This document shows, one piece after another, positions 1 through 64,000 of a stretch of 64,000 nt of DNA. This DNA comes from a virus. The notes beneath the pieces are model-generated. The model had not been told where the DNA came from and did not search any database. It saw only the letters and a program-made list of their open reading frames with translations. The stretch spans positions 1-64,000 of the IMG/VR virus record IMGVR_UViG_3300044712_001034; one strand, written 5' to 3'. Positions within the stretch are counted from its first letter, which is position 1, and each line of letters starts with the position of its first letter. Both the position numbers and the translations under genes were made by a program.

Positions 1-16
1 CTCCCATTTTAGGTTA

Positions 17-574
17 TTACTCTAAGGAGAGTAGATCAATACTCTCCTCTTTTTCAACGGTATTGTTAGACCTATCTCCATTATTGGATTTTCGGCCACG
101 TTCTGGTTTAAGAACCCATGACAATGGGGATCCCTCAAAACTTGCAAGCATAGAAATAAAGTCAAACTGCACTACCTTTATTGAAATGTCTTTAATCGAG
201 TCTTGTTTAATTTCTCGTTTTCCCGGTTTTCCGGGAACCTCAGAAAACAGCTCGATATAATCACTAACGGTAATTTTAACCCCGCTGTCCTGTTCGGCGG
301 TCGAAAGATCCGAGTCAAGGAACACTTTCAATGCTTTTATTCCAGTTTCTTTATGAAAGAAACCCTCTACACCGGTATTGAAAGAGTTTCCTATTTCAAG
401 GAAACTTACCAGATTATTAATTCTTACCTTTTGAGCAGAGTCATCCCGCAGCCCGGCAGCCAATTGCGAAAGACGAAAGGTAGAATATGACTTGTCTTTT
501 CCGTCGATAACTACGGTCAAGGTCACTAAAGTTTTAGAAATTTCTTTTGGGGTAACTGCAATCTGTTCGGTCAT
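17..574 (-). CDS. Hypothetical protein, 185 aa
   Basis: I do not recognise the family. The protein is soluble, with no signal peptide or membrane segment. Its acidic C-terminus follows a short basic, Asn/Ser-rich linker (about residues 158-172). The ATG at 574 has GGAG 10 nt upstream on the minus strand, which supports the start. It is the only minus-strand gene at this end. The long non-coding stretch 594-1290 separates it from the divergent plus-strand block, so it probably belongs to a unit continuing off the left edge. Function unknown. Confidence 0.7.
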   Translation of the reverse strand: MTEQIAVTPKEISKTLVTLTVVIDGKDKSYSTFRLSQLAAGLRDDSAQKVRINNLVSFLEIGNSFNTGVEGFFHKETGIKALKVFLDSDLSTAEQDSGVKITVSDYIELFSEVPGKPGKREIKQDSIKDISIKVVQFDFISMLASFEGSPLSWVLKPERGRKSNNGDRSNNTVEKEESIDLLSLE

Positions 575-1114
575 TTCTGAATTTCTCCATTAGATAAAAT
601 GCTTGAATTTTAGGGATATTTCAATCCCTCATTATCTTACCAAAAACTATGTAGTTTATATCGTGTTGTCGACTTTTGCAGGTTTGAGGGTTATTTTTTC
701 GGCTAAATTTTCGATGAAATTCTAAGCCGTCAAGATATGAGAATAATCTTGAAACTTTTCCTGACTGAGAAGATATAAACGTTGTAAGGAACCACATATA
801 GAATAGCACGTTTTAATTACTTTTGTTACTACTAATTACGGTACGTTTGTTACTAATTACATTATATTCTTTTTTACTGTATTTTTATTCTTTTTTTTTG
901 GAGAAATTTTTTCTTTCACTAGAGCAAACGGTAAACTCGGATACCAGGCAGTATTCGTGCTGTTGGTGCTACCTGCAGCCTGATACCGAAACCTAATCTA
1001 ACGCTGTGCAGTAGTATTTAAATGAAGATTAGAACGTTTAAAGAGGAACGTTAGAACGTAAGATTAAAATAAGTTAAACTAGTCTTTAAAATTGGTATGC
1101 TGTATAGGCAGTAC

Positions 1115-1134
1115 AATGAGCACAAGTGCTCATT
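1115..1134. repeat. Perfect 9-bp inverted repeat
   Basis: AATGAGCAC and GTGCTCATT are separated by AA. The repeat is flanked on both sides by the 13-nt direct repeats at 1094-1106 and 1139-1151, so the whole cluster looks like a protein-binding array. It is not followed by a T-run, so it is not a terminator. Confidence 0.7.
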
Positions 1135-1225
1135 ACATGGTATTCTGTATACACCGGGAGCGCTCCACCCGGTGACATGTACGTGATTCTAAGTGATAAA
1201 ACGCTTAGAACGTGATAAAAATTTT

Positions 1226-1259
1226 TTTACAGAAAAGAATTTTATTTCTTTTCTGTAAA
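1226..1259. repeat. Long hairpin just upstream of the first plus-strand gene
   Basis: A 14-bp stem (TTTACAGAAAAGAA paired with its complement) closes a 6-nt loop at 1240-1245. It ends about 30 nt before the GTG start at 1291. It could be a 5'-UTR structure or an operator. It lacks the GC-rich stem and T-tract of the terminators further right. Confidence 0.65.
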
Positions 1260-1290
1260 GATAATTTTAAGTAAATGAAAGGATTATATT

Positions 1291-1803
1291 GTGGATAATA
1301 ATACTTTTTCTGCAAAGTTTAAAAAGAAATTTGAAAGGTTTCTAAGTACCCTAAATTTAAATATCCTTTCAGAAATAAAAGGATATGGATGCAGTATAGA
1401 AATATTTCCTGATTTTAATCAGGTAATTATTAAACGTAAGGGGCAAAATTTATTTACCCAAAAAATTCTAGTTGAAAAAGAAAAACATATCGAACACTAT
1501 AATATTAATTCCAATTGGAATTTTAGGGAAGAAAATTTTCTTCCCTCGCGCGAGGATATTTCTTTAAGGGACTGTGAAAGTAGATTTTTCAGCGTAGTTG
1601 AATTATTAACTTTCCCACAGGAAAATGAAAATAACTGGGTTGTAATTACAATTCAGATTCATAATTCAAAAAGAATATTTACTTGTATAAAGAAAATTAT
1701 TAATGATAAAGAATTTTATGTTGCGTACAGAAATGATTTAGTGCCGATTTTGCTTTTAGATGAAAATTATATGATTGTAGAAAAATATCTACAATCGTAC
1801 TAA
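1291..1803 (+). CDS. Hypothetical protein, 170 aa
   Basis: Unrecognised soluble protein with a basic N-terminus (Lys-rich residues 9-16) and alternating hydrophobic strands. It starts with GTG, preceded by GAAAGGA at 8-nt spacing; no in-frame ATG near the 5' end has a comparable site. It is the first gene of the plus-strand accessory block and is closed by terminator module 1. Function unknown. Confidence 0.7.
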   Translation: MDNNTFSAKFKKKFERFLSTLNLNILSEIKGYGCSIEIFPDFNQVIIKRKGQNLFTQKILVEKEKHIEHYNINSNWNFREENFLPSREDISLRDCESRFFSVVELLTFPQENENNWVVITIQIHNSKRIFTCIKKIINDKEFYVAYRNDLVPILLLDENYMIVEKYLQSY

Positions 1804-1815
1804 ATAGAGAAAATA

Positions 1816-1853
1816 AAAAATCCCCCGATTATTTCGGGGGATTTTTTATTTAA
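1816..1853 (+). terminator. Terminator module 1 with TATTTAA element
   Basis: A GC-rich stem (ATCCCCCGA/TCGGGGGAT) is followed by six T and TATTTAA at 1847-1853, then an AT-rich leader and AAGGAG. It is the first of ten modules with this same architecture. Confidence 0.85.
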
Positions 1854-1880
1854 CACTACAAATTAAAAAGGAGAAAAAAA

Positions 1881-2045
1881 ATGGAATTCGAAAATATTTT
1901 TGAATTTGAAGAGTATTGTGCGTTCTGGGGATGTTTACCAAGACAGAAAACAATAAATAACGGAACAATTTTTTCCCAGAAAAATATGGAAGTTCTAGGA
2001 ACCTGGGAAAAGAAAGGAGATAAATATTATATCTATAGGCTGTAA
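1881..2045 (+). CDS. Small hypothetical protein, 54 aa
   Basis: A short ORF starting ATG behind AAAAAGGAG and ending just before terminator module 2, so it is a one-gene unit bracketed by two modules. The product is rich in Glu, Phe and aromatic residues. No known domain is seen. Confidence 0.6.
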   Translation: MEFENIFEFEEYCAFWGCLPRQKTINNGTIFSQKNMEVLGTWEKKGDKYYIYRL

Positions 2046-2065
2046 TGGGCTAGAATAATTGCCCA

Positions 2066-2107
2066 AAAAAAATCCCAGGATTTATTTTCCTGGGATTTTT
2101 TATTTAA
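2066..2107 (+). terminator. Terminator module 2 with TATTTAA element
   Basis: The stem AATCCCAGGA/TCCTGGGATT is followed by a T-run and TATTTAA at 2101-2107. The downstream leader CAACCGATTAGAAAA is nearly identical to the one after module 8. Confidence 0.85.
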
Positions 2108-2132
2108 CAACCGATTAGAAAAGGAACATAAA

Positions 2133-2618
2133 ATGCTAAAAACATTTGAAATTGATATTGAAAAGACGGATTTATCCGCTGCAAATTATGCCCGTGAGAA
2201 TTCTTTATCTTTCATTTTTTTTCTAAAAGATGGGAGAAAATTACTGGACACGCATGGTCTGTTAGAATCTGGAATTCTAACAGACCATGAAATTATTATG
2301 CGAGAAAAACCAGATATTATTTGCTGCTGTTATCCAAAAGCTTGTTATCAGCGTTATTTTCAAAATAACGCTGTAGAATCTGTAAATCTTCTGGATGAAG
2401 AGGAAACAAAAGAAAACGATTACAGTCCAGAAATTGTTTTCGCAGATTGTTATAATAATACTGTTTGGGTTTCTATTTGTAGATGGACAAATGAAATTGA
2501 TTTATATGGATGGAAAAATGGTAGACAGTATAAAAGAGCTATTTATGTAGCTTCTTTTACTAAGAAAGAGCAGGATGAATTTTATGGAGAGAAAACTAAA
2601 AAACTCAAAAGAATATAA
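2133..2618 (+). CDS. Hypothetical protein, 161 aa, with Cys cluster
   Basis: Unrecognised protein. It has a compact cysteine group (ICCCYPKACY, about residues 67-76) that could bind metal, and an acidic middle. ATG follows AAGGAAC. It is a single-gene unit between modules 2 and 3. Function unknown. Confidence 0.65.
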   Translation: MLKTFEIDIEKTDLSAANYARENSLSFIFFLKDGRKLLDTHGLLESGILTDHEIIMREKPDIICCCYPKACYQRYFQNNAVESVNLLDEEETKENDYSPEIVFADCYNNTVWVSICRWTNEIDLYGWKNGRQYKRAIYVASFTKKEQDEFYGEKTKKLKRI

Positions 2619-2625
2619 TCTTACT

Positions 2626-2660
2626 AAAGCCCTAGAATATTCTAGGGCTTTTTTATTTAA
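2626..2660 (+). terminator. Terminator module 3 with TATTTAA element
   Basis: An uninterrupted stem AAAGCCCTAGAA/TTCTAGGGCTTT with a minimal loop, a T-run, then TATTTAA at 2654-2660. A second leader hairpin follows directly. Confidence 0.85.
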
Positions 2661-2680
2661 CTAAACAATTCTGTTTAGTT
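2659..2680 (+). promoter_or_regulatory. 5'-leader hairpin with ATTC loop
   Basis: AACTAAACA, loop ATTC, TGTTTAGTT: a perfect 9-bp stem starting inside the TATTTAA element and ending about 20 nt before the Shine-Dalgarno site of the next gene. A similar hairpin with the same loop precedes the gene at 3435. Confidence 0.55.
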
Positions 2681-2710
2681 ATATTACAATTTCTCAAAGG
2701 AGAATATATA

Positions 2711-3112
2711 ATGAAATCGGGAACTGTTGCTTTCGTGATTTTTTGCATTATTTTAACGCTAGTAGGAATTCTAGCGTTAGTTAGTAATGCAAAAGCAGAA
2801 GAACCGGATAATTTTGGTTATCAGGTTTATTTACCAGTAATTTCTTTTCAACCAGATAACCCTCCGGTTTATCAAGAAGTTAAATTGGGTTATGATATTT
2901 CTTTTATCGGGTGGTTGGGATTTGGTTCTAGATATGCTTATTTCTTTGAACCAATTTCCCCAGATTTTATGGTTATTTCTGGGGAAAAGTTTCACAAAGT
3001 GGAACTTAAAACTTCCTCAATTGAAGAAGATAGAAAGAAAGGAAATTATAGTTTTCTTCTAGTAACTAAACATGCTACTTGGGATAAATATTTTGTGTAT
3101 GTGAAAGATTAA
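2711..3112 (+). CDS. Predicted secreted protein with signal peptide, 133 aa
   Basis: The N-terminus is a classical Sec signal: MKSG, a hydrophobic core at about residues 6-25, then NAKA-EE as a likely signal-peptidase site near residue 29. The mature part is about 100 aa, beta-rich and aromatic, without recognised motifs. AAGGAG precedes the ATG. It is a single-gene unit between modules 3 and 4. An exported phage protein may act at the cell envelope, for example in superinfection exclusion, but this is inference. Confidence 0.7.
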   Translation: MKSGTVAFVIFCIILTLVGILALVSNAKAEEPDNFGYQVYLPVISFQPDNPPVYQEVKLGYDISFIGWLGFGSRYAYFFEPISPDFMVISGEKFHKVELKTSSIEEDRKKGNYSFLLVTKHATWDKYFVYVKD

Positions 3113-3117
3113 TAAAT

Positions 3118-3156
3118 AAACTCCCTAGATTAATTTCTAGGGAGTTTTTTATTTAA
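3118..3156 (+). terminator. Terminator module 4 with TATTTAA element
   Basis: Stem AAACTCCCTAGA/TCTAGGGAGTTT, loop TTAATT, T-run, TATTTAA at 3150-3156. Confidence 0.85.
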
Positions 3157-3182
3157 GGACATAATTCAAAAAGGAGATAGAA

Positions 3183-3347
3183 ATGGAATCTGTATATATT
3201 GAAAAAGAAAATGGTAAGTATGTTGTAAGAGATGATAAAAATAATATCATCTACGTGCAGAATCAATTAACCTTTGAAGAGATTGTAATTAACTTCAAAG
3301 ATCTTAATTTCTTAGTGATTGATGGAAAAACTGGTGAGGTTCTTTAG
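3183..3347 (+). CDS. Small hypothetical protein, 54 aa
   Basis: Short ORF behind AAGGAGATAGAA, bracketed by modules 4 and 5. The product is acidic and looks like two short beta hairpins with a helix. No domain recognised. Confidence 0.6.
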   Translation: MESVYIEKENGKYVVRDDKNNIIYVQNQLTFEEIVINFKDLNFLVIDGKTGEVL

Positions 3348-3353
3348 TTTTAT

Positions 3354-3390
3354 AAAATGCCCCGATTAATTTCGGGGCATTTTTATTTAA
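3354..3390 (+). terminator. Terminator module 5 with TATTTAA element
   Basis: Stem AATGCCCCGA/TCGGGGCATT, loop TTAATT, T-run, TATTTAA at 3384-3390. Confidence 0.85.
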
Positions 3391-3410
3391 GGAAACAATT
3401 CTGTTTTCTT
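3389..3410 (+). promoter_or_regulatory. Second 5'-leader hairpin with ATTC loop
   Basis: AAGGAAACA and TGTTTTCTT pair (one G-T) around loop ATTC. It matches the position and the core ACAATTCTGT of the hairpin at 2659-2680 while the outer stem bases differ. Confidence 0.5.
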
Positions 3411-3434
3411 ATAATTCAATAAGGAGAATTTGAA

Positions 3435-3743
3435 ATGGAAAAGAAAATGATGGTTATTCGCAATATGAATGAATTAGCTAGGTTTGTTTCTCAGGGGAAA
3501 ATTTTCCCCGTTATTTCCTCTGTAGATACTGTCGCTATTTATTTTGTAAAACCGGATAATTCGATTAAAGAAGTTAGGACGATTGAGAATAATGATATTC
3601 CAGGAGAATATCTTATTCATCACGCCCATGATAAATCAGAATTATTGGAAAATATTGAAGAATTTAATCGCGGGAAAGAGAAAGCCGCGATTGTAATTGA
3701 AGAAAGTATGAATATTTCTTTACCTCTAAAGATTTGGCTTTAG
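3435..3743 (+). CDS. Hypothetical protein, 102 aa
   Basis: Small soluble protein with no recognised motif. AAGGAG precedes the ATG. It is a one-gene unit between modules 5 and 6. Function unknown. Confidence 0.65.
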   Translation: MEKKMMVIRNMNELARFVSQGKIFPVISSVDTVAIYFVKPDNSIKEVRTIENNDIPGEYLIHHAHDKSELLENIEEFNRGKEKAAIVIEESMNISLPLKIWL

Positions 3744-3788
3744 AGGCCTTCCTTATTAGAAAAGGAATATAATATGTAAATAAATATA

Positions 3789-3834
3789 ATCCCCGGAAAT
3801 GGTAAAATAAACCTTCCGGGGATTTTTTATTTAA
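3789..3834 (+). terminator. Terminator module 6 with TATTTAA element
   Basis: The stem ATCCCCGGAA/TTCCGGGGAT has a longer loop that itself contains GGT/ACC. A T-run and TATTTAA at 3828-3834 follow. Confidence 0.8.
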
Positions 3835-3848
3835 GGAGATAATTCAAA

Positions 3849-4028
3849 ATGGATGAAATAGAGTTATGCAAGTTACCTTGTGAAATTCAAAATAAGATCT
3901 TTGAAAGCGTAAGTTATGAGTTTTGGGATTTGATTTATTACAATCCTGAAACAAAAGAAATCCGCTATTTTGATTATGATAGCGGAGTTAAACTTCCTAA
4001 TCCTTGGCTAAAAGTTATAGAGAAATGA
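3849..4028 (+). CDS. Small hypothetical protein, 59 aa
   Basis: Starts ATG 11 nt after AAGGAG. It contains LCKLPCE near the N-terminus and an aromatic-rich centre. Its TGA overlaps the next start (ATGA), indicating translational coupling to the membrane peptide that follows. Confidence 0.6.
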   Translation: MDEIELCKLPCEIQNKIFESVSYEFWDLIYYNPETKEIRYFDYDSGVKLPNPWLKVIEK

Positions 4029-4135
4029 AACCAGGAATAGATAAAGGAGCTTCTAATTGTTTTATAGGAATATTATTTATTATATTCCTAGTATTGTTAA
4101 CAATCACCCTAGTGAAATTCTTTGGAGGAATATGA
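4025..4135 (+). CDS. Single-span membrane peptide, 36 aa
   Basis: ATGA overlap with the upstream gene. Residues 13-33 form one transmembrane helix after a short polar N-terminus. It is one of many tiny membrane peptides in this block. An inner-membrane location is inferred; the role is unknown. Confidence 0.5.
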   Translation: MKPGIDKGASNCFIGILFIIFLVLLTITLVKFFGGI

Positions 4136-4233
4136 AATATACCAGGCCGTTAATTTCTTATCGCTTGTATATTCTGTTTTTGTTTCTTTTCACGCTAGTA
4201 TTACTAGCATCTGCATTTGGATTAGGAGATTAA
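4132..4233 (+). CDS. Single-span membrane peptide, 33 aa
   Basis: ATGA overlap with the preceding ORF and TTTGGAGGA as ribosome-binding site. A basic N-terminus (KYTRP) precedes one hydrophobic helix at about residues 11-30. Function unknown. Confidence 0.5.
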   Translation: MKYTRPLISYRLYILFLFLFTLVLLASAFGLGD

Positions 4234-4234
4234 A

Positions 4235-4420
4235 ATGAAATATAATTATATTTCTCTTGTAGAAAAAAGGATTTTTTCCGGGCCAATTGTGGAATTCCCA
4301 CAAAAAGAAATTCCAGCAATTCCTGTAAAACCATTATTTCCGGAAGATTATCCGGAAATAAATACATTTCCTACTACAATGAAAGAGGATGAATATGGCA
4401 GAGTATCTTATTACAACTAA
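4235..4420 (+). CDS. Proline-rich small protein, 61 aa
   Basis: Starts 1 nt after the previous stop with TTAGGAG upstream. Residues 16-46 are rich in Pro and Ile, suggesting an extended chain rather than a folded domain. Its 3' end overlaps the next ORF by 26 nt. Confidence 0.5.
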   Translation: MKYNYISLVEKRIFSGPIVEFPQKEIPAIPVKPLFPEDYPEINTFPTTMKEDEYGRVSYYN

Positions 4421-4559
4421 AAATGGAAAACATATTATAGTGGAAGAAGAAAAAAGGATTCAAATTCCACTAGAAACTCAGCGAGAAATCAAATTGAAAA
4501 TTCATCCAGAAGATTATCTTTTGGATAGAATTTTTGATACTATGCAGAGGGTTAATTAA
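4395..4559 (+). CDS. Small hypothetical protein, 54 aa
   Basis: Overlaps the end of the preceding gene by 26 nt, with AAAGAGGA before the ATG, and is followed immediately by the ATG at 4560. A beta-hairpin-like N-terminus precedes a helix; no known motif. Confidence 0.5.
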   Translation: MAEYLITTKNGKHIIVEEEKRIQIPLETQREIKLKIHPEDYLLDRIFDTMQRVN

Positions 4560-4769
4560 ATGGAACCAGGGTATATAGAACCTTCAACCTGGTTTGCAGA
4601 AATTAATTGTTTCAACTATTCTAACTCTAAATTTAGTATAGGAGAAACAGTTATTTATAACGGAAAAACATTTGAGATAACAGGAGTAAATAAAACCTCT
4701 TCTGGATTTATTTATTCTCTCGCTGAAAGTGAAAATACTTTCCGAGAAGAAGAATTATCTCATTTGTAA
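4560..4769 (+). CDS. Hypothetical protein, 69 aa
   Basis: The start directly abuts the upstream stop codon. The central part (FSIGETVIYNGKTFEITG, about residues 22-39) resembles a small SH3-like beta barrel, a weak impression only. It is the last gene before module 7. Confidence 0.55.
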   Translation: MEPGYIEPSTWFAEINCFNYSNSKFSIGETVIYNGKTFEITGVNKTSSGFIYSLAESENTFREEELSHL

Positions 4770-4778
4770 TGAGCCTAC

Positions 4779-4815
4779 AAAATAACCCAGAAATTTCTGG
4801 GTTATTTTTATTTAA
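4779..4815 (+). terminator. Terminator module 7 with TATTTAA element
   Basis: AATAACCCAGAAA pairs with TTTCTGGGTTATT, then a T-run and TATTTAA at 4809-4815. Confidence 0.85.
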
Positions 4816-4841
4816 CGACAAAATTTAAAATAGGAGGAATT

Positions 4842-5111
4842 ATGAAATTTACCCTAACGTTTAATTATTCCAGGAATGATCCAGAAAAAGTAATAAGAGT
4901 TGAAAAAGCTATTTTGGAAACTCTGCAAAGCGAAAAAGGATTTTATCCTTTTCCAACTTATCATGAAGTAGGATTTACTTATTCTACTATTTTCGAAACC
5001 GAAAAGAATCCTCATTTACTTGTCACAGAAATTTGTGAGAAATTAAAAGAGGAAGCTGATTTATCACAGATTCAATTATTTAGGATTGATAATGCTAGCA
5101 AAAAGGGGTAG
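4842..5111 (+). CDS. Hypothetical protein, 89 aa
   Basis: A strong TAGGAGG precedes the ATG. A small alpha/beta protein with no recognised motif. Its 3' end overlaps the next gene by 20 nt. Confidence 0.65.
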   Translation: MKFTLTFNYSRNDPEKVIRVEKAILETLQSEKGFYPFPTYHEVGFTYSTIFETEKNPHLLVTEICEKLKEEADLSQIQLFRIDNASKKG

Positions 5112-5397
5112 AAAAAATATACGTAACGGGGCAAAAAGAAATTCTGTTGCCTTGGTAGAACTAATGTTATTTCTGGAAAGGAATAAAACTTTTCCAGTTT
5201 TAGCGTGCTATCTTCCAAACATGAAACAATCTTTAGGAGTTTATAATAAGGAGAAAAAATACGAAGAAATTCCAATGATTGAATCTTTAGAATTTGAACT
5301 TGGTGGTTTTAGAGGAATTATGGAAAAGATTAAAGAATGGAATCATCCATATTCCGCTATTTCGGAAAAAGTAATTTCACAAGGATTATTTGATTAA
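5092..5397 (+). CDS. Hypothetical protein, 101 aa, basic N-terminus
   Basis: I place the start at ATG 5092, with AGGA 6 nt upstream, rather than the in-frame TTG at 5086. The N-terminus is strongly basic (KRGRKNIRNGAKRN), compatible with nucleic-acid binding; the rest is unrecognised. Confidence 0.55.
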   Translation: MLAKRGRKNIRNGAKRNSVALVELMLFLERNKTFPVLACYLPNMKQSLGVYNKEKKYEEIPMIESLEFELGGFRGIMEKIKEWNHPYSAISEKVISQGLFD

Positions 5398-5406
5398 GGA
5401 GAATAT

Positions 5407-5595
5407 ATGGAAAAAGTTCTAGTTTTTCTTGTTGTTGTTCTTTGGGCGTTATATTTTAATGCCTCAAATCTTAGAACTATGGAAATAAAATACTTTATGA
5501 AGGATATATCCGGGTTTCATTTCTATCTGGATATTTTCTTTACAACTGGTTTTTCTATTTATTTCCTAATCCAAATTTTTGGGTATATATTCTAA
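5407..5595 (+). CDS. Small two-span membrane protein, 62 aa
   Basis: Hydrophobic segments at about residues 3-18 and 38-60 flank a short polar loop. AAGGAG precedes the ATG. A holin-like or envelope role is possible, but nothing specific shows it. Confidence 0.55.
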   Translation: MEKVLVFLVVVLWALYFNASNLRTMEIKYFMKDISGFHFYLDIFFTTGFSIYFLIQIFGYIF

Positions 5596-5606
5596 AGGAG
5601 AATATT

Positions 5607-5777
5607 ATGATTATAACATGCAATTGCAAACATTCAGCACAAGACGAGTTTCATGGAATTAATAAACGCGTACATAATCCAATAAGCAAAGATAGGAAAA
5701 TTATCGGATATAGGTGCACAGTTTGTGGTAATATTAAATCTGTGAAAGCAGAAGAAATTCAAGAAAAGAAAAAATAA
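5607..5777 (+). CDS. Zinc-ribbon microprotein, 56 aa
   Basis: AAAGGAG precedes the ATG. The pairs C5-x-C7/H9 and C37-x2-C40-G form a minimal zinc ribbon with a Lys-rich tail. The architecture resembles the family repeated on the minus strand between 25117 and 34904. Likely metal binding; target unknown. Confidence 0.6.
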   Translation: MIITCNCKHSAQDEFHGINKRVHNPISKDRKIIGYRCTVCGNIKSVKAEEIQEKKK

Positions 5778-5783
5778 TTAGTA

Positions 5784-5819
5784 AAAGATCCCGATTAATT
5801 TCGGGATCTTTTTATTTAA
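5784..5819 (+). terminator. Terminator module 8 with TATTTAA element
   Basis: AAAGATCCCGA/TCGGGATCTTT, loop TTAATT, T-run, TATTTAA at 5813-5819. The leader CAACCGAATTAGAAAA matches that of module 2. Confidence 0.85.
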
Positions 5820-5847
5820 CAACCGAATTAGAAAAAGGAGAAAAGAA

Positions 5848-6201
5848 ATGTATCTAGATGGTCAAATTGTTTTTGATAAAACTAGTAATAGGTTATTGGC
5901 TTATATGGGATTTTATGAAGATAAAGCAAGTAATTTCTTTACTTGCTTTGTTGATAGCAAAGGAAATGTAATTAAAAATTATAATGGTGATATTGTAAAA
6001 GATACTACGCATTTTATTTCTTCTAATCCAGAATTGATTCCTTCTGATATTCAAAAAGAAGTTTACAGAGAAGCAGTAGTAATATCTATGTATCAAATTA
6101 ATACTGATTTAAATAGAGATGAGTTTTTAAAGGAGCTAGAAAAACTTTTTAATAAAGTTAGTGAATTGCTTGAATCTGGGATAATTCAAAAGGGTAAATA
6201 A
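5848..6201 (+). CDS. Hypothetical protein, 117 aa
   Basis: AAAAAGGAG precedes the ATG. The N-terminal half is beta-rich and the C-terminal half (about residues 75-115) helical and charged. No recognised domain. It heads a run of five genes ending at module 9. Confidence 0.65.
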   Translation: MYLDGQIVFDKTSNRLLAYMGFYEDKASNFFTCFVDSKGNVIKNYNGDIVKDTTHFISSNPELIPSDIQKEVYREAVVISMYQINTDLNRDEFLKELEKLFNKVSELLESGIIQKGK

Positions 6202-6204
6202 GAA

Positions 6205-6480
6205 ATGCAACTTACATCTGAAGAAAGATTCAAAATCGCAAAAGATTTTGAAAGGTATAATCTGGATGAAATTCTAGAAAGATCTAATCAAACGATTAGA
6301 TTTACTAGAAATACTTATCAAGAAATTCTCCGTTCTCTTGATTTATGCGGAGTATTTGAATATTCAATAAAACATGATCCTCAAAATAAAGAGGGTTTTG
6401 TTTTATATACTGATCTTTCTTGTTGGGAATTTACTCAACTATATAATATCTATGAAAGAATTATTCTAGAGGAGAATTAA
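6205..6480 (+). CDS. Hypothetical protein, 91 aa
   Basis: Begins 4 nt after the upstream stop. Mostly helical and charged; no motif recognised. The weak ribosome-binding site suggests coupling to the upstream gene. Confidence 0.6.
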   Translation: MQLTSEERFKIAKDFERYNLDEILERSNQTIRFTRNTYQEILRSLDLCGVFEYSIKHDPQNKEGFVLYTDLSCWEFTQLYNIYERIILEEN

Positions 6481-6481
6481 A

Positions 6482-6598
6482 ATGGATGACGAAACAAGAG
6501 GTTGTATTGCAGAAATTGCATGTATTATTCTTTTAAGTACTGTTGTTTTATGTTTTGGATTAGTAATGCTTCTTACTACTAATCCAAATTTATGGTGA
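6482..6598 (+). CDS. Single-span membrane peptide, 38 aa
   Basis: GAGGAG precedes the ATG. An acidic N-terminus is followed by one hydrophobic helix (residues 9-32) containing Cys residues. Function unknown. Confidence 0.5.
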   Translation: MDDETRGCIAEIACIILLSTVVLCFGLVMLLTTNPNLW

Positions 6599-6602
6599 AA
6601 AA

Positions 6603-6686
6603 ATGATTCCAAAAAACAGCGAATGGGTTTATACTTTGGTAATTGTATTTCTTGTAATCCTGCTTTTAGTTATTCAAGGAGTTTAA
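6603..6686 (+). CDS. Single-span membrane peptide, 27 aa
   Basis: Very short ORF ending inside the ribosome-binding site of the next gene. Residues 10-26 form one hydrophobic helix. Kept because of its tight packing and its likeness to neighbouring membrane peptides. Confidence 0.35.
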   Translation: MIPKNSEWVYTLVIVFLVILLLVIQGV

Positions 6687-6687
6687 A

Positions 6688-6933
6688 ATGCAAGCCAGTA
6701 TTATTAAAAGCGAAGTGAAAAGAGTTTTAGGATTAATCCTAGAACAGAAAGAAAGTGTAACCAAGAAGGAGGAATTACTTCCTATATTAAAACAATACAT
6801 TCCTCTTATTTTTTCTTCTGAGGATATTGAATCTTCCAGGGGTTTATTAACAATCCTTGGTGGAAATAATAATCTCCCCTTTGATGTAATTCAAGAAGCT
6901 TTGGAACAATTTGAAAAGGAGAATAAACAATGA
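6688..6933 (+). CDS. Hypothetical protein, 81 aa
   Basis: CAAGGAG precedes the ATG. All-helical and charged, without known motif. The stop overlaps the next start (ATGA). Confidence 0.6.
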   Translation: MQASIIKSEVKRVLGLILEQKESVTKKEELLPILKQYIPLIFSSEDIESSRGLLTILGGNNNLPFDVIQEALEQFEKENKQ

Positions 6934-7361
6934 TTGCAGTATTAACATTCCCAGTCAAGATAATTTTGTTTCCTTTTAAATTCCCGAAAGTATTTCTTTT
7001 CCTACTTGCGGTAGGATTAATGCTTTTAATTGGCATTAATATATCACATGGTTTTACAAAACATTGGGATACTTATGACTCTGCTAAAAATTGTTTTAAT
7101 AATAATGGAGCGCAATTAATAATTCGCTCTGAAGAATGGCCTGAAAAGGCCAAACTATATTGTCTAATTCCTGGTGAGGGAATTGCAATTCAAGTAGTAA
7201 AATTAATAAATGGTAAATGGGAAGAAATTACTTCTTATGTTACCAAAATAGAGAACGCCAATGAGATTAATCTCATTGAATTTGTAGAAAGTGATATGGG
7301 GAAATATGGTTATTATAATTATGTTTCTCCTGCTTTGCAAGAATTGATTATTGTTCCATGA
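6930..7361 (+). CDS. Membrane-anchored protein, 143 aa
   Basis: Hydrophobic residues 1-38 can span the membrane once or twice. The remaining ~100 residues form a polar, probably extracytoplasmic domain. No recognised motif. It is coupled to the preceding gene and closed by module 9. Confidence 0.6.
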   Translation: MIAVLTFPVKIILFPFKFPKVFLFLLAVGLMLLIGINISHGFTKHWDTYDSAKNCFNNNGAQLIIRSEEWPEKAKLYCLIPGEGIAIQVVKLINGKWEEITSYVTKIENANEINLIEFVESDMGKYGYYNYVSPALQELIIVP

Positions 7362-7377
7362 AGTTATTTGTAACGTA

Positions 7378-7413
7378 AATGCCTAGGATTAATCCTAGGC
7401 ATTTTTTATTTAA
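7378..7413 (+). terminator. Terminator module 9 with TATTTAA element
   Basis: The stem AATGCCTAGGATT pairs with the complementary AATCCTAGGCATT. A T-run and TATTTAA at 7407-7413 follow. Confidence 0.85.
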
Positions 7414-7448
7414 AGACGTTCATTCTAATACCTAAAGGAAAGGAAAAT

Positions 7449-7817
7449 ATGATTAAGTTATTTGAAACTATTGCTGAAGTAAAGGAACATATCTCTACGA
7501 TGGAAAAAGTAGAAAAAATTGTTGGATATGTTGGAGATACAAGAAAGTATTATGATTTTTCTGGTTTATTTATTCGAGAAGATAATTATTATATTCCGGT
7601 AAGTTATTGTTTTTATGATGATACTGGGGAAGAAATTCCTGGAAGTTATAAAAATAATGCCGTAGCTATTTTTCCTGAAGTATCCTTTAATGAAGAAACA
7701 AACTTTTGGGAAATTAGCTTTGATTCAGCAGATTTTGGTGAATATGATGTATCCAGATTTACTTATTATTTTAAATCTAAAGAAGAATTAATCAAAGCTT
7801 TGGGATTGGAGAATTAA
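7449..7817 (+). CDS. Hypothetical protein, 122 aa
   Basis: AAAGGAAAGGA precedes the ATG. An acidic, Tyr-rich, probably beta-sheet protein. No domain recognised. Confidence 0.65.
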   Translation: MIKLFETIAEVKEHISTMEKVEKIVGYVGDTRKYYDFSGLFIREDNYYIPVSYCFYDDTGEEIPGSYKNNAVAIFPEVSFNEETNFWEISFDSADFGEYDVSRFTYYFKSKEELIKALGLEN

Positions 7818-7818
7818 A

Positions 7819-7905
7819 ATGGAAATATATTATAGAAGAAGGAGGATAAAATGTAACATATTTTACTCAGATTTTTTCATCCAGATTTATTCTAATTCTA
7901 ATTAA
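7819..7905 (+). CDS. Possible tiny ORF, 28 aa
   Basis: Starts 1 nt after the previous stop, within GGAGAATTAAAATG. Residues 6-11 are very basic (RRRRIK). It may be a real peptide or merely leader sequence before the lipoprotein gene; only spacing supports it. Confidence 0.25.
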   Translation: MEIYYRRRRIKCNIFYSDFFIQIYSNSN

Positions 7906-7918
7906 TAAGGAGACGTAA

Positions 7919-8305
7919 ATGAAAAAGATCTTTTTGATTATGCTTTTGGTAATTGTTTTTCTTTCCGGTTGTTCTGATGCTGATATTGCATCAAAAAATT
8001 TATCTACTGATGCAGATAATTTTAAAATAGATAGGAGGATTGTTTTTTATAATGGTATTACCGGAGATTATATTTTAGTAATTGAAGGTAAATGTTCTTT
8101 GGGAAATAATGATGCTACGGGAGAATTAACTGTAACTTGTAAAACTTCTGATAATACCTATAAAAAACATTTTCTAGGCTTATCAGATAACGTAACTTAT
8201 TTTGCAGAACAAACTGATGGCGTTCCTGTAAACGTTTATAATTATAAAGTTATTTTCAAACCGGAAACAATTCTTCCGGATATTGATTTGAAAATTAGCA
8301 AGTAA
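7919..8305 (+). CDS. Predicted lipoprotein, 128 aa
   Basis: N-terminus MKK, a hydrophobic stretch, then lipobox LSGC with Cys at about residue 18. This is a classical signal-peptidase II site, so the mature protein is likely lipid-anchored outside the cytoplasmic membrane. The mature part is beta-rich. TAAGGAG precedes the ATG. Phage lipoproteins often act in superinfection exclusion by blocking DNA entry; that role is only a family-level possibility here. Confidence 0.7.
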   Translation: MKKIFLIMLLVIVFLSGCSDADIASKNLSTDADNFKIDRRIVFYNGITGDYILVIEGKCSLGNNDATGELTVTCKTSDNTYKKHFLGLSDNVTYFAEQTDGVPVNVYNYKVIFKPETILPDIDLKISK

Positions 8306-8311
8306 TTTACT

Positions 8312-8346
8312 AAAGATCCGGATTTAATCCGGATCTTTTTATTTAA
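8312..8346 (+). terminator. Terminator module 10 with TATTTAA element
   Basis: AAAGATCCGGAT/ATCCGGATCTTT, loop TTA, T-run, TATTTAA at 8340-8346. The Shine-Dalgarno AAAGGAG follows almost at once, the shortest leader of the series. Confidence 0.85.
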
Positions 8347-8360
8347 AGGAGAAATTAAAT

Positions 8361-8489
8361 ATGAACGAAAAAAATAGGGATGGGATTGGTTTGTGCGGAT
8401 TTATAATTTTAGTTTGGATTGGAGTTGCTGTTCTTTTTTATATATTTTTAGGAGGTTTTTGGAATACAGTTTGGTCATTATTCTTTTAG
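8361..8489 (+). CDS. Single-span membrane peptide, 42 aa
   Basis: AAAGGAG precedes the ATG. Polar residues 1-8 are followed by a long hydrophobic, Gly/Trp-rich helix (about 9-36). Function unknown. Confidence 0.5.
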   Translation: MNEKNRDGIGLCGFIILVWIGVAVLFYIFLGGFWNTVWSLFF

Positions 8490-8499
8490 TAAAAAGTAA

Positions 8500-8518
8500 T
8501 TACTTGCGGTGGAAATAA
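8500..8518 (+). promoter_or_regulatory. Repeated leader element, copy 1 (CTTGCGGTGGA)
   Basis: TTACTTGCGGTGGAAATAA precedes the gene at 8544. Related elements lie immediately before the genes at 15467, 19261 and 21224. This copy diverges after GGTGGA and is followed by a separate AAGGAG. Confidence 0.4.
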
Positions 8519-8543
8519 CTTCTAAAATCCAAGGAGAAATAGA

Positions 8544-8966
8544 ATGATCGAAAATTATGAATTATCTTCTTATTCAGCAGAGTCAATTAAACCATATTTC
8601 ACTAGTATTACTAATGAAAATGTTAATCTTATAAGACATAATTCCACATTAGCTAATGGAATTCAAATTACTAATTCTGACATATTCTCTATTATTATTA
8701 ATCAATTTCCGAGTAATTGTGGAATTGTAGTATTTTCTGATTTATCTATTAGATTTGGTAAAGATAAAAATACTTTATTTGAATGTTTAGAAAAATTAGT
8801 TTATGATATGGGATTTACTGTAGTTATGTATACTACTTTAAATCAATCACGTTATGAAAGTTTACATGAAACTTTAAAATCTAGGGGTTATAAAACTTTA
8901 GAAGAATTTGATAATCATCGGACAGATAATCATAATTTTATTTGGTTTAAAAGTCTTAGGAGTTAA
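8544..8966 (+). CDS. Hypothetical protein, possible GNAT-like acetyltransferase, 140 aa
   Basis: AAGGAG precedes the ATG. The C-terminal third (about residues 92-135: a beta strand, then ESLHETLKSRGYKT) has the strand-helix-strand pattern seen at the end of GNAT acetyltransferases, but I cannot see a clear acetyl-CoA P-loop. It sits directly before an amidoligase. Published surveys of amidoligase operons (Iyer, Aravind and colleagues) describe acetyltransferase-fold partners, which makes this reading attractive but not proven. Confidence 0.4.
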   Translation: MIENYELSSYSAESIKPYFTSITNENVNLIRHNSTLANGIQITNSDIFSIIINQFPSNCGIVVFSDLSIRFGKDKNTLFECLEKLVYDMGFTVVMYTTLNQSRYESLHETLKSRGYKTLEEFDNHRTDNHNFIWFKSLRS

Positions 8967-8968
8967 TT

Positions 8969-10162
8969 ATGACTGAAGAAATAGATGATTTTCCACCAGA
9001 AGAAGAAGAAAGAGAAAGAGAAGAAAGAAATAGACCAAGTTGGTTAGATAATAATCCTTTTGGAGTAGGGAGAAGGAATAATAATATGAGAAGTACTGTA
9101 TTAGATTCTTTCGGATTGGAGGTGGAAGTAGAAAAAATTCCACCTCGGAATTTAACTAGAGAATTAAGAAATTATTCTTGGCAAGAAGAACATGACGCTA
9201 GTGTAGAAACTCCTGCTTTTTTTCCGCAGCGAGAAAGAAATCAAGAACAACAATTAGTTTATTTATCTGAGCAATTAGAAGATACACAATCCGGTGTAAT
9301 TGGTACAGAATATGTATCAGGAATTATGGATATTAATAACCAAGAGCATATTAATTCTATTTATAAGTTATTTGAATTTATTTGTTCTTCTGGTGAACCA
9401 GAAGAAGGAAATAGGGCAGGGATTCATATTCATGTTTCAATGCCTTATAATAAAAATATTCTTTCTTCTTCTGTAAGGTTATTTGGATTTATTGAAGAAT
9501 TAACTTATTATTGGGGAGGGATGGGATATAAATTTAGGGGTTTGGAGAATGATTTTACTTATTGTAGGAGTTTATTTAATCCTGCAATTTGTTACGGAGA
9601 TCCTCCATTTTATTCTTATGATTTTGCAAATCTATTAGACGGATCTAATAAATCTGTAGAGCATTTCTTTGATGCCTACGGAGGAATTAATCCTTCTAAT
9701 CCTCCTGGGAAATATAATCCTATGAGATACGGCTGGATTACTTGGTATAATTTAATTACAAAAGGAACATTAGAGCTTAGGGTTTTCAATAAAACTTTAA
9801 ATCCTAATTATGTTATTTCTTCTGTAAAATTCTTCAGGGCTTTATGTGAAAGTATTCTTTTAGATAAAGTACCTGCTGAATTACCAATTAATCCTGTTTA
9901 TAGTGGGAGTAATAAAAGCCAATTGTTTGATGTTTTATATTCTTTACAGAATTTTGTAAATGTTGATCCTAAAACATTTAAAACAATTGCAACAATTATT
10001 GATCGTACTCCTGAAATAAAAGCAGAAAAGAAATTAGTTTATACTCATTTGAATCGAGATAGATATACTCCGCAGTTTAAATACTATAAGAAAAACTGTG
10101 TAAAATCAAATGAAGTAAAAACTCCAAATTTCGTAGATATTCACACTATTACAGGACGGTAA
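8969..10162 (+). CDS. Amidoligase family protein (Amidoligase_2-like), 397 aa
   Basis: The core shows the signature of the glutamine-synthetase-fold amidoligases: FGLEVEVE (48-55, metal-binding Glu residues), HDAS (75-78), GTEYVSG (112-118), GIHIHVS (151-157) and GTLELRVF (266-273). These enzymes are predicted to form amide bonds between a carboxylate and an amine using ATP. An acidic, Arg/Glu-rich N-terminal tail (1-40) precedes the domain and is not part of the fold. It is followed within 4 nt by a class II glutamine amidotransferase and an ATP-grasp gene, the typical partners. The substrate is unknown. Confidence 0.85.
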   Translation: MTEEIDDFPPEEEEREREERNRPSWLDNNPFGVGRRNNNMRSTVLDSFGLEVEVEKIPPRNLTRELRNYSWQEEHDASVETPAFFPQRERNQEQQLVYLSEQLEDTQSGVIGTEYVSGIMDINNQEHINSIYKLFEFICSSGEPEEGNRAGIHIHVSMPYNKNILSSSVRLFGFIEELTYYWGGMGYKFRGLENDFTYCRSLFNPAICYGDPPFYSYDFANLLDGSNKSVEHFFDAYGGINPSNPPGKYNPMRYGWITWYNLITKGTLELRVFNKTLNPNYVISSVKFFRALCESILLDKVPAELPINPVYSGSNKSQLFDVLYSLQNFVNVDPKTFKTIATIIDRTPEIKAEKKLVYTHLNRDRYTPQFKYYKKNCVKSNEVKTPNFVDIHTITGR

Positions 10163-10165
10163 TTT

Positions 10166-11359
10166 ATGTGCCAATTAACCTTTAGTCATTTGAAAAGTAT
10201 TAAAGCAAATTCTCTTTATGTTTATACTCAATGGATAGAAAATACTAAAACCTCAAATAAAGATGGATTTGGTCTTTTGTGTAATGGAAAAGATCTGTAC
10301 AAAAGTAAAAATGATGTACAATCCATTACTAATTTTGGGGAGTATTTTACTAGCAGAATTAAAACTGCTGATCCAATTATTGCCCACGTAAGATTAGCTA
10401 CGTGGGTAAATGGAAAGAAAACAATTGAATCGGAATCCTCTCATCCTTTTGAAGGAGATAAATTAATTCTAGCGCATAATGGAGTGCTAGAATTTAAAGA
10501 TATAAAAATGATGGATAATCATAAGGATGCTACGGTAGATTCAATTATCTTTCTTAGGGAATTAGAAAAACTTTATGACGGTAGAAATTTTCCAGAAGCT
10601 TTATCAAAAGCTATGGAATTATTTAATGGTACGTTTGCTTTTCTAATTTACTCTAAATTAGAAAATTGCTACTATGTAGCACGAGGTAAAACAAAGAAAC
10701 TAAATATCTCGTATACAAAATCAATTGCAAAATCAGAAAATGTTTATCCTGGATTAGTTTTAAATACTGATCGTTTAGATTTAGAAAGGGCTTTGAAAAC
10801 ATATAAAGTTATTGGAGAAATTGCTACAGGATTTAAATTTGAATACACTAGTCCTGTAGAAATCCAACCAGAAACTATTTTTAAAGTAATATTGGACGAG
10901 GGATTATTAGAAAAGGTTGGGGAAATAAAGGAGACAGAAAAAGACAAAAATTTTTTTACGAGAGAACCAAGTACCTTTGGGAATTGGAGGACGACGAATT
11001 CGCAGATCCCAGATATTATTATTAATTCCTCTAATTCTTCTCTTGTCAAGAAGTTAACAAGTTTTTTAAAGAAATATGGTTTGACTTATTACGAATTTGA
11101 TTGCATGATTAATGAAATGACAGGAGGATGTTTATTAGGAGAAGAATTAACAATTATTGATTTGCTAATTGATACATTTGAAGAAAATATGGGAAGTCAT
11201 TTTTCAGATAAAAAGAAAGAAGTCTGGAATGAATTGACAAAGGGATTTGATAATCCTATGTTTGTTTATAATTTATTTGATGAATTGAAATTCCCATATA
11301 TGATGAATAGTAAAAAGGATTTAGATTCTGCTTTGAGAGAAAGGAAACGGACAGTATGA
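10166..11359 (+). CDS. Class II glutamine amidotransferase (Ntn hydrolase), 397 aa
   Basis: The protein begins Met-Cys, so Cys2 becomes the N-terminal nucleophile after Met removal, as in GlmS and PurF glutaminase domains. Other fold markers are DGFG (33-36), AHVR (73-76), SHPF (92-95) and AHNGVL (103-108). The glutaminase domain spans roughly 1-230; a C-terminal extension of about 150 residues is unrecognised. No synthase domain is fused, so released ammonia, or a glutamyl group, is probably handed to a partner ligase. It overlaps the downstream ATP-grasp gene by 4 nt. Confidence 0.85.
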   Translation: MCQLTFSHLKSIKANSLYVYTQWIENTKTSNKDGFGLLCNGKDLYKSKNDVQSITNFGEYFTSRIKTADPIIAHVRLATWVNGKKTIESESSHPFEGDKLILAHNGVLEFKDIKMMDNHKDATVDSIIFLRELEKLYDGRNFPEALSKAMELFNGTFAFLIYSKLENCYYVARGKTKKLNISYTKSIAKSENVYPGLVLNTDRLDLERALKTYKVIGEIATGFKFEYTSPVEIQPETIFKVILDEGLLEKVGEIKETEKDKNFFTREPSTFGNWRTTNSQIPDIIINSSNSSLVKKLTSFLKKYGLTYYEFDCMINEMTGGCLLGEELTIIDLLIDTFEENMGSHFSDKKKEVWNELTKGFDNPMFVYNLFDELKFPYMMNSKKDLDSALRERKRTV

Positions 11360-12111
11360 AAAAGATTTTAGTTTCTTCTAATATTTTTCCTTCTTGTCGT
11401 TTAATTCGTGATGCTATTGAAAAGCTAACGAATAAAAAATTCTTTATGACTGATAATCCAGAAAGGGTAAAAGATGTATTATTTCGCTACGGCAATACTG
11501 GTAATATTATAGGTACTGATTCTAATTTCAATAGTACCGATTTTATTTCCCTTTTATCTGATAAGCGCAAGTTTAGTAATTTCTGCAAGGATAATGGAAT
11601 CTACTCTCCTATTTTTTATACGATTGATACCAAACCAGAAAAATATCCAATTTTAGTTAGGAAAACATTAACTGGTTTTGGTGGTAAAGGAATTATATTC
11701 TGTAATAATGAAGAAGAATATAATTCTGTAATGACTCGTTATTATTGGTGGACACCTTTCATAAAATGTTCTTATGAAATTAGAGTCCATTTATTCGATA
11801 ATAAAGTTTCTAGAATTTATAAGAAAGTAAAAGAAGGAGAAGATGATTTACCTATTCGTAATTCTGAAAATGGTTATCATTTTTCTTTACAGTCGGAAAA
11901 TTTGGAGAATAAATACAAGAAAGCGCAGGAATTAGCAACTAAACTTGGGGAATTATTTATTCCTCTTGGTGGACATTTTTCAGGATTAGATTTTGGATAT
12001 GATTCTGAAAAGAAAGAATATTTTGTATTTGAAGGAAACTCTGCACCAGGATTATCTTCTATAAATGCAGAAGAATATGCTAAATTCTTCTGTGAAAAAT
12101 TATCTTTGTAA
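11356..12111 (+). CDS. ATP-grasp family carboxylate-amine ligase, 251 aa
   Basis: ATP-grasp features are present. VRKTLTGFGGKG (101-112) is the flexible nucleotide-binding loop, EIRVHLF (141-147) a core strand, GLDFGYD (210-216), and FVFEGNSAPGL (223-233) carries the Mg-binding Glu and Asn. The family activates a carboxylate as acyl-phosphate and joins it to an amine or thiol. The start overlaps the preceding amidotransferase (ATGA), so the two are likely co-translated. It is smaller than typical peptide ligases, as in other phage amidoligase clusters. Substrate unknown. Confidence 0.82.
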   Translation: MKKILVSSNIFPSCRLIRDAIEKLTNKKFFMTDNPERVKDVLFRYGNTGNIIGTDSNFNSTDFISLLSDKRKFSNFCKDNGIYSPIFYTIDTKPEKYPILVRKTLTGFGGKGIIFCNNEEEYNSVMTRYYWWTPFIKCSYEIRVHLFDNKVSRIYKKVKEGEDDLPIRNSENGYHFSLQSENLENKYKKAQELATKLGELFIPLGGHFSGLDFGYDSEKKEYFVFEGNSAPGLSSINAEEYAKFFCEKLSL

Positions 12112-12124
12112 GAGGGATAAATGA

Positions 12125-12901
12125 ATGAATTTTCATGGTCAAATAAGGATTTTCAGCGAGTTGGAGTATTTAATTCCTGCTATGCGGGAAGGACAGAATT
12201 TAAATATTTTAATTCGAGCGCCTAGTGGATATGGAAAAACAAAATTAGCGGTACATATTGCATTATCTGTAGATGAAAATAATTGTGAATTATTTCTAGC
12301 CAATGAAAGATTTGAAGAGTTTTCTTCTGAAAAAAGGATTATTATTATTGATGAAGTTCATTTAATAACTAATCCAGAATTCCTTTATCCGCATATGGAT
12401 AGCGGTAAACATATTTTTATTTTGTGCTCAAATGAATTTGGACAATTAAAAGAACCACTATCTAATCGCTGTATAGATTTAACTTTTGATCTATATTCAG
12501 ATCAGGAAATTGGAGAAATTATATTTGAAGATTTTCAAAGAAATAGCTTTACTCTTTCTGATCCTTTCGTAATTGAAGTAGTTAGAAATAGTAATGGAAT
12601 TCCCAGGACAGCGAGAAATTTAGTAAAAACGCTATCCATGATTTTTAAAATAAAAGGAGTACCAGATTCTATTGAATCTTTACAAGATATTCTAAGAAAT
12701 ACTTTACAATTAGAGGATGGTTTAAATCCTTTACATAGGAGATATTTAGATTATATCCAAAAAGTAGAAAGAGCTTCTTTGGATACTTTAATTTTTGCGA
12801 CTCGATTAGATAAATCTACAATTCTAAGAGAAATCGAGCCGGTATTGATAAATAAAAATCTTATTAGAATTACTTCAAGAGGTCGGGTATGCAACAAATA
12901 A
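12125..12901 (+). CDS. RuvB-like AAA+ ATPase, 258 aa
   Basis: Walker A APSGYGKT (32-39), Walker B IIIIDEVH (72-79), a sensor-1-like SNE (102-104) and a candidate arginine finger SNR (113-115). The C-terminal 60 residues (GLNPLHRRYLDYI through TSRGRV) match the winged-helix end of RuvB branch-migration motors. It starts at ATG 12125; the ATG at 12121 opens a different, short frame. It lies between amidoligase-island genes rather than with recombination genes, so it could be a recombination motor or a remodelling ATPase of the island. Confidence 0.75.
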   Translation: MNFHGQIRIFSELEYLIPAMREGQNLNILIRAPSGYGKTKLAVHIALSVDENNCELFLANERFEEFSSEKRIIIIDEVHLITNPEFLYPHMDSGKHIFILCSNEFGQLKEPLSNRCIDLTFDLYSDQEIGEIIFEDFQRNSFTLSDPFVIEVVRNSNGIPRTARNLVKTLSMIFKIKGVPDSIESLQDILRNTLQLEDGLNPLHRRYLDYIQKVERASLDTLIFATRLDKSTILREIEPVLINKNLIRITSRGRVCNK

Positions 12902-13833
12902 TCAAGGATTATCTTGTTTTTGAAAAATGGGTTCCTGCTCATTATGATTTTGAAAAATTAAAATCTGCGCCTTATATTTTTGCTACTTATCCACCAAATG
13001 TTAATTACACTTGTGTATTAACTAATAATGGAAATATTTTACTTCCTAATTCTAGCCCAGAAATTTCACAAGCTTTAGAAATTGAAAAAGATAGTATTTT
13101 TGAATTAGCCTGTGAAAATACTTTACTTATTTCCTTTTATGAGGATAAACCTGTTATTCTTTATAATTTTGATACAAAAGAAATTACTACTTCTGTTTCA
13201 CAAAAACCTAAAATAGGAGAATCACAACATCTTCTAGCTTTTGGAGATGATTCTTCTCCTGTAAGAATTAATAAATCTAGGCTTTTGGGAGTTTTATTTC
13301 TAAACTTTTCTGCTCAGCTTTTATATGGAGATCTTAGGGAATCTTCTATTCAATTATTGATTGATAGTATTAAATTTGCTGATGGAATTGAATTTACAAA
13401 AGCAGATGAAAGGGAATTAAAGCGTGTAATGTTTCCTGCAGCAGATAATAAACTTAAGTCTACTCAAACAGCAGATTTACATAGGAATTTCAAGAAGATA
13501 TTCAAAAAGAAAATTGATAAAATTATTGACGAACAAGAAAAGAAAAAACCACCAGTAACTCCCCTTTTGCCGTCACCAAAAGAAGATCATGGAGAATATT
13601 TATTTACAGAAGTATTGAAACAAATACCTCATGTAGTAAAAGAAACTCCGGTAATTTTAGATATGGATCTTTCTAGGTACGGAATTAAATCAATTAAGAT
13701 TTATCCTTCTGGAACTTTAATGATTGAAGTTGTAAAATCTGATACTGCTGGAAATACTTTCAATGGTATTAGGGAAAACATTGAAAGTATGTTAGGTCAT
13801 TCTAAATTTGCCCTTCAATTGTTTGATAAATAA
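12889..13833 (+). CDS. Hypothetical protein of the amidoligase island, 314 aa
   Basis: Overlaps the end of the RuvB-like gene by 13 nt. Three parts are visible: an N-terminal beta-rich region (1-110), a helical middle ending in a Lys-rich stretch (about 195-220), and a Pro linker leading to a C-terminal alpha/beta segment. No family recognised. Its position inside the island and tight coupling suggest a dedicated partner of the ATPase. Confidence 0.65.
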   Translation: MQQIIKDYLVFEKWVPAHYDFEKLKSAPYIFATYPPNVNYTCVLTNNGNILLPNSSPEISQALEIEKDSIFELACENTLLISFYEDKPVILYNFDTKEITTSVSQKPKIGESQHLLAFGDDSSPVRINKSRLLGVLFLNFSAQLLYGDLRESSIQLLIDSIKFADGIEFTKADERELKRVMFPAADNKLKSTQTADLHRNFKKIFKKKIDKIIDEQEKKKPPVTPLLPSPKEDHGEYLFTEVLKQIPHVVKETPVILDMDLSRYGIKSIKIYPSGTLMIEVVKSDTAGNTFNGIRENIESMLGHSKFALQLFDK

Positions 13834-13847
13834 AGGAGAAAAATAAA

Positions 13848-14207
13848 ATGATTAAACACAGTTGTGGACGGGAAATCTTTCTTCGCCGAGTTATTAATAT
13901 TACTACTGGATTATCTATAACTCCTCATGGTATTATTCCTACTGGAAAAATGACTTTAAATGGGGAAACTAAATCATATGAATTATATTGTGATAAATGT
14001 GGAACATTAAAATCGGCTAAAGAAATTGATCTGCGCTGTTTTGAATGTGGAAAAGAATTTAAAGCAGACGATTTATTTACTATCGGTAACGCAGGAGGAA
14101 TTTATTGCAAAGAACATGCAGATGAAAATTATCCTGGAATGAGAAAATATAACATTGGTGGAATGATTGATCGTGCTATCAAAAATAAAAATGAAGGAGC
14201 AGAATAA
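13848..14207 (+). CDS. Zinc-binding protein with multiple CxxC pairs, 119 aa
   Basis: AAAGGAG precedes the ATG. Cysteine groups are HSCG near the N-terminus, CDKC (about 49-52), CFEC (about 64-67) and a later CKEH, enough for two zinc sites of ribbon or LIM-like type. It ends in a basic tail. The TAATG overlap couples it to the next gene. Probably a structural or adaptor protein of the island. Confidence 0.6.
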   Translation: MIKHSCGREIFLRRVINITTGLSITPHGIIPTGKMTLNGETKSYELYCDKCGTLKSAKEIDLRCFECGKEFKADDLFTIGNAGGIYCKEHADENYPGMRKYNIGGMIDRAIKNKNEGAE

Positions 14208-14545
14208 TGCCTAACGCTTATTATGAACCAGAAAAACTGGGATTAACAATTTTTGCTGAAATAGAATATTCTAGCAGATGTTATGAATTTGATACAAGAG
14301 TTGTTTGGGAAAATGAAGAAGGAATATTATTTACTGCTAGAGATTCTGGATGTTCTTGTCCTACACCTTTTGAAAATTTTAATTCAATTAGCGATTTAAC
14401 TCTTTTGGATAATATTTCTTGGCTAGAAGAAGAAGTTAATGAAGAATCTGAATATACTACAGCAGAAACTAGACAAGAATTTTTACGTAACATTAGTAAT
14501 AAACTTAACAATCGTTTCTCTAATTCTTTCTTTGTATCTAAATAG
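14207..14545 (+). CDS. Hypothetical protein, 112 aa
   Basis: The TAATG overlap with the zinc protein indicates coupling. The N-terminal half is beta-rich with a CSC motif (about 50-52), the C-terminal half acidic and helical. Unrecognised. Confidence 0.6.
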   Translation: MPNAYYEPEKLGLTIFAEIEYSSRCYEFDTRVVWENEEGILFTARDSGCSCPTPFENFNSISDLTLLDNISWLEEEVNEESEYTTAETRQEFLRNISNKLNNRFSNSFFVSK

Positions 14546-14557
14546 GAGAAATAAATA

Positions 14558-15439
14558 ATGTTTTCTAATAAATATAATCTTTCTTTTGGTACTGATCCGG
14601 AATTCTTTATTGTAGAAGAAAAAGAAGGAAAGGAATGGGGAATTCCTGTTCCGCATTTTATTGAAAATTTAGGCTTTCCTGAAATTGGTTTTGATGAAAC
14701 TAGAAAGCACCCGGTAATTGCAAAAGAAAGTAATTTCAAAATTATTATGGATGGAATTGCTGCAGAAATTAATAATGTTGGTCCCCATAATAATGCAAAA
14801 GATTTTCATAATGCTATTCAAGATTCTATTGCTTGGCTAGATAATTTTGCATCTACTTTTGGTTATAAAGTTTCTACAAAACCAACAGTATTTTATGATT
14901 TCTTTAAATATTATCGAGCCGGAAATAAAGCACTAGAATGGTGTGGAATTTTTGGTTGTGATGCAGATAAAGATGCAATCGAAGAAAATTATAATTCTCC
15001 TGAAATTGATGTAACTACTCATCAAGAAAGATATGGCGGTGGACATTTACATATTTCAGATAATAATCGATTAATTAGGGATTTACCACTTCCTTATATT
15101 CGTTTATTAGCTATGTTCTGCGGAAATTATTCTATTCTAAATTCTCCTTTTCCTGAATTAGAAAAAGCGAGAATGTTTAAATATGGTCAACCCGGAAGAT
15201 TTCGTGTACAAAATTATCCAGATGGAAATATTGGAGTAGAATATCGTAGCCCAAGTAATATTTGGACTACAGATTTATCTGTTATTGAAGGAATGTTTGA
15301 AATGGCAGAAAAAGCATATTGGTATCTTAATAATAAAGATGAAGCAGTTAAAATTCTCGAAAACTATTTATCATTAACAGCGGAAGCTATTCGAGAAGTT
15401 AATAAAGAAAAAGCTGAATATATCCTTTCTAAGATTTAA
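14558..15439 (+). CDS. COOH-NH2 ligase type 2 (phiEco32-like), 293 aa
   Basis: Characteristic motifs are GTDPEFF (11-17), DGIAAEINN (65-73), GCDAD (133-137), GGHLHIS (161-167), a YGQPGRFR loop (209-216) and GVEYRSPS (226-233). These match the phage COOH-NH2 ligase type-2 family first noted in phiEco32-like phages, a glutamine-synthetase-fold relative of the amidoligase at 8969. The conserved Glu and His residues are expected to bind Mg-ATP. TAGGAG precedes the ATG. Having two different amidoligases in one phage suggests sequential or alternative amide-bond steps. Confidence 0.85.
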   Translation: MFSNKYNLSFGTDPEFFIVEEKEGKEWGIPVPHFIENLGFPEIGFDETRKHPVIAKESNFKIIMDGIAAEINNVGPHNNAKDFHNAIQDSIAWLDNFASTFGYKVSTKPTVFYDFFKYYRAGNKALEWCGIFGCDADKDAIEENYNSPEIDVTTHQERYGGGHLHISDNNRLIRDLPLPYIRLLAMFCGNYSILNSPFPELEKARMFKYGQPGRFRVQNYPDGNIGVEYRSPSNIWTTDLSVIEGMFEMAEKAYWYLNNKDEAVKILENYLSLTAEAIREVNKEKAEYILSKI

Positions 15440-15460
15440 TAACTTGCGGTGGAGGAATAA
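15440..15460 (+). promoter_or_regulatory. Repeated leader element, copy 2 (CTTGCGGTGGAGGAATAA)
   Basis: AACTTGCGGTGGAGGAATAA contains the ribosome-binding site (GGAGG) of the amidotransferase at 15467. It shares its frame with the elements at 19241 and 21201. Confidence 0.45.
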
Positions 15461-15466
15461 ATAAAA

Positions 15467-16204
15467 ATGGCACAATCACCTAGAATTATGTATAATGGCG
15501 TAGCAATTGATAATAGTCCAATGGAAATTAATGAAGTTATTGCTAGGTATACTGAAATGACAACTACTGAAAAAGAAAAAATTAAATCCGTAAAAGTTAG
15601 TAAGAAAGCAAAGAAAACTGTTGGTGTAGCATATGGAGCTTTCTTTAGTTGTATTAAAGAATTTATTCCAGATGCTTATTTAATCCGACAAAATACAGAC
15701 ATTCTAAAAACTGATCTGCTTATTTTTACTGGTGGAGAAGATGTTGATCCTGCTTTTTATGGAGAATTAAATACTCGGAGTAATGGAGTAAATCAGCGTA
15801 GGGATCAAATCGAATCAAATTATTTTTCTATTGCAGATGATAGAAATAAAAAGATTGTTGGATTTTGTCGTGGTCATCAATTAATTAATGTAATGAAAGG
15901 TGGAAGTTTATATCAAGATTATCCTTCTGCTGGTTTTGATTATCATCCAGGAATGCATCCATTAGAAATTATGACTCCTAATTCTGTAATTGATCGTTTC
16001 TTTTCTGGAAAAAAGATTGTTTCTGCTCATCATCAAAGTGTAAAAAATATCGGGAGGGATTTAATTGCTACCTCTAGGTATGCAAATACAATTGAATCTT
16101 TAGAAAGTAGTAATATTATTACTACTCAATTTCATCCGGAATTTGAATCTTTACAAGATCAGCATGTAGTAGATTTCTTTAAATTTCTAGTAGAGGAGTG
16201 GTAA
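15467..16204 (+). CDS. Class I glutamine amidotransferase / peptidase C26-like, 245 aa
   Basis: Catalytic triad pattern of class I glutaminases: nucleophile Cys134 in GFCRGHQ (132-138) and His223-x-Glu225 in QFHPEFES. GGEDVDP (89-95) is typical of the peptidase C26 branch, which includes gamma-glutamyl-GABA hydrolase PuuD. It therefore either releases ammonia from glutamine or cuts a gamma-glutamyl bond. In amidoligase clusters such enzymes are thought to supply ammonia or reverse the modification. Last recognised enzyme of the island. Confidence 0.85.
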   Translation: MAQSPRIMYNGVAIDNSPMEINEVIARYTEMTTTEKEKIKSVKVSKKAKKTVGVAYGAFFSCIKEFIPDAYLIRQNTDILKTDLLIFTGGEDVDPAFYGELNTRSNGVNQRRDQIESNYFSIADDRNKKIVGFCRGHQLINVMKGGSLYQDYPSAGFDYHPGMHPLEIMTPNSVIDRFFSGKKIVSAHHQSVKNIGRDLIATSRYANTIESLESSNIITTQFHPEFESLQDQHVVDFFKFLVEEW

Positions 16205-16205
16205 A

Positions 16206-16943
16206 ATGGGACTGTTCTACGGTCATTTTTCTAATGATGAAACTGCTATTAATTACTTTAATAACACAATTAATAGTAGTAGAGATGTAGAAACTCATGG
16301 TTGTTTTGGAGTTATTAATGAAATTTTTCAACCGGATGAATCAAAGCCTTTTTATGTTGGAGAAGATGTAAAGTTAGAAATTGTACAAGCTTTTGCTAAA
16401 GAATTTAATTCTATCTTTAGCAATATTAAAATGCGGGTTGTTTATAATAATACTTTCTATTATCGTAATGATACTTGGAATACCCAATATTCTCCTACTA
16501 AAAAAGATATTCATTTTAAGCCGATAGAATTTACTGCTTTTACTTTAGATTTTGATAAAGAATATACTTCTATTGTAAGAGTTTGTTTTATTACTATTAT
16601 TGGGGAATTGCTTAGGGTTTATAATGAAAACTTTGATATGGTGGATTATAATAAGGATAAGTATATTGTAAAAGATGATTTATATAAAAATTTCATGGAT
16701 AAACTTTTTAGTAAATCCATTGAAATTGATTGGTATAATTACACTGAAGGAAATTCTAATTGTTTTTATAGGAGCACTTCTCTAAAGGAGTTGATGGTTT
16801 TTGATAATCCAAAAGAAATTAATAAGCTTTTGTATTATAATAAAAACGTTAAAACGGATGAAAATTATTATCCACGTGTTTTTCAACTAAACTATACAGA
16901 ATTAATTTCTCCTACTATGACTTTATTTGCTTTGCGAGGTTAA
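16206..16943 (+). CDS. Member 1 of a three-gene paralogous family, 245 aa
   Basis: Unrecognised family. It shares with the next gene and the one at 18272 the core PFYVGxD followed by a helix (FAKEFNSIFSNIKMRVV, about 69-85) and IIGELLRVYN (about 133-142). It begins 2 nt after the amidotransferase stop. Adjacency to the amidoligase island makes it a candidate substrate or effector, but nothing in the sequence proves this. Confidence 0.65.
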   Translation: MGLFYGHFSNDETAINYFNNTINSSRDVETHGCFGVINEIFQPDESKPFYVGEDVKLEIVQAFAKEFNSIFSNIKMRVVYNNTFYYRNDTWNTQYSPTKKDIHFKPIEFTAFTLDFDKEYTSIVRVCFITIIGELLRVYNENFDMVDYNKDKYIVKDDLYKNFMDKLFSKSIEIDWYNYTEGNSNCFYRSTSLKELMVFDNPKEINKLLYYNKNVKTDENYYPRVFQLNYTELISPTMTLFALRG

Positions 16944-16944
16944 T

Positions 16945-17835
16945 ATGTCACATTGGTATGGATCTAATTTTTCTTCTTTAGAAAATACTTATAGAACTAG
17001 TAATATTCCTCCTACAGTTTGGGCATGTTTTGGTGGAGTTTATAAATATTATGTAAAAGGAAAACCTTTTTATGTAGGACAAGTTATTGATAGGGAAATT
17101 GTAGAAAAATTTGCAGAAGAATTTAATTCTATTTACAAGAATATTAATATGCGAGTTGTAAGCTCTTGTAAATATTATAAGATAAGAAATACTTTCTATG
17201 GTAGCGAAACATTCTCTCAATATAAAGCTACAGAAGAATATATTAAACGCTCTACGGATACATTTGATTTTACAGTTTGGACTTTAGATTTTGTTACCGG
17301 ATATGAAGAAATTGTAAAATACGATTTCTTTGTTATTGTAGGAGAATTACTTAGGGTATACAATAAACATTATGATTTTGTTATAAGAGGTTTTACAAAA
17401 GATATTAAAAGTAATTACTTTACTAACGCAGTTAATCTAAGTTTTCAATATAAAAAGAGTTGTGGAGGTAATGCTTTTTATATTGGTGGAAATATTAATC
17501 ATATTCTCCTATTTGATGATATTGAAAAAATCAATGAAATATTAAAAGAAGGAGAATATACTATTAATCATAAAGATTATTGGGTAGCCAGAGCAATTAA
17601 TAATTTTACTAAAATGCCTGCTCCTACACAAACATTACTAATTATTCAGAAAGCTTTGGGAGAAGAAAAAGAAGAAAATAAAAAGTCACAGGAACAACAA
17701 GATATGTTACTGGGACTTTATAAAAATAAACCCAGGAATTATCAAAGGGCCGTAGCAGAAAGAATTTATTATCGAGACGGTAATGGAAGATTTATTTCTA
17801 GGAGACAATATGAACGACTCCACCCAACTACCTGA
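16945..17835 (+). CDS. Member 2 of the paralogous family, 296 aa
   Basis: The start is ATG 16945 (MSHWYG) with GCGAGGT upstream, matching the start of member 3. Shared motifs are VWACFGG, PFYVG, the helix FAEEFNSIYKNINMRVV and VGELLRVYN. It carries a unique C-terminal extension of about 60 residues: Gln/Glu/Lys-rich, then strongly basic (RDGNGRFISRRQYERL). Confidence 0.65.
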   Translation: MSHWYGSNFSSLENTYRTSNIPPTVWACFGGVYKYYVKGKPFYVGQVIDREIVEKFAEEFNSIYKNINMRVVSSCKYYKIRNTFYGSETFSQYKATEEYIKRSTDTFDFTVWTLDFVTGYEEIVKYDFFVIVGELLRVYNKHYDFVIRGFTKDIKSNYFTNAVNLSFQYKKSCGGNAFYIGGNINHILLFDDIEKINEILKEGEYTINHKDYWVARAINNFTKMPAPTQTLLIIQKALGEEKEENKKSQEQQDMLLGLYKNKPRNYQRAVAERIYYRDGNGRFISRRQYERLHPTT

Positions 17836-18070
17836 AATTATAGAAATTATTAGACCAGTAGAAGAAGAAGATCAAATATTTACTATTATAGGAGTTAGAA
17901 ATGATCTAGTTAATAATCCAAATAGATTAGAAGAATTGGCCTGGAAATTAAATGAAAATTTAAAATGCGAGGGAGCATTTATTTTATTATTAAAAGATCC
18001 TAAGTCTATCTTTAATTACTCTTATGATCTTAATTATTATCTAGCTCTATTCATTCAAACCTGGGGATAA
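17810..18070 (+). CDS. Hypothetical protein, 86 aa
   Basis: ATG 17810 is preceded by TAGGAGA, preferable to the in-frame ATG at 17783, and it overlaps member 2 by 26 nt. An acidic alpha/beta protein with no recognised motif. Confidence 0.55.
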   Translation: MNDSTQLPEIIEIIRPVEEEDQIFTIIGVRNDLVNNPNRLEELAWKLNENLKCEGAFILLLKDPKSIFNYSYDLNYYLALFIQTWG

Positions 18071-18072
18071 AA

Positions 18073-18267
18073 ATGCTAATCAATCTAAACGATAAAATTA
18101 TTGTAAACCCTTCTAAGATTATTTATATTAATATGAATAGAAATGGGTCAGGTAAAATAATTAATTTAGAAATTATTACAGAAGAGGGACATCATATTAT
18201 TTTTACTTATCCCGATTCTGATAGTGTTTATAATAAACTAGTTTCTGAAAATATAATTAAGGAGTAA
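18073..18267 (+). CDS. Hypothetical protein, 64 aa
   Basis: Begins 3 nt after the previous stop. A small all-beta protein, possibly an LytTR- or SH3-sized domain, but no motif supports a name. Confidence 0.55.
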   Translation: MLINLNDKIIVNPSKIIYINMNRNGSGKIINLEIITEEGHHIIFTYPDSDSVYNKLVSENIIKE

Positions 18268-18271
18268 GAAT

Positions 18272-19036
18272 ATGTCTCACTGGTATGGTAATTTAAAACC
18301 TGAAAACATTGAAAAATACTTTGTCGATTTAGTAAATTCTAAGCATAAATATCCTTCTGTTTGGGCTTGTTTTGGCGGTATTGGACAAAAGTTTAATTAC
18401 AATACTACTGATCCTTTTTATTTTGGTTTCGATATTGATCCCGTTCTAGCAGAAAGGTTTGTAAAAGATTTTAATAATCGTTATAAAAATATTCAAATTG
18501 AAATTGCTTATTCTGTAAAACTTTATCGTTATACTGATTCTTTTTATGGAGAAATTTATTTCTTGGAAGAACAACCAGATAAAAAATTAGTAACAGAATT
18601 ATCTGGTTGTAAATGCCCACTTTGCCAAAAGAATTTAAACAGACACTTTAAATACTTTACTCTATTTAATATTAAATTTAATGGTTATTCTAAACGAGCA
18701 GAATTTACAATCATTCCTATTATTGGAGAATTGCTAAGGACTTATACTTTCTTTTATGGTCAAAGTTATAATGGAGAATATGTAGCAGAAGTAGCTTATG
18801 ATTATCCAGAAGAATTGTTTATTAAAGCGTGGGAAATAGATCAAGCTAAGCAAAATAATTGTATCCTTAATCCTATGGATATTAAATATATGCTAGCATT
18901 AGATGATGTAGAAAAATATAATTGGTTTCTTGTGTCGGGACATTTAAATAACTATTCATTCACTAGTTTGGTTTATCCCACTAATGTAATGAATGAATGG
19001 TCATATTATTTGAATAGTATTTCTTATAAATTCTAA
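18272..19036 (+). CDS. Member 3 of the paralogous family, 254 aa
   Basis: AAGGAG precedes the ATG. It starts MSHWYGN and keeps VWACFGG, PFYFG, the helix FVKDFNNRYKNI and IIGELLRTY. It has an extra Cys insert (CKCPLC, about residues 113-118) absent from the other two, possibly a metal site. The most diverged copy. Confidence 0.65.
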   Translation: MSHWYGNLKPENIEKYFVDLVNSKHKYPSVWACFGGIGQKFNYNTTDPFYFGFDIDPVLAERFVKDFNNRYKNIQIEIAYSVKLYRYTDSFYGEIYFLEEQPDKKLVTELSGCKCPLCQKNLNRHFKYFTLFNIKFNGYSKRAEFTIIPIIGELLRTYTFFYGQSYNGEYVAEVAYDYPEELFIKAWEIDQAKQNNCILNPMDIKYMLALDDVEKYNWFLVSGHLNNYSFTSLVYPTNVMNEWSYYLNSISYKF

Positions 19037-19046
19037 GGAGATACAA

Positions 19047-19238
19047 ATGCTTCATATCGAATATTTTTGCGTTGGAATCTCAGTTATTATTTTATTTTGT
19101 ATTTTACTAATTATAGGTAAGATCATATATGATTTTATTAAAGATAATAAAGAAAAAAGTTTTATTATCTGCGCGATTATTTCTATTTTAATATTAGCAT
19201 ACTTTATCGGGGAATGTATTATTACTTCCTTGAAATAA
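19047..19238 (+). CDS. Two-span membrane protein, 63 aa
   Basis: AAGGAG precedes the ATG. Hydrophobic helices at about residues 7-30 and 39-60 are separated by a Lys/Glu loop. Function unknown. Confidence 0.55.
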   Translation: MLHIEYFCVGISVIILFCILLIIGKIIYDFIKDNKEKSFIICAIISILILAYFIGECIITSLK

Positions 19239-19239
19239 T

Positions 19240-19258
19240 TCCTTGGAGTGGAGGAATA
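19240..19258 (+). promoter_or_regulatory. Repeated leader element, copy 3 (CCTTGGAGTGGAGGAATA)
   Basis: TCCTTGGAGTGGAGGAATA directly precedes ATG 19261 and supplies its ribosome-binding site. It is identical over 18 nt to the copy before 21224. Confidence 0.5.
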
Positions 19259-19260
19259 GA

Positions 19261-19527
19261 ATGGCAAACTTTAATTCATACTATCAATCGTTTAATAATG
19301 AAATGTATAAACCTATTAATAACAGAATTAGATGTGTTTTATTTTGTCAGGACGATGAACTAAATAAATTCCCTCTAAGCAGGTTATATATTTTAAATCA
19401 AGAAAAAAAACTTTGGGAAAGTGTAGATAATCCTAATCATATTGATCTAGTAAAAGACAGTAACGTGGTAGAATGGATTGCTATTCATCCTTATGATAAA
19501 TTTCCAGCAGAAAAGAGGAATAAATGA
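19261..19527 (+). CDS. Hypothetical protein, 88 aa
   Basis: I use ATG 19261 behind GGAGGAATAGA rather than the in-frame TTG at 19243, which lies inside the leader element. Soluble, aromatic, unrecognised. Its stop overlaps the next start. Confidence 0.6.
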   Translation: MANFNSYYQSFNNEMYKPINNRIRCVLFCQDDELNKFPLSRLYILNQEKKLWESVDNPNHIDLVKDSNVVEWIAIHPYDKFPAEKRNK

Positions 19528-20039
19528 AAAAAGATATTACAGAATTATCTGATGAAGAAGTTGAAGAAAAACTTAATCGTTTACGGGCTTTTCTAAATTC
19601 TCGATGGCATGAAGAAAATGCTTTATCAGAAGAGGTTTTAAAAAGAAAAGTATTAAAAGCTATAAAGTTTATAAATAAAATTAAGTGGAAAACAAGAATC
19701 GCCTCTCCTAGTTTCTTTGGTAATCCTGGAATTAATTTATGGTTAGAAGCAGACGATAGATATGCCCCCGATGAATTTACAAATGTTTTTCATAATTATC
19801 ATGATACAATTTATTTAGATACTATTATTGGTATAAACGTTAGATTAGCTACTAATGATGGAGATTTAACAATTACTGGTGATGCAGAAGAAATGATGAA
19901 ATTTATTAAACAATATGATATTCCTATAGATTCCATAGAAAAAGATTTGGAAGGTTATCGAAATAATTTTCTAAAACAACTTAAAATAGTTGATGATCTT
20001 ATTTCTAATATAACCGGAATTCACCCAATAGAATCATAA
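19524..20039 (+). CDS. Hypothetical protein, 171 aa
   Basis: ATGA overlap with the preceding gene. A charged helical N-terminus, then a beta-rich centre and a helical C-terminus. No recognised domain. Confidence 0.65.
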   Translation: MKKDITELSDEEVEEKLNRLRAFLNSRWHEENALSEEVLKRKVLKAIKFINKIKWKTRIASPSFFGNPGINLWLEADDRYAPDEFTNVFHNYHDTIYLDTIIGINVRLATNDGDLTITGDAEEMMKFIKQYDIPIDSIEKDLEGYRNNFLKQLKIVDDLISNITGIHPIES

Positions 20040-20050
20040 AAGGAGAAATA

Positions 20051-20200
20051 ATGAATACTACATTTACTTTTAAAACTTTAACTAAGTGTCGGCATGAATA
20101 TATTAAGTTTGACCATTATCTTTATGATAGTAAAGGAAAAGTAATTTGTAAGGTTTATATTTGTCCTGATTGTAAACATGTAGATTATAGGATTTGGTAA
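20051..20200 (+). CDS. Zinc-ribbon microprotein, 49 aa
   Basis: AAAGGAG precedes the ATG. C13-x-H15 and C38-x2-C41-x-H43 form a minimal zinc ribbon resembling those at 5607 and on the minus strand. Function unknown. Confidence 0.55.
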   Translation: MNTTFTFKTLTKCRHEYIKFDHYLYDSKGKVICKVYICPDCKHVDYRIW

Positions 20201-20201
20201 A

Positions 20202-20423
20202 ATGAATTTACAAGATGCTCAGGAAATAGCTAATAAAATTCCAGAAGGTAGATATTCTACTTTAATTGATAGTTTAAATTCTATCTGTAAAGATGCGGAT
20301 AGATTTGAATATGGATTACCTACTTTTGGGAGATATGAAAGTAAACTACTAACAGAAATAAAAGAATGGTTTGTAGAAATTATATTAGATTATCCGGAAT
20401 TATTTGGAGAAAGAAATGAATAA
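20202..20423 (+). CDS. Hypothetical protein, 73 aa
   Basis: Begins 2 nt after the zinc-ribbon gene. Helical, acidic, no recognised motif. Confidence 0.55.
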   Translation: MNLQDAQEIANKIPEGRYSTLIDSLNSICKDADRFEYGLPTFGRYESKLLTEIKEWFVEIILDYPELFGERNE

Positions 20424-20514
20424 TAGTAAACTTGCTAGGGGTTGTGTAACATTCTTTTCTTTAGTATTTGTTATCTTTCTTTTAGCTTGCTGTGCAAAAT
20501 GGTCAGGAATTTAA
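20416..20514 (+). CDS. Tiny membrane or lipopeptide, 32 aa
   Basis: Overlaps the preceding gene by 8 nt. One hydrophobic helix ends in LLACC, which could serve as a lipobox, leaving a mature peptide of only about 8 residues. Either a single-span peptide or a small lipopeptide. Confidence 0.4.
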   Translation: MNNSKLARGCVTFFSLVFVIFLLACCAKWSGI

Positions 20515-20515
20515 A

Positions 20516-20674
20516 ATGAAAAACTTTTTTTACGTTATTCAGTTTATATTTTGTAGATTTGTTTGGAGATTTTCCGGAAAAATTAAAAACTGGTCTGGGA
20601 GAGGACTTATTAAAGCTAACTATTACTTTATTAATACGGATCAGCAAGAGTTAATAACAAAGTTACATAAATAA
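20516..20674 (+). CDS. Small basic amphipathic protein, 52 aa
   Basis: ATG 20516 follows TCAGGAATTTAAA; the longer in-frame GTG at 20492 would run through the previous gene. A hydrophobic N-terminal 15 residues precede a basic region. Possibly membrane-associated. Confidence 0.45.
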   Translation: MKNFFYVIQFIFCRFVWRFSGKIKNWSGRGLIKANYYFINTDQQELITKLHK

Positions 20675-20687
20675 AAGGAGAATTAAA

Positions 20688-20996
20688 ATGCCGTTTGTTG
20701 TAAAATATATTCCTACCGGAGAATATATTACTAGATGTTCTAATCCTCTTTGGGAAATTGAATGTAAAACTTGGGGTAAAAAACCACTATCAAACAATAT
20801 TAATAAAGCAAGAGTTTATAATCAAAAATCTCATGTATTATCTTCTTTAGGATCTAGACCCATTCTTGGAAAAGAAACTAGAACTTATAAAGTTTGTGGA
20901 GGAAAAGAAGTAACTAGAGAAGTAGATATTCTTGGTGAAAAAAGAGTTAATCCTAATTTATTCGAAGTAATTGAAATTGGATTGGAGCCAAAATGA
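20688..20996 (+). CDS. Hypothetical protein, 102 aa
   Basis: AAAAGGAG precedes the ATG. A basic beta-rich protein containing four scattered Cys. No recognised motif; its stop overlaps the next start. Confidence 0.6.
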   Translation: MPFVVKYIPTGEYITRCSNPLWEIECKTWGKKPLSNNINKARVYNQKSHVLSSLGSRPILGKETRTYKVCGGKEVTREVDILGEKRVNPNLFEVIEIGLEPK

Positions 20997-21196
20997 ACGA
21001 TCATAAACCAATAAAATCTGTAAAAGAAGTTAATTATCCTGATGGAATTTATGATGGAACATGGAGTGGATATGTTGTTTCTTTTAGTAAATATAAAGGA
21101 TGTTTTGAAGTAGATATGGGAGTTAGGAATCCTTTAGGCGCTCCTGTAAAAATTATTATTAAAAATAAACAAGCAACTATTAAACTACTGAATTAA
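20993..21196 (+). CDS. Hypothetical protein, 67 aa
   Basis: ATGA overlap with the upstream gene. The pattern DGTWSGYVVSFSKYKGCFEV suggests a small beta barrel. Unrecognised. Confidence 0.55.
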   Translation: MNDHKPIKSVKEVNYPDGIYDGTWSGYVVSFSKYKGCFEVDMGVRNPLGAPVKIIIKNKQATIKLLN

Positions 21197-21199
21197 TAA

Positions 21200-21218
21200 T
21201 TCCTTGGAGTGGAGGAAT
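21200..21218 (+). promoter_or_regulatory. Repeated leader element, copy 4 (CCTTGGAGTGGAGGAATA)
   Basis: TTCCTTGGAGTGGAGGAAT precedes ATG 21224, same as copy 3. Confidence 0.5.
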
Positions 21219-21223
21219 AAATA

Positions 21224-21445
21224 ATGGTAATATCTAATTTTAAATGCCCTGTTTGTAATTATGAGTATGAAGAAACAACGGAAAGAATACCACCAGAGAA
21301 TCAAAAATTTTATGGTAATGTTACTTATAAAAGCAAAGTAACTAAAGGAGATGATCCATATATCAATATTACAATTCCTGTAAATGATGGTTATATATAT
21401 TTACGCTCTTGTCCAAAATGCAAAGTAGTTTTATTAGGAGAATAA
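21224..21445 (+). CDS. Zinc-ribbon protein, 73 aa
   Basis: CPVC at about 8-11 and CPKC at about 64-67 frame a polar beta-rich insert, a classical four-Cys zinc ribbon. Role unknown. Confidence 0.6.
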   Translation: MVISNFKCPVCNYEYEETTERIPPENQKFYGNVTYKSKVTKGDDPYINITIPVNDGYIYLRSCPKCKVVLLGE

Positions 21446-21448
21446 ATA

Positions 21449-21634
21449 ATGGAATTATTTATTATGTCACTTTTTTATTTCCTTATTGCTTTTGTTATTT
21501 TTTGGGTTTCTTATCTGGTAGTTGATGAATTTGTAATTTCTTTATCTATAGGAGTTTTCTGGCCTATCTGGATAATCGTAGGACTTATTAAACTAGTAAT
21601 TAAAACTATTCAATATATAAAGGAGGTTTTTTAA
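21449..21634 (+). CDS. Two-span membrane protein, 61 aa
   Basis: Almost wholly hydrophobic, with helices at about residues 2-24 and 28-50 and a Lys-containing C-terminus. It begins 4 nt after the zinc-ribbon gene. Holin-sized but without other holin evidence. Confidence 0.55.
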   Translation: MELFIMSLFYFLIAFVIFWVSYLVVDEFVISLSIGVFWPIWIIVGLIKLVIKTIQYIKEVF

Positions 21635-21877
21635 ATGTTAAAACCTTTTATTTTTAAAGTAGAACAATATAAAGATGGGGAAGGTTATGAAGGATACTTT
21701 CTAGTATCAGCATTAGATACTAAACACGCTTTAGAAACTTTAGAAAGAAATGAAAGTTTTATTAAGGTGAAAAATTACGGAGGTTCTATTACAATTAATC
21801 AAACTAATTTAGATGATATGAATGATAGCTTTTCTACTTACCGCTGTTTTGAATTAATCTTTGATAATTATAATTAG
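21635..21877 (+). CDS. Hypothetical protein, 80 aa
   Basis: Abuts the preceding stop, with AAAGGAGG inside that gene's end. A small alpha/beta protein without motif. Last plus-strand gene before the convergent terminator. Confidence 0.55.
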   Translation: MLKPFIFKVEQYKDGEGYEGYFLVSALDTKHALETLERNESFIKVKNYGGSITINQTNLDDMNDSFSTYRCFELIFDNYN

Positions 21878-21896
21878 ATAATATAATTTAAATAAT

Positions 21897-21928
21897 AAAA
21901 GCCCTAGGATTTATTCCTAGGGCTTTTT
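21897..21928. terminator. Bidirectional terminator between converging units
   Basis: AAAAGCCCTAGGA/TCCTAGGGCTTTT with T-runs in both directions. It separates the plus-strand block from the minus-strand block starting at 22010. It lacks the exact TATTTAA of modules 1-10 (TTTTTGCGTTTAA instead). Confidence 0.8.
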
Positions 21929-22009
21929 GCGTTTAATTTTTTCTTGGCTTTGGGCCAAAAAATTTTAATTTTTTTCAGTTTTGCCAAAAAAGAATTCTCC
22001 AAAAGAATT

Positions 22010-22447
22010 TTATTTTTCTACAAAAACAATTTCTAATCTATCATACAAGAATTTCATCTTACTAACTTCAAGTCCAACAGGAGAATAATCACTTTCAAAA
22101 ATAGAATAATGATACGGAGTCGGATCATATTCTTTATGGTTTTTAGATAAATAATTTTCATCTGTAGATTCCAATAAAGCAAAGAATTGTACAAACCAGG
22201 CCACAAATTCTACCTGTTCTTGTGGACAATTTACTATAGTAATTTTATTATTTAAGAAATGAAATCTTAGATCTAAAGAAACTAATTTTCTTACTAGGTA
22301 TTCAAGTAGCTCTATCTGGTCTGTATAAATTATTTCTAGTTCATCCGTTATGTAATCCCGGATTTGATACAATTCAGCTAGGATACTTGTAGTGGAGTTA
22401 GTGTAATTGGCCTCTTCAATTAACCGGAAAAATTGGGAATTATTCAT
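22010..22447 (-). CDS. Hypothetical protein, 145 aa
   Basis: ATG 22447 overlaps the TGA of the ribonucleotide reductase gene (ATGA), indicating co-translation; an upstream in-frame TTG is less likely. A helical protein with an aromatic C-terminus and no recognised domain. A link to nucleotide reduction is suggested only by coupling. Confidence 0.6.
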   Translation of the reverse strand: MNNSQFFRLIEEANYTNSTTSILAELYQIRDYITDELEIIYTDQIELLEYLVRKLVSLDLRFHFLNNKITIVNCPQEQVEFVAWFVQFFALLESTDENYLSKNHKEYDPTPYHYSIFESDYSPVGLEVSKMKFLYDRLEIVFVEK

Positions 22448-25098
22448 AATGCACAAGTCTCGTTATTACAATATTTATCTCCTACTGATTCTACATCAAA
22501 CATATTTGAGAAATCTAATTGAGATAATTTACTAGATAACTCTTCATACTTTTCTTTAGTTATTTCTTCGTAGGGCATTTGTGGATAAGCACCATAAGAA
22601 ATTTTTGGTAGGAATGAAACAGCTTTTAGTTTGAATTGGAAATAATTCAACGCGTTCTCTACATCTTTTCCCTCTTTCTCTGGATCAAAGGTAACAGTTA
22701 CACTAACAGAATTATCTGCCCAATGTTCTTGTGCAAAACTGGCTAAATTTAACTGTTCCCACATAGAAACATCTTTTAGAGTTCTCATCTTTTCCCCAAG
22801 AGATACAGGGAATTCTACAACTACTGTAGAACTTTCTTGTCCTACCGCAGGTTCTACATTATATCCCGCATCAATTAAAGGTTTTATTAATGGGGAATTA
22901 TAACCTAGCCTTACTCTGCGAATGTAATAATTAGATTCTGGATAATGAACTCCTGGGGTTACTCCAGCTAGTAAAGAAACTGTTCCGGAGGGTTTTGTTG
23001 TAGTTAGTTTTATTGATAAAGGAATTGCAAACCAATCAGAGTACACTTTATCATAATATTTTGCAGTTTTATATCCCTCTTCCATCCAGGTTTCTAATTC
23101 TTTTACTCCTCTATTAGTAACAAATTGCGCTAATCCTGTCATAGATAGCCCAATTCTTCTATTACGTAGCATAATTCTGTTGGATTCCGGCCACTGAGTT
23201 CCTAATAAAGTAACTGTCTTTGCGTAAAGATAAGCATATTTTATTGTAGTTTTAAAATCTTCCAACGTTTCGTGATTAGTTGGGAAGGACTCAACTAGAT
23301 TGCAATTTTCATAAGATTCTAAGGTAATCTCTCCACAATTAGCAGACACAATTCCAGAGCAAAAACCGCTAATAGGAGTAGGATCAGCAATAATATAAGT
23401 GTGTGTATTATCTACAGTACCATTATAAACATCTTCTCTTTCTTCTAGCAGTTTAACAGAAACTACCTTATGATTCTTTCTATAAAATCCACCATCTCTT
23501 CGGAATGGGTAATGAACTCTATTATGTTCTGAATTAGTTAGTAACTCTAGATTAGAAATATCATTATTTAGTTTTGTGAAATCTTTATGATGCAAGATTA
23601 GTTTATCTTTTATCTTTCCGTTATAATATTCCCAAATCATTCTTGCAGCATATTGGTGTTTTGCTTTTCCATCTACCCAACCATGAACACGTATGTGACC
23701 ATCTTTAGGAATAGACATTGAAAAAGCTCTTACAGATTGACCTATTGTTAGATCTTTAGCCATAATTTTATTACCCCGAAAAGTATAGAAATTATGATCT
23801 AAAGTACATTTAACTTTTAGTCCAGAATCGAAAGTAACTTCTACTAATTCTTGATCTTTCCTAGTTAGTCTAGGGCTTCTCATCATACTAATTTCTGGTA
23901 ATTTTGTATCGGGATTCCAAGTGTATACTAAAATATCCTTACCACTTTCTGCTAATTCTTTGAAAGTTTTATCACCCTCATACACAGTAACAATCTTAGT
24001 ATCCCCGGTTACGCAAGGATTGAGTCCTGAAACCCTGAAATCTTTATTATCCTTTTCAGTTTCTTTCATCCTACTATAAAGGCGAGAATTGTTTACCCAA
24101 AAAATTCCGGGTTCTCCATTAATCCTAATACGCCTAGCTATATCTTTATAATCAATACCTGTTTCAGCATAGATAGAGTTATTACTTGCCCAACCGTAAT
24201 CCATTCGATCAGGATTCTTAGTATAATCTTTTAGATCTAGAAAGTCTTCTGTTGGATTTCCTAATGCTAGCTCTGCGGATCTACGAACATTTCCAGCAAT
24301 AACCGCTTTACCAATTAGATTGAACACATCTGTAATAAGTCTAGCAGAAAGAAACTCTCCATTCTTGTTTCCAAGTAATTCTCTAATCTTATCGTGAAGT
24401 TCTTTTAGGGGTTTATAACCAGAAGAAACACCACCAAAAGTTTTGATTGGCGCACCCTCTGGTCTAATTAAAGAATAGTCAAATTCTATTTCATAATTAG
24501 AAGTAAAGTAAGAATCAAGTAAAGCACCAAGAGAAGCTACCCACCCCTCCCTATCATCAGAAATTACTACAGTTAGTTTTCTTTTTCCTGGCTCTTTGAT
24601 TTTTACTTTATTTGCTCCAAGAGTATCAAACCCTACTCCAACACCCAACATTAAAGAATCCATAGCATACATAAAAGGTTTTGAAATATTTTCAGTAATA
24701 CTTATGGTGGAAACGAACGTACAATTATACAGGCTACCTGTTAGTCCTTTCTCCATAATTAAAGGAGTTCCCATAGCCCACAAACTTCTACCTCCCGGAA
24801 GAAATTTAAAATTGAACATTCTATCATACATTTCTTGGGCAGACTTTTGAGCTTTTCCTTGTGACCACTCTAATTCAGAATCTTCTATATATTGTTTCTG
24901 AATAGAATATATGCCTTCTACAACTCTTTTAATTGTTTCCCACCACTGTTCATTTTCCCCGGATTCCTTAATTCTGCTATAAGTCCTTAGAAAAATAAAC
25001 TCTCCCAAACCATTAAATCCAAATGGAGGAACTTTAGTCTTATATTGGGAAAGGAAAGAATCTGTTAGCTTAAACGTACTAGTAATTGGAAATTTCAT
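22444..25098 (-). CDS. nrdJ: Class II (B12-dependent) ribonucleotide reductase with intein, 884 aa
   Basis: Reduces ribonucleotides to deoxyribonucleotides using an adenosylcobalamin-generated thiyl radical. Visible residues are C126 (YNCTF), active-site C588 (NP/CGE after intein removal), its redox partner C599 (YENCNL) and the C-terminal pair C877/C882. The mature enzyme is about 658 aa after removal of a 226-aa intein at residues 362-587. The pattern fits the monomeric RTPR type rather than the dimeric NrdJ. No small subunit (NrdB) is present nearby. Likely supplies dNTPs for phage replication together with the downstream dUTPase and nucleotidase genes. Confidence 0.9.
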   Translation of the reverse strand: MKFPITSTFKLTDSFLSQYKTKVPPFGFNGLGEFIFLRTYSRIKESGENEQWWETIKRVVEGIYSIQKQYIEDSELEWSQGKAQKSAQEMYDRMFNFKFLPGGRSLWAMGTPLIMEKGLTGSLYNCTFVSTISITENISKPFMYAMDSLMLGVGVGFDTLGANKVKIKEPGKRKLTVVISDDREGWVASLGALLDSYFTSNYEIEFDYSLIRPEGAPIKTFGGVSSGYKPLKELHDKIRELLGNKNGEFLSARLITDVFNLIGKAVIAGNVRRSAELALGNPTEDFLDLKDYTKNPDRMDYGWASNNSIYAETGIDYKDIARRIRINGEPGIFWVNNSRLYSRMKETEKDNKDFRVSGLNPCVTGDTKIVTVYEGDKTFKELAESGKDILVYTWNPDTKLPEISMMRSPRLTRKDQELVEVTFDSGLKVKCTLDHNFYTFRGNKIMAKDLTIGQSVRAFSMSIPKDGHIRVHGWVDGKAKHQYAARMIWEYYNGKIKDKLILHHKDFTKLNNDISNLELLTNSEHNRVHYPFRRDGGFYRKNHKVVSVKLLEEREDVYNGTVDNTHTYIIADPTPISGFCSGIVSANCGEITLESYENCNLVESFPTNHETLEDFKTTIKYAYLYAKTVTLLGTQWPESNRIMLRNRRIGLSMTGLAQFVTNRGVKELETWMEEGYKTAKYYDKVYSDWFAIPLSIKLTTTKPSGTVSLLAGVTPGVHYPESNYYIRRVRLGYNSPLIKPLIDAGYNVEPAVGQESSTVVVEFPVSLGEKMRTLKDVSMWEQLNLASFAQEHWADNSVSVTVTFDPEKEGKDVENALNYFQFKLKAVSFLPKISYGAYPQMPYEEITKEKYEELSSKLSQLDFSNMFDVESVGDKYCNNETCAL
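23338..24015 (-). mobile_element. Intein with HNH-type endonuclease region, 226 aa
   Basis: Inserted between Pro361 and the active-site Cys of NPCGE, so the +1 residue is that catalytic Cys. The N-terminal block CVTGDTKI, the TLDH of block B (about intein residues 71-74), VYNGTVDNTHTYI (block F) and a terminal Asn are present. A central HNH-like segment (LILHHKDFTKLNNDISNLELL, with HN further on) indicates a homing endonuclease. The last residues are SAN rather than the usual HN, a non-canonical penultimate residue. Confidence 0.88.
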
Positions 25099-25116
25099 TT
25101 ATAAATTTTCTCCGAA

Positions 25117-25236
25117 CTATTTATCTTCTATCCAAGTTTCTATTACCCTTCCGCAGATAGGGCAAACTTTTTTACAAAGGTAACAAGTACCTTTATCTTC
25201 TCTAACAACAATATAAGTGTAGCATTGACAGGTCAT
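25117..25236 (-). CDS. Zinc-ribbon microprotein, 39 aa
   Basis: Six Cys: C3/C5, C18-x2-C21 and C25-x2-C28-G. ATGA overlap with the upstream ORF. First of five consecutive tiny zinc-ribbon genes between the reductase and dUTPase. Confidence 0.6.
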   Translation of the reverse strand: MTCQCYTYIVVREDKGTCYLCKKVCPICGRVIETWIEDK

Positions 25237-25376
25237 TGTTTATCCTTTGGAATAACATAAGTATTGAATACCTGACCACATTTTATACAAGCTACCTGAA
25301 TTTTAATTCCCATATCAGTTTCTTCTACTACAGTTCTTATAGTACCTTTATCGTGTTGACATACTAAATTATTCAT
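25233..25376 (-). CDS. Zinc-ribbon microprotein, 47 aa
   Basis: Starts at ATG 25376, overlapping the previous gene's stop. C6-x-H8 near the N-terminus and C32-x2-C35-G. The longer in-frame TTG start (25415) would overlap the neighbour much more. Confidence 0.6.
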   Translation of the reverse strand: MNNLVCQHDKGTIRTVVEETDMGIKIQVACIKCGQVFNTYVIPKDKQ

Positions 25377-25482
25377 ACCACTTATGCAATACCTCTCCGC
25401 AATCTGCACAAACAATCACGTAATAAACCACACCTTTTTCATCTCGTTCTTGTTGCTTAAACCAATGCCGATGTTCACACAT
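25369..25482 (-). CDS. Zinc-ribbon microprotein, 37 aa
   Basis: C2-x-H4 and C25-x2-C28-G, the same pattern as its neighbours, with small overlaps at its 3' end. Confidence 0.55.
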   Translation of the reverse strand: MCEHRHWFKQQERDEKGVVYYVIVCADCGEVLHKWYE

Positions 25483-25483
25483 A

Positions 25484-25606
25484 TTATTTTAGTCTAGTCC
25501 AAGAATCTAGAACACAGTTACAAGTACTGCACCGTTTTAGAACTAGATAATGATTACCCTTATCAATTTCTTCTAGCCAATAAGTATCACAACCACATCT
25601 ACACAT
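25484..25606 (-). CDS. Zinc-ribbon microprotein, 40 aa
   Basis: A strong AAAGGAG precedes the ATG. C2, C4, C6 and C26-x2-C29, ending LDSWTRLK. Closely resembles the gene at 25620 (CSETYTERED..., ...LDSWIEHK), showing recent duplication. Confidence 0.6.
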   Translation of the reverse strand: MCRCGCDTYWLEEIDKGNHYLVLKRCSTCNCVLDSWTRLK

Positions 25607-25619
25607 ATCTAATCTCCTT

Positions 25620-25736
25620 TTACTTGTGTTCAATCCAAGAATCTAACATCTTTTTACATTTCTTACAATATACAGTAACCTTAATATAACTACCCATATC
25701 TTCTCTCTCTGTATATGTTTCGCTACAATGACACAT
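25620..25736 (-). CDS. Zinc-ribbon microprotein, 38 aa
   Basis: AAAGGAA precedes the ATG. C2-x-C4 and C24-x2-C27, ending LDSWIEHK. Most upstream of the five-gene tandem array. Confidence 0.6.
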   Translation of the reverse strand: MCHCSETYTEREDMGSYIKVTVYCKKCKKMLDSWIEHK

Positions 25737-25750
25737 ATCTAAATTCCTTT

Positions 25751-26248
25751 CTATTTTATTTCAGTAATTTTTGAAACTAAACTTGCTTGTTTGTATTGAC
25801 TAAGAATTCCACCAGAAGCCCCTCGCTCAGTATCCTTTAAGTAAAAGGCATCTTTTGGTAACTCAACTAATTCAGGAATTTCTACTTTCTGGATAATAAG
25901 CTGACCAATTGGATCACCGTGTCTAATTTCCATAGCAATACTAGAGGTATTCATTACCTTCACTAATATCTGTCCAGTATAACCATAGTCTACAACTCCA
26001 CCACCAATTAGATAATCATTCTTACTTTTGGGCCAGATTAATCCTACACAACCTTCTGGAATTTCTACTGCTATTAGAGTTGGAATTAGAGCAAAGCTAT
26101 GTGGATATACTGTAACAGAAGCAGTAAATGGGATAGAAATATCCTCTTCTTCTCGCCATTTCAAACAAGCGTATAAATCTAATCCTGCATCTGTAGAATG
26201 TTTCCTTCTTGGTGTCGTTGCATATTTGCTTAGTTTTGTGAAGTTCAT
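25751..26248 (-). CDS. dut: dUTPase, 165 aa
   Basis: Hydrolyses dUTP to dUMP and pyrophosphate, keeping uracil out of DNA and feeding thymidylate synthesis. The trimeric dUTPase motifs are visible: STDAGLDLYA (motif 1), PKSKN (motif 2), GGVVDYGYTGQI (motif 3, uracil-binding), GDPIGQLII (motif 4) and ERGASGGI (motif 5, slightly altered from the usual RGxGGFGSTG). Its TAATG overlap with the upstream gene shows it is part of a nucleotide-metabolism operon. Confidence 0.88.
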   Translation of the reverse strand: MNFTKLSKYATTPRRKHSTDAGLDLYACLKWREEEDISIPFTASVTVYPHSFALIPTLIAVEIPEGCVGLIWPKSKNDYLIGGGVVDYGYTGQILVKVMNTSSIAMEIRHGDPIGQLIIQKVEIPELVELPKDAFYLKDTERGASGGILSQYKQASLVSKITEIK

Positions 26249-26700
26249 TATCTAACCCCTTTCATCCAATCTGCTAAGTATTTATTTGCTTCTTCTAGAG
26301 TTTCAAAAATAATATCTCCGGATTCTAGAACAAAAGCATGACGGTGAATGTTTTCTTTTGGTAAAATTATGAGGCTGTGCTTTCCTAGCAAACTGGCCCA
26401 AGCTAGTTCCATCATTGTTCCTATGGAAACTCTGTCACCGGAATTAGATAAATCAGCCAGAATAATATCACAATTAGATACCATCCACTTATCTCTTTCA
26501 AATATCGCATGATTAGTAGAAACTGGATAATTATAATCACTTTCTTTTAACTTTGTTTCATTACGAAGATACGTTTTTCCTGTCATAGGGCAAAGAACCT
26601 CATACCCCAAAGATTCTAGAAAATGTGTTTTTTCTTTATATAAATAAACAACCTCGTCATAACTTTTACCAGAAATTGGCCCTGCTAAATAGATCCGCAT
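26248..26700 (-). CDS. Nucleoside 2-deoxyribosyltransferase-like protein, 150 aa
   Basis: IYLAGPISG at the start, CDIILADLS (about 78-86) and a GTMMELAWASLLGK stretch (about 94-107) match the nucleoside 2-deoxyribosyltransferase superfamily, with the catalytic Glu likely in MELAWA. Members exchange or hydrolyse deoxyribosyl-base bonds, or act on deoxynucleoside monophosphates. It sits between dUTPase and a HAD nucleotidase, consistent with nucleotide salvage or host DNA recycling. Confidence 0.75.
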   Translation of the reverse strand: MRIYLAGPISGKSYDEVVYLYKEKTHFLESLGYEVLCPMTGKTYLRNETKLKESDYNYPVSTNHAIFERDKWMVSNCDIILADLSNSGDRVSIGTMMELAWASLLGKHSLIILPKENIHRHAFVLESGDIIFETLEEANKYLADWMKGVR

Positions 26701-27224
26701 TACAATAATCCTTTCAAATCCATAACAGAATTGATAATATTCTCATACCCGTCAAGATAAGCTTCGTTATAAGGCTGCCTTACAACATAAACCTTACAAA
26801 TATCTTTTAACTTATCTACGTTTTCTAATCTATCCTCTACAAAGATAGAGATACCTAAGCTCTGTACTACCGATCTTTTATCAGTAGTTTGGATTAGATT
26901 TTCTACTTTCGGAAATCTAAATCTGGTAAGCCAATTTTTAGTGGCATCAAATACAGTAGCAGGTCGATTACTAATATAATAAATATCATACTTTTTAGAT
27001 AGATTATTTACTAGCTCTACTACTTCTTTTTTAGCTGGTTGTGTACCATAAATATGCTTTAGTTGGATAATGTTATCCCACCATTTATTATTTCGGTAAG
27101 TTTTATAACCCGCTGTCCAGAAGTCCTGATAAGTCTGCTGAATATTTTCATAGATCTGCAATTCTGTATAAAGCGCACGATGAAAATCATATAACACCCC
27201 GTCTAAATCAAACCCTAGTTTCAA
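26700..27224 (-). CDS. HAD-superfamily 5'(3')-deoxyribonucleotidase-like, 174 aa
   Basis: HAD motif I FDLDGVL (about residues 5-11) with both nucleophile Asp residues, a motif II-like SNRPA and a C-terminal VEDRLEN motif IV. The size and spacing fit the NT5C-type deoxyribonucleotidases that dephosphorylate dNMPs. It starts with TTG behind AGGAG, in a TTGA overlap with the upstream ORF; no in-frame ATG keeps the FDLDG motif. Confidence 0.75.
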   Translation of the reverse strand: MKLGFDLDGVLYDFHRALYTELQIYENIQQTYQDFWTAGYKTYRNNKWWDNIIQLKHIYGTQPAKKEVVELVNNLSKKYDIYYISNRPATVFDATKNWLTRFRFPKVENLIQTTDKRSVVQSLGISIFVEDRLENVDKLKDICKVYVVRQPYNEAYLDGYENIINSVMDLKGLL

Positions 27225-27343
27225 TCTATAATCTCCTCTGTATATGTTCTAACTTGCACTTTTCCACATTTTCTACAAGTTCTTTGCCAATAAAAACCTA
27301 CAAGATGTGCTACTAAATCCCACCTAGTCCATCTATGCTTCAT
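27221..27343 (-). CDS. Zinc-ribbon microprotein, 40 aa
   Basis: His-containing N-terminus and C23-x2-C26-G, strongly basic. Overlaps the HAD gene start (TTGA). Same family look as 25117-25736. Confidence 0.5.
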   Translation of the reverse strand: MKHRWTRWDLVAHLVGFYWQRTCRKCGKVQVRTYTEEIID

Positions 27344-27494
27344 ACAAAACATCTCTGATAACCTTTAACTCCACGAAATCTTTACGCTCAATTTCATTAC
27401 AACAAACACAAAATCTTTCGTACCAAGTCATAGCATCAAATTGATTAAGTGGAATTGACATATATTCCCAAACTGTCCAACAATGATTACACAT
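27333..27494 (-). CDS. Zinc-ribbon-like microprotein, 53 aa
   Basis: C2-x2-H4/C5 and C29-x-C31-C32. Overlaps the end of the ThyX-like gene by 8 nt. A metal site is likely though the second pair is C-x-C-C rather than CxxC. Confidence 0.5.
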   Translation of the reverse strand: MCNHCWTVWEYMSIPLNQFDAMTWYERFCVCCNEIERKDFVELKVIRDVLYEA

Positions 27495-28026
27495 TTTCTT
27501 CTCTCTTTATTATGAATTCTGGATGATCTATTTGACCTAATAAACTTTCTAAAAACCCCTTCCATTGGGGGAGTCTATGATTAATCCTTTGTGCATAAAT
27601 GTTCTGTAAAGTTCTATAACTAAACATCCATATTCTACGCTGTAGAAATCCTTCTGGTAAACAATTTTTTATACTTACTAAAGATGCTTTATTGGCGATC
27701 ATAGTATTCAAAAAATCTATGTAAAATCCCGGAATTTCGTCCTCAAAATTTTCAAGGGATAGCGGTCTTTTTTTCAAGGTGTGCATAGTTGATTCACTTT
27801 GTTTGGTAGTACCAACTCGGTAAGTATCTGCTTCTTGCCACCAATATCTAGGAGATGTAACATCTATCCACAACATAATCATCTCTAAGAACTTACTTTC
27901 TCCCGGAATACCAAAAGCATACTTCGGGAGAATTTGCTTTGTTCTTTCTATACTAGTATTATAAGATAAACTAAATCCTAATGCAGATTCTTCATAACCA
28001 TACTCAGCTAGTTTTACTACTTTCAT
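27487..28026 (-). CDS. Divergent ThyX-like flavin-dependent thymidylate synthase, 179 aa
   Basis: Aligned by eye with ThyX: ESKFLEMIMLWIDVTSPRYWWQ corresponds to the HETPFEHxxF segment and following strand, and TYRVGTTKQSESTMH to the RHRxxSxNExSxRY signature. The C-terminal LQNIYAQRINHRLPQW matches the ThyX region with the dUMP-binding Arg. The RHR signature itself is replaced. The context (dUTPase, deaminase, dNMP kinase, no ThyA seen) asks for a thymidylate synthase. Family placement is inference; activity is uncertain. Confidence 0.55.
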   Translation of the reverse strand: MKVVKLAEYGYEESALGFSLSYNTSIERTKQILPKYAFGIPGESKFLEMIMLWIDVTSPRYWWQEADTYRVGTTKQSESTMHTLKKRPLSLENFEDEIPGFYIDFLNTMIANKASLVSIKNCLPEGFLQRRIWMFSYRTLQNIYAQRINHRLPQWKGFLESLLGQIDHPEFIIKREENV

Positions 28027-28151
28027 GCTATTTTCCTATACCTAGTTGTTTCTATCTCTCCGCATTTCATACAATGCCGTTGTTCCCAAACATAAAAGCC
28101 ATCTGATTTGATATACCAAGGAGTCCAATTGTGCAAGCAATCTCCGTTCAT
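28023..28151 (-). CDS. Zinc-ribbon microprotein, 42 aa
   Basis: C5-x-H7 and C27-x2-C30-G, ATGA overlap with the ThyX-like gene. Another copy of the tiny zinc-ribbon family. Confidence 0.55.
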   Translation of the reverse strand: MNGDCLHNWTPWYIKSDGFYVWEQRHCMKCGEIETTRYRKIA

Positions 28152-28152
28152 T

Positions 28153-28302
28153 TTAGTATTCCGTGTTCAGCTCATATCCGGTAATATTAAAAATTTCGTT
28201 TGGATACTTCTCAGTAACAGCTACAGCTAACTCACGGGTATCAAAAACACCAACAACATCGTTTTCATTATCAATAACTACGTACATAAATTTCTTTTCC
28301 AT
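28153..28302 (-). CDS. Small hypothetical protein, 49 aa
   Basis: A strong AAGGAG precedes the ATG. The pattern KKFMYVVIDNENDVVGVF and a following helix give a small alpha/beta fold. Unrecognised. Confidence 0.6.
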   Translation of the reverse strand: MEKKFMYVVIDNENDVVGVFDTRELAVAVTEKYPNEIFNITGYELNTEY

Positions 28303-28313
28303 TTTGTTTCTCC

Positions 28314-28424
28314 TTATTTGAATAATAGATTGATTATGATAATTGCTGTAATTCCAGCAAGACTAATGACTATACACAATTTTCCTAGAGTTGTAAGTGT
28401 TCTTCCTAGGATTTTCCAATTCAT
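28314..28424 (-). CDS. Single-span membrane peptide, 36 aa
   Basis: Overlaps the 3' end of the primase gene by 62 nt. AAGG precedes the ATG, and residues 10-34 form one hydrophobic helix. The overlap lowers confidence. Confidence 0.4.
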   Translation of the reverse strand: MNWKILGRTLTTLGKLCIVISLAGITAIIIINLLFK

Positions 28425-29286
28425 AAGACCTTTTGCCCCACGTACTAATCTCGCTAAATAGTTCATCTTTTGTTCCACCATCTATGAAGAAATCATCTAC
28501 TGCAAACCCATTACCTTCGAAGTCAAAGAAGTTATAAATCATACAACGGCTTTCACCTAGAATCTTGGCAGTTCTAACTGCTCCTAAAGTTCCAGCTTGG
28601 TCATTGTCAAATAGAATTACAATTTCTTTTACTCCTGTAAAGTATTTTATCCACTCTGGCATAAAGCTATCGCATCCCATGTTCATACTTACAGCAGGAA
28701 CACCATTCTGCATTAGAACCATAGCTCCAATTAAACCCTCTGTAATATAAACCTTATCTACTACTTTTAGTAAGCCAGAGTTGAAAAGTAAAGGACCAAC
28801 ATTTTTATAATATTGTCTAATAATTTTAGGACTGTCTCTCCTGAGTTGGAAGTTTTTAAACAGGCCATCTTGATAAATAGGTATTGTATAAAACCCATTA
28901 TAAGTACCTAGTTTAAAACGATTGATAGTATCATCTGTTAGAGTTCTGTTATAGAAGTATGTTTTATCTCCTTCCAGTAGATTTTCATGAAAGATTTCTA
29001 CTAGCTTTTCGTAGACAATAGTTTCTTCGCCATCTTTAATCTGTTGAATAAAAGTAGCACTAAACCCTAAGTTACGTAAAAGCTCTTTAGCGGAATCGTG
29101 TGATAAACCTCTAACTCTTGTAAGATATGTATAAGAATCTCCATGAATATTCTTGGAGTTCCACCAGAATAGCTCTCTTTCGCAATCAATAATTAGACTA
29201 TCGTGGGCTATTGCGTGTGCCCACTTCTTGCCATCGTAATGAATACCATAATCTTCTTCAACCAATCTTTCAAGAGTTCCTGCCAT
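28363..29286 (-). CDS. TOPRIM-domain DNA primase, 307 aa
   Basis: Synthesises RNA primers for replication. The TOPRIM catalytic signature is seen as VYITEG (179-184, Glu183) and FDND (226-229), with the surrounding pattern of DnaG-type primases. The N-terminal 110 residues resemble the start of phage primases but without a CxxC...CxxC zinc motif. The product is shorter than DnaG (about 600 aa) and lacks an obvious helicase-interaction domain. It presumably works with the DnaB-like helicase at 39105-40406. Confidence 0.8.
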   Translation of the reverse strand: MAGTLERLVEEDYGIHYDGKKWAHAIAHDSLIIDCERELFWWNSKNIHGDSYTYLTRVRGLSHDSAKELLRNLGFSATFIQQIKDGEETIVYEKLVEIFHENLLEGDKTYFYNRTLTDDTINRFKLGTYNGFYTIPIYQDGLFKNFQLRRDSPKIIRQYYKNVGPLLFNSGLLKVVDKVYITEGLIGAMVLMQNGVPAVSMNMGCDSFMPEWIKYFTGVKEIVILFDNDQAGTLGAVRTAKILGESRCMIYNFFDFEGNGFAVDDFFIDGGTKDELFSEISTWGKRSYELENPRKNTYNSRKIVYSH

Positions 29287-29499
29287 TTACGAAGGCCCCA
29301 TATTAGGTTCTAAAATAATAAATACCTGATTTTCTCTTTGTCCAAGCTCTGTTAATGTGTTACCAGTATACCACTTACCCTCTACTGACACTAATGTATC
29401 ATAGTAATCCCTTTCTGGCACATCAAATAGCACAGGACAATCACCTTGCTGATTTTTATATGCTTGCAGAAACCCAATTAATTCAGACAGTAACATCAT
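29287..29499 (-). CDS. Hypothetical protein, 70 aa
   Basis: I choose the ATG at 29499, with GGAGG 8 nt upstream, over the in-frame ATG at 29526. A small alpha/beta protein, no recognised motif. It ends directly before the primase start. Confidence 0.55.
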   Translation of the reverse strand: MMLLSELIGFLQAYKNQQGDCPVLFDVPERDYYDTLVSVEGKWYTGNTLTELGQRENQVFIILEPNMGPS

Positions 29500-29731
29500 T
29501 TGCCACCCCTCCAAAATAAGCTTCATACATTCCAGAAAGAGAACTTATCAACAGCTTTACTTGTTCTTTATCAAGCCACATAGAAGAATCTTCGCCACTA
29601 GACGAGTCTGCTACAGAAAACATAAAAACTTTTTCATAATCTATAGTATCTGGTGATATTTGTAAATCACCTTGACAATGTGATGTTCCGGCTCTTTTAC
29701 AAAAACATTTAAAATAAATATAAGGTTCCAT
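29483..29731 (-). CDS. Hypothetical protein, 82 aa
   Basis: Its ATG overlaps the stop of the methyltransferase gene. A CFCKRAGTSHC segment near the N-terminus could bind metal; the rest is acidic and unrecognised. Confidence 0.55.
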   Translation of the reverse strand: MEPYIYFKCFCKRAGTSHCQGDLQISPDTIDYEKVFMFSVADSSSGEDSSMWLDKEQVKLLISSLSGMYEAYFGGVANDVTV

Positions 29732-30666
29732 TATTCTACCCTCTCACATGCAATTTCAAAATATTCTGGATTAGCCTCAATACCTACAAAATCAAATCCC
29801 AATTCTTTACATGCTATTCCTGTAGTACCACTTCCCATAAACGGATCTAATACAACTCCATCCATAGGAGTAACTAAAGTAACTAGATACTGCATTAATT
29901 CTAAAGGTTTAACTGTAGGGTGATTACAAGCAACTCCTTTATCCCTCTTAGAAGGTTTAGCACAATAGAAAAATCTTGATTTATCCCCTAGAAATTCTTC
30001 TTCTAATATAAGATTGCTAGGCCATCTGCCTTTTGTATTTATTTCTTGTTCGTAATCTGGTCTAATTTCTTGTCCAAATCCAGACCACTTAGCAAGCTTG
30101 TTGATTGGAACGATTTCATTGTCTGCAATCTCAATTCGTGATTGTTCAATATTAATACCACCTGTTCCAAAGCGTCCTTTGTTAGCAATATTTGTTTTTT
30201 CAGATATTGGTTTTCTCGCCATAATGATAGGCTCAAAAGCAGGTTTAAGGTTAGTACCCCAACCATCACCAAGATCGTGAGACTTAGGAAATCCTTGTCC
30301 ATATAACCATCCTATTGTATCTCTAATTTCAAATCCAGCATCTTCAATAGCTACTGTGATTCTGTGAAATGTTCTTGTTCCACCAAAAGCTAATAGATAA
30401 GCTCCGGGCTTCATAACTCTAAATACTTCAGCCCAAAATATAGGGTCTTTTTCTATTCCAGTTCCATCCCATTCTTGCCCCAAAAATCCTTTAGATAATC
30501 TCTGGTATCTACCATCTTTTCCTTCTTTTGCAGGAGCAGAATCTTTATCTCCAAATCGTTTAGTAATAGAAGTTAGTCCATAAGGAGGATCTGTTACACA
30601 AGAAGAAAAATAGTTATTTTCAAATGTTTTTAGAACTTCCCTACTATCTCCGTTTATTAGTCTCAT
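29731..30666 (-). CDS. DNA methyltransferase (DPPY type, N6-adenine or N4-cytosine), 311 aa
   Basis: DPPY (26-29) is the catalytic motif and FMGSGTTG near the C-terminus the S-adenosylmethionine-binding motif I. Motif IV before motif I identifies the beta class. The central region (about 120-250) is the target-recognition part. No restriction endonuclease lies beside it, so it is probably a stand-alone phage methyltransferase that protects phage DNA or regulates the cycle. Target sequence unknown. Confidence 0.88.
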   Translation of the reverse strand: MRLINGDSREVLKTFENNYFSSCVTDPPYGLTSITKRFGDKDSAPAKEGKDGRYQRLSKGFLGQEWDGTGIEKDPIFWAEVFRVMKPGAYLLAFGGTRTFHRITVAIEDAGFEIRDTIGWLYGQGFPKSHDLGDGWGTNLKPAFEPIIMARKPISEKTNIANKGRFGTGGINIEQSRIEIADNEIVPINKLAKWSGFGQEIRPDYEQEINTKGRWPSNLILEEEFLGDKSRFFYCAKPSKRDKGVACNHPTVKPLELMQYLVTLVTPMDGVVLDPFMGSGTTGIACKELGFDFVGIEANPEYFEIACERVE

Positions 30667-31061
30667 TAAAATTTTCCTTTTTCTCCAACCTTAAATCTAT
30701 CAGAATCTATAAGTTCTTTGCGAAGATCATATACAAGTTTTTCTGCTTCTTCTCTTGACTTGGCTATTACATGAGCACTTAGAACTGCGGGTTGCATACT
30801 TCCGGGAACAACATTCCAAAAACTATAAAAACCTGGTTCTGGAAGATAAGTATAAAACAACGACAAAGAGTCAGTTTTACCTACTCCAAAATCAAAACCA
30901 ATTCTACCTTCATCTACATAGTGCTTATTAACATCTATTTCAAATTCCTCTAAAATCATACCAAACATATTGGCATATTTTTCAGCATACTCTTTTTCAG
31001 AAAACACTGAGTCAATCATGGATTCATAACCACCAGTAGAAACTATGTATATATTAGCCAT
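30666..31061 (-). CDS. Hypothetical protein, 131 aa
   Basis: TAATG overlap with the methyltransferase. A helix (about 20-40) precedes an aromatic beta-rich centre; the final helix carries KSREEAEKLVYDLRKE. Such terminal helices occur in small phage regulatory proteins, but no family is evident. Confidence 0.6.
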   Translation of the reverse strand: MANIYIVSTGGYESMIDSVFSEKEYAEKYANMFGMILEEFEIDVNKHYVDEGRIGFDFGVGKTDSLSLFYTYLPEPGFYSFWNVVPGSMQPAVLSAHVIAKSREEAEKLVYDLRKELIDSDRFKVGEKGKF

Positions 31062-31230
31062 TTGACATTCCTTTTCGTTTATTGTCCTGTTCTTCTATTT
31101 CTTCTTTAGTTTTATCTCTAGAAGTTTCACCTAAAACTTTGTGACATTTATCACATATTTCTCTATAATATATTTTGAATGTTCCAAAATCTATTTCATG
31201 AGTTGTAGTTCTTTCGTGCTGACATTCCAT
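31054..31230 (-). CDS. Zinc-ribbon microprotein, 58 aa
   Basis: GAAGGAA precedes the ATG. C3-x-H5 and C26-x2-C29-H30, then a long charged tail. Longest member of the tiny zinc-ribbon family. Confidence 0.55.
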   Translation of the reverse strand: MECQHERTTTHEIDFGTFKIYYREICDKCHKVLGETSRDKTKEEIEEQDNKRKGMSNG

Positions 31231-31454
31231 TACTGTGTTCCTTCGATAAATGGTTCCGAACCTCCGGGCGGAGATTGTTGGGGTAAATTTCCACTATCAA
31301 ATACTCCGGGAGGAACACAACAATTCTGTCCCTGCGGATTTACTTTTGGTAATGGATTTGGTAATCCACCACTATTGCCTAGAAACAAAAAGGCAACAAA
31401 AGCAACTAACGCAATAAGTAAAACTACAATAATAACTGGTTTTGCCTGTTTCAT
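31230..31454 (-). CDS. Membrane protein with proline-rich tail, 74 aa
   Basis: ATG 31454 follows AAAAGGAG; a longer in-frame start would run into the tRNA-Gln gene. KQAKP precedes one membrane helix (about 7-26); the remainder is Pro/Gly-rich with a CC pair. Topology suggests a tail outside the membrane. It follows directly on the tRNA array. Confidence 0.6.
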   Translation of the reverse strand: MKQAKPVIIVVLLIALVAFVAFLFLGNSGGLPNPLPKVNPQGQNCCVPPGVFDSGNLPQQSPPGGSEPFIEGTQ

Positions 31455-31478
31455 TAAAACTCCTTTTCTAAAGATTAG

Positions 31479-31551
31479 CGGAGGCGTACAGAATCGAACT
31501 GCAATTTCCTGATCCAGAGTCAAGCGTCTTTGTCCGTTAGACCACGCCCCT
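31479..31551 (-). tRNA. tRNA-Gln(CTG)
   Basis: Anticodon loop CTCTGGA on a 5-bp stem, T-arm TGCAG/CTGTA with loop TTCGATT, D-stem GTC/GAC. Acceptor AGGGGCG/CGCCTCC leaves an A1-C72 mismatch; discriminator G. CCA is not encoded. C34 restricts it to CAG codons, unexpected for an AT-rich phage. Confidence 0.75.
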
Positions 31552-31555
31552 ATAG

Positions 31556-31626
31556 CAGTAAGGTAGAGACTTGAACTCTAATCAACCATTTTGGAGACGG
31601 TTATTCTACCATTGAACTACCTCACT
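31556..31626 (-). tRNA. tRNA-Trp(CCA)
   Basis: Acceptor AGTGAGG/CCTTACT (one G-T), anticodon stem ACCGT/ATGGT with loop CTCCAAA, T-arm TAGAG/CTCTA with loop TTCAAGT, discriminator G. Confidence 0.85.
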
Positions 31627-31631
31627 ATTTA

Positions 31632-31703
31632 TGGACACATAGGGAGTCGAACCCTAAACTTCTGATTGCAAAACAGATGTGTTCCCGCTAGCACCATGCG
31701 CCC
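31632..31703 (-). tRNA. tRNA-Ala(TGC)
   Basis: Acceptor GGGCGCA/TGTGTCC includes the G3-T70 pair that is the main alanine identity element; discriminator A. The anticodon loop is TTTGCAA with a T-T mismatch at the top of its stem. Confidence 0.8.
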
Positions 31704-31795
31704 TTATTGCATACCCGGCACAGCGGAGTGTTTACGTTGCTTCGGTTTCTTTTAATTACGTTTTCCGTCAACAACCGTCCTTGATAGTACGCCAG
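31704..31795 (-). ncRNA. Unassigned structured segment in the tRNA array
   Basis: A 92-nt gap between tRNA-Ala and tRNA-Ile. The ends pair (GCGTAC with GTATGC, one G-T) and an inner CGGTT/AACCG stem is possible. No anticodon or T-arm is seen. It may be a small stable RNA or a decayed tRNA. Confidence 0.3.
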
Positions 31796-31867
31796 TGGAG
31801 AAAGAAAGAATTGCACTTTCATTACTCGCGTATCAGACGAGTTTCCTATCTGTTGAAAGATTTCTCC
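31796..31867 (-). tRNA. tRNA-Ile(GAT)
   Basis: Acceptor GGAGAAA/TTTCTCC, anticodon stem CTCGT/GCGAG with loop CTGATAC, T-stem GAAAG/CTTTC. The T-loop is TGCAATT, with G instead of T at position 55. Discriminator A. Confidence 0.8.
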
Positions 31868-31870
31868 AAG

Positions 31871-31943
31871 TGATCCTAAGTAGATTCGAACTACCAACCT
31901 CCGGTATGTAACGCCGATGCTCTGACCGTTGAGCTATAGGATC
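31871..31943 (-). tRNA. tRNA-Val(TAC)
   Basis: Acceptor GATCCTA/TAGGATC, D-arm AGCTC..GAGC, anticodon loop GTTACAT, T-arm GTAG TTCGAAT CTAC, discriminator A. The last pair of the anticodon stem (C31-A39) is mismatched. Confidence 0.8.
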
Positions 31944-31947
31944 TTAG

Positions 31948-32019
31948 TGTGATTGAATGATTTTGAAACATTGACCTTCTCATTTTCAGTGAGACGCTCT
32001 ACCTCTGAGCTACAACCAC
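31948..32019 (-). tRNA. tRNA-Phe(GAA)
   Basis: Acceptor GTGGTTG/CAATCAC, anticodon stem TCTCA/TGAGA with loop CTGAAAA, discriminator A. Confidence 0.85.
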
Positions 32020-32023
32020 TTAG

Positions 32024-32097
32024 CCGGGGAAGCAGGATTTGAACCTGTGATCACTCGCTCCCAAAGCGAGGGTGTTACCAAACTGCACTATTCCCCG
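32024..32097 (-). tRNA. tRNA-Pro(TGG)
   Basis: Acceptor CGGGGAA/TTCCCCG, anticodon stem CTCGC/GCGAG with loop TTTGGGA, T-arm CAGG TTCAAAT CCTG. Confidence 0.88.
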
Positions 32098-32100
32098 TAA

Positions 32101-32217
32101 CCGTCTGTAATCAGGCCGCTCTATTACGTAATGTTCATCCAATACAGGACAGGTCAAATGCAATCTGCTGAACCTTACGTTACGTCTTAGTGTCGATAGC
32201 CCTCATTGTACAGACGG
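32101..32217 (-). ncRNA. Structured RNA of unknown function inside the tRNA array
   Basis: A 117-nt segment between tRNA-Pro and tRNA-Asp, closed by a perfect 9-bp stem (CCGTCTGTA/TACAGACGG). Inside, nested pairings can be drawn: AGGGCT with AGCGGCCT, ACGTAA with TTACGT, AGGT with ACCT, and a TCC/GGA hairpin. It lacks a T-arm or anticodon arm. It recalls the stable RNAs of unknown role lying among T4 tRNA genes. Confidence 0.5.
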
Positions 32218-32220
32218 AGG

Positions 32221-32293
32221 CGATCTTAAGGGGACTCGAACCCCTAACCTATTCATCGACAGTGAATTGCTCTAGCCATTGAGCTATAAGACC
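32221..32293 (-). tRNA. tRNA-Asp(GTC)
   Basis: Acceptor GGTCTTA/TAAGATC, anticodon stem ATTCA/TGAAT with loop CTGTCGA, T-arm AGGGG TTCGAGT CCCCT, discriminator G. Confidence 0.88.
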
Positions 32294-32297
32294 AAGG

Positions 32298-32369
32298 CTC
32301 CCCGACCAGGAATCGAACCTAGACCTAGTGGTTAACAGCCACTCGTCCTGCCAATTAGACCATCGGAAA
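32298..32369 (-). tRNA. tRNA-Asn(GTT)
   Basis: Acceptor TTTCCGA/TCGGGGA with two G-T pairs, anticodon stem AGTGG/CCACT with loop CTGTTAA, discriminator G. Confidence 0.85.
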
Positions 32370-32373
32370 ACAA

Positions 32374-32445
32374 GGTGACAAATGAGATTTGAACTCATAA
32401 CATTCTTATCCACAATAAGACGTTCTACCATTGAACTATTGCCAC
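32374..32445 (-). tRNA. tRNA-His(GTG)
   Basis: Acceptor GTGGCAA/TTGTCAC, anticodon stem TCTTA/TAAGA with loop TTGTGGA, discriminator C as expected for tRNA-His. The base before position 1 encodes T rather than G, so the G-1 needed by histidyl-tRNA synthetase is not encoded. Confidence 0.82.
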
Positions 32446-32447
32446 AG

Positions 32448-32514
32448 TTGCGGGGGTGGAAGTCGAATCCACGTTAATAGGTTATGAGCCTAGGGGTTTC
32501 CGAAACTCCCCGCA
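32448..32514 (-). tRNA. tRNA-Met(CAT) with minimal D-arm
   Basis: Acceptor TGCGGGG/CCCCGCA, anticodon loop CTCATAA, T-arm GTGGA TTCGACT TCCAC, discriminator A. At 67 nt it is short: the D-arm is GTTTC-G-GAAAC-like with almost no loop. It could be elongator Met or, if C34 is lysidinylated, a tRNA-Ile for ATA. Confidence 0.7.
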
Positions 32515-32519
32515 GTATT

Positions 32520-32621
32520 TTAATGTAATTCATAATAAGTTAGTAAGATAATTCCAGCAATTAGTAATACTGCTATAATAACGATTACTATTACTTTTAA
32601 TAAACCTTTTAGAATATCCAT
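32520..32621 (-). CDS. Single-span membrane peptide inside the tRNA array, 33 aa
   Basis: A strong TAAGGAG precedes the ATG. Residues 8-29 are one hydrophobic helix after a basic N-terminus. It sits between tRNA-Met and tRNA-Ile(TAT), so it is presumably translated from the same transcript as the tRNAs. Confidence 0.55.
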   Translation of the reverse strand: MDILKGLLKVIVIVIIAVLLIAGIILLTYYELH

Positions 32622-32635
32622 ATTATTCTCCTTAG

Positions 32636-32706
32636 TCCCCGATGATTGAATTGAACAATCTCTAGCGCCTTATAAGAGCGATTTGCTTCCGTTACAACAA
32701 TCGGGG
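32636..32706 (-). tRNA. tRNA-Ile(TAT)
   Basis: Acceptor CCCCGAT/ATCGGGG, anticodon loop CTTATAA on a stem with a 27-43 mismatch, T-arm GATTG TTCAATT CAATC, discriminator A. T34 would read ATA directly, a codon most bacteria read with lysidine-modified tRNA-Ile(CAT). Confidence 0.72.
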
Positions 32707-32711
32707 TTAGG

Positions 32712-32784
32712 TGCTCCTAGTGGAATTCGAATCCACATCTTAGGATTGAGAGTCCTAAATACTAGTCCGTTATACGATAGGAGC
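32712..32784 (-). tRNA. tRNA-Glu(CTC)
   Basis: Acceptor GCTCCTA/TAGGAGC, anticodon stem TAGGA/TCCTA with loop CTCTCAA, T-arm GTGGA TTCGAAT TCCAC, discriminator A. C34 restricts reading to GAG. Confidence 0.8.
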
Positions 32785-32799
32785 TTATTCAATTGTTAT

Positions 32800-33048
32800 T
32801 TACCCCCGTTTACAAAGTTCAAAATATTTATTCCAGAATAGAGTCCTTGTCTCTCTATCAAAAGGCTGAATAGCCCTAGTGAAAGCAAGTTTTCTACCTT
32901 CAGCTTTTACAAACTGATCCACCTTTGAACAAACTGACTGACCTAGCCACCCACCATTATCTGTATGAATGTAGCAATCTACAACCCTACGATGTTTACC
33001 ATCTTCACTATACTTGAAACTTACTTCGTAATCATTTACCTTAAACAT
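32800..33048 (-). CDS. Hypothetical protein, 82 aa
   Basis: ATG 33048 with AGGAG 7 nt upstream is preferred over the in-frame GTG at 33087. A basic alpha/beta protein with two Cys, unrecognised. It lies between two groups of tRNA genes. Confidence 0.55.
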   Translation of the reverse strand: MFKVNDYEVSFKYSEDGKHRRVVDCYIHTDNGGWLGQSVCSKVDQFVKAEGRKLAFTRAIQPFDRETRTLFWNKYFELCKRG

Positions 33049-33187
33049 TCTGCATCTCCTGTGATCTAGTTTCTCCGCAATTTGCACACTTTTCTACTCG
33101 TAACCATCCTATTACTTTACCCTCATAATTCTGAACAGGCTCTACATGAGAGTAAACCCACAAATGAACACACTCTTTTTCATCCAT
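33041..33187 (-). CDS. Zinc-ribbon microprotein, 48 aa
   Basis: A strong AAAGGAG precedes the ATG. C6-x-H8 and C34-x2-C37-G. Member of the tiny zinc-ribbon family, here within the tRNA region. It overlaps the next ORF by 8 nt. Confidence 0.6.
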   Translation of the reverse strand: MDEKECVHLWVYSHVEPVQNYEGKVIGWLRVEKCANCGETRSQEMQNV

Positions 33188-33215
33188 ACCAACTCCTTTA
33201 TAGTTTAGAATAAGG

Positions 33216-33289
33216 CGCACCGGATAGGACTTGAACCTACAACCGTTAGCTTAGAAGGCTACTGCTCTGTCCTGTTGAGCTACTGGTGC
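33216..33289 (-). tRNA. tRNA-Arg(TCT)
   Basis: Acceptor GCACCAG/CCGGTGC with one A-C mismatch, D-arm AGCTC..GAGC, anticodon loop CTTCTAA, T-arm GTAGG TTCAAGT CCTAT, discriminator G. First tRNA downstream of the promoter at 33325-33352. Confidence 0.85.
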
Positions 33290-33324
33290 ATGTGAGAGCT
33301 TGTCTCTCTCACTTTCTTACATAT

Positions 33325-33352
33325 ATTATACTCATTATTTTGAGTTTGTCAA
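33325..33352 (-). promoter_or_regulatory. Sigma-70-type promoter for the tRNA region
   Basis: On the minus strand TTGACA (33347-33352), 16-nt spacer, TATAAT (33325-33330). It is preceded by the extension GGTAC also found at the promoters near 47117 and 47383. It starts about 30 nt upstream of tRNA-Arg. Confidence 0.82.
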
Positions 33353-33365
33353 GTACCAATTTTGA

Positions 33366-33578
33366 CTAAGTTGGGTCTTCGAATGTAAACTGACAGATAA
33401 GCCTTAGTAAAGCGTGTAAATTATCCCGCTTGAACGTTGGTAATGGTACTGAGTTATACAAGTCAGTAGGCCACGACTTGTGACAATAGTAAAACACGTA
33501 CTCTCCATTTAGAAATGCAATATTAAAATCATAACCATGTGCCACAAACTCGTTTAAAACATCTTCTAGCTCTGTCAT
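33366..33578 (-). CDS. Hypothetical protein, 70 aa
   Basis: ATGA overlap with the upstream basic protein gene. A small aromatic alpha/beta protein, unrecognised. Ends just before the tRNA promoter. Confidence 0.6.
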   Translation of the reverse strand: MTELEDVLNEFVAHGYDFNIAFLNGEYVFYYCHKSWPTDLYNSVPLPTFKRDNLHALLRLICQFTFEDPT

Positions 33579-33742
33579 ATTTCTAAACTCGCTTCCTTCT
33601 CTTCCCTTCTACGCTTGATAGCTTCAGCACGCTTCTTCTTCTCTTCTTCAAGAAGGAATACTGAACGCCCATCCACCTGATGCCCAGTTCTCCTGCGGTT
33701 GATCTTTCTATCTCTACGCAACGCTTTATAAATACTAGGCAT
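33575..33742 (-). CDS. Highly basic small protein, 55 aa
   Basis: About a third of the residues are Arg or Lys, with an N-terminal RRDRKINRRR and a C-terminal charged coiled-coil-like helix. Overlaps both neighbours (TAATG, ATGA). GC content is visibly higher than its neighbours. Probably binds nucleic acid. Confidence 0.55.
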   Translation of the reverse strand: MPSIYKALRRDRKINRRRTGHQVDGRSVFLLEEEKKKRAEAIKRRREEKEASLEI

Positions 33743-34128
33743 TAAATTTTCTCCATATTCCAGTAAGGAGCTTCATTTGTAGTGTAATAAATTTTTTTTA
33801 CACCGAACTTTTTTAGTTCAGCTAAACAATATTCACAAGGTCTGGACATCTTTATATTACCTTTTTTATCTTCTCTATAAATGTACATTGTAGTCTTATC
33901 TAAGTAGTCTTTACCAGAAGTAGCTAACGCACAAACTTCTGCATGAGTAGTATCAAATCTTGTTATGAATTTTTTGTTAGGAGCTTTAGTCTTATTAAAC
34001 CCAACTGAAATGGGCTTATCTTTTCTAAGAAGAACTGCTCCTACTTTTATTCTGTGTTCCGAATATTTACTTGTATTTTTTGCTAATTTAAACCACCGCA
34101 AATGCGGGTCAGAATCTATATTCATCAT
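33742..34128 (-). CDS. Cytidine/deoxycytidylate deaminase family protein, 128 aa
   Basis: Zinc-binding HAE (in THAEVCAL, about 63-70) and PCEYC (about 97-101) form the deaminase active site. In this operon (dUTPase, ThyX-like, dNMP kinase) the likely reaction is dCMP to dUMP, feeding thymidylate synthesis. No allosteric dCTP site is evident at this length. The PCxxC spacing fits the CDA/dCMP-deaminase superfamily, so tRNA or free-base deamination cannot be excluded. Confidence 0.8.
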   Translation of the reverse strand: MMNIDSDPHLRWFKLAKNTSKYSEHRIKVGAVLLRKDKPISVGFNKTKAPNKKFITRFDTTHAEVCALATSGKDYLDKTTMYIYREDKKGNIKMSRPCEYCLAELKKFGVKKIYYTTNEAPYWNMEKI

Positions 34129-34381
34129 AATAGGGAACTACCTTTGTATTATCCAGTGCGTTTTTTAAACTATTGTAAAGCTTTTTATACTTTTCATCGT
34201 TGTATAGTATATCATTATCAATTTGAAATTTAATACCTGATCTACCAGTATGATCTGCTATTATTATATTAACAGTCATATTTCCATTCAAATCCTGGTA
34301 AGTTTGCACTTCTTCAACGAGACTGGTATAGCTGTAAATAAGTTCAAATAATTGATTTAAACCTACAGACCTTGAGTTCAT
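34109..34381 (-). CDS. Hypothetical protein, 90 aa
   Basis: Overlaps the deaminase gene by 20 nt. Helical N-terminus, beta-rich centre; unrecognised. Confidence 0.55.
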   Translation of the reverse strand: MNSRSVGLNQLFELIYSYTSLVEEVQTYQDLNGNMTVNIIIADHTGRSGIKFQIDNDILYNDEKYKKLYNSLKNALDNTKVVPYYDEYRF

Positions 34382-34388
34382 TCACCCT

Positions 34389-34526
34389 CTATGGAAAAAT
34401 ACTTGGTACATTCATACCAGTTACAATAAAGAATAAGATATGAAGTATATCAAAACCTAGCACTACTAAAAAGATACCTAGTGCAAGCTTTAATACATTT
34501 TTTATTAGATATTTAGCAAAACCCAT
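34389..34526 (-). CDS. Single-span membrane peptide, 45 aa
   Basis: GGAAGGA precedes the ATG. A basic amphipathic N-terminus and a hydrophobic segment (about 11-36). Function unknown. Confidence 0.5.
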   Translation of the reverse strand: MGFAKYLIKNVLKLALGIFLVVLGFDILHILFFIVTGMNVPSIFP

Positions 34527-34527
34527 T

Positions 34528-34731
34528 TTACTTCCTTCCGAATTTAGTTAGTCCTGCTTTAATTAGTTCATTAAAGCTATCTTTATCTAGAGATACAAAG
34601 AACTCTTTGCTAAGCTCCGAATTTTTTATAACTAACATTATATTCTTCGGAGCTTCTTCATCCTCTTTTACAATAAGATTAGTATGACAAAGCTTTGAAC
34701 CGCAATTGCAAGCTATGGTTGTTTGCTTCAT
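34528..34731 (-). CDS. Small Cys-containing protein, 67 aa
   Basis: C8-x-C10 and C15-H16 near the N-terminus, then an alpha/beta region. ATGA overlap with the upstream zinc-ribbon gene, suggesting co-translation. Confidence 0.55.
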   Translation of the reverse strand: MKQTTIACNCGSKLCHTNLIVKEDEEAPKNIMLVIKNSELSKEFFVSLDKDSFNELIKAGLTKFGRK

Positions 34732-34904
34732 ATAACACTACCTACCATTCTAAATATCTCGTCTGTTATAGATTTATCTGTTTCTCTTTCTAATCCAGTA
34801 GGAGATATTTTATAAACCACTTTGCATAAACTACAATATCTATATGCTCTGCTATATAACCAAATGTACTTTAGACAACCATTACAATGCTCACACTTAT
34901 TCAT
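34728..34904 (-). CDS. Zinc-ribbon microprotein, 58 aa
   Basis: C4-x2-C7/C10 and C24-x2-C27, then a charged helical tail. ATGA overlap with the next gene. Confidence 0.55.
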   Translation of the reverse strand: MNKCEHCNGCLKYIWLYSRAYRYCSLCKVVYKISPTGLERETDKSITDEIFRMVGSVI

Positions 34905-34907
34905 AAA

Positions 34908-35231
34908 CTATCCGCGAGTTTTTCTATACTCGTTCATATTATTAGTGGTGTCATATGCCATCATAGAAACTACAGCACCTATTCCAACACGCACTACATA
35001 AAGTAATACTCCCTGCCAGTTCATCCCTAATACTGGATCTGCACTAGGAAAGCCAATTGCTACTAAAGCAAAAGGAGCTAAAGCATTTAATACTGGTAGC
35101 ATAATTGCGTAAAAAGCAAAAGGAAAATCATAATTTGGGTTTTTTATTACCCACTTTCTCCAAACCATTTTCACAACTTGCAAAACTGCCGCAGATAAAG
35201 CACCAGAAGTCAACGTAATTGAATTATCCAT
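34908..35231 (-). CDS. Small membrane protein, possible holin, 107 aa
   Basis: ATG 35231 is preceded by GGAGGATAG that overlaps the stop of the kinase gene; a longer upstream in-frame start is unlikely. Hydrophobic segments lie at about 40-62 and 73-93, with a charged C-terminus, a holin-like size and topology. It is far from the lysin gene at 58702, so a lysis role is only a possibility. Confidence 0.5.
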   Translation of the reverse strand: MDNSITLTSGALSAAVLQVVKMVWRKWVIKNPNYDFPFAFYAIMLPVLNALAPFALVAIGFPSADPVLGMNWQGVLLYVVRVGIGAVVSMMAYDTTNNMNEYRKTRG

Positions 35232-35232
35232 C

Positions 35233-35799
35233 CTATCCTCCAAATAAATTCTTTTTATAAGTCTCTTCAAAAAGCACATCTAGCTGTTTGTACAGACTAG
35301 CATAAACATCTGTGTTATTAATCACATAGTCAAACTTGTAGTAATCTAACTCTGTTTCACTAACCTCTTCATATTCCTTTGTTCCTTTTAGAATTTCCCT
35401 ATTTGGGGCTTCTATTCTAACTGTATAAACTTGATAAAGAGGATTATCTTTTATATATTCAACCTCGTTATTAAACCTACAATCATCTACAAAAACAAAG
35501 TCAAATGGATATAGTGTTCTGCTAGGAAGATCTTTATCAATTAGATTACTAACCCAAATATAAGGATAATAATTTCTAGCAGTTTGACCTATACCTTGAA
35601 GAAGTGCTCTACCTTTTAGATCTTTATTCCCATCCCAATTGAAGCACTCCCTAGCTACCCTCTTTAATGAGCTAGCAAATGAACCTATTACTACAGATCG
35701 CTCTAAGTCATAAGCCTTGTTATACAAATACCTAGCGGAGGTTGTCTTTCCTACTCCTGCGTGTCCAGACAATAATACACATATACTCTTGTTCATCAT
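35233..35799 (-). CDS. Deoxynucleoside monophosphate kinase-like P-loop protein, 188 aa
   Basis: P-loop GHAGVGKTT (about 12-20) and VFVDDCRF (about 104-111) resemble phage dNMP kinases, which phosphorylate dNMPs to dNDPs. It completes a pathway with the deaminase, ThyX-like protein and reductase. A general P-loop kinase of other specificity remains possible. Confidence 0.75.
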   Translation of the reverse strand: MMNKSICVLLSGHAGVGKTTSARYLYNKAYDLERSVVIGSFASSLKRVARECFNWDGNKDLKGRALLQGIGQTARNYYPYIWVSNLIDKDLPSRTLYPFDFVFVDDCRFNNEVEYIKDNPLYQVYTVRIEAPNREILKGTKEYEEVSETELDYYKFDYVINNTDVYASLYKQLDVLFEETYKKNLFGG

Positions 35800-36008
35800 T
35801 CTGTTATCTCCGATAAAATCCCTTCTATAACTTTTTTAGAAATAAAATTATTCATAATCAAAAATTTAATCAAGAAAGATAAAGTAGGAATTTCAATGAC
35901 TATAACATTGTGCGATGATACAAAGAACTCAGGAGAACCTAATTGTTTTATGATTAGGGTATCTCTGTTGGGGAGTTTTGTAACTGTTAGCCTTGTCCTT
36001 TCTTCCAT
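35796..36008 (-). CDS. Hypothetical protein, 70 aa
   Basis: AAGGAA precedes the ATG and the stop overlaps the kinase start. Beta-rich N-terminal half, helical C-terminus. Unrecognised. Confidence 0.55.
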   Translation of the reverse strand: MEERTRLTVTKLPNRDTLIIKQLGSPEFFVSSHNVIVIEIPTLSFLIKFLIMNNFISKKVIEGILSEITE

Positions 36009-36019
36009 ATCTATATTCC

Positions 36020-36766
36020 TTATACAGATTTTCTTGTAAATCTAGCAAATGGTGATAGCTTATTATGAAGCTTTTCTAAAATCTCTACATCACCTACGTT
36101 ATGTGCTAAAACTTCAGATAAAGCCTCTGAATCTCCATATTTAGCTCGATTCCAAGTTGATTTATCTAGTGGAGTTTTACCCGGAATATTCAAGTAATAG
36201 CAAACATTCTCTAATCTCTTACTAGACAAACTAGCCAGTTTGGATTTACAAAGATAGTAAAGATCGAAGTGATACAAGTCTGGAAAAGACTTAGTATAAA
36301 CTTCTCCATTAGATCTTTCTACCTGCTCACTAGTATATCCAGGAAACCATAAATCATAGTGTAACGCTTTAGCCCTTAGAAACGTTAGATCAAATATAGT
36401 TCCATAGTATGTAACGATTATAGCATACTTTTTCATTTCGTCAATGCAAGATTGAACAAGTCTTTTATCAGGGGAGGATGAATTTTCAAACAACTCCTTT
36501 TTAGTAATTGTATCAAAGTATACTGGTCCATCTTTTTCTTTAATGCACCAAGATAACATTGTAGCAAAATCTGATTTTAGACCATCACTTTCTATGTCTA
36601 AATATCCGATACGCAAATCTTCAAATTGATACCAAGGCTTGCCATATTCTTCTTCAATCTTTCTTGCTTTATCCTCATTTACATTACCAGACGCAAAACA
36701 AGCTGGATGAGTTTCTATAGAATGACGATGACTACAAGTTAGATTTTCAATTAATTTTTTTAGCAT
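36020..36766 (-). CDS. RNase H-fold 3'-5' exonuclease (DEDD type), 248 aa
   Basis: ExoI motif YLDIES (about 56-61, Asp and Glu), ExoII-like TIFDLTF (about 125-131) and ExoIII-like HNVGDVEIL near the end give the four carboxylates of DEDD nucleases, closest to the YprB/RNase_H_2 group. It probably trims single-stranded ends in replication or recombination. TAATG-type overlap with the upstream gene. Confidence 0.7.
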   Translation of the reverse strand: MLKKLIENLTCSHRHSIETHPACFASGNVNEDKARKIEEEYGKPWYQFEDLRIGYLDIESDGLKSDFATMLSWCIKEKDGPVYFDTITKKELFENSSSPDKRLVQSCIDEMKKYAIIVTYYGTIFDLTFLRAKALHYDLWFPGYTSEQVERSNGEVYTKSFPDLYHFDLYYLCKSKLASLSSKRLENVCYYLNIPGKTPLDKSTWNRAKYGDSEALSEVLAHNVGDVEILEKLHNKLSPFARFTRKSV

Positions 36767-37188
36767 TTATTTTCCTCATAATATGGTTTTTTCATAAGCT
36801 TATGCCTAAACTTGGATAGCATGTATCTCTCTAATTTTCTAACCTGTTCGGGAGATAAGTTATGCTTTTGTTTCATATAATTTAAATATCCAGCATCAGT
36901 AAATATCCCACCTAGACTTGCACCTAACTTAGAGCATAAGTTTATAAAAGCGTAATCAAAAAACTGATCTGTTTTATATTTATTGTTTGGAACCGAAACT
37001 CCTAATAAATCCTCTAACGATAAATATTTATTAAGGACAATTAGATCTACAGATGTAAGTGAGTTTGCATTGTATAACCTTTTGATCGCTTGCTCTAAAG
37101 TAAGCAAATCAATATACTCATTTGAATCTATATTTCCCTGTTCCTTAATTTCATAACTATGTATTAGTAGATCACCTACGTACCACAT
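36760..37188 (-). CDS. Hypothetical protein, 142 aa
   Basis: A strong AAAGGAG precedes the ATG. Mostly helical, with a basic C-terminal part (LSKFRHKLMKK). No recognised family; coupled to the exonuclease gene. Confidence 0.6.
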   Translation of the reverse strand: MWYVGDLLIHSYEIKEQGNIDSNEYIDLLTLEQAIKRLYNANSLTSVDLIVLNKYLSLEDLLGVSVPNNKYKTDQFFDYAFINLCSKLGASLGGIFTDAGYLNYMKQKHNLSPEQVRKLERYMLSKFRHKLMKKPYYEENKC

Positions 37189-37200
37189 ATAAATTCTCCT

Positions 37201-37902
37201 TTATAGATCCCTATTACAGATTCCTATGAAATTACATCTATAACATGAACCATTAAAGTAACCTTCTCTGTAATAGGTATCTGCTTTGATATGTGCTACT
37301 AGTTTAGGAATAATACTGTTATATAAGGTATCTATGTATGTTTGATTTGGATAATAAGTATTTAGTTCTCCTTTTGCTAAGTTTACTTGATAAACTGCAT
37401 TTGGATAATGTCCGAACACTTTTTTATACATTGTGTAATAAATAATGTATTGTATATCGTTACTGATATTCTTTTTTGTTTGTCCTGTTTTCCAATCAAT
37501 AACAATACCATCATCCTTGAAAATATAATCTATCTTTCCAGCTAAAGAAACATCGTCACTCAACTTCTCATTGAACCAGTACTCTTTATAGTCATGCTCT
37601 TTGAATACTGGTGGCCTACCTCTTTCTTGCTCAAAAGCTGAAGGAAACCAATGTATAAAATTACTTAGACTGTTATCTAATCTTTCAACTAGAAGATGGT
37701 CAAAGTCATGATCTCTAATCAAACCTGCTCTTGTTTCTTTGTAATCACTTCCATCGTAATGCAGTTCTATTATTTTATGAACTGCTGTACCTACTGCACC
37801 TTCGGGAGTGACAATACTTTCTTCTGGAAAGTTTTTGTAGTAATAAAACATCTTACTACATTTTATAAAATTATTAATTGATGTAGCTGATAGTCTAATC
37901 AT
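37201..37902 (-). CDS. Cas4/RecB-like PD-(D/E)XK nuclease with Fe-S cysteines, 233 aa
   Basis: GKIDYIF followed by IVIDWKTG and a QY helix form the RecB-family nuclease core. Cys16 near the N-terminus and the C-terminal CYRCNFIGIC provide four Cys for a 4Fe-4S cluster, as in Cas4 and AddB. Likely a 5' single-strand exonuclease for end processing. No cas1 or CRISPR array is nearby, so it belongs to replication/recombination. Confidence 0.82.
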   Translation of the reverse strand: MIRLSATSINNFIKCSKMFYYYKNFPEESIVTPEGAVGTAVHKIIELHYDGSDYKETRAGLIRDHDFDHLLVERLDNSLSNFIHWFPSAFEQERGRPPVFKEHDYKEYWFNEKLSDDVSLAGKIDYIFKDDGIVIDWKTGQTKKNISNDIQYIIYYTMYKKVFGHYPNAVYQVNLAKGELNTYYPNQTYIDTLYNSIIPKLVAHIKADTYYREGYFNGSCYRCNFIGICNRDL

Positions 37903-38264
37903 TACAAACTTGTTGACCTTTGGTTAGCAGAATTTGTTCTATAAAGATCTACCTGCATTTTCATAATATCAAATAGATTTTGTTGAAAAGCAATCTCAGC
38001 TTTTGCGTTTTCAAAGGCTTTCCTCAAAGGAACTAGCTCACCTTCCAAACCTGTGTATTCATAAGCTGATTTCACAAAAGTAGCTGATGGTGGATTACCT
38101 TTAGTAAAGTATTTCTGATCTGTAGATGTTATCTGATAGATTTCACTTTCTCGTTGTTTAATTTGAGAATCAAGTTCGTTGCGTACAATCATCTGATCCC
38201 TGATAGCATTAGCTACCTTTACCATATCTTCAAAATCCGGAATCACAATGCTAACTTCGCTCAT
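37902..38264 (-). CDS. Coiled-coil protein, 120 aa
   Basis: Residues 12-50 and 75-110 are long charged helices with heptad-like spacing. No catalytic motif. Overlaps the nuclease start; possibly a structural partner in the recombination operon. Confidence 0.6.
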   Translation of the reverse strand: MSEVSIVIPDFEDMVKVANAIRDQMIVRNELDSQIKQRESEIYQITSTDQKYFTKGNPPSATFVKSAYEYTGLEGELVPLRKAFENAKAEIAFQQNLFDIMKMQVDLYRTNSANQRSTSL

Positions 38265-38679
38265 AATATTCTTCTATCCTTTCTTCTATTTTATCTAGTG
38301 CTTGGTTTAGGTTATACATAAGGTTATACACCTTTTCATCACTAACTTTATCTAACGTTTTTGCCATTGATACACAAGCGTATTTATTGTATCGGCTACG
38401 TTTATAAATATCTCTAAAGTTTACATCTAAGTCTACTACTAGTCCAGAGAATTGAAAGAACTCCATCAATGTACTTACTATGTAATCTGTATCCAGTTCT
38501 AAAGCGTTTGCAATATAATCTATTGATCTACCTTGGCAACATAGATGTAGAATATCATAGGTCGCAATATAATCTAAAACTATTGGATCAATATTTAATA
38601 CGTGCTTATAGTACTGTTTTACTATCTCCCAATTACCCGTTTCGTTTTGACTCTTGTATTGCGATAAATAATTTATCAT
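38251..38679 (-). CDS. Protein with helix-turn-helix-like segment, 142 aa
   Basis: GRSIDYIANALELDTDYIVSTL (about 50-71) has the spacing of a helix-turn-helix. The C-terminal 30 residues are a Glu-rich helix. It may be a regulator or a replication accessory protein. Confidence 0.5.
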   Translation of the reverse strand: MINYLSQYKSQNETGNWEIVKQYYKHVLNIDPIVLDYIATYDILHLCCQGRSIDYIANALELDTDYIVSTLMEFFQFSGLVVDLDVNFRDIYKRSRYNKYACVSMAKTLDKVSDEKVYNLMYNLNQALDKIEERIEEYYERS

Positions 38680-39097
38680 AATCTGCCTTCAATTCAATAT
38701 ACTCATTAATGAGTTCTATAAAATAGTTTAGATCAAGAACTGCAAAATGCTTTACTCCACTTCTTGCTCCTGTAAACTTTCCAAATAAAATTGGAATATG
38801 ATTTATAACTTCTGCTTCAGCTTTGATTTTATCTAGCCACTCTTTTTTAAGGGTAAATTGTTTTACTTCTTTATTTGAAGAACTATTGTATCCCGCCTTG
38901 CACTCGCCTTTAAACTTTTTATAAAAGCCTTCTATCTCTCCTTTTACATCTCCTGTAAGTAAAGGCTCATTCAAAGAAGTTCCTATAGCGCCACTTCCGG
39001 CAATCCTTTTCCAACTAGATTCTTCTATCTTTTTATTTAATATTTCTACTAGGTCGTGCTCCCAATTTGAGCCAACCTGCTTCGCTTTATTTACCAT
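38633..39097 (-). CDS. PD-(D/E)XK nuclease, Holliday-junction-resolvase-like, 154 aa
   Basis: ATG 39097 with AGGAG upstream is preferred over the longer in-frame start. WEHDLVEIL, AGSGAIGTS, GDVKGE and ECKAGYN follow the order of motifs in Hjc-type resolvases and related phage PD-(D/E)XK nucleases (Glu, Asp, Glu-x-Lys). It probably resolves branched DNA before packaging. The gene ends inside the downstream ORF. Confidence 0.7.
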   Translation of the reverse strand: MVNKAKQVGSNWEHDLVEILNKKIEESSWKRIAGSGAIGTSLNEPLLTGDVKGEIEGFYKKFKGECKAGYNSSSNKEVKQFTLKKEWLDKIKAEAEVINHIPILFGKFTGARSGVKHFAVLDLNYFIELINEYIELKADYDKLFIAIQESKRNG

Positions 39098-39104
39098 GTG
39101 TCTC

Positions 39105-40406
39105 CTATTTCGGTGAAATTGATAATGTCTCAGAATTAAACAAATTGAAGATACTTCCGGTTGGTCCATTTCGTTGCTTACGTAAAATGAATTCTAACTC
39201 GCCTTTACTTGTAGTGTTCGGATTATAATAATCATCTCTATATAAAAAGATTACTGTATCTGCATCTTCTTCAATATTACCTGATTGTCTTAAATCTGAT
39301 AGTACTGGTCGTTTATCTTCTCTCAACTCTACTGAACGATTTAGCTGTGAGTAAACTACGCTTGTAATGCCCAAATCATTAGCTAGTAGCTTAGCCATAC
39401 GAGTAAACCTACCAATTTCTGCGGTCTGATCTGCGTTTCTTTCTGATGCTAACTGTACGTAATCAAAGAATGTTACTCTTACATTCCTTAGCTTGTGATA
39501 CTTTCTAACAGTAGCACCGTAATAAACATCATTTGTATCAAAGTTAGTATCAATATAAATTGGTAAACCTTTGAGATACTTGATTGTTTCTGTTACTTTA
39601 TTTAACTGCACTTGTGATAAAGATCCCAACCTAATATCTGCTAGAGGAACTCCGGATTTCATAGCTACCATACGTTCCACTAAAGATGTTCTGTTCATTT
39701 CCAACGAGAATATCTGTACAGATTGTCCTGTTTCATGAGATTTTATATATTCAGCTACACCTAAAGCAGAATTACACATCTGTGCAGTTTTACCCATTGA
39801 GGGTCTACCAGCTACAATAAACAAATCCCCTTCGTTATATCCACCAGTAATAGAATCTAAAGAACTAAATCCAGTAGTTATTCCCCGTAATCCGGGATTT
39901 TCAATCCTATAAACTAAGCTGTTCCACATATCTGTGGTAGCTGTAAGCATATCTACAATCTGTTCTCCACCAGAAGTATCTTCTAATCTATCAATATTAT
40001 TTTTCAGGTCGGAGATTAAACTATTTACATCTTGTCCGGAATTTAGTTGAGTACTAATTCCACTAGCTAATTGGAGAATTGATTTAGTTTTGTAACTCTC
40101 TCTTAGCTGTCTAGCGTACTCTTTGATATTATCTTTTGATATGGCGAGTGATCTAATATAATTTAGATATTCTACTCCACCAACTTCGTTTAGTTTGCTC
40201 TTATTAGAAAGAGTGGCTAAAACTAAGTTATACTCTGGAATCGAATTAGAGCTAATTATATCTGCAATAACAGAATAGATTTGCTGATGTGAAGAGGTAC
40301 TAAACATAAAAGGTTTAATATCTGGAACATTGTAAACCATATCTGGATTATTTAGAATTACATTTAGTACAGCGATCTCAGCATCTTGATTAGAAATACT
40401 ATTCAT
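39105..40406 (-). CDS. dnaB: DnaB-like replicative helicase, 433 aa
   Basis: N-terminal DnaB domain (1-100), Walker A AGRPSMGKT (199-207), Walker B-like FFDYVQLAS, and the C-terminal RecA-like motifs (SQLNRSVE, GNIEEDADTVIFLYR). The length fits DnaB/gp41-type hexameric helicases. ATG 40406 follows AAGGAG; the TTG at 40409 is less likely. Upstream lies a small helical gene that could be its loader. Confidence 0.93.
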   Translation of the reverse strand: MNSISNQDAEIAVLNVILNNPDMVYNVPDIKPFMFSTSSHQQIYSVIADIISSNSIPEYNLVLATLSNKSKLNEVGGVEYLNYIRSLAISKDNIKEYARQLRESYKTKSILQLASGISTQLNSGQDVNSLISDLKNNIDRLEDTSGGEQIVDMLTATTDMWNSLVYRIENPGLRGITTGFSSLDSITGGYNEGDLFIVAGRPSMGKTAQMCNSALGVAEYIKSHETGQSVQIFSLEMNRTSLVERMVAMKSGVPLADIRLGSLSQVQLNKVTETIKYLKGLPIYIDTNFDTNDVYYGATVRKYHKLRNVRVTFFDYVQLASERNADQTAEIGRFTRMAKLLANDLGITSVVYSQLNRSVELREDKRPVLSDLRQSGNIEEDADTVIFLYRDDYYNPNTTSKGELEFILRKQRNGPTGSIFNLFNSETLSISPK

Positions 40407-40764
40407 CAAAGGGACTCCTTATCCTTAGCTTGGTGTTCTTAGTTTTTTCTATCTTTTCTTCATGTTCTTTTATTAGATTGGATAAGTTTGTTATAGGAGT
40501 TACTTCCTTTTCCAAACTCTTTTTACACATATAATTCAAAAGACCATACGTATTTGTATGGTCTAAATCTCTATTACCGGCTAAATCTAATATTGCATTG
40601 AATACTCTAAGTCTCCCATACATTCTAATAAGCTTTGCCAACATTTTTACATAGTTCATTGTAAATTGTATTTCAAAAGCTTCACAATAAAACTTACCTA
40701 ATAAATATGCTGGATTAGTTTCATCTTGTAAACGACCATAATAATGCTTTACAATCTCTTCCAT
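40399..40764 (-). CDS. Hypothetical helical protein, possible helicase loader, 121 aa
   Basis: Overlaps the helicase start by 8 nt. All-helical with a basic C-terminus. Size and position suit a helicase loader, but no motif confirms it. Confidence 0.5.
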   Translation of the reverse strand: MEEIVKHYYGRLQDETNPAYLLGKFYCEAFEIQFTMNYVKMLAKLIRMYGRLRVFNAILDLAGNRDLDHTNTYGLLNYMCKKSLEKEVTPITNLSNLIKEHEEKIEKTKNTKLRIRSPFDE

Positions 40765-40776
40765 ATATTCTCCTAA

Positions 40777-40875
40777 TTGAACGTCTAGGATTCGAACCTA
40801 GTTTTCCGGAGGTCTTCCCGGTACGATATAGCCCTGACGCGCCTTTGTGAGTGTCCCCACCACACCGCCGTTCAT
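40777..40875 (-). pseudogene. tRNA-like remnant or unusual tRNA
   Basis: In the only sizeable gap of the replication operon. T-arm CTAGG TTCGAAT CCTAG and acceptor strand ACGTTCA are canonical. A partly matching 5' strand TGAACGG and a D-like arm GTGT-GGTGGGG-ACAC lie about 75 nt upstream. A CCGG/CCGG hairpin sits where a long variable arm would be. No anticodon arm can be folded, so it is a decayed tRNA, a class II oddity or another structured RNA. Confidence 0.4.
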
Positions 40876-40881
40876 AACTTA

Positions 40882-41652
40882 CTATGCTTCAAACATATTT
40901 GTCATTTGATTTAGAACTTCTGGTGAAGCGTCTTGGGTCTTCATTTCCTTGCGTGATGCAAAGATGTCACGAATAGAAGTACCCCGAAGAACGTCACGAA
41001 TTTCTTCAGCATTTAGAGTAATGATCGCTCGGTTTAGATCGTAAAGATCATCCTCATTTACGGTAATAGGATCGTTGCGATCTGGTCTAGCACCTACAAC
41101 TGGTTTGGCTTTTGGTGCGGTAATCAGAACAGAAAGATCGAAGTTATTAATCCCTAAAGGAGTTTCAGTATTTTCATCTACGATTGTATTAGCGTAGAAG
41201 TTTACCTGATCGAAGAATTCTTTTCCTTTGGACATAACCTTTACTTTATTTAGTGGTGCTGACTGAACAGTTGTAATAACTGCGTTACACTTGGCACAAG
41301 AAGGTGGAAACACACCGTTGTATTTCTTAACTTCATTACCGCAGTTTGGACATACCTTTACAGTTGTTCGATCAAGAACATTGACATAGGCTAGCTGTCT
41401 GCGTGGAATAAAACCAACAATCTGATTAGTCTGTGCTTTTGGATTTTCCATGCGAAGTTTTAGATTGTTCTGACAAACAGGACAATCATCACCCAAGCAC
41501 TTGAAAGTAATCATATGAGTGAAATGGGTATTGAACATTACTGGTGTTTCGCTAATGATCCGGATAAAGTGCTCACCCTGAGAGAAGTTTACAAACTCAG
41601 TTTTCTTGAAATTAGTATTAAATTGTTTAGTGGTAAATTCAGCGAATGACAT
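40882..41652 (-). CDS. Zinc-containing ssDNA-binding protein (gp32-like), 256 aa
   Basis: N-terminal FVNFSQGEHFIRII, then CPVC and CPNC...CAKC cysteine pairs and an acidic-linker C-terminus. The layout matches T4 gp32-like single-stranded DNA-binding proteins of phages. It coats ssDNA and interacts with polymerase, helicase and RecA. A promoter inside the 3' end of recA (41993-42021) may give extra expression. Confidence 0.7.
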   Translation of the reverse strand: MSFAEFTTKQFNTNFKKTEFVNFSQGEHFIRIISETPVMFNTHFTHMITFKCLGDDCPVCQNNLKLRMENPKAQTNQIVGFIPRRQLAYVNVLDRTTVKVCPNCGNEVKKYNGVFPPSCAKCNAVITTVQSAPLNKVKVMSKGKEFFDQVNFYANTIVDENTETPLGINNFDLSVLITAPKAKPVVGARPDRNDPITVNEDDLYDLNRAIITLNAEEIRDVLRGTSIRDIFASRKEMKTQDASPEVLNQMTNMFEA

Positions 41653-41653
41653 A

Positions 41654-41947
41654 TTATTCTCCTTTGATTGAATTGATAAGCTGTTTTAATTCATCCATTG
41701 TGTTAGCATATTCTGTAGTAAGAAAAGACTCTCGTTCATGCTCTAACATTGGAGTGTGCTGTTTTAGTAGCATATTATACTTTGTATAAGCAAGGTCAAC
41801 ACCTACCAGTTGTAAATAACGAATAAGACCAACTGCGTCCATATTCATAGCTATTTCTTCGGGAACTTCATTTATGAAATCCAGAAAACGGATACTCTTG
41901 TAATCCCCTAAGCTATAAACACGCTCAATACCTAAATTTCTATTCAT
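41654..41947 (-). CDS. Hypothetical protein, 97 aa
   Basis: Helical protein between recA and the SSB gene, overlapping recA by 8 nt. No motif. Confidence 0.6.
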   Translation of the reverse strand: MNRNLGIERVYSLGDYKSIRFLDFINEVPEEIAMNMDAVGLIRYLQLVGVDLAYTKYNMLLKQHTPMLEHERESFLTTEYANTMDELKQLINSIKGE

Positions 41948-42953
41948 CTACATCTCCTTCCTCTATAATCTCTTTGTCGTACTTTACGTGTATATTATAA
42001 ACCCGTTCTTTCAATTTGTCAAGTAGCAATTTATCGTTTTCTAATGTTTCCATAGTTTCAACCATGCCCTTACCTAACACTTGATCGTCCAGTTTATAAT
42101 ATGGCCCACCCCTTCTAATGACACCCAAGAATTCTGCATAGCTAACTGTATCTCTAAGTGTATCAACACCAACACCAAAAATAATGGGGATCATAAATGA
42201 TCTAAATGGTGGAGCTACTTTATTTTTCTTGATAGTAAACTTAGTCATAATACCTATAACAGATTCACCAGCTTTAATCTCTTGAGCCTTTGATAAAGAA
42301 ATAATCACGCTAGCATAATGCTTTAAAGCATGTCCTCCCGGATTAGAAAATGATTTTACGTAGCTACCAATATTATCTCTAACCTGATTAATAAACACTA
42401 CTGCGGTTTTATTTTCCCTAACTCGATAAGCATTACGTCTGAAGAATTTAGCTAAATCTCTAGGAATGATTGCCATGTTCGCATCTTCAAACTTTTTATC
42501 TTGCTCTTCTGTAGGAGATAGTGCGGCGATAGAATCTAAAATTATTAATCCCTCGCCAGATAAAATCCCCGCTTCAATGATATTGAAAGCTTCATCAGAA
42601 TTTCTAGGTTTGGCTAATTTTAATCTTCCTTCTTTTGTTACCTTCTCGCCAGCTAAATCCTCCATGTAATCTAAAGGAGCTTGGTTTTCTACATCAATAT
42701 AAGTAACATTCAAACCTTTCAGAAGTGCTTGCTTACAGATAGACATAGCTATTGATGTTTTACCAGAAGATTCTGCACCATCAATCAGGGTAAATCTACC
42801 TCTAGGAACTCCACCAACTCCAATACTAGCGTCTAAACTTAGTGATCCAGTAGAAATAGAATCTATCTTTTCTTCTTCGGATACGAAGATTTTATCATAA
42901 TCATCTCCATACATATCCTGCATTCTATCTAAAAATGTTTTTACTTTTGCCAT
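41940..42953 (-). CDS. recA: RecA/UvsX-like recombinase, 337 aa
   Basis: Catalyses ATP-dependent strand exchange. Walker A GAESSGKT (59-66), Walker B LIILD (136-140) and loop motifs such as NQVRDNIG and GGHALKHYAS are all visible. The length is close to bacterial RecA. TAATG overlap with the upstream gene. It works with the gp32-like SSB and nucleases for recombination-dependent replication. Confidence 0.93.
   Translation of the reverse strand: MAKVKTFLDRMQDMYGDDYDKIFVSEEEKIDSISTGSLSLDASIGVGGVPRGRFTLIDGAESSGKTSIAMSICKQALLKGLNVTYIDVENQAPLDYMEDLAGEKVTKEGRLKLAKPRNSDEAFNIIEAGILSGEGLIILDSIAALSPTEEQDKKFEDANMAIIPRDLAKFFRRNAYRVRENKTAVVFINQVRDNIGSYVKSFSNPGGHALKHYASVIISLSKAQEIKAGESVIGIMTKFTIKKNKVAPPFRSFMIPIIFGVGVDTLRDTVSYAEFLGVIRRGGPYYKLDDQVLGKGMVETMETLENDKLLLDKLKERVYNIHVKYDKEIIEEGDVDE
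41993..42021 (-). promoter_or_regulatory. Internal promoter in the recA 3' end
   Basis: On the minus strand TTGACA (42016-42021), 17-nt spacer, TATAAT (41993-41998). It reads toward the SSB gene. Confidence 0.65.
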
Positions 42954-43132
42954 TAGACTCCTTTTCTAAAGTCTTTGCTATGTTCATAAAATATGTTTCC
43001 AAGGGAAACAATACAATTCAGTTCCGTATCTCTAGGGTCATCTGATAGTATGATAATTTCTCCATTCTTTTCTATACGGAATGGAACAGAGTGCTTAGCC
43101 CTTTTATTAATTACTGTAATATACTTTTCCAT
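42953..43132 (-). CDS. Hypothetical protein, 59 aa
   Basis: ATG 43132 just after the polymerase stop; the longer in-frame start lies within the polymerase gene. Beta-rich and basic. Unrecognised. Confidence 0.5.
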   Translation of the reverse strand: MEKYITVINKRAKHSVPFRIEKNGEIIILSDDPRDTELNCIVSLGNIFYEHSKDFRKGV

Positions 43133-43133
43133 T

Positions 43134-45032
43134 TTAGTGTTCCCAAACCTTTCCCATCTTACCATCTACAACAGCAGGAACTACTCCTTTCAAATATTTC
43201 TCTTCTGTTTCAATCATAATCTTTTCAATAAACGCTTTCGCTTGTTCAGCTACTTCATCAGAAACTTCACAAACAATTTCATCATATACCTGAATAAGAA
43301 TTTTTAGATCTTCTCCGAATGGATTTTCATAATAAATCCGACAAAGAGATTCTTTGATAATGTCTCCACCAGAACCTTGAATCATATGATTGAAACCTTC
43401 ACGCAATACTGATGCTCTATATTTTTCTTCTTCATACTTTCCACCGGGAAAGAAAGTTTTCATTTCAAAGAAACGCTTTCTACCACCCATTGTAGCGGAG
43501 AAGCCATATTTGAAAATCATACTTTCTGCCAGTTTCATACTGGCTTTAATCTCTGGATATGCGTCTTCAAAGAACGCTTTCAAAAGAACCTTACCTTCCT
43601 CCATTGGAATACCAAAGTTCTTATACAAACCATATTCGGTAGATCCATAACCAACTGCAAAGTTTAGAGTTTTACCTTTTGACCTTTGATCTTTAGTTAC
43701 TTGATCTAAAGGTATCTTATACAAGTTGCTAGCAGTAGCTAAGTGTAAATCAATACTTTTGTTGAACGCTTCGATCATTCCCTTTACATTAGCGAGTACA
43801 GCAAGTAATCGAAGCTCTTCTTGACTAAAATCTACTGCAATTAGCTTGTGCCCCTCTCTAGCAATAAACGCACTTCTATAGACAGACTCTCTTGGTATGT
43901 TACAGAGATTTGTTCCAGACGAACTGAATCTCCCGGATTGAGCTCCAAGTTGATTGAACTCCGTATGGATTCTCCCAGTAGCCGGATGAATAGCTGAGAT
44001 AAAATTGTCACCAAAGGAAGATAGCTTCTTTTGATTCTCTCGATAATCAATAATCTTTTTAATGATTTCATATTTAGTTATGTACTTGTTAATAATCTTT
44101 TCGTTAGTAGATTCTATGGGAATTCCATAAACATCTTTTAGAATGATTAGCATTTGGTCGGGAGAGTTTAGATTCAAATGCTCTTTGATAAATGTCTTTA
44201 TGTACTCTGCATCTGTGATTTCTTCTAAAGCTTTACGTTCTCCTTTTTTCTTTACGCCTAGTTTTAGAAAGTCTACAACTTCTAGTGCGTTATTGAAGTC
44301 TTTTGTTCTCTCAATAATCTTTACTAGAAACTCATTAACTAGCTCTTCTCCGAGTTGTTTTACTTTTATACCAGATTCTCCACCAAGACTTGACCAAGCT
44401 TCTTTGTCTAAAAGAACACCAGTATGTTCCATGTCTGCTACAACTGGAAGTAACATCATTTCTAATGCACAAGTTTTTACTTGCTTCTGCTCTTTCAGCT
44501 TTTCAAGTTGTTTATCTTTAATAGCTTTTAGATATTCTACATCTTGTGACGCATAAATTAGATGTTGTTCTGTAATAACTAAATCCTCTTGCTTGAAGAA
44601 GTCTTCTCGAATTGATTTATCCAAAGTAACATTACAATACTTTTCTACCAGAGTAGCTAGAGAGAAGTATCTATCTTTTCCAGTTACTAATCCATTCGTA
44701 ATAAGGATTTGGGCAAGCATGGTATCAAATACATTGGTGAATAACTCACCATAATTTGAGTACACCATACGCATATCAAATTTGAGATTGAACCCAACGA
44801 CTAGTTTATCGGAGTCTTTGATTACACTAACAATATATTTAGAGTACTTATCTCCTAGCTTTCTAGTATCAAAAACAAAAGTAGTATCCCCTACTTTTGC
44901 TTGCATCAAAATAATTTTATCAACAAAGAAATCCAATCCGGTAGCTTCTACATCAAAAAATACTTCGTCTGCTTTTTGTATTGCAGATACGAAGTTTCCT
45001 AATTGATTGAATTCTGTGACATAATTGTACAT
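43134..45032 (-). CDS. polA: Family A DNA polymerase, 632 aa
   Basis: An N-terminal 3'-5' exonuclease (FDVEATGLD, Asp27/Glu29) and a polymerase domain: motif A DFSQEELRLLA, motif B with the invariant Lys in SKGKTLNFAVGYG, motif C QVYDE. There is no 5'-3' nuclease domain, so it resembles T7-type rather than full PolI. Motif C has Tyr where PolI has His (QVHDE). It is the replicative polymerase of the phage. Confidence 0.95.
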   Translation of the reverse strand: MYNYVTEFNQLGNFVSAIQKADEVFFDVEATGLDFFVDKIILMQAKVGDTTFVFDTRKLGDKYSKYIVSVIKDSDKLVVGFNLKFDMRMVYSNYGELFTNVFDTMLAQILITNGLVTGKDRYFSLATLVEKYCNVTLDKSIREDFFKQEDLVITEQHLIYASQDVEYLKAIKDKQLEKLKEQKQVKTCALEMMLLPVVADMEHTGVLLDKEAWSSLGGESGIKVKQLGEELVNEFLVKIIERTKDFNNALEVVDFLKLGVKKKGERKALEEITDAEYIKTFIKEHLNLNSPDQMLIILKDVYGIPIESTNEKIINKYITKYEIIKKIIDYRENQKKLSSFGDNFISAIHPATGRIHTEFNQLGAQSGRFSSSGTNLCNIPRESVYRSAFIAREGHKLIAVDFSQEELRLLAVLANVKGMIEAFNKSIDLHLATASNLYKIPLDQVTKDQRSKGKTLNFAVGYGSTEYGLYKNFGIPMEEGKVLLKAFFEDAYPEIKASMKLAESMIFKYGFSATMGGRKRFFEMKTFFPGGKYEEEKYRASVLREGFNHMIQGSGGDIIKESLCRIYYENPFGEDLKILIQVYDEIVCEVSDEVAEQAKAFIEKIMIETEEKYLKGVVPAVVDGKMGKVWEH

Positions 45033-45280
45033 TACTCTCCCTTTTCTGGTTCGAACTCTTCAGCGATATATACAAGATAAACTTTATTTTCAGAAACGTC
45101 TCTTACAAATCTCATTGAGCTTCTGATATTTTTTGTTCCACAAACGTTTTCTAGATCCTCAACATCAAAGAATAGTTTACCTCCACCTCTCTTCTCGTAC
45201 AAAGCTAGATAATTAATAAGATGTGGAAGGCTTTCTTTATACTGCTCTTCGCTTGCAAAACCAAGATCTTCTAGTTCCAT
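45032..45280 (-). CDS. Hypothetical protein, 82 aa
   Basis: Overlaps the polymerase start by 1 nt and the next gene by 10 nt. Acidic alpha/beta protein; unrecognised. Confidence 0.6.
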   Translation of the reverse strand: MELEDLGFASEEQYKESLPHLINYLALYEKRGGGKLFFDVEDLENVCGTKNIRSSMRFVRDVSENKVYLVYIAEEFEPEKGE

Positions 45281-45522
45281 ATATCATTCTCCTGTTTATT
45301 TTCTCGTTCTAATAAATCACAAAACTTGGCGTAAGTGTATTTGTATCTACCTTCGCCATTTTCAACCCCATCACAATAATCGTTCATAGCTTCTTCGTAA
45401 GCTTCTACCTGATCTACCATCCCAATAAATATACCAATCATGCTATCAATGAAACCCGTATAGTTTTCTTTTGATAATGCTAATTGCTGAATAAGAATAT
45501 TTGTTGCTTCTTTACGATCCAT
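45271..45522 (-). CDS. Hypothetical protein, 83 aa
   Basis: All-helical acidic protein; no motif. Overlaps its downstream neighbour. Confidence 0.6.
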   Translation of the reverse strand: MDRKEATNILIQQLALSKENYTGFIDSMIGIFIGMVDQVEAYEEAMNDYCDGVENGEGRYKYTYAKFCDLLERENKQENDIWN

Positions 45523-45530
45523 ATTTTCTC

Positions 45531-45923
45531 CTAATGACCTAGAATTGCTACAATCTTAGCTCTTGGAACCCAAGTTAGTTTTACGTTACTTACGGCGTTT
45601 AATAGTTTTACTGCTCTGTGTCTTCGTTCTATAAGGTTGCTTGCCTCACATGCCCATCCACCATTCACTTGATTTACTACTAATTTAGAATCTGCATAGA
45701 TTTGTACAGGCTCTTCTCCCCTACCATCTTTGAAATAGATGCTGTTCAAGTACTCTAGGAGAGTTATCAAGGTTTCGTATTCCGCTTCGTTACTAGTTTG
45801 GCAACCTTCAAAGTCATATGTCTCTAGTTTCTCCTGTTTACCGTTCTTGTAAATAGCAAAGCTTCCGTAAGCATCACTTCTTGTTTTGTTATTACAACCT
45901 CCATCGCTATAACAGACTAACAT
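45531..45923 (-). CDS. RNase H type I, 130 aa
   Basis: YSDGG (Asp7), NEAEYE (catalytic Glu) and YADSKLV (Asp) give three of the four catalytic carboxylates. The usual C-terminal NxxADxL is here KIVAIL, so the last Asp is replaced. It probably removes RNA primers or processes replication R-loops. Whether the loss of the fourth carboxylate reduces activity cannot be judged here. Confidence 0.82.
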   Translation of the reverse strand: MLVCYSDGGCNNKTRSDAYGSFAIYKNGKQEKLETYDFEGCQTSNEAEYETLITLLEYLNSIYFKDGRGEEPVQIYADSKLVVNQVNGGWACEASNLIERRHRAVKLLNAVSNVKLTWVPRAKIVAILGH

Positions 45924-45926
45924 ATT

Positions 45927-46214
45927 CTACCACACTTCGTAAGTTGTGTAAAGGAGAATTGTTTCTTCTCCATCAATCAGGCCAATCTCATATTTGGTTA
46001 CTTTATGAACACTTATATTTTTAATCTTATCGCTGTTAGATAATTCATCTAGAGTATTTATAAACTTCAAATCATAATCCATCAGCGGTAAATCATAAAG
46101 TAATGTAGCATAAATAGATTTCAATTTTGATACCATATGTCTGATACCAAAAATTGCTTCGATCTTGTGTAATTTATCTTCGTCAGATAACAATAATTTT
46201 ACTTTTTCTATCAT
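45927..46214 (-). CDS. Hypothetical protein, 95 aa
   Basis: Alpha/beta protein with no recognised motif, between RNase H and the DUF3102-like gene. Confidence 0.6.
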   Translation of the reverse strand: MIEKVKLLLSDEDKLHKIEAIFGIRHMVSKLKSIYATLLYDLPLMDYDLKFINTLDELSNSDKIKNISVHKVTKYEIGLIDGEETILLYTTYEVW

Positions 46215-46232
46215 TTATGATATAATCCCTAA

Positions 46233-47063
46233 TTACATAACAGTTTCGAATTTAGGTTTTGAGCGTTCTTTTTCAATCTGGATTGGATCATCCATCTTAT
46301 CTGAATAGATCATATAATCACCTTCCATGTATCTCGGATTACGCTCAATCCAATTATTTACAATACTGCTTAGATGATTTAGTCCTTTAGAAATCGCATT
46401 AATAAAATATGCGGCTTCTTTTCGTCTAGCTAGATTTTTATTTTCTGGATTTTGAATACTTGTTAGATACTTAAAACACGTTTCTATTACTGTAAATGCT
46501 TCTGATAATTGCTTAGCTGTATCTGATTCTTTATTTGTAGATACTTGCCAAGAGTCTTCAGAACCATCTGCACTAACAGAACGTGTAAATGTTTCAAATT
46601 CATCATCTAGTTTTTTAGGGTTGCGATTGATTAAAGTAGTTTCGTAATTACTACGCTCAATCTCTTCATACTCACCTTCAAGAACTTCAATCTCTTCGTA
46701 GCCATTAGCTAACTGACGGGTGGGTACTGGGTTCTTTTCTGGCTTAGGCTCTTCAAGATATTTCAATACTTCTCGTAAAGAAGTTACACCTTCCAAATGC
46801 GCAACGCGTTGCGCATTTTCTGATAGCCTCATATAATTTTGAGCCATACGAATTCTAAAATCACAATTGTTTGCTACCCAAGGAAGAAACTCTCCGTGTC
46901 CCAAACTCTTCTTTACTTCAACAAGAATGTTACCAATTTCGATTGCGTACTGCACCATGTTCTGTGCACTTCGTACAATCTCGCCCTGCAACTCGTTTAC
47001 TCTCGTTGCCCTTGCTTTGTTCACCAACTCAATGTCATTCTGTTCAACTACTTCAATTTGCAT
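46233..47063 (-). CDS. DUF3102-like DNA-associated protein, 276 aa
   Basis: ATG 47063 with AACAGGAG upstream is chosen; the in-frame GTG at 47105 overlaps the promoter. Residues ~25-95 (IEIGNILVEVKKSLGHGEFLPWV, then FRIRMAQNYMRLSE) match the DUF3102 domain found in plasmid and phage regulators. A helical C-terminal half follows an acidic linker. First gene after the promoters; likely an early regulator or replication factor. Confidence 0.72.
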   Translation of the reverse strand: MQIEVVEQNDIELVNKARATRVNELQGEIVRSAQNMVQYAIEIGNILVEVKKSLGHGEFLPWVANNCDFRIRMAQNYMRLSENAQRVAHLEGVTSLREVLKYLEEPKPEKNPVPTRQLANGYEEIEVLEGEYEEIERSNYETTLINRNPKKLDDEFETFTRSVSADGSEDSWQVSTNKESDTAKQLSEAFTVIETCFKYLTSIQNPENKNLARRKEAAYFINAISKGLNHLSSIVNNWIERNPRYMEGDYMIYSDKMDDPIQIEKERSKPKFETVM

Positions 47064-47094
47064 TTTGTTACTCCTGTTTGGTTTGTTAGACATT

Positions 47095-47122
47095 ATTATA
47101 CTCACTTAGTTACGATTGTCAA
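47095..47122 (-). promoter_or_regulatory. Promoter for the replication block, copy 1
   Basis: TTGACA (47117-47122), 16 nt, TATAAT (47095-47100), with GGTAC before the -35. Closest to the DUF3102-like start. Confidence 0.85.
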
Positions 47123-47235
47123 GTACCAATTTTTATGAGTTTTGCTCTTCTTCAAAGATCTTTACATGTTTATTTATCAACAACCTTTTACTGATTATTT
47201 TTTATATGTTCCTCATCAAGACCAATTATCCTAAT

Positions 47236-47263
47236 ATTATACACGCTTTTTTAAATTTGTCAA
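47236..47263 (-). promoter_or_regulatory. Promoter for the replication block, copy 2
   Basis: TTGACA (47258-47263), 16 nt, TATAAT (47236-47241). Confidence 0.82.
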
Positions 47264-47295
47264 GGGGTATGTTCGTGTACGTATTCATAAACAAC

Positions 47296-47323
47296 ATTAT
47301 ATACAAAACTTTTAAAAAGTCAA
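47296..47323 (-). promoter_or_regulatory. Promoter for the replication block, copy 3
   Basis: TTGACT (47318-47323), 16 nt, TATAAT (47296-47301), with CTAC before the -35. Confidence 0.78.
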
Positions 47324-47382
47324 GTAGCACTCTAGTACACAACAGCAGACCCTACACAGGTCAAAGACCTACATATAGGTAC

Positions 47383-47410
47383 TTGACAAATGTGAAATAT
47401 GGTGTATAAT
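47383..47410 (+). promoter_or_regulatory. Promoter for the plus-strand right block
   Basis: TTGACA (47383-47388), 16 nt, TATAAT (47405-47410), with AGGTAC before the -35. It lies about 28 nt before the ATG at 47438. Confidence 0.85.
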
Positions 47411-47437
47411 GTATACATAACACTAAAGGAGATTGAA

Positions 47438-47701
47438 ATGAGGAGTAGAAAAGTTATAGACGAGGATTTTGAACAGATGTGTGATTGCTTTGAATCTTTA
47501 ACTAAAACACCAAGAAAAGATAAAATAATGCGTAATATGGTAGACTACTTTGGGTATGATAGAGTAAGAGCAGTTATAGTGCACTTCATTGAAAATGATT
47601 TCTTTTCAGAGGAAAATACACGCAGAGCAAAAATTCTAGAAAGCTACAAACCTTATAACTTATTGTATTGGTGGTGTAAAAACTACAAGGAGGATAAATG
47701 A
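47438..47701 (+). CDS. Hypothetical protein, 87 aa
   Basis: ATG 47438 with AAAGGAG upstream is preferred to an in-frame start inside the promoter. Helical and basic; first product of the rightward promoter, possibly an early regulator. Confidence 0.6.
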   Translation: MRSRKVIDEDFEQMCDCFESLTKTPRKDKIMRNMVDYFGYDRVRAVIVHFIENDFFSEENTRRAKILESYKPYNLLYWWCKNYKEDK

Positions 47702-47937
47702 ATTGGACACAGATTTTAGTAATATTTAATTGTGACAACGGATACAAGTGCTCGTGTTGTAACACAAGTTGGGAAGAAAGTGAAGTTTATAATACAGATC
47801 AATCTATTGATGAATTCATTAGTGAACTTAAGATAGACACTAGAAAAACTTATTATGATAATAGTAAATGGGGAAGATTTGAAATACTAAAAGCATATGT
47901 TATTGACTACGAGGTAAATTTAGATGAAATTGTATAA
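47698..47937 (+). CDS. Small Cys-containing protein, 79 aa
   Basis: ATGA overlap with the upstream gene. C12 and C18-x-C20-C21 could bind metal; the rest is alpha/beta. Unrecognised. Confidence 0.55.
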   Translation: MNWTQILVIFNCDNGYKCSCCNTSWEESEVYNTDQSIDEFISELKIDTRKTYYDNSKWGRFEILKAYVIDYEVNLDEIV

Positions 47938-48169
47938 GTTCTATAAAGATGATTGCGTACCATGTAAGATGTTATCTAAGATGTTGTTAGATACTAGATT
48001 TCCAGCAGGAATAGATTACATAGAAGTAGATGTAAAGAATATAGATAACTTCGATTTATTACAAGAGTACTCTATTACTAGCGTACCAGTTTTAGCTTTT
48101 GAAAATGGAAATAAGTTAATTGGAATGAAATCTAAAAAGGAAATTGAGGAATTTTTAAACAATGCTTAA
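47924..48169 (+). CDS. Thioredoxin/glutaredoxin-fold protein, 81 aa
   Basis: The redox motif CVPC (about 11-14) and a cis-Pro in SVPVLAF identify a small thioredoxin-fold protein, similar in size to NrdH/NrdC. It probably reduces the B12-dependent ribonucleotide reductase through its C-terminal Cys pair. Confidence 0.78.
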   Translation: MKLYKFYKDDCVPCKMLSKMLLDTRFPAGIDYIEVDVKNIDNFDLLQEYSITSVPVLAFENGNKLIGMKSKKEIEEFLNNA

Positions 48170-49154
48170 TGTTTTATCATTATTTGATGGTATGTCTTGT
48201 GGACAACTTGCATTAGATAAAGCCGAGATAAAGTACAACAATTATTTTTCATCAGAAATAGATAAATACTCTATTAAAGTAGCACAAAAGAATTACCCTA
48301 ATACGATACAATTAGGAGATATTAATAATTGGAAATCTTGGAAGCTTCCTAAGATAGATTTACTTATGGGAGGATCGCCTTGTCAAGGATTTTCTTTTGC
48401 TGGAAAGAAGTTAAACTTTGAAGATCCAAGAAGTAAGTTGTTCTTTACTTTTGTAGAAATTCTAAAAGAACTAAAGCCAAAATACTTTCTTTTAGAAAAT
48501 GTAAAAATGAAAAAAGAATGGCAAGATATTATTACAGAATACTTAGGAGTTGAGCCTACTCTAATTAATTCAGCATTAGTTTCAGCACAAAATAGAGAAC
48601 GTTTGTATTGGACAAACATTCCTAATATTACTCAACCAGAAGATAGAAAAGTACTACTAAAAGATATTGTAATGTTTAATGATTACCCTGTAGTAATTCA
48701 TAATATTTACGGAGGGTTCAAAGAAGATTTTGTAAGAGTTTTTGAAAATAAATCACCAACCATAAGAACATCAGCAGGTGGTGGTCATATACCCTCTTTT
48801 GTAAAACATACTCTTTCAAGCAAAGAAATTTCTTACATGAATAGAGAAGTAAAAGATGGTAGAACTCATTGGGATTTTTCACATCATTCATCAATAGATA
48901 AAGATAAATCTAGTGCTGTTGTAGCTAACTTCTTTAAAGGTGTGCCATACAATGTTCTAAAGGATTGGGATTGTATAAGAAAATTTCATCCGATAGAATG
49001 TGAAAGATTACAAACAGTTCCAGATAATTATACTGAAGGAGTAAGTGATACACAGCGTTATAAGATGTTAGGAAATGGTTGGACAGTTGATGTTATTGCA
49101 CATATATTAAATTTTATGGAGATTGAAGATGGCATTATTACAGAAGAATGGTAA
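48162..49154 (+). CDS. DNA (cytosine-5-)-methyltransferase, 330 aa
   Basis: The catalytic Pro-Cys-Gln is in GGSPCQGFS (Cys74), with the AdoMet motif LSLFDGMSCG at the start, ENV, SAQNRERLY and the C-terminal GNGWTVDVI motif. The target-recognition region is about 175-260. No cognate restriction endonuclease lies beside it, so it may protect phage DNA. Confidence 0.9.
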   Translation: MLNVLSLFDGMSCGQLALDKAEIKYNNYFSSEIDKYSIKVAQKNYPNTIQLGDINNWKSWKLPKIDLLMGGSPCQGFSFAGKKLNFEDPRSKLFFTFVEILKELKPKYFLLENVKMKKEWQDIITEYLGVEPTLINSALVSAQNRERLYWTNIPNITQPEDRKVLLKDIVMFNDYPVVIHNIYGGFKEDFVRVFENKSPTIRTSAGGGHIPSFVKHTLSSKEISYMNREVKDGRTHWDFSHHSSIDKDKSSAVVANFFKGVPYNVLKDWDCIRKFHPIECERLQTVPDNYTEGVSDTQRYKMLGNGWTVDVIAHILNFMEIEDGIITEEW

Positions 49155-49380
49155 ATTTCGTTGTCTGTTCTGTGATTTTACTCACGGAAATAATACACAC
49201 GTATACTCTCATATGAGTGAAGCTCATGATTATATGCTAGTACCTTTTACTAGAGAACAATTAGTAAAGTTACAGCAGTTTATTATGACAAAGAATGATA
49301 GTTTAATTACGCCAGATATTTATGAAATTATAAAATTATACGCTAAATATAAGATAAAATCTATTTCTGACATAGAATAA
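49129..49380 (+). CDS. C2H2-type zinc-finger protein, 83 aa
   Basis: ATG 49129 with GGAG upstream. C12-x2-C15, then two His about 13-18 residues later (HVYSHMSEAH), a C2H2-like finger rare in bacteria. Helical C-terminal part. Overlaps the methyltransferase end by 26 nt. Confidence 0.6.
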   Translation: MALLQKNGKFRCLFCDFTHGNNTHVYSHMSEAHDYMLVPFTREQLVKLQQFIMTKNDSLITPDIYEIIKLYAKYKIKSISDIE

Positions 49381-49391
49381 TTGTTATTAAC

Positions 49392-49419
49392 TTGTCTTTA
49401 TTAGATTTTATGTTATAAT
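49392..49419 (+). promoter_or_regulatory. Promoter before the probable packaging/virion region
   Basis: TTGTCT (49392-49397), 16 nt, TATAAT (49414-49419), about 24 nt before the ATG at 49443. Weaker -35 than the early promoters. Confidence 0.65.
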
Positions 49420-49442
49420 TAAATAATGAAAGGATATAATTT

Positions 49443-50138
49443 ATGGAACCAGAAAACAAAAGACATGCACCAAGCAGAAATAAATTACGTTCTCTAAAAC
49501 AATATAGAGAAATGCCAGAAGAAGAATTTAGTGAAGCATACTCTCAATTAGTTTTTGGAGCGAGTAGAGATAGTGTTATTAGAGAAAAGTATGATCGTTT
49601 GATGAAACAATTTGAAGAAGAATATGATCTATCGGAGATGTTACCAAATGATAGAGTTATTCTAAAAAATCTAATCAATGCTATGTTGCAACTAGAAGAT
49701 TATGAAGCACAGCTAATGCTAGTTTCTAAAGAAGGGTTTAACAATAATAACATTGTTATTGTTAGAGAATTGAACAATGTTTGTAAAGCTCTTCGTAATG
49801 ATATTTCTGAAATGCAAGATGATCTAGGTATTACTAGGAAAAGTAGAAAGAACGATAAAGAAGCTTCTGTACTAAATACTATCGAGGATCTAAAAAAGAA
49901 AGCACAACAGTTTTATCAACAGAAGATGCAGTACATTATTTGTGAAAATTGCGGAACTCTTTTAGCAACTGTTTGGTGGATGAAACCAGAAGATGTAAAA
50001 TCTAAAATAGTAGTTCATTGTACTAGAATTCTAGACGATGATAAACAATGTAATTTCACTAAAGCTTATACAGCTAAGGAAATTTTAGAAATGGGCGGTA
50101 GTAATAGAAAAGAATTATTACCAGAAAGCGTGAGGTAA
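49443..50138 (+). CDS. Possible terminase small subunit-like protein, 231 aa
   Basis: AAAGGAT precedes the ATG. Long helical segments (65-165) suggest a coiled coil. A C-terminal zinc motif (CENC, about 180-183, and later HC...C) follows. Position upstream of the virion genes fits a small terminase or another DNA-packaging or transcription factor, but identity is inferred from context only. Confidence 0.4.
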   Translation: MEPENKRHAPSRNKLRSLKQYREMPEEEFSEAYSQLVFGASRDSVIREKYDRLMKQFEEEYDLSEMLPNDRVILKNLINAMLQLEDYEAQLMLVSKEGFNNNNIVIVRELNNVCKALRNDISEMQDDLGITRKSRKNDKEASVLNTIEDLKKKAQQFYQQKMQYIICENCGTLLATVWWMKPEDVKSKIVVHCTRILDDDKQCNFTKAYTAKEILEMGGSNRKELLPESVR

Positions 50139-50140
50139 AC

Positions 50141-50338
50141 ATGAAACTATGGGTAGTAGGTAGAGTATTAGATATGGATTATTGGGAATTCATCGGAGTT
50201 TTTGATGATGAACAGCTTGCTGTAAACGCATGTTTTGACACCCTATGCTTTGTTGGGCCTTGTATTTTAAACGAAAATGTAGGAAGGGAAACTATCGAAT
50301 GGCCTGATAGCTATTACCCAAGAAAGGATAACTTATGA
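50141..50338 (+). CDS. Hypothetical protein, 65 aa
   Basis: Starts 2 nt after the preceding stop; its stop overlaps the glycosyltransferase start. Small alpha/beta protein with Trp-rich ends. Unrecognised. Confidence 0.6.
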   Translation: MKLWVVGRVLDMDYWEFIGVFDDEQLAVNACFDTLCFVGPCILNENVGRETIEWPDSYYPRKDNL

Positions 50339-51066
50339 TTACGTTTAGTCAGTTAGGAAAATTTGGCAGATTCGGAAATCAACTTTGGCAAATAGCTAGC
50401 ACTATAGGTATAGCTATTAAAAATAATCAAGACTTTGGATTCTCGGAGTGGGAATATCAAAAATACTTTGAACATTCTTTACCCTTATATAATCAAAAGA
50501 AACCAACTAGAAGAGTACCAGAGTTATCTTCTGGATATGTTGATACCACCCTAAAAGATTTTGTAGATCATGATTTACAAGGTTATTTTCAAAGCTATAA
50601 ATACTTTGAACATTGTAAAGATTTAATAGAATATTTTTTTGAACCAATAATCGAAACAAATGATCACGGTCTAGATCAAATAGCAATTCATGTTAGAAGA
50701 ACTGATTATTTGTCTCTTGGTCATATTCATCCTAATCTTACAATGGATTATTATAATAAGGCTATGAAATTATTTCCCGGAAAAGAATTCAAGATATTCT
50801 CTGATGACATTGAGTGGTGTAAACAAAACTTTGATAATGATACTTGTACATTCGTTATTGAAAATCCACAGAATGATCCAGTATTAGATTTCTTTTATAT
50901 GTCAAAACACGCAGGATTTATTATTGCTAATAGTTCGTTCTCTTGGTGGGCCGCTTGGTTAGCTAAAGATAAACCAGTGGTGTCTCCTAACGTTTGGGCC
51001 TATAATGAACCTAGAGAAACGATAGAAGATCGTATTCCTCCTGGGTGGGAAAGGATTTCAATATGA
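50335..51066 (+). CDS. Family 11 glycosyltransferase (alpha-1,2-fucosyltransferase-like), 243 aa
   Basis: N-terminal GRFGNQLWQ, HVRRTDYLS (about 121-129) and NSSFSWWAAWLA (about 200-211) are the GT11 peptide motifs. These enzymes transfer fucose from GDP-fucose to galactose-type acceptors. First gene of the sugar island, coupled by ATGA to the next. Confidence 0.82.
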   Translation: MITFSQLGKFGRFGNQLWQIASTIGIAIKNNQDFGFSEWEYQKYFEHSLPLYNQKKPTRRVPELSSGYVDTTLKDFVDHDLQGYFQSYKYFEHCKDLIEYFFEPIIETNDHGLDQIAIHVRRTDYLSLGHIHPNLTMDYYNKAMKLFPGKEFKIFSDDIEWCKQNFDNDTCTFVIENPQNDPVLDFFYMSKHAGFIIANSSFSWWAAWLAKDKPVVSPNVWAYNEPRETIEDRIPPGWERISI

Positions 51067-51647
51067 GAATAAATGAACGGGGCTATTGGGAAGGTAAAGA
51101 AGGTTTACCTCACGGGGTAGATCTTGGGTTAGCAAAAGAGTTAGCTAGATTTTTTTCAAAGAATAACGCAGATTTAGTATTTGATTTAGGATGCGGAAAT
51201 GGATTTTATACGCATTATCTAAATAATTACGGTGGTATGTTGTGTGAAGGTTATGACGGTAATCCGTTTACCAAAGAATTAGCTGGTGATAATTGTTATG
51301 TAGCTGATTTATCTGTTCCGCAAGAGTTTGGAAAAGCTAATTGGGTTATGTCATTAGAAGTAGCAGAACATATTCCAGAAGAATTTGAAGATGTTTTCAT
51401 TGATAATCTTCATAGACATAATACAGAGGGTATTGTTATCAGTTGGTCTATTCCTACTTTCGGTGGGGATGGGCATGTAAATCCAAAAGAAAATTCTTAT
51501 GTGATTGATAAGTTTACCAAGCTAGGTTATAAGTATGATGAAGATTCTACAATAACACTTAGATACAGTTGTGCTGGTTATCCTAATCCCTGCTGGTGGT
51601 TTGGCTTTACTATCTTTGTTTTTAGAAAGGATAAAAATGCCATTTAG
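51063..51647 (+). CDS. Class I SAM-dependent methyltransferase, 194 aa
   Basis: ATG 51063 (ATGA overlap) behind AAAGGAT. VFDLGCGNGFYTHYL is AdoMet-binding motif I and SLEVAEHI the post-I region. It probably methylates a sugar or a protein within the glycan island. Confidence 0.72.
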   Translation: MRINERGYWEGKEGLPHGVDLGLAKELARFFSKNNADLVFDLGCGNGFYTHYLNNYGGMLCEGYDGNPFTKELAGDNCYVADLSVPQEFGKANWVMSLEVAEHIPEEFEDVFIDNLHRHNTEGIVISWSIPTFGGDGHVNPKENSYVIDKFTKLGYKYDEDSTITLRYSCAGYPNPCWWFGFTIFVFRKDKNAI

Positions 51648-52146
51648 CAAATTTGATTTATATAAAAATAATTACTTTGTAGAAACTGGTAGTTATTATG
51701 GTAATGGAATTCAGTCAGCTATAGATGCTGGATTTAGAAATGTAATCTCTATAGAGATTACAGATAAGTATTTTAGACATTGTGTAAATAGATTTAGAAA
51801 TAATAAAAATGTAACCTTAGTCTTCGGAGACTCAGCAGAGAAGCTTTCTGAAGTTATAAGCAATATAAAAGAGCAAATAACATTTTATCTAGACGGTCAT
51901 TGGGATTTAGACGAGGACGAGACTAGAGGTATTTTTGATTTCCCAATCTATAAAGAACTAGAAATTATAGCAACCCATCCAGTAAAAACACATACTATAA
52001 TAATAGATGATGTTAGATTATTTAAAGCTTTGTGGAATGTTTCAGAAGATATTATTGTTAATAAATTGTTAGAAATAAATCCACAATATGTAATAGAATA
52101 TGCAGATGGTTACACAGACAAAGATGTACTTATAGCACACATATGA
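51637..52146 (+). CDS. SAM-dependent methyltransferase-like protein, 169 aa
   Basis: ATG 51637 with AAAGGAT upstream. ETGSYYGNG and IEITDKYF fit the AdoMet-binding region of class I methyltransferases; DGHWDLDEDE follows. Substrate unknown, presumably glycan or nucleotide-sugar. Confidence 0.55.
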   Translation: MPFSKFDLYKNNYFVETGSYYGNGIQSAIDAGFRNVISIEITDKYFRHCVNRFRNNKNVTLVFGDSAEKLSEVISNIKEQITFYLDGHWDLDEDETRGIFDFPIYKELEIIATHPVKTHTIIIDDVRLFKALWNVSEDIIVNKLLEINPQYVIEYADGYTDKDVLIAHI

Positions 52147-52799
52147 AAACATACTTTACTTGTTATGCTGATGAAAACTACGAGAACCAGCAAGAAGAAA
52201 TACTAAAAGAGTGTAACGAGTTTGATTATAAAGTTCCATATAAAAAGCAATTTCTAATTGATAGTGGTTTTTACGAATATCAAAAACACTCTCTAACTTC
52301 TTTAAAGAATGGTGGGTGCGTTTGGAAACCATACATAATTTTAGATTTATTTCTTAAAATAGATCCGGGAGATTTGCTAGTTTATTTTGATTGTGGAGAT
52401 AAGATATTACCAGGCTACCTATCTTTTATAAAAAGTAGAATTAGACAGGATACTTTTTTTATTACAAGCAATTTTGTAAATAGATACTGGACAAAAACTT
52501 TCTGTTTCAAGTATATGGAGTGCAACGAAGACAAGTATAAAGATACGCTACAATTAGATGCTGGACAGATTGGATTTATAAAATCTCCCTTTACTGAAAG
52601 CTTATTACAGGAGTGGAATAACTACTGCTCGAACTATCTAGTGCTGTTAGATGATCCGTTAGGAGAACGAGACGATCATGTTATAAGGCACAGCAGAGAT
52701 CAGAGTATTCTTACGAACCTGCAAGTAAAGTATAATATACCAGCATCTTCTATCAACGAAGTAGAGCGTAAGTATACCATTCATAATTACAGAGGATAG
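52143..52799 (+). CDS. Glycosyltransferase-like protein (GT-A), 218 aa
   Basis: VYFDCGD (a DxD-type metal site), LDAGQIGFIKS and a later HSRDQSIL match GT-A-fold glycosyltransferases seen in capsular and LPS clusters. ATGA overlap with the upstream gene. Confidence 0.65.
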   Translation: MKTYFTCYADENYENQQEEILKECNEFDYKVPYKKQFLIDSGFYEYQKHSLTSLKNGGCVWKPYIILDLFLKIDPGDLLVYFDCGDKILPGYLSFIKSRIRQDTFFITSNFVNRYWTKTFCFKYMECNEDKYKDTLQLDAGQIGFIKSPFTESLLQEWNNYCSNYLVLLDDPLGERDDHVIRHSRDQSILTNLQVKYNIPASSINEVERKYTIHNYRG

Positions 52800-52800
52800 G

Positions 52801-53550
52801 ATGATCTATTTAATTACAGGAACAGATGAAAAGTACTACCCAAAAATTTATCCATATCTAGAAACTATTAATAAGTATTCTGCTTTTAAAAATATTCTAT
52901 TATGTGTTGGATTTAGCAAAGATTCGGAATTTGATAATATAACTTATAAATCAATTCCTAAAGATTCTCTTACTGATATTACAACTAATCCGTGCGTCCA
53001 AGCAGGAGAGTTCCTACCTTACGTCTCCTTTAATGATGACGATATAATTATATTTACAGACGGAGACATTAGATTACAGCGAGCTTTTACAAACGAAGAA
53101 CTAAATAAAGTTTCTAATGTAAAGCATGATGAAGTTTTGATAGGACCAAATGCTACCCATTCAAACAACACTTTACTGAATGAAGCTAATGGTCTAAATA
53201 GATATTGTAGCGACGAGTATTTAAATTCTCTATTTAGTGAGTACGGGATAAACAAAAACTCAGCTACGCTTAATGTTGGTGTAATAATTTGTACTACAAA
53301 AACTTATAAAAGAATTTATGAGCTTACCTATGAGATATATAATAAATATCCAAAAGTAACAGATCATATGGCGAGGCAACAATGGTATATAAACTGTGCT
53401 ATATATTCTTTTTGTAATGTTAGTTTATTACCATTTAGTTTTCACTCTCACCCACACAACGGATCACAACCTGATATGTCATTTGAAGCTGACCACACAA
53501 TGTATGTAAATGGCGAAAGAGTATTATTTAGGCACAAGTACTATGTTTAA
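52801..53550 (+). CDS. Glycosyltransferase-like protein (GT-A), 249 aa
   Basis: FTDGDIRLQRA provides the DxD site; the AxxHxxH-rich C-terminus (FSFHSHPHN) resembles bacterial GT-A transferases. Its 3' end overlaps the next gene by 8 nt. Confidence 0.65.
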   Translation: MIYLITGTDEKYYPKIYPYLETINKYSAFKNILLCVGFSKDSEFDNITYKSIPKDSLTDITTNPCVQAGEFLPYVSFNDDDIIIFTDGDIRLQRAFTNEELNKVSNVKHDEVLIGPNATHSNNTLLNEANGLNRYCSDEYLNSLFSEYGINKNSATLNVGVIICTTKTYKRIYELTYEIYNKYPKVTDHMARQQWYINCAIYSFCNVSLLPFSFHSHPHNGSQPDMSFEADHTMYVNGERVLFRHKYYV

Positions 53551-54142
53551 TATTAATGATACAAACGGAGATAGTAAGCTTTTAGCTCATATTCAATACA
53601 CATTACTAGATAAGTTTCCAAATGAGCAATTATATGGGGTGGAGTTCGGAGTTGCTTTTGGTGGTGGTATAGAACAAATATGTTCTATATGGAAAGATAA
53701 AGGATTTGTATTAGGTTATGATACCTTTACTAATCATCCCGGATTTTTAGCAAAGGATGAAAACTCTCCTGAAGCTACAGCTATGGATGGGTGGTATCAG
53801 AAGCTAGGAAAAGATAAGTTATCAAAAAAATATATACAAAGTGAGTTGGAAAAATCATTTAGCAATTTTGAACTAATCGAAGGACTAGTAAACAATAAAA
53901 CTAAAAAGAGAGATTACAAGTATCACTATGTTTTATTGGACTTTGATTTAGCAGAGTCAATGCAGTACGCTTATGATCTTATTAAAGATAATTTGCATCC
54001 CGGTGGTTTTATTTGTGTTCACGATATTATTCCAGATACGCATATGCCAATGCTAAACTCCTGGTGGTTTAACGCTATATTACCAAAAGAAAACTATAAG
54101 CTATATAGATATGGAAAACACTTGGGGGTTTATCATGTATGA
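53543..54142 (+). CDS. TylF-like O-methyltransferase, 199 aa
   Basis: Start taken at ATG 53543 (weak AGG upstream), overlapping the preceding gene by 8 nt; the longer in-frame start would overlap further. GVEFGVAFGGG is motif I; LDFDLAES and FICVHDI resemble macrocin/TylF sugar O-methyltransferases. Probably decorates a glycan. Confidence 0.65.
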   Translation: MFNINDTNGDSKLLAHIQYTLLDKFPNEQLYGVEFGVAFGGGIEQICSIWKDKGFVLGYDTFTNHPGFLAKDENSPEATAMDGWYQKLGKDKLSKKYIQSELEKSFSNFELIEGLVNNKTKKRDYKYHYVLLDFDLAESMQYAYDLIKDNLHPGGFICVHDIIPDTHMPMLNSWWFNAILPKENYKLYRYGKHLGVYHV

Positions 54143-55178
54143 TTATTTAATAGTAGGTGCTGGAATAACCGGATCTGTGATAGCCCATGAAATGCACAAG
54201 CTAGGTAAAAAAGTACTAGTTATAGATTCTAGAGATCATGTTGGCGGTAATTGCTTTTCTAAAGATATAAATGGTGTTCATGTAAATCTGTATGGTGGTC
54301 ATTTCTTTCATACGAATAGCAAAAGTATCTACGATTATGTAAATAATATCTGCCCTTTTACTCCTTATTATCATAGAGTTAAAGTAAATTACAAAGATAA
54401 CATATACTCTTTCCCTATAAATATGCTGACATTTTTTCAGCTTTGGGGAACCATTACACCGGAACAAGCTAAAGCAAAAATAGAAAGTGTAAAGCTAAAT
54501 ATAGTTCCAACTAACTTCGAAGAAAAGGTTTTATCTATGGTTGGAGAAGAAGTATATTATAAGTTTTTCTATGGATATACAAAGAAGCATTGGGGAGTAG
54601 AACCTAAAGAGTTATCCGCAAAATTGATTAGTAGAATTCCTATTAGATTTACTTATGATGATAGATACTCTAGCGACCTTTATCAAGGAATGCCTGAGCA
54701 AGGATATGATTACTTTTTTAATAAGCTATTAGATGGGATAGAAGTTAAACTTGATACACAGTATAACTATGAAACTATAGCTAGTAAAACTATTTATACC
54801 GGATCTATAGATCAGTATTATAAATATATTTATGGTACGCTTCCATACAGAAGTGTGTATCACACATACTCCGATGAAGATACGGGAGCAGCTACTATAA
54901 ACTACACTAGTGAAGATATTAAGTACACAAGGCAAATAACTTATAACTATTTTTATCCGCAAAATAGAGCAGAAAAAGTAACTGCTACAGAGTTTGCATC
55001 AGATTACGGACCTCCCTACTATCCAATAGATACAGAAAAAAGTAAAAGTCTTTATAATAAATATAAAGAAATAAAAAATGATTCTGTAATTTTTGCTGGA
55101 AGATTGGGAACTTACGCTTACCTAGATATGGATAAAGCATTAGCTAGTGCATTAAAGATTGTAAAGGATGAATTATGA
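54135..55178 (+). CDS. glf: UDP-galactopyranose mutase, 347 aa
   Basis: Interconverts UDP-galactopyranose and UDP-galactofuranose using reduced FAD. DYLIVGAGITGSVIAHE is the FAD-binding Rossmann motif, GGNCFS and GGHFFHTN follow, and YTKKHWG plus GRLGTYAYLDMD near the end are family hallmarks. The start overlaps the upstream gene. It indicates galactofuranose in the glycan made by this island. Confidence 0.93.
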   Translation: MYDYLIVGAGITGSVIAHEMHKLGKKVLVIDSRDHVGGNCFSKDINGVHVNLYGGHFFHTNSKSIYDYVNNICPFTPYYHRVKVNYKDNIYSFPINMLTFFQLWGTITPEQAKAKIESVKLNIVPTNFEEKVLSMVGEEVYYKFFYGYTKKHWGVEPKELSAKLISRIPIRFTYDDRYSSDLYQGMPEQGYDYFFNKLLDGIEVKLDTQYNYETIASKTIYTGSIDQYYKYIYGTLPYRSVYHTYSDEDTGAATINYTSEDIKYTRQITYNYFYPQNRAEKVTATEFASDYGPPYYPIDTEKSKSLYNKYKEIKNDSVIFAGRLGTYAYLDMDKALASALKIVKDEL

Positions 55179-56104
55179 TTATTTCGCAAACCCCATTAAG
55201 GGTGTCTATTATAGGTGGGGGAACTGATTTACCAGAATGGTTTGAGCATAATGAAGGTTGTGTTGTTGGATCATCAATAGATAAATATATTTATGTAATA
55301 GTAAATAATAGATTTGATGATAAGATTTCTGTTGGTTATTCTAAGCAAGAAACTGTAGATTCTGTAGAAGAAATTCAACACGATTTAGTTAGAGAAGCTG
55401 CGAAAGCTACAGGAATGACCAAAGGATTTGAAGTAAAAACTATGGCTGATGTTCCTTCACAAGGCTCTGGTTTAGGATCTTCTAGTGCTGTTTTAGTTGG
55501 GTTACTAAATGCTTTTTATCATTATCAGAATAATCCGAAAGAACACTCTCACTTAGCTTATCAAGCATTTTATATAGAGAGGTATGTTTTAGGTAGAAAT
55601 GCTGGAATGCAGGATCATATGTTCTCTTCTTTTGGTGGACAGCTTAGACTATCGTTTTCTAACGATCTTCCTTATCACGAACCTGTAAAACTTTCAGACG
55701 ATAACTTGTTTTTGCATTACACAGGTATAACTAGAAATGCTAATGATATTCTAAAAGAGCAAGCTTCTAGTATAGAAGGAAAAGAAGAGTTATATAAAAA
55801 GCTAACCAAATTAGCTAAAGAGTTTAATCAAGAACATATTTGTGATGTTCTTGGAAATGGTTGGGCAATAAAGAAACAACTAGCTGATGGTATTTCAAAT
55901 ACAGAAATAGAAAATATGATAAGCATCGCTGAATCAAGTGGAGCTATGGCATATAAAATTTTAGGTGCTGGTGGGGGAGGATTTCTTTTATCTTATGTTC
56001 CAAAGGATCTACAAGACCTATTCTTAGATAAGATGAAAGATTATAAACAACTCCCGTTTAGGTTTACAAATTATGGGACAAGGATTATTTACAATGGGAT
56101 ATAA
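55175..56104 (+). CDS. GHMP kinase, heptose 7-phosphate kinase-like (HddA type),309 aa
   Basis: PLRVSIIGGGTDLPEWF, PSQGSGLGSSSA (the GHMP ATP loop) and AGGGGFLLSYV match D-glycero-alpha-D-manno-heptose 7-phosphate kinases (HddA) closely. With the isomerase that follows, it implies GDP-heptose precursor synthesis. ATGA overlap with glf. Confidence 0.82.
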   Translation: MIISQTPLRVSIIGGGTDLPEWFEHNEGCVVGSSIDKYIYVIVNNRFDDKISVGYSKQETVDSVEEIQHDLVREAAKATGMTKGFEVKTMADVPSQGSGLGSSSAVLVGLLNAFYHYQNNPKEHSHLAYQAFYIERYVLGRNAGMQDHMFSSFGGQLRLSFSNDLPYHEPVKLSDDNLFLHYTGITRNANDILKEQASSIEGKEELYKKLTKLAKEFNQEHICDVLGNGWAIKKQLADGISNTEIENMISIAESSGAMAYKILGAGGGGFLLSYVPKDLQDLFLDKMKDYKQLPFRFTNYGTRIIYNGI

Positions 56105-56582
56105 TATTGCGTTTGATATTGACAATGTAGCTACTATGATAGCTAATTGCAGAGGTATAGTTTATACCTGTGGAAATGGTGGAAGCTCTTCAGCAGCATC
56201 ACATTTTACGCAGGATTTAATAAAAGCTTGTGGAATAAAATCTATCTGTATTACAGATAACGTTCCTTTTATTACTGCTACTGCAAATGATGATAGTTAT
56301 GATAATATCTTCAGAAATTTTATGGAGTTGTTTTGGACAGCGCAAGATCTACTAGTTCTTATTAGTGGTAGTGGTAATAGTGTAAATTTACTAAAAGTTA
56401 CTGAAGCTATGCGAGGTAAAGTAAAGACTATAGCTATTGTTGGTTTTGATGGGGGAGAATTAAAAAACATGGTTGATTATGTTATTCATGTTCCAATCTC
56501 AGATATGAGGAAAGCAGAAGACAAACATATTCAGGTTTTACATGAGATTATTGATAGGATTGGAGATGAACCCATTCGATAA
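56094..56582 (+). CDS. gmhA: Phosphoheptose isomerase, 162 aa
   Basis: Converts sedoheptulose 7-phosphate to D-glycero-D-manno-heptose 7-phosphate. SIS-domain motif CGNGGSSSAASHFTQDL (about 33-49) and ISGSGNSVN are seen. ATG 56094 with AAGGAT upstream is chosen; it overlaps the kinase gene by 11 nt. No hddC nucleotidyltransferase or phosphatase is present in the window. Confidence 0.88.
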   Translation: MGYNIAFDIDNVATMIANCRGIVYTCGNGGSSSAASHFTQDLIKACGIKSICITDNVPFITATANDDSYDNIFRNFMELFWTAQDLLVLISGSGNSVNLLKVTEAMRGKVKTIAIVGFDGGELKNMVDYVIHVPISDMRKAEDKHIQVLHEIIDRIGDEPIR

Positions 56583-57768
56583 ATTTTCAAAGATATTTTG
56601 CATCAATTTAGATAGGCGTGTAGATCGTTGGGAACAAGCTCAAAAAGAATTTGAAAAAGCTGGAATACTAGATAAAGTCGAAAGATTTTCAGCATACAAC
56701 CTTCCTTATGCTACAGCTAGAGGGAACCACCTAAGTCACGCCGCTTGTATAAAAAAAGCCAAAGAAAATAATTGCGAAAATGTTTTGATATTTGAAGATG
56801 ATGTTGAGTGGCTAAATGATCCGCTAATTTTGAAAAGGGTGGATTTACCTACTGATTGGGATCTTTTTTACCTTGGAATAAATATGGATAGATATAGTGC
56901 AACGCAAGTTAATTACCATCTAGCCAAGATAAATGGTGGGTATTCTACACACGCTTATGCAATCAATAAAACATTATTTGATACTCTTATAGAACTAAAT
57001 GAGGATACGAAGACCGTTCATAATGATGTTAGAATGGCTTATGAAATAATTCCAAATTATAATTGCTATGTATCTGTACCATTACTGGCGGGACAAAGAG
57101 ATTCTTACTCGGATATTCAAGGAAGAAGAATGGATTCTAATCAAGTGTTTTTAGAGAGGTTCGATCAACACCTTACAAGAAAGAAATTTAAAGTTGCTGA
57201 GCCTACATTTTGTACATTTGTAACCCCGACAATAGGTCGTAAAACATTACCAAGAACTGTGCAATCTTTTATAAATCAAACAGATTGGAGTTGGAAAGCT
57301 ATTGTTATGTTTGATGGTAGAGATATAAACTATGAGTGTGATAATGACCACGTTCTAATAACTAAATGTGAGCAACAAAACTCTGCTGGACTAACAAGAA
57401 ATGAAGCTATGAAGTTAGTAACTACTGATTGGATAGCATTTTGTGATGATGATGATTGGCTAGCTGAAGATTATTTAGTAACACTAAGACAATATGTAGA
57501 AAATAATGATGTAGTTATCTTTACTTATCGTGATGTCAAGACAGGTAATACTCAACCTCCTGTTTATATAAATGACATAATTAGTTGTAATGTTGGAATT
57601 AGCTTTGCTGTAAGAACGGATTTTGTTATAAAGAATAATATACAATTTCCAAAGGGCGCAATTGAGGATTTTGCATTTCTCGATGCTTGTAGAAATGCAG
57701 GAGCAAGATATGTTCTCACTCACCAAATTAAATATTTAGTGGGTGGGATCGGAGGTAATCAATTATGA
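56566..57768 (+). CDS. Two-domain glycosyltransferase, GT25-like plus GT2-like, 400 aa
   Basis: ATG 56566 with GGATTGGAG upstream. N-terminal domain (1-200) has CINLDRRVDRWE and FEDDVEWL of the LPS GT25 family. The C-terminal domain (about 215-395) has FVTPTIGRKT and FCDDDDWL of GT2 transferases. The fusion suggests two consecutive sugar transfers. Overlaps gmhA by 17 nt. Confidence 0.78.
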   Translation: MNPFDKFSKIFCINLDRRVDRWEQAQKEFEKAGILDKVERFSAYNLPYATARGNHLSHAACIKKAKENNCENVLIFEDDVEWLNDPLILKRVDLPTDWDLFYLGINMDRYSATQVNYHLAKINGGYSTHAYAINKTLFDTLIELNEDTKTVHNDVRMAYEIIPNYNCYVSVPLLAGQRDSYSDIQGRRMDSNQVFLERFDQHLTRKKFKVAEPTFCTFVTPTIGRKTLPRTVQSFINQTDWSWKAIVMFDGRDINYECDNDHVLITKCEQQNSAGLTRNEAMKLVTTDWIAFCDDDDWLAEDYLVTLRQYVENNDVVIFTYRDVKTGNTQPPVYINDIISCNVGISFAVRTDFVIKNNIQFPKGAIEDFAFLDACRNAGARYVLTHQIKYLVGGIGGNQL

Positions 57769-58415
57769 CAATAACACTCTGCATCCCCACGCTTTCTCGA
57801 TACGATCTTTTGAAGAGATGCTTAGAGTCTGCTGAAGCCGGTATTATAAAACCAGACAGATATTTAGTAATAGACAATGGTGGAAGTTTAGATTTAAAAT
57901 TACCAAAATTAGAAGTTGTAAAATTTGGTTATAACTTAGGTGTGGCTAAAAGCTGGAATTACTTTATTAATTATACGGAAGAAGTAAGAGTTATTTGTAA
58001 TGATGATATTTTCTTTCATCCAGAAACACTAAGAAATCTTTTAGCAGAGTATGAAGGAAATCAAATAACTTGTACTAGGGATTTAGAAGCTAGCTCCTTT
58101 TCTTTATTTACTATTGGAGATGAGTTAGTAAATACTGTTGGATTATTTGATGAATCCATTTCTCCTGGTTATGCTTACTTTGAAGATAATGACTATGCTT
58201 ATAGAATGGAGCTTCTAGGTTATCAAATCCACAGAGTACATAACTGCTCTTGTGGTCATTTTGGAAGCGCTACCCTAAAGAACTATTCTTCTAGAGAAAT
58301 GGAAGATCATCATAATAAATTTAGAATTGCACAAAATAATTATCAAAAAAAGTGGGGTGGATTACCTGGAAAGGAAGAATATAAAACACCTTACAACGGA
58401 GTAAATAATGAGTAA
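57765..58415 (+). CDS. Family 2 glycosyltransferase, 216 aa
   Basis: CIPTLSRYDLLKRCLES start, VIDNGG, CNDDIFF (DxD-type) and an ED motif (YFEDNDYAY) near residue 145 mark a GT2 enzyme. ATGA overlap with the fused transferase. Last gene of the sugar island. Confidence 0.82.
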   Translation: MTITLCIPTLSRYDLLKRCLESAEAGIIKPDRYLVIDNGGSLDLKLPKLEVVKFGYNLGVAKSWNYFINYTEEVRVICNDDIFFHPETLRNLLAEYEGNQITCTRDLEASSFSLFTIGDELVNTVGLFDESISPGYAYFEDNDYAYRMELLGYQIHRVHNCSCGHFGSATLKNYSSREMEDHHNKFRIAQNNYQKKWGGLPGKEEYKTPYNGVNNE

Positions 58416-58692
58416 ACAATTAAGTGGACAGACTACAGTAACTACTGCTGGAACTGCTGTAGTTTTAGGTACTGGCGTTATTAATGACGCACTAATCGTA
58501 AAAGCTTTTGCAACTAATAGTGGACTAATCTATGTTGGAAACGATGGAGTTAACGATGTAACTAGTACAAACGGATTCGTATTATCAGCAGGTAATGAAG
58601 TTAGATTTGAATTAGTTGGCAGACTCGAAGACATTTATGTTGATTCTTCAGTCAATGGACAAAAAGTAAGCTGGATAGTTCTTAACGTATAA
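58408..58692 (+). CDS. Putative virion structural/decoration protein, 94 aa
   Basis: Thr/Val/Gly-rich, all-beta protein with YVGNDGVNDV and an STNGFVLSAG segment, a pattern I associate with small phage virion proteins. Position just before the lysin and terminase supports this, but no experimental or family evidence is available here. Confidence 0.45.
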   Translation: MSKQLSGQTTVTTAGTAVVLGTGVINDALIVKAFATNSGLIYVGNDGVNDVTSTNGFVLSAGNEVRFELVGRLEDIYVDSSVNGQKVSWIVLNV

Positions 58693-58701
58693 AGGAGACT
58701 T

Positions 58702-59754
58702 ATGACTAAATATCTTGATACCTGGACCAGAGATGCTAAGGTTGGTAAGCTAAACCTAATTGATCGCTATAATCTATGGCGAATGAAAGAAGAGCCTACC
58801 CTAATTGGTACTCTTGATCCAACGACTTTAGCCAGACAAATTGATATTTCACATTGGCAAGGTGATGTTGATATTGCCAAGATGAAAGCAGAAGGAGACA
58901 TTTCAATGGTGTTTCCAAAAGCTTCGGATGGCAAACAAGTACAAGCTGGTGATCCAACTTATGCTAATAACTATGTTGATGATTGGCTTTATCGTAATGT
59001 GCAGAAATGCTACGATGCTAAAATAGCTTGTGGACCCTACCATTATGTACAACCATTTTTTCCAGATTACACTCTAGAAGGTATTGTAGCTTGGAACATG
59101 AAAACTCTTCACGCAGCTTTAGACCCACTAACTCCAAAGAAAAGCTATCATGCAATTGTTCTTGATGTTGAAGAAGCTACTGGTACAGAACCAAATCGAA
59201 GTGATGTTGTACTAAAGATGATGGAAGCTATTGCGGCTGATCCAAAGATGTCGCAAGTTCCTGTAATTGTTTATTCCTCAATGAGTATGTACAACTCTTA
59301 TTATCCAAAACTTAGGGACCAGTTGTCTTTCCCCGGAGCTAATAAAAACTTATGGATGGCTCAATGGGTTTACAATACTGTAACTAATACAACTTGGGCT
59401 AATGTTGTTTCTACTATTATGCCTTCTATTAGTATGAAAGTTCTTACTCCCGGTTTTGCAACTTGGAAGTTTCTACAATGGAGTTCTTCACTAATTCTTC
59501 CCGGTGGAAGTGGGAGAACTGATGTTAATTTCTACAATGGAACTAAAGCAGCCTTATATTCTTGGCTAGGATTTGATCCCGGTACTGTAGTTCCACCTCC
59601 CCCACCCCCACCAGCTACAGATCTAACAGCTAGAGTAGTAGCACTAGAAACTAAAGTAGCGGAACAGGAAACAAAACTCACCGCACTAACAACTAAGGTA
59701 GACGCAGGACATACACACTCTGTTACTATCCCAGTTGTAACTACATCTAAGTAA
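58702..59754 (+). CDS. GH25 muramidase lysin with collar-like tail, 350 aa
   Basis: Hydrolyses peptidoglycan. DISHWQGDVDI (48-58), GPYHYVQP, VLDVEEA, LWMAQW and RTDVNFYNG are GH25 family motifs. A poly-Pro linker (about 300) leads to a short coiled coil and an HTHSVT end typical of phage tail-collar proteins, so it may be a virion-bound lysin. There is no Sec signal peptide. Confidence 0.9.
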   Translation: MTKYLDTWTRDAKVGKLNLIDRYNLWRMKEEPTLIGTLDPTTLARQIDISHWQGDVDIAKMKAEGDISMVFPKASDGKQVQAGDPTYANNYVDDWLYRNVQKCYDAKIACGPYHYVQPFFPDYTLEGIVAWNMKTLHAALDPLTPKKSYHAIVLDVEEATGTEPNRSDVVLKMMEAIAADPKMSQVPVIVYSSMSMYNSYYPKLRDQLSFPGANKNLWMAQWVYNTVTNTTWANVVSTIMPSISMKVLTPGFATWKFLQWSSSLILPGGSGRTDVNFYNGTKAALYSWLGFDPGTVVPPPPPPPATDLTARVVALETKVAEQETKLTALTTKVDAGHTHSVTIPVVTTSK

Positions 59755-59761
59755 TAAATAT

Positions 59762-59783
59762 GGGAGGGATTAAAATCCCTCCC
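59762..59783 (+). promoter_or_regulatory. Stable hairpin in the terminase leader
   Basis: GGGAGGGAT and ATCCCTCCC form a perfect 9-bp stem with a TAAA loop, directly followed by the AAAGGA ribosome-binding site of the terminase gene. No T-run, so not a terminator; it may control translation or be a processing site. Confidence 0.6.
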
Positions 59784-59794
59784 AAAGGATACTC

Positions 59795-61351
59795 ATGGCA
59801 ATCATAGAAAAAATATATGGACCAGAGGATTTAGCATTATACGAAATACTAAGAAATCCCTGTCTTTGCACAGAGTTTATAGAAAACTTTGATAAACAAA
59901 AATACGAAGAAGAGTTCGAACTTACTTGGTATCAGAAAGAATTGATGGGAGATTTTAATTCTTATGTGTCAGTTGTAGCTGGTCGTAGTGCTGGTAAAAC
60001 TGTATCTTTAGTTTCTATAATTCGCTGGATTTTAGTATATAATGTTTTCCCCTCCGATTATATTATTTATTTAGTACCATCTAAAGTACATCTTGAACCT
60101 GTGTGGTCCGGATTAATAAGAACATTTAGATCTAATACTTTTCTAAAACATTTTATACAACCTAATGCAGGTATCAATAGTAGTGATTTTAAGATTACAT
60201 TATTGAACCAAGCAGTATTAATGTGCCGTATCGCAGGTCAAACTGGTACTGGTGTTTCTGTTATTGGTTTGCACACACCATTCTTTATTGTTGATGAAAG
60301 CGGTTATCAACCTTGGGGATCTTGGATAGAACTACAACCTACAGTAAATACATTTACTTCCGGGTTTAGACTTATGGTTTCTGGCGTTCCAGATGGTAGA
60401 CGAGAGAACTCAGTTTGTTATCATTGTGATAGAGAGAACTCTAACTATTCTAAACATAGAATTAGTTCTGATATGAACCCCAGGTTAGCAGAAGCAGATA
60501 AGCAGAGAGCTATAGAACAGTATGGGGGAGAAGATAGTGATGACTTTACCCACTTGTGGAAAGCTCAACATGGTAAGCCTGTATTTGCTTTGTTTGATAG
60601 AACTTCGTTTAGTATTGGATCGGACCCAGTTTATAAACTAATTCTAAATGGTTTACAACTAGAAGACAATCTAAATGAAATTGTTTCTAGAATTACAGTC
60701 TTCCCGCCAATCCCAAATAAGAGTGATAAAGTAATACTTGGAGTGGACTTAGGTTATACAGAACCAACAGCTATTATAATTCTATATTTAGAAAATTCTG
60801 GAAGGCTTAGATTTCACGGAAGAATTAGATTAGATAAAGTTTCTTATCCAGTTCAGAAAAGCTTCATAGATGCTTTGGATACCAAATACAATCCTATTAT
60901 TATTGGAGTTGATGCTGGTGGAGTAGGCAAACCAGTAGTTATGGACCTTTTGGAGCATCAAGACTTCATGCACAAAAACTATTCAAAAAGAGTAGTTCCA
61001 ATAGATTTCTCTACTTCACTTGTTATAGGTATAGATGGTAATGGCGAAGAAATTAAATCTAAGACAAAACCATTTGCTACTTCAGTTTTACAGGATTATG
61101 CTAATAATCATAAGCTAGTATTCTCCCATACAGACTTAGAATTAGTTACAGAACTAGAAAGAATGACTTATACTAAAACTCCTACGGGAGATATTGTGTA
61201 TAGAACTGTTACTAATAAGGGTGGAAAAAGAGGTGAAGACCACTTTACTTCTGCTTTACTTTGTGCTGTATTAGCTTATTATTTGAAAAATGATTTTATG
61301 ACTTATAAATCTCAAAAGAAAACGCTGGCTAGTCCAGGTTGGTTTGGATAA
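59795..61351 (+). CDS. Terminase large subunit, 518 aa
   Basis: ATP-driven DNA translocase and nuclease of packaging. Walker A AGRSAGKT (62-69), Walker B FFIVDESG, and a C-terminal RNase H-like nuclease (GVDLGYTEP, VDAGGVGK, EDHFTSALL). The length fits the family. It stands directly before the portal gene in the standard packaging order. Confidence 0.95.
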   Translation: MAIIEKIYGPEDLALYEILRNPCLCTEFIENFDKQKYEEEFELTWYQKELMGDFNSYVSVVAGRSAGKTVSLVSIIRWILVYNVFPSDYIIYLVPSKVHLEPVWSGLIRTFRSNTFLKHFIQPNAGINSSDFKITLLNQAVLMCRIAGQTGTGVSVIGLHTPFFIVDESGYQPWGSWIELQPTVNTFTSGFRLMVSGVPDGRRENSVCYHCDRENSNYSKHRISSDMNPRLAEADKQRAIEQYGGEDSDDFTHLWKAQHGKPVFALFDRTSFSIGSDPVYKLILNGLQLEDNLNEIVSRITVFPPIPNKSDKVILGVDLGYTEPTAIIILYLENSGRLRFHGRIRLDKVSYPVQKSFIDALDTKYNPIIIGVDAGGVGKPVVMDLLEHQDFMHKNYSKRVVPIDFSTSLVIGIDGNGEEIKSKTKPFATSVLQDYANNHKLVFSHTDLELVTELERMTYTKTPTGDIVYRTVTNKGGKRGEDHFTSALLCAVLAYYLKNDFMTYKSQKKTLASPGWFG

Positions 61352-61356
61352 AAAAT

Positions 61357-62922
61357 ATGGAAATTACCGTACAAGACGCAACAAAAGAAGATCTAATAGC
61401 TTCGGAACAATTTAATAAACTAGCTTCCGCATCTATTAATACGTTAGGAGGTTCTACGAGTTCTAATCCCTGGACAGCTTCAGATGTTGATAAATTAGAA
61501 CTCAATACGGACGACTATCATAAGATAGTTAAAGCGTGCAGATTCTTCTACAAAAAAGACCCTCTGGTTTCCTCTACAATAAATAAACTTGTAGAGGTAG
61601 GTATTAATAGACTTATGTTTAGTAAGAATGGTCTTACTGAAAATGAATATAAAATCTTTTTAGGTCTTAGGGAAAAGTTAGAAGAGTTTGCGGAGAGCAT
61701 GGCTTTAGAGTATTTAATTTCTGGATTAGTAGTTCCAGAAATCCAATTCGGGAGATTAAATAAAGAACAAATTAAAAATCTAGGTATCTATGGGCTAAAG
61801 AAATATGATAGTCTAATGTTACCTGCTACTATGTATATCAGAGATCCAGCTACTATAGAAATAAAAGTAAATCCATTTTCTGATAGTCCTAGTTACTTTT
61901 TACTTGTTCCTCCTGAAGTTGTTGACTTCATTCTAAATGAGGGAAGATATGGTGATGGTACTTATGATAGAGTTGCTTATCAAAAGCTACTAGCATTATA
62001 TCCTGAGTTTGTTTTAGCGATAAAGCAAGGGGTCAGAAAATTCCTCATTGAGAAAGATACCGATCTTATTATAAGACGCAAAGTTCAAACAGATGGTCCT
62101 ACGCCAACTCCTTATCTATCCGCAGCTTTGGAATCTTTAAAGCATAAACGTAACTTACGTAGAATGGATTATGCTATTGCCTCTAGAGTAATTGGAGCTA
62201 TTCAATTATTCAAGCTAGGTGATAAAGATTTCCCAGTAACAGAAGATGATAAGGATGCTCAGTTTGGAGCGATCAAGGATCAGATGCTTTGGCGAGATTA
62301 TTCTGGAAAAGATATAGAAAGAATTTTCCAATTGTTTGCTAACCATACTTTACAAATCGAATGGGTTGTTCCAGATACACAAGCCATGCTAGATGAACAG
62401 AAGTATATTAGCGTAAACCAAGATATTATTTATGCTTTAGGATTTCCAAGAATTCTAATTACAGGCGAGTCCGAAAAGACAGGAACATCAGATCCACAGT
62501 ACGCTATGATGTCGCCAGCTAAAACAATGGAAAACTTTAGACGAAAGATTATTAAAGTTATTCAATCCATAGTTAGAAGAGTTGCTGAAGAAAATAGCAT
62601 AAAAAGTGTTCCAGAAGTAAAGTTTAAACCACTCACACTATTCGATCATGCTACACTTCTAAAGAGCTTAGCCGATCTTTATGGTGGTGCTAATATTTCT
62701 AGATCTACTTATGCTGAAGAATTAGGATACGATTGGAATGATGAAACTGAACAAAGAAAGATTGAAAAAGATAAGCTCGAATCTCTTGGGTTGGATGAGT
62801 TTGCTCCTAAACCCTTTAGTAATCAGCCCGGTCAGGGTCCAGCAGGAAGTGGTAAAACAACCACGGAAAAGAAGCCATCTGATGTAAATAACACCAGTAA
62901 CAATAAAAATGGGTCTAATTAG
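61357..62922 (+). CDS. Portal protein, 521 aa
   Basis: ATG 61357 is used; the in-frame start at 61339 lies in the terminase gene. Typical portal layout: helix-rich core, SxALESLKHKRNLRR and YALGFPRILIT sequence features, and a low-complexity Gly/Ser/Asn C-terminus. It forms the dodecameric vertex through which DNA is packaged. Confidence 0.82.
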   Translation: MEITVQDATKEDLIASEQFNKLASASINTLGGSTSSNPWTASDVDKLELNTDDYHKIVKACRFFYKKDPLVSSTINKLVEVGINRLMFSKNGLTENEYKIFLGLREKLEEFAESMALEYLISGLVVPEIQFGRLNKEQIKNLGIYGLKKYDSLMLPATMYIRDPATIEIKVNPFSDSPSYFLLVPPEVVDFILNEGRYGDGTYDRVAYQKLLALYPEFVLAIKQGVRKFLIEKDTDLIIRRKVQTDGPTPTPYLSAALESLKHKRNLRRMDYAIASRVIGAIQLFKLGDKDFPVTEDDKDAQFGAIKDQMLWRDYSGKDIERIFQLFANHTLQIEWVVPDTQAMLDEQKYISVNQDIIYALGFPRILITGESEKTGTSDPQYAMMSPAKTMENFRRKIIKVIQSIVRRVAEENSIKSVPEVKFKPLTLFDHATLLKSLADLYGGANISRSTYAEELGYDWNDETEQRKIEKDKLESLGLDEFAPKPFSNQPGQGPAGSGKTTTEKKPSDVNNTSNNKNGSN

Positions 62923-62954
62923 TGGTTATATCAATGTCAAAATATAAAAATATG

Positions 62955-62976
62955 TTATACTATAAGTATAGTATAA
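62955..62976. repeat. Perfect palindrome in the prohead gene leader
   Basis: TTATACTATA-AG-TATAGTATAA. It overlaps TATAAT-like sequence and ends 22 nt before the start at 62998. It may be an operator for a repressor-like protein or a structured leader. Confidence 0.6.
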
Positions 62977-62997
62977 TAAATATATTAATGAGGAATT

Positions 62998-63945
62998 ATG
63001 GAACAAAACTTTGAAATAAAGGAATTTCAATTTATTGATGGCGAGGAAGATGAAGCTTTTGCTTCTATAACTCTAAATCCTACATTTCGTTGGTGCAAAT
63101 TTATTTTAACAGACGACCAACCAAATGTAAATAAAGAAAGAATTCCACTAGAAGAATTTGATAACCTAATCAAAAGCGGAGTTAATGCTCCGATTAAAAT
63201 GGCTGCCAAAGAAATAAAACCCGGTCATGCTGAATCTTTTCCACTAGGAGTTATTACTGCTCTAACGAAAGAAAACAACTATATAAAAGGTTTAGCTGCA
63301 CTATGGTCTAGAGAGCGTCCCGAAGATGTTCAGATGATTAAAGAACTTTATGATAAAGGAACCCCACTTAATTTATCATGGGAAGTGCTTTACGCATCCA
63401 AAGATGAAGAACCAGATGGTGTAATTGCTTTACGTGATACTGCTCTGCGTGCAACTACATTCGTTGGTATGCCAGCGTATGCTGGTAGGACTCCTATTCT
63501 AGCCGTAGCTTCTGCCGAAAATGATATGGAGGAAAATAAGTTGGATGAACTTGAAACCCTAAAAGCAAAGGTAGCTGAGCTAGAACTTGCACTCTCCGCT
63601 AAAGATACTGAGATTGAACAGCTAAAATCAGAAAATCAGTCTCTTGCTTCTTTCAAAGAAGAGGTTGAATTAGCAAAAGAAAAGGAAAGCAAATTCGCAG
63701 CTATCAAAGCAAAATTCGTTGATTCTGGTTTAGTCAGAAGTGATGAATATTTTGATACTAATAAAGAAAGACTTCTAGCACTTGATGATGGATCACTAGA
63801 TTTTATGATCCAAGATCTAATTAGTTTTTCTGCTGAATTAGCAACTGCATCAGAAAAGAAATCTGATGCTCTACCTATTATAAACAAAACTAGTACTTCC
63901 GTTGATCCTAAAGAACTCGGAAGACGACTTCGCAATAGTAAATAA
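62998..63945 (+). CDS. Prohead protease/scaffold fusion, 315 aa
   Basis: GAGGAA precedes the ATG. The N-terminal ~175 residues resemble phage prohead maturation proteases (XkdF-like; PLGVITALTKEN, ALRDTALRATTFVG). The following coiled-coil region (180-235) and helical end resemble scaffolding proteins. Such a fused protease-scaffold organises capsid assembly and is then cleaved. Located between portal and the next gene, probably the major capsid protein. Confidence 0.7.
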   Translation: MEQNFEIKEFQFIDGEEDEAFASITLNPTFRWCKFILTDDQPNVNKERIPLEEFDNLIKSGVNAPIKMAAKEIKPGHAESFPLGVITALTKENNYIKGLAALWSRERPEDVQMIKELYDKGTPLNLSWEVLYASKDEEPDGVIALRDTALRATTFVGMPAYAGRTPILAVASAENDMEENKLDELETLKAKVAELELALSAKDTEIEQLKSENQSLASFKEEVELAKEKESKFAAIKAKFVDSGLVRSDEYFDTNKERLLALDDGSLDFMIQDLISFSAELATASEKKSDALPIINKTSTSVDPKELGRRLRNSK

Positions 63946-63962
63946 TTGAGGATAAAATAACA

Positions 63963-64000
63963 ATGGAAATTAATAAAGTTATTGGTGATATTTTAGGTGT
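63963..64000 (+). CDS. Start of next gene, probably major capsid (truncated)
   Basis: ATG with GAGGAT upstream; only about 12 codons (MEINKVIGDILG) are in the window. By position after the protease/scaffold it should be the major capsid protein. Confidence 0.5.
   Translation, partial: MEINKVIGDILG

Follow-up and report, generated by a model that had tools for sequence, protein, structure and literature searches.

We analysed a 64,000-nt window of the record IMGVR_UViG_3300044712_001034, which derives from an uncultured virus of bacteria. Ten intact open reading frames, overlapping or abutting on the + strand, occupy positions 8544-16204 (Table 1). An initial annotation of the window had described a one-direction island of two glutamine synthetase (GS)-fold ligases, glutaminases, an ATP-grasp ligase, a RuvB-like ATPase and a zinc protein, and our analysis confirmed these genes at those coordinates. 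A strong terminator-like hairpin marks the upstream edge of the operon. The downstream end at 16204 proved too short, as the paralogues X1-X3 recur next to related islands.

Table 1. Features of the amidoligase island and its borders in the window.
Feature	Position	Strand	Remarks
Terminator-like hairpin	8312..8338	+	12 bp stem, T-rich tail; strong; upstream edge of operon
8544, orphan, 140 aa	8544..8966	+	Relatives only in L093 and L104; probably not core
Amidoligase_2-type GS-fold COOH-NH2 ligase	8969..10162	+	Family profile and motifs
Class II (Ntn, Cys2) glutaminase	10166..11359	+	Cys2 and HNG; without C-terminal zinc ribbon
ATP-grasp carboxylate-amine ligase	11356..12111	+	phrog_2599, 4e-14
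RuvB-like AAA+ motor	12125..12901	+	RuvB_C 2.8e-13; 258 aa
Protein Y (12889), orphan	12889..13833	+	13-nt overlap with motor gene
Zinc-ribbon protein	13848..14207	+	Cysteines conserved in ten phages
DUF7574 protein	14207..14545	+	E 1e-23
phiEco32-like COOH-NH2 ligase type 2	14558..15439	+	phrog_3815, E 1.5e-25
Peptidase_C26 / class I glutamine amidotransferase, gamma-glutamyl hydrolase-like	15467..16204	+	E 5e-26
X1, first tandem paralogue of three	16206..16943	+	Recurs beside related islands
X2, tandem paralogue	16927..17835	+	Recurs beside related islands
X3, tandem paralogue	18272..19036	+	Recurs beside related islands

Catalytic motifs were found in the core enzymes, the search patterns being too strict for a few relatives. 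The 8969 protein scored 19.7 bits against Pfam Amidoligase_2 (cut-off 22), which is weak alone; it was recovered by a family profile, seeded on 8969 itself and expanded to 87 sequences from cassette loci, and contains the acidic, HxH and ExR motifs. Similarly, the 14558 ligase scored 19.4 bits against PF14395 (cut-off 25) and keeps the type 2 motifs, and the C26 protein carries the CRGHQ and HPE motifs. A scan with a single amidoligase sequence and a scan of genome contigs returned no relatives, and no near-identical DNA was found among named phages. PADLOC detected no known anti-phage defence family, giving only weak P-loop matches for the motor.

The amidoligase cassette across phages

The census took in 53 viral loci whose ligase is related to 14558 and that have 6 kb or more of flanking sequence on each side. 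Besides the second, Amidoligase_2-type ligase, which all ten islands with a RuvB-like gene (RuvB-type islands) also have, each of the 53 loci encodes an ATP-grasp ligase and a class II glutaminase. This four-gene core is near-universal wherever a 14558-type ligase occurs in phages. C26 is found in 44 of the 53 loci and gamma-glutamylcyclotransferase (GGCT) in 29, and one or the other in 52. The two are negatively associated (Fisher p 0.03, ignoring kinship), as expected if either enzyme can perform one gamma-glutamyl-removal step, although L087 yielded neither C26 in its contig nor GGCT in its locus.

These counts bear on how the locus had first been read. Its tie to phiEco32-type amidoligase clusters was right, and the possibility that the genes never co-occur, which had been raised as a counter-check, is itself refuted by the core standing together in every locus. 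The description of this copy as unusually rich did not survive: the core and C26 are common, CVT22 and QDWS535 have the same five enzymes as the island, and the cassette has already been published. It has been described from many podoviruses as a "peptidoglycan modification cassette", for which a role in peptidoglycan was proposed (PMC5498523), and it is expressed immediately in phage HP1 (PMC7082346). We found no biochemistry showing a peptidoglycan substrate in the accessible literature.

Like the phage amidoligase cassettes of phiEco32, LUZ24, PaP3, tf, PA11, RIO-1, PSA-HP1 and CVT22, the island combines, in co-oriented genes, two amidoligases with a class II glutaminase, an ATP-grasp ligase and an enzyme for gamma-glutamyl removal (C26, GGCT or both). 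It differs in the added RuvB-like motor, protein Y and separate zinc ribbon, in a glutaminase that lacks the C-terminal zinc ribbon, in a ligase that belongs to a separate clade, and in the absence of a gene of ~208 aa that 53 of 84 other cassette loci have. We have little doubt that the island belongs to the amidoligase ("peptidoglycan modification") kind of cassette; it is a lineage-specific variant, a previously undescribed form with a DNA-motor-like protein.

The RuvB-like motor and its companions in one phage family

Ten phages of one uncultured family interweave the core with the RuvB-like motor, Y and a stand-alone zinc ribbon, and their ligases form a single clade (support 98/96), whereas no RuvB-like gene was detected nearby in 84 of the 94 cassettes of the ligase tree. 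Of the genes first read as parts of the island, those for the motor, Y (12889) and the zinc protein do recur in the nine related islands, but all these phages are of one family and one further member has the motor without the cassette.

Like the Holliday-junction branch-migration motor RuvB, the phage protein has an AAA+ core with Walker A and B motifs, an arginine finger aligned with R174 of E. coli, a sensor-2 region and a C-terminal RuvB winged helix. Its best relatives are RuvB and then clamp-loader ATPases, and its score against the NCBIfam RuvB equivalog (79.9 bits) lies far under the cut-off of 282. Unlike RuvB, it is 258 rather than 336 aa long, and the RuvA-docking beta-hairpin segment, 21 residues in E. 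coli RuvB, is reduced to 1 in all ten phage proteins, a loss of ~20 hairpin residues that every relative shows. A search for RuvA gave no match over the cut-off, either in the record of this virus or in 13 others, that of L008 excepted, that are related to it or bear a cassette. The likely role of the RuvB-like protein together with Y is that of a DNA motor that works without RuvA; it lies in the same operon as the chemistry but can be parted from it.

Separability follows from the sister phage L102, which keeps the motor while the COOH-NH2 ligase, Amidoligase_2, ATP-grasp, C26 and zinc protein were not detected; its contig measures 84.5 kb, compared with 93-97 kb for the longest relatives, and may be incomplete. 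This phage fits the view that motor, Y and zinc protein have no functional tie to the ligases and owe their conserved order to common ancestry alone, and so do the portal, the DNA polymerase and, at 46-81% identity, the terminase, which all relatives with enough sequence share. We regard this as a serious alternative, at somewhat below even odds. Against it, the order was kept although the ligases diverged far more than the terminase (Amidoligase_2 identity 21-46%), the motor and Y frames overlap in nine of the ten islands, and the zinc protein went missing from L102 along with the cassette. Also against a separable motor, 10 of the 11 known family members have it inside the operon, a pattern that speaks more for a functional link than for chance. 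The RuvB-type islands define a separate clade for which L102 provides a natural comparison, the motor apparently being kept without the chemistry.

The zinc-ribbon protein (13848) has invariant cysteines at positions 6, 48, 51, 64 and 67 across the ten islands, with His4 and Cys87 nearly so. A C-terminal zinc ribbon is present on the class II glutaminase in 45 of 80 other cassettes but in none of the ten RuvB-type ones, which have the separate zinc-ribbon gene. This distribution fits homology between the two, although individual matches are not significant, and the zinc protein may represent a glutaminase domain that became a separate protein.

The two "dedicated unknown proteins" of the initial annotation fared differently. 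Y (12889) has a positional counterpart in all ten islands, with firm sequence homology to that of L093 only; a scan with Y as a single protein gave no relatives, its AlphaFold model (pLDDT 44) is uninterpretable, and profile comparison showed no similarity to the 208 aa family. For 14207 (DUF7574), no counterpart was found in the other nine islands, and it is therefore an insertion rather than a component. The reading of 8544 as a possible acetyltransferase was dropped, since neither this protein nor its L093 relative gave a GNAT match in Pfam or PHROGs; the similarity to L104 is weak and lies away from the cassette, and profile comparisons with two other cassette-adjacent families were not significant.

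Tandem paralogues stand beside 5 of the 10 RuvB-type loci and 6 of the 84 others (p 0.0016, ignoring kinship), and X1-X3 are the sole tandem paralogue pairs of the whole window. Together with the operons of ten phages, in which an AAA+ gene stands among those of GS-fold ligases, this raises protein tagging, in which the ligases would put amino acids or a peptide on a phage or host protein, the motor would act on the tagged protein, and the fast-evolving X proteins would be substrates or adaptors. The arrangement recalls pupylation, where the GS-fold ligases PafA/Dop work with Mpa/ARC, but the AAA+ protein here is of the RuvB type with a DNA-binding-type winged helix instead of an ARC/Mpa-type ring, ATP-grasp and glutaminases are added, and no tag protein was recognised among the genes analysed. 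As most cassettes show no motor nearby and L102 has the motor alone, we consider tagging improbable. Still more doubtful is a scheme that makes motor and Y working parts of the ligase pathway, in which a RuvA-independent motor would bring the amide-forming enzymes to a DNA-bound target, nucleoprotein or DNA would receive amino-acid or peptide groups, and the X proteins would again serve as substrates or adaptors.

The X paralogues had by eye suggested degenerate amidoligases, which was rejected on flat profile comparisons and a model without a fold match: searches of PDB and BFVD with the AlphaFold model of the L093 relative of X2 (pLDDT 77) gave nothing under an E of 0.001. Rank 5 in BFVD for that model was a 300 aa protein of cr108_1, which is not significant.

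Probable gamma-glutamyl chemistry and its possible target

In PuuA/PuuD polyamine use and in butirosin synthesis by BtrJ/BtrG, a GS-fold or ATP-grasp ligase adds gamma-glutamate, which is later taken off by an enzyme of the C26 or GGCT type. Those systems use one ligase for this step, whereas the island holds three ligases and two glutaminases together. The near-constant presence of C26 or GGCT, the weak matches of the C26 protein to gamma-glutamyl-CDP-amidate hydrolase and gamma-glutamyl-GABA hydrolase, and the adjoining PncB and PrsA in Leptolyngbya phage Lbo-JY46 are all consistent with a core whose product is a soluble metabolite, gamma-glutamyl or peptide in nature, and that acts on no macromolecule, its glutaminases, C26 and GGCT protecting and deprotecting. 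Among the families that recur beside the cassette, most of them without assigned function, no amine-producing or carrier-protein gene was recognised, and we judge a soluble product rather unlikely.

We consider gamma-glutamyl-type chemistry by the cassette reasonably probable, and the C26/GGCT pattern and the weak C26 matches count in its favour as well. As no hydrophobic or membrane segment was found in any island protein, a cytoplasmic peptide is the most plausible substrate, with a peptidoglycan precursor as the leading candidate. Most likely, the cassette serves an early change of a host peptide, probably such a precursor, via gamma-glutamyl-type intermediates; peptidoglycan as the target follows the published prediction and is proposed tentatively. 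The overall explanation that we favour, a variant amidoligase cassette with gamma-glutamyl chemistry on a cytoplasmic peptide and a separable motor, has a probability of about 0.5.

Under this explanation, the ligases would use ATP to join carboxylates, of the glutamate or diaminopimelate type, to amines, forming successive amide bonds. The zinc ribbon would be a partner domain detached from the class II glutaminase, the latter would provide ammonia or handle glutamine, and C26, or GGCT in relatives, would take the gamma-glutamyl group off the intermediate. A peptidoglycan precursor altered in this way early in infection could change the wall and lead, for example, to superinfection exclusion.

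In the accessible literature, the product of the cassette is a prediction only, although the lytic phages that carry it infect many different hosts. Our census makes this prediction sharper, with four genes obligate together and C26 or GGCT almost always beside them; therefore, mutation of C26 or GGCT should trap the intermediate.

The core cassette and its proposed chemistry

The island is real and complete, a lineage-specific form of a phage cassette that is already known. It belongs to a 94,079-base phage record (IMG/VR), in which a co-oriented gene run begins at 8544, downstream of a terminator-like hairpin. Profile searches identified an Amidoligase_2-type ligase, an ATP-grasp ligase and a phiEco32-like COOH-NH2 ligase, a class II glutaminase and a Peptidase_C26 protein (C26), together with a RuvB-like AAA+ protein (the motor), a zinc-ribbon protein, a DUF7574 protein and orphan 12889 (Y). 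The active-site motifs of the island enzymes are preserved. The ligases, glutaminases, ATPase and zinc protein agree with the initial annotation; an acetyltransferase at 8544 was unsupported. No membrane segments were found in the island proteins.

The initial annotation had also considered the enzyme set unusually rich. The same five enzymes occur in the named phages CVT22 and QDWS535, such genes have been described in LUZ24-like UFV-P2 and TC6 (PMC3890496, PMC6209634), and a Pseudoalteromonas phage study reports a "peptidoglycan modification cassette" of seven genes for RIO-1, phiEco32, 7-11, PA11, tf, MR299-2, LUZ24, PaP3 and CW02 (PMC5498523). Searching viral contigs with an alignment of seven ligase sequences yielded 353 relatives, and 80 of these were retained; the co-occurrence census pooled all scans and comprised 53 viral loci with at least 6 kb flanking the ligase on both sides. 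The second ligase, class II glutaminase and ATP-grasp gene were each present in 53/53 loci, C26 in 44, gamma-glutamylcyclotransferase (GGCT) in 29, and C26 and/or GGCT in 52. C26 and GGCT were negatively associated, with a p value that is only indicative because the loci are related. The neighbourhood search that had been proposed thus revealed obligate co-occurrence of the core, which is ordinary for its kind.

Glutamine-synthetase-fold and ATP-grasp ligases make amide bonds at the expense of ATP, class II glutaminases liberate ammonia from glutamine, and C26 and GGCT enzymes take off gamma-glutamyl groups. Given intact enzymes, obligate co-occurrence, co-oriented genes and absent membrane segments, we propose that the cassette would act early in infection on a peptide in the cytoplasm, with a peptidoglycan precursor as the likeliest candidate, and modify it via a gamma-glutamyl-type intermediate. 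A soluble metabolite as the product is a close rival to this peptide, and protein tagging a more distant one. The cassette of HP1 is reported to be expressed immediately (PMC7082346), and a wall role is a published prediction (PMC5498523).

The RuvB-like motor and Y

The closest solved relatives of the motor are RuvB proteins. Like E. coli RuvB, it retains the Walker residues, arginine finger (R174) and winged helix; in contrast, a 21-residue segment of the E. coli protein, from which the hairpin that docks RuvA is formed, is reduced to one residue in 10/10 phage motors. Moreover, RuvA_N searches gave nothing over the cut-off in the phage's own record and 13 related or cassette-bearing records. 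Therefore, the motor is RuvB-like and lies outside the RuvA-dependent RuvB family.

Nine more viral contigs (L008, L087, L088, L089, L091, L093, L101, L104 and L105) carry a RuvB-like gene within the island. The genes mostly follow the order amidoligase, class II glutaminase, ATP-grasp, motor, Y, zinc ribbon, COOH-NH2 ligase and C26, followed by genes without known function; it is rearranged in L008. In nine of the ten islands, 4-31 nt are shared between the reading frames of the motor and Y. Firm homology of Y is confined to the window and L093 (5e-35), the remaining islands having positional counterparts of similar size. A maximum-likelihood tree built from 94 ligases places those of the ten RuvB-type islands in a single group (support 98/96). 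We found no description of an interwoven, probably RuvA-independent RuvB-like motor and Y in the literature searched; together with the stand-alone zinc ribbon, they are what is new in the island. A family of about 208 aa (53 loci, all of them other cassettes) usually lies between the COOH-NH2 ligase and Amidoligase_2 genes and was never found together with the motor. L104 has extra copies of cassette genes, one for C26 and one ATP-grasp-like, and L089 an additional partial class II glutaminase.

The zinc protein has sequence support in most islands and five invariant cysteines in all ten. A C-terminal CxxC...CxxC element is present in 45/80 other cassette glutaminases versus 0/10 RuvB-type ones. 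The zinc protein may thus be a glutaminase domain that became detached, although direct similarity is below significance.

Phage family and neighbouring genes

Eight of the nine island contigs contain a terminase, 46-81% identical to that of the window, and portal and DNA polymerase are also common to these phages, which on such sequence comparisons are one family. The conserved gene order may therefore reflect descent, although divergence among the ligases is much greater than in the terminase. The closest named terminase (Caudovirales GX15bay) is only 23% identical, so the whole family appears to be uncultured.

L102, an 84.5 kb contig of the same family (terminase 54-56%), retains the motor at 40% identity. 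No COOH-NH2 ligase, Amidoligase_2, ATP-grasp, C26 or zinc protein was detected in it, and neither cassette nor Y at about 1.6-22.4 kb, where the RuvB-like gene is kept. If the contig is not truncated there, the motor works without the cassette, and the zinc protein goes with the cassette. The case for the motor taking part in ligase chemistry is only moderate.

Tandem paralogues of 240-350 aa, fast-evolving and mostly unrelated from phage to phage, adjoin 5/10 RuvB-type islands versus 6/84 other cassettes. Those of the window, X1-X3, are its sole detected tandem pairs of this kind, and a structure model of the L093 relative of X2 gave no fold match. The paralogues could act as substrates or adaptors, or be unrelated.

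Coordinates of features in the window and related contigs
Feature	Location	Strand	Remark
Terminator-like hairpin	8312-8338		strong; precedes co-oriented gene run
X1-X3	16206-19036	+	adjoin cassette
Tandem paralogues in relatives	L087:10137-13063, L088:14121-16263, L093:12259-13757, L006:5451-7352		adjoin cassette
Ribonucleotide reductase, large subunit	22444-25098	-	
tRNA genes	31478-33289	-	14
Sugar-related genes	50335-57768	+	upstream of terminase
Family 11 glycosyltransferase	50335	+	sugar-related region
GHMP kinase	55175	+	sugar-related region
Glycosyltransferase	56542	+	sugar-related region; two matched parts
Terminase	59795-61351	+	
Duplicate cassette genes	L104:4634-10001		
Partial class II glutaminase	L089:5201-5983		
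About 208 aa family, example	L064:9978-10604		

Elsewhere in the window, the tRNA genes are clustered, and an HNH endonuclease segment between the ribonucleotide reductase parts looks like an intein.
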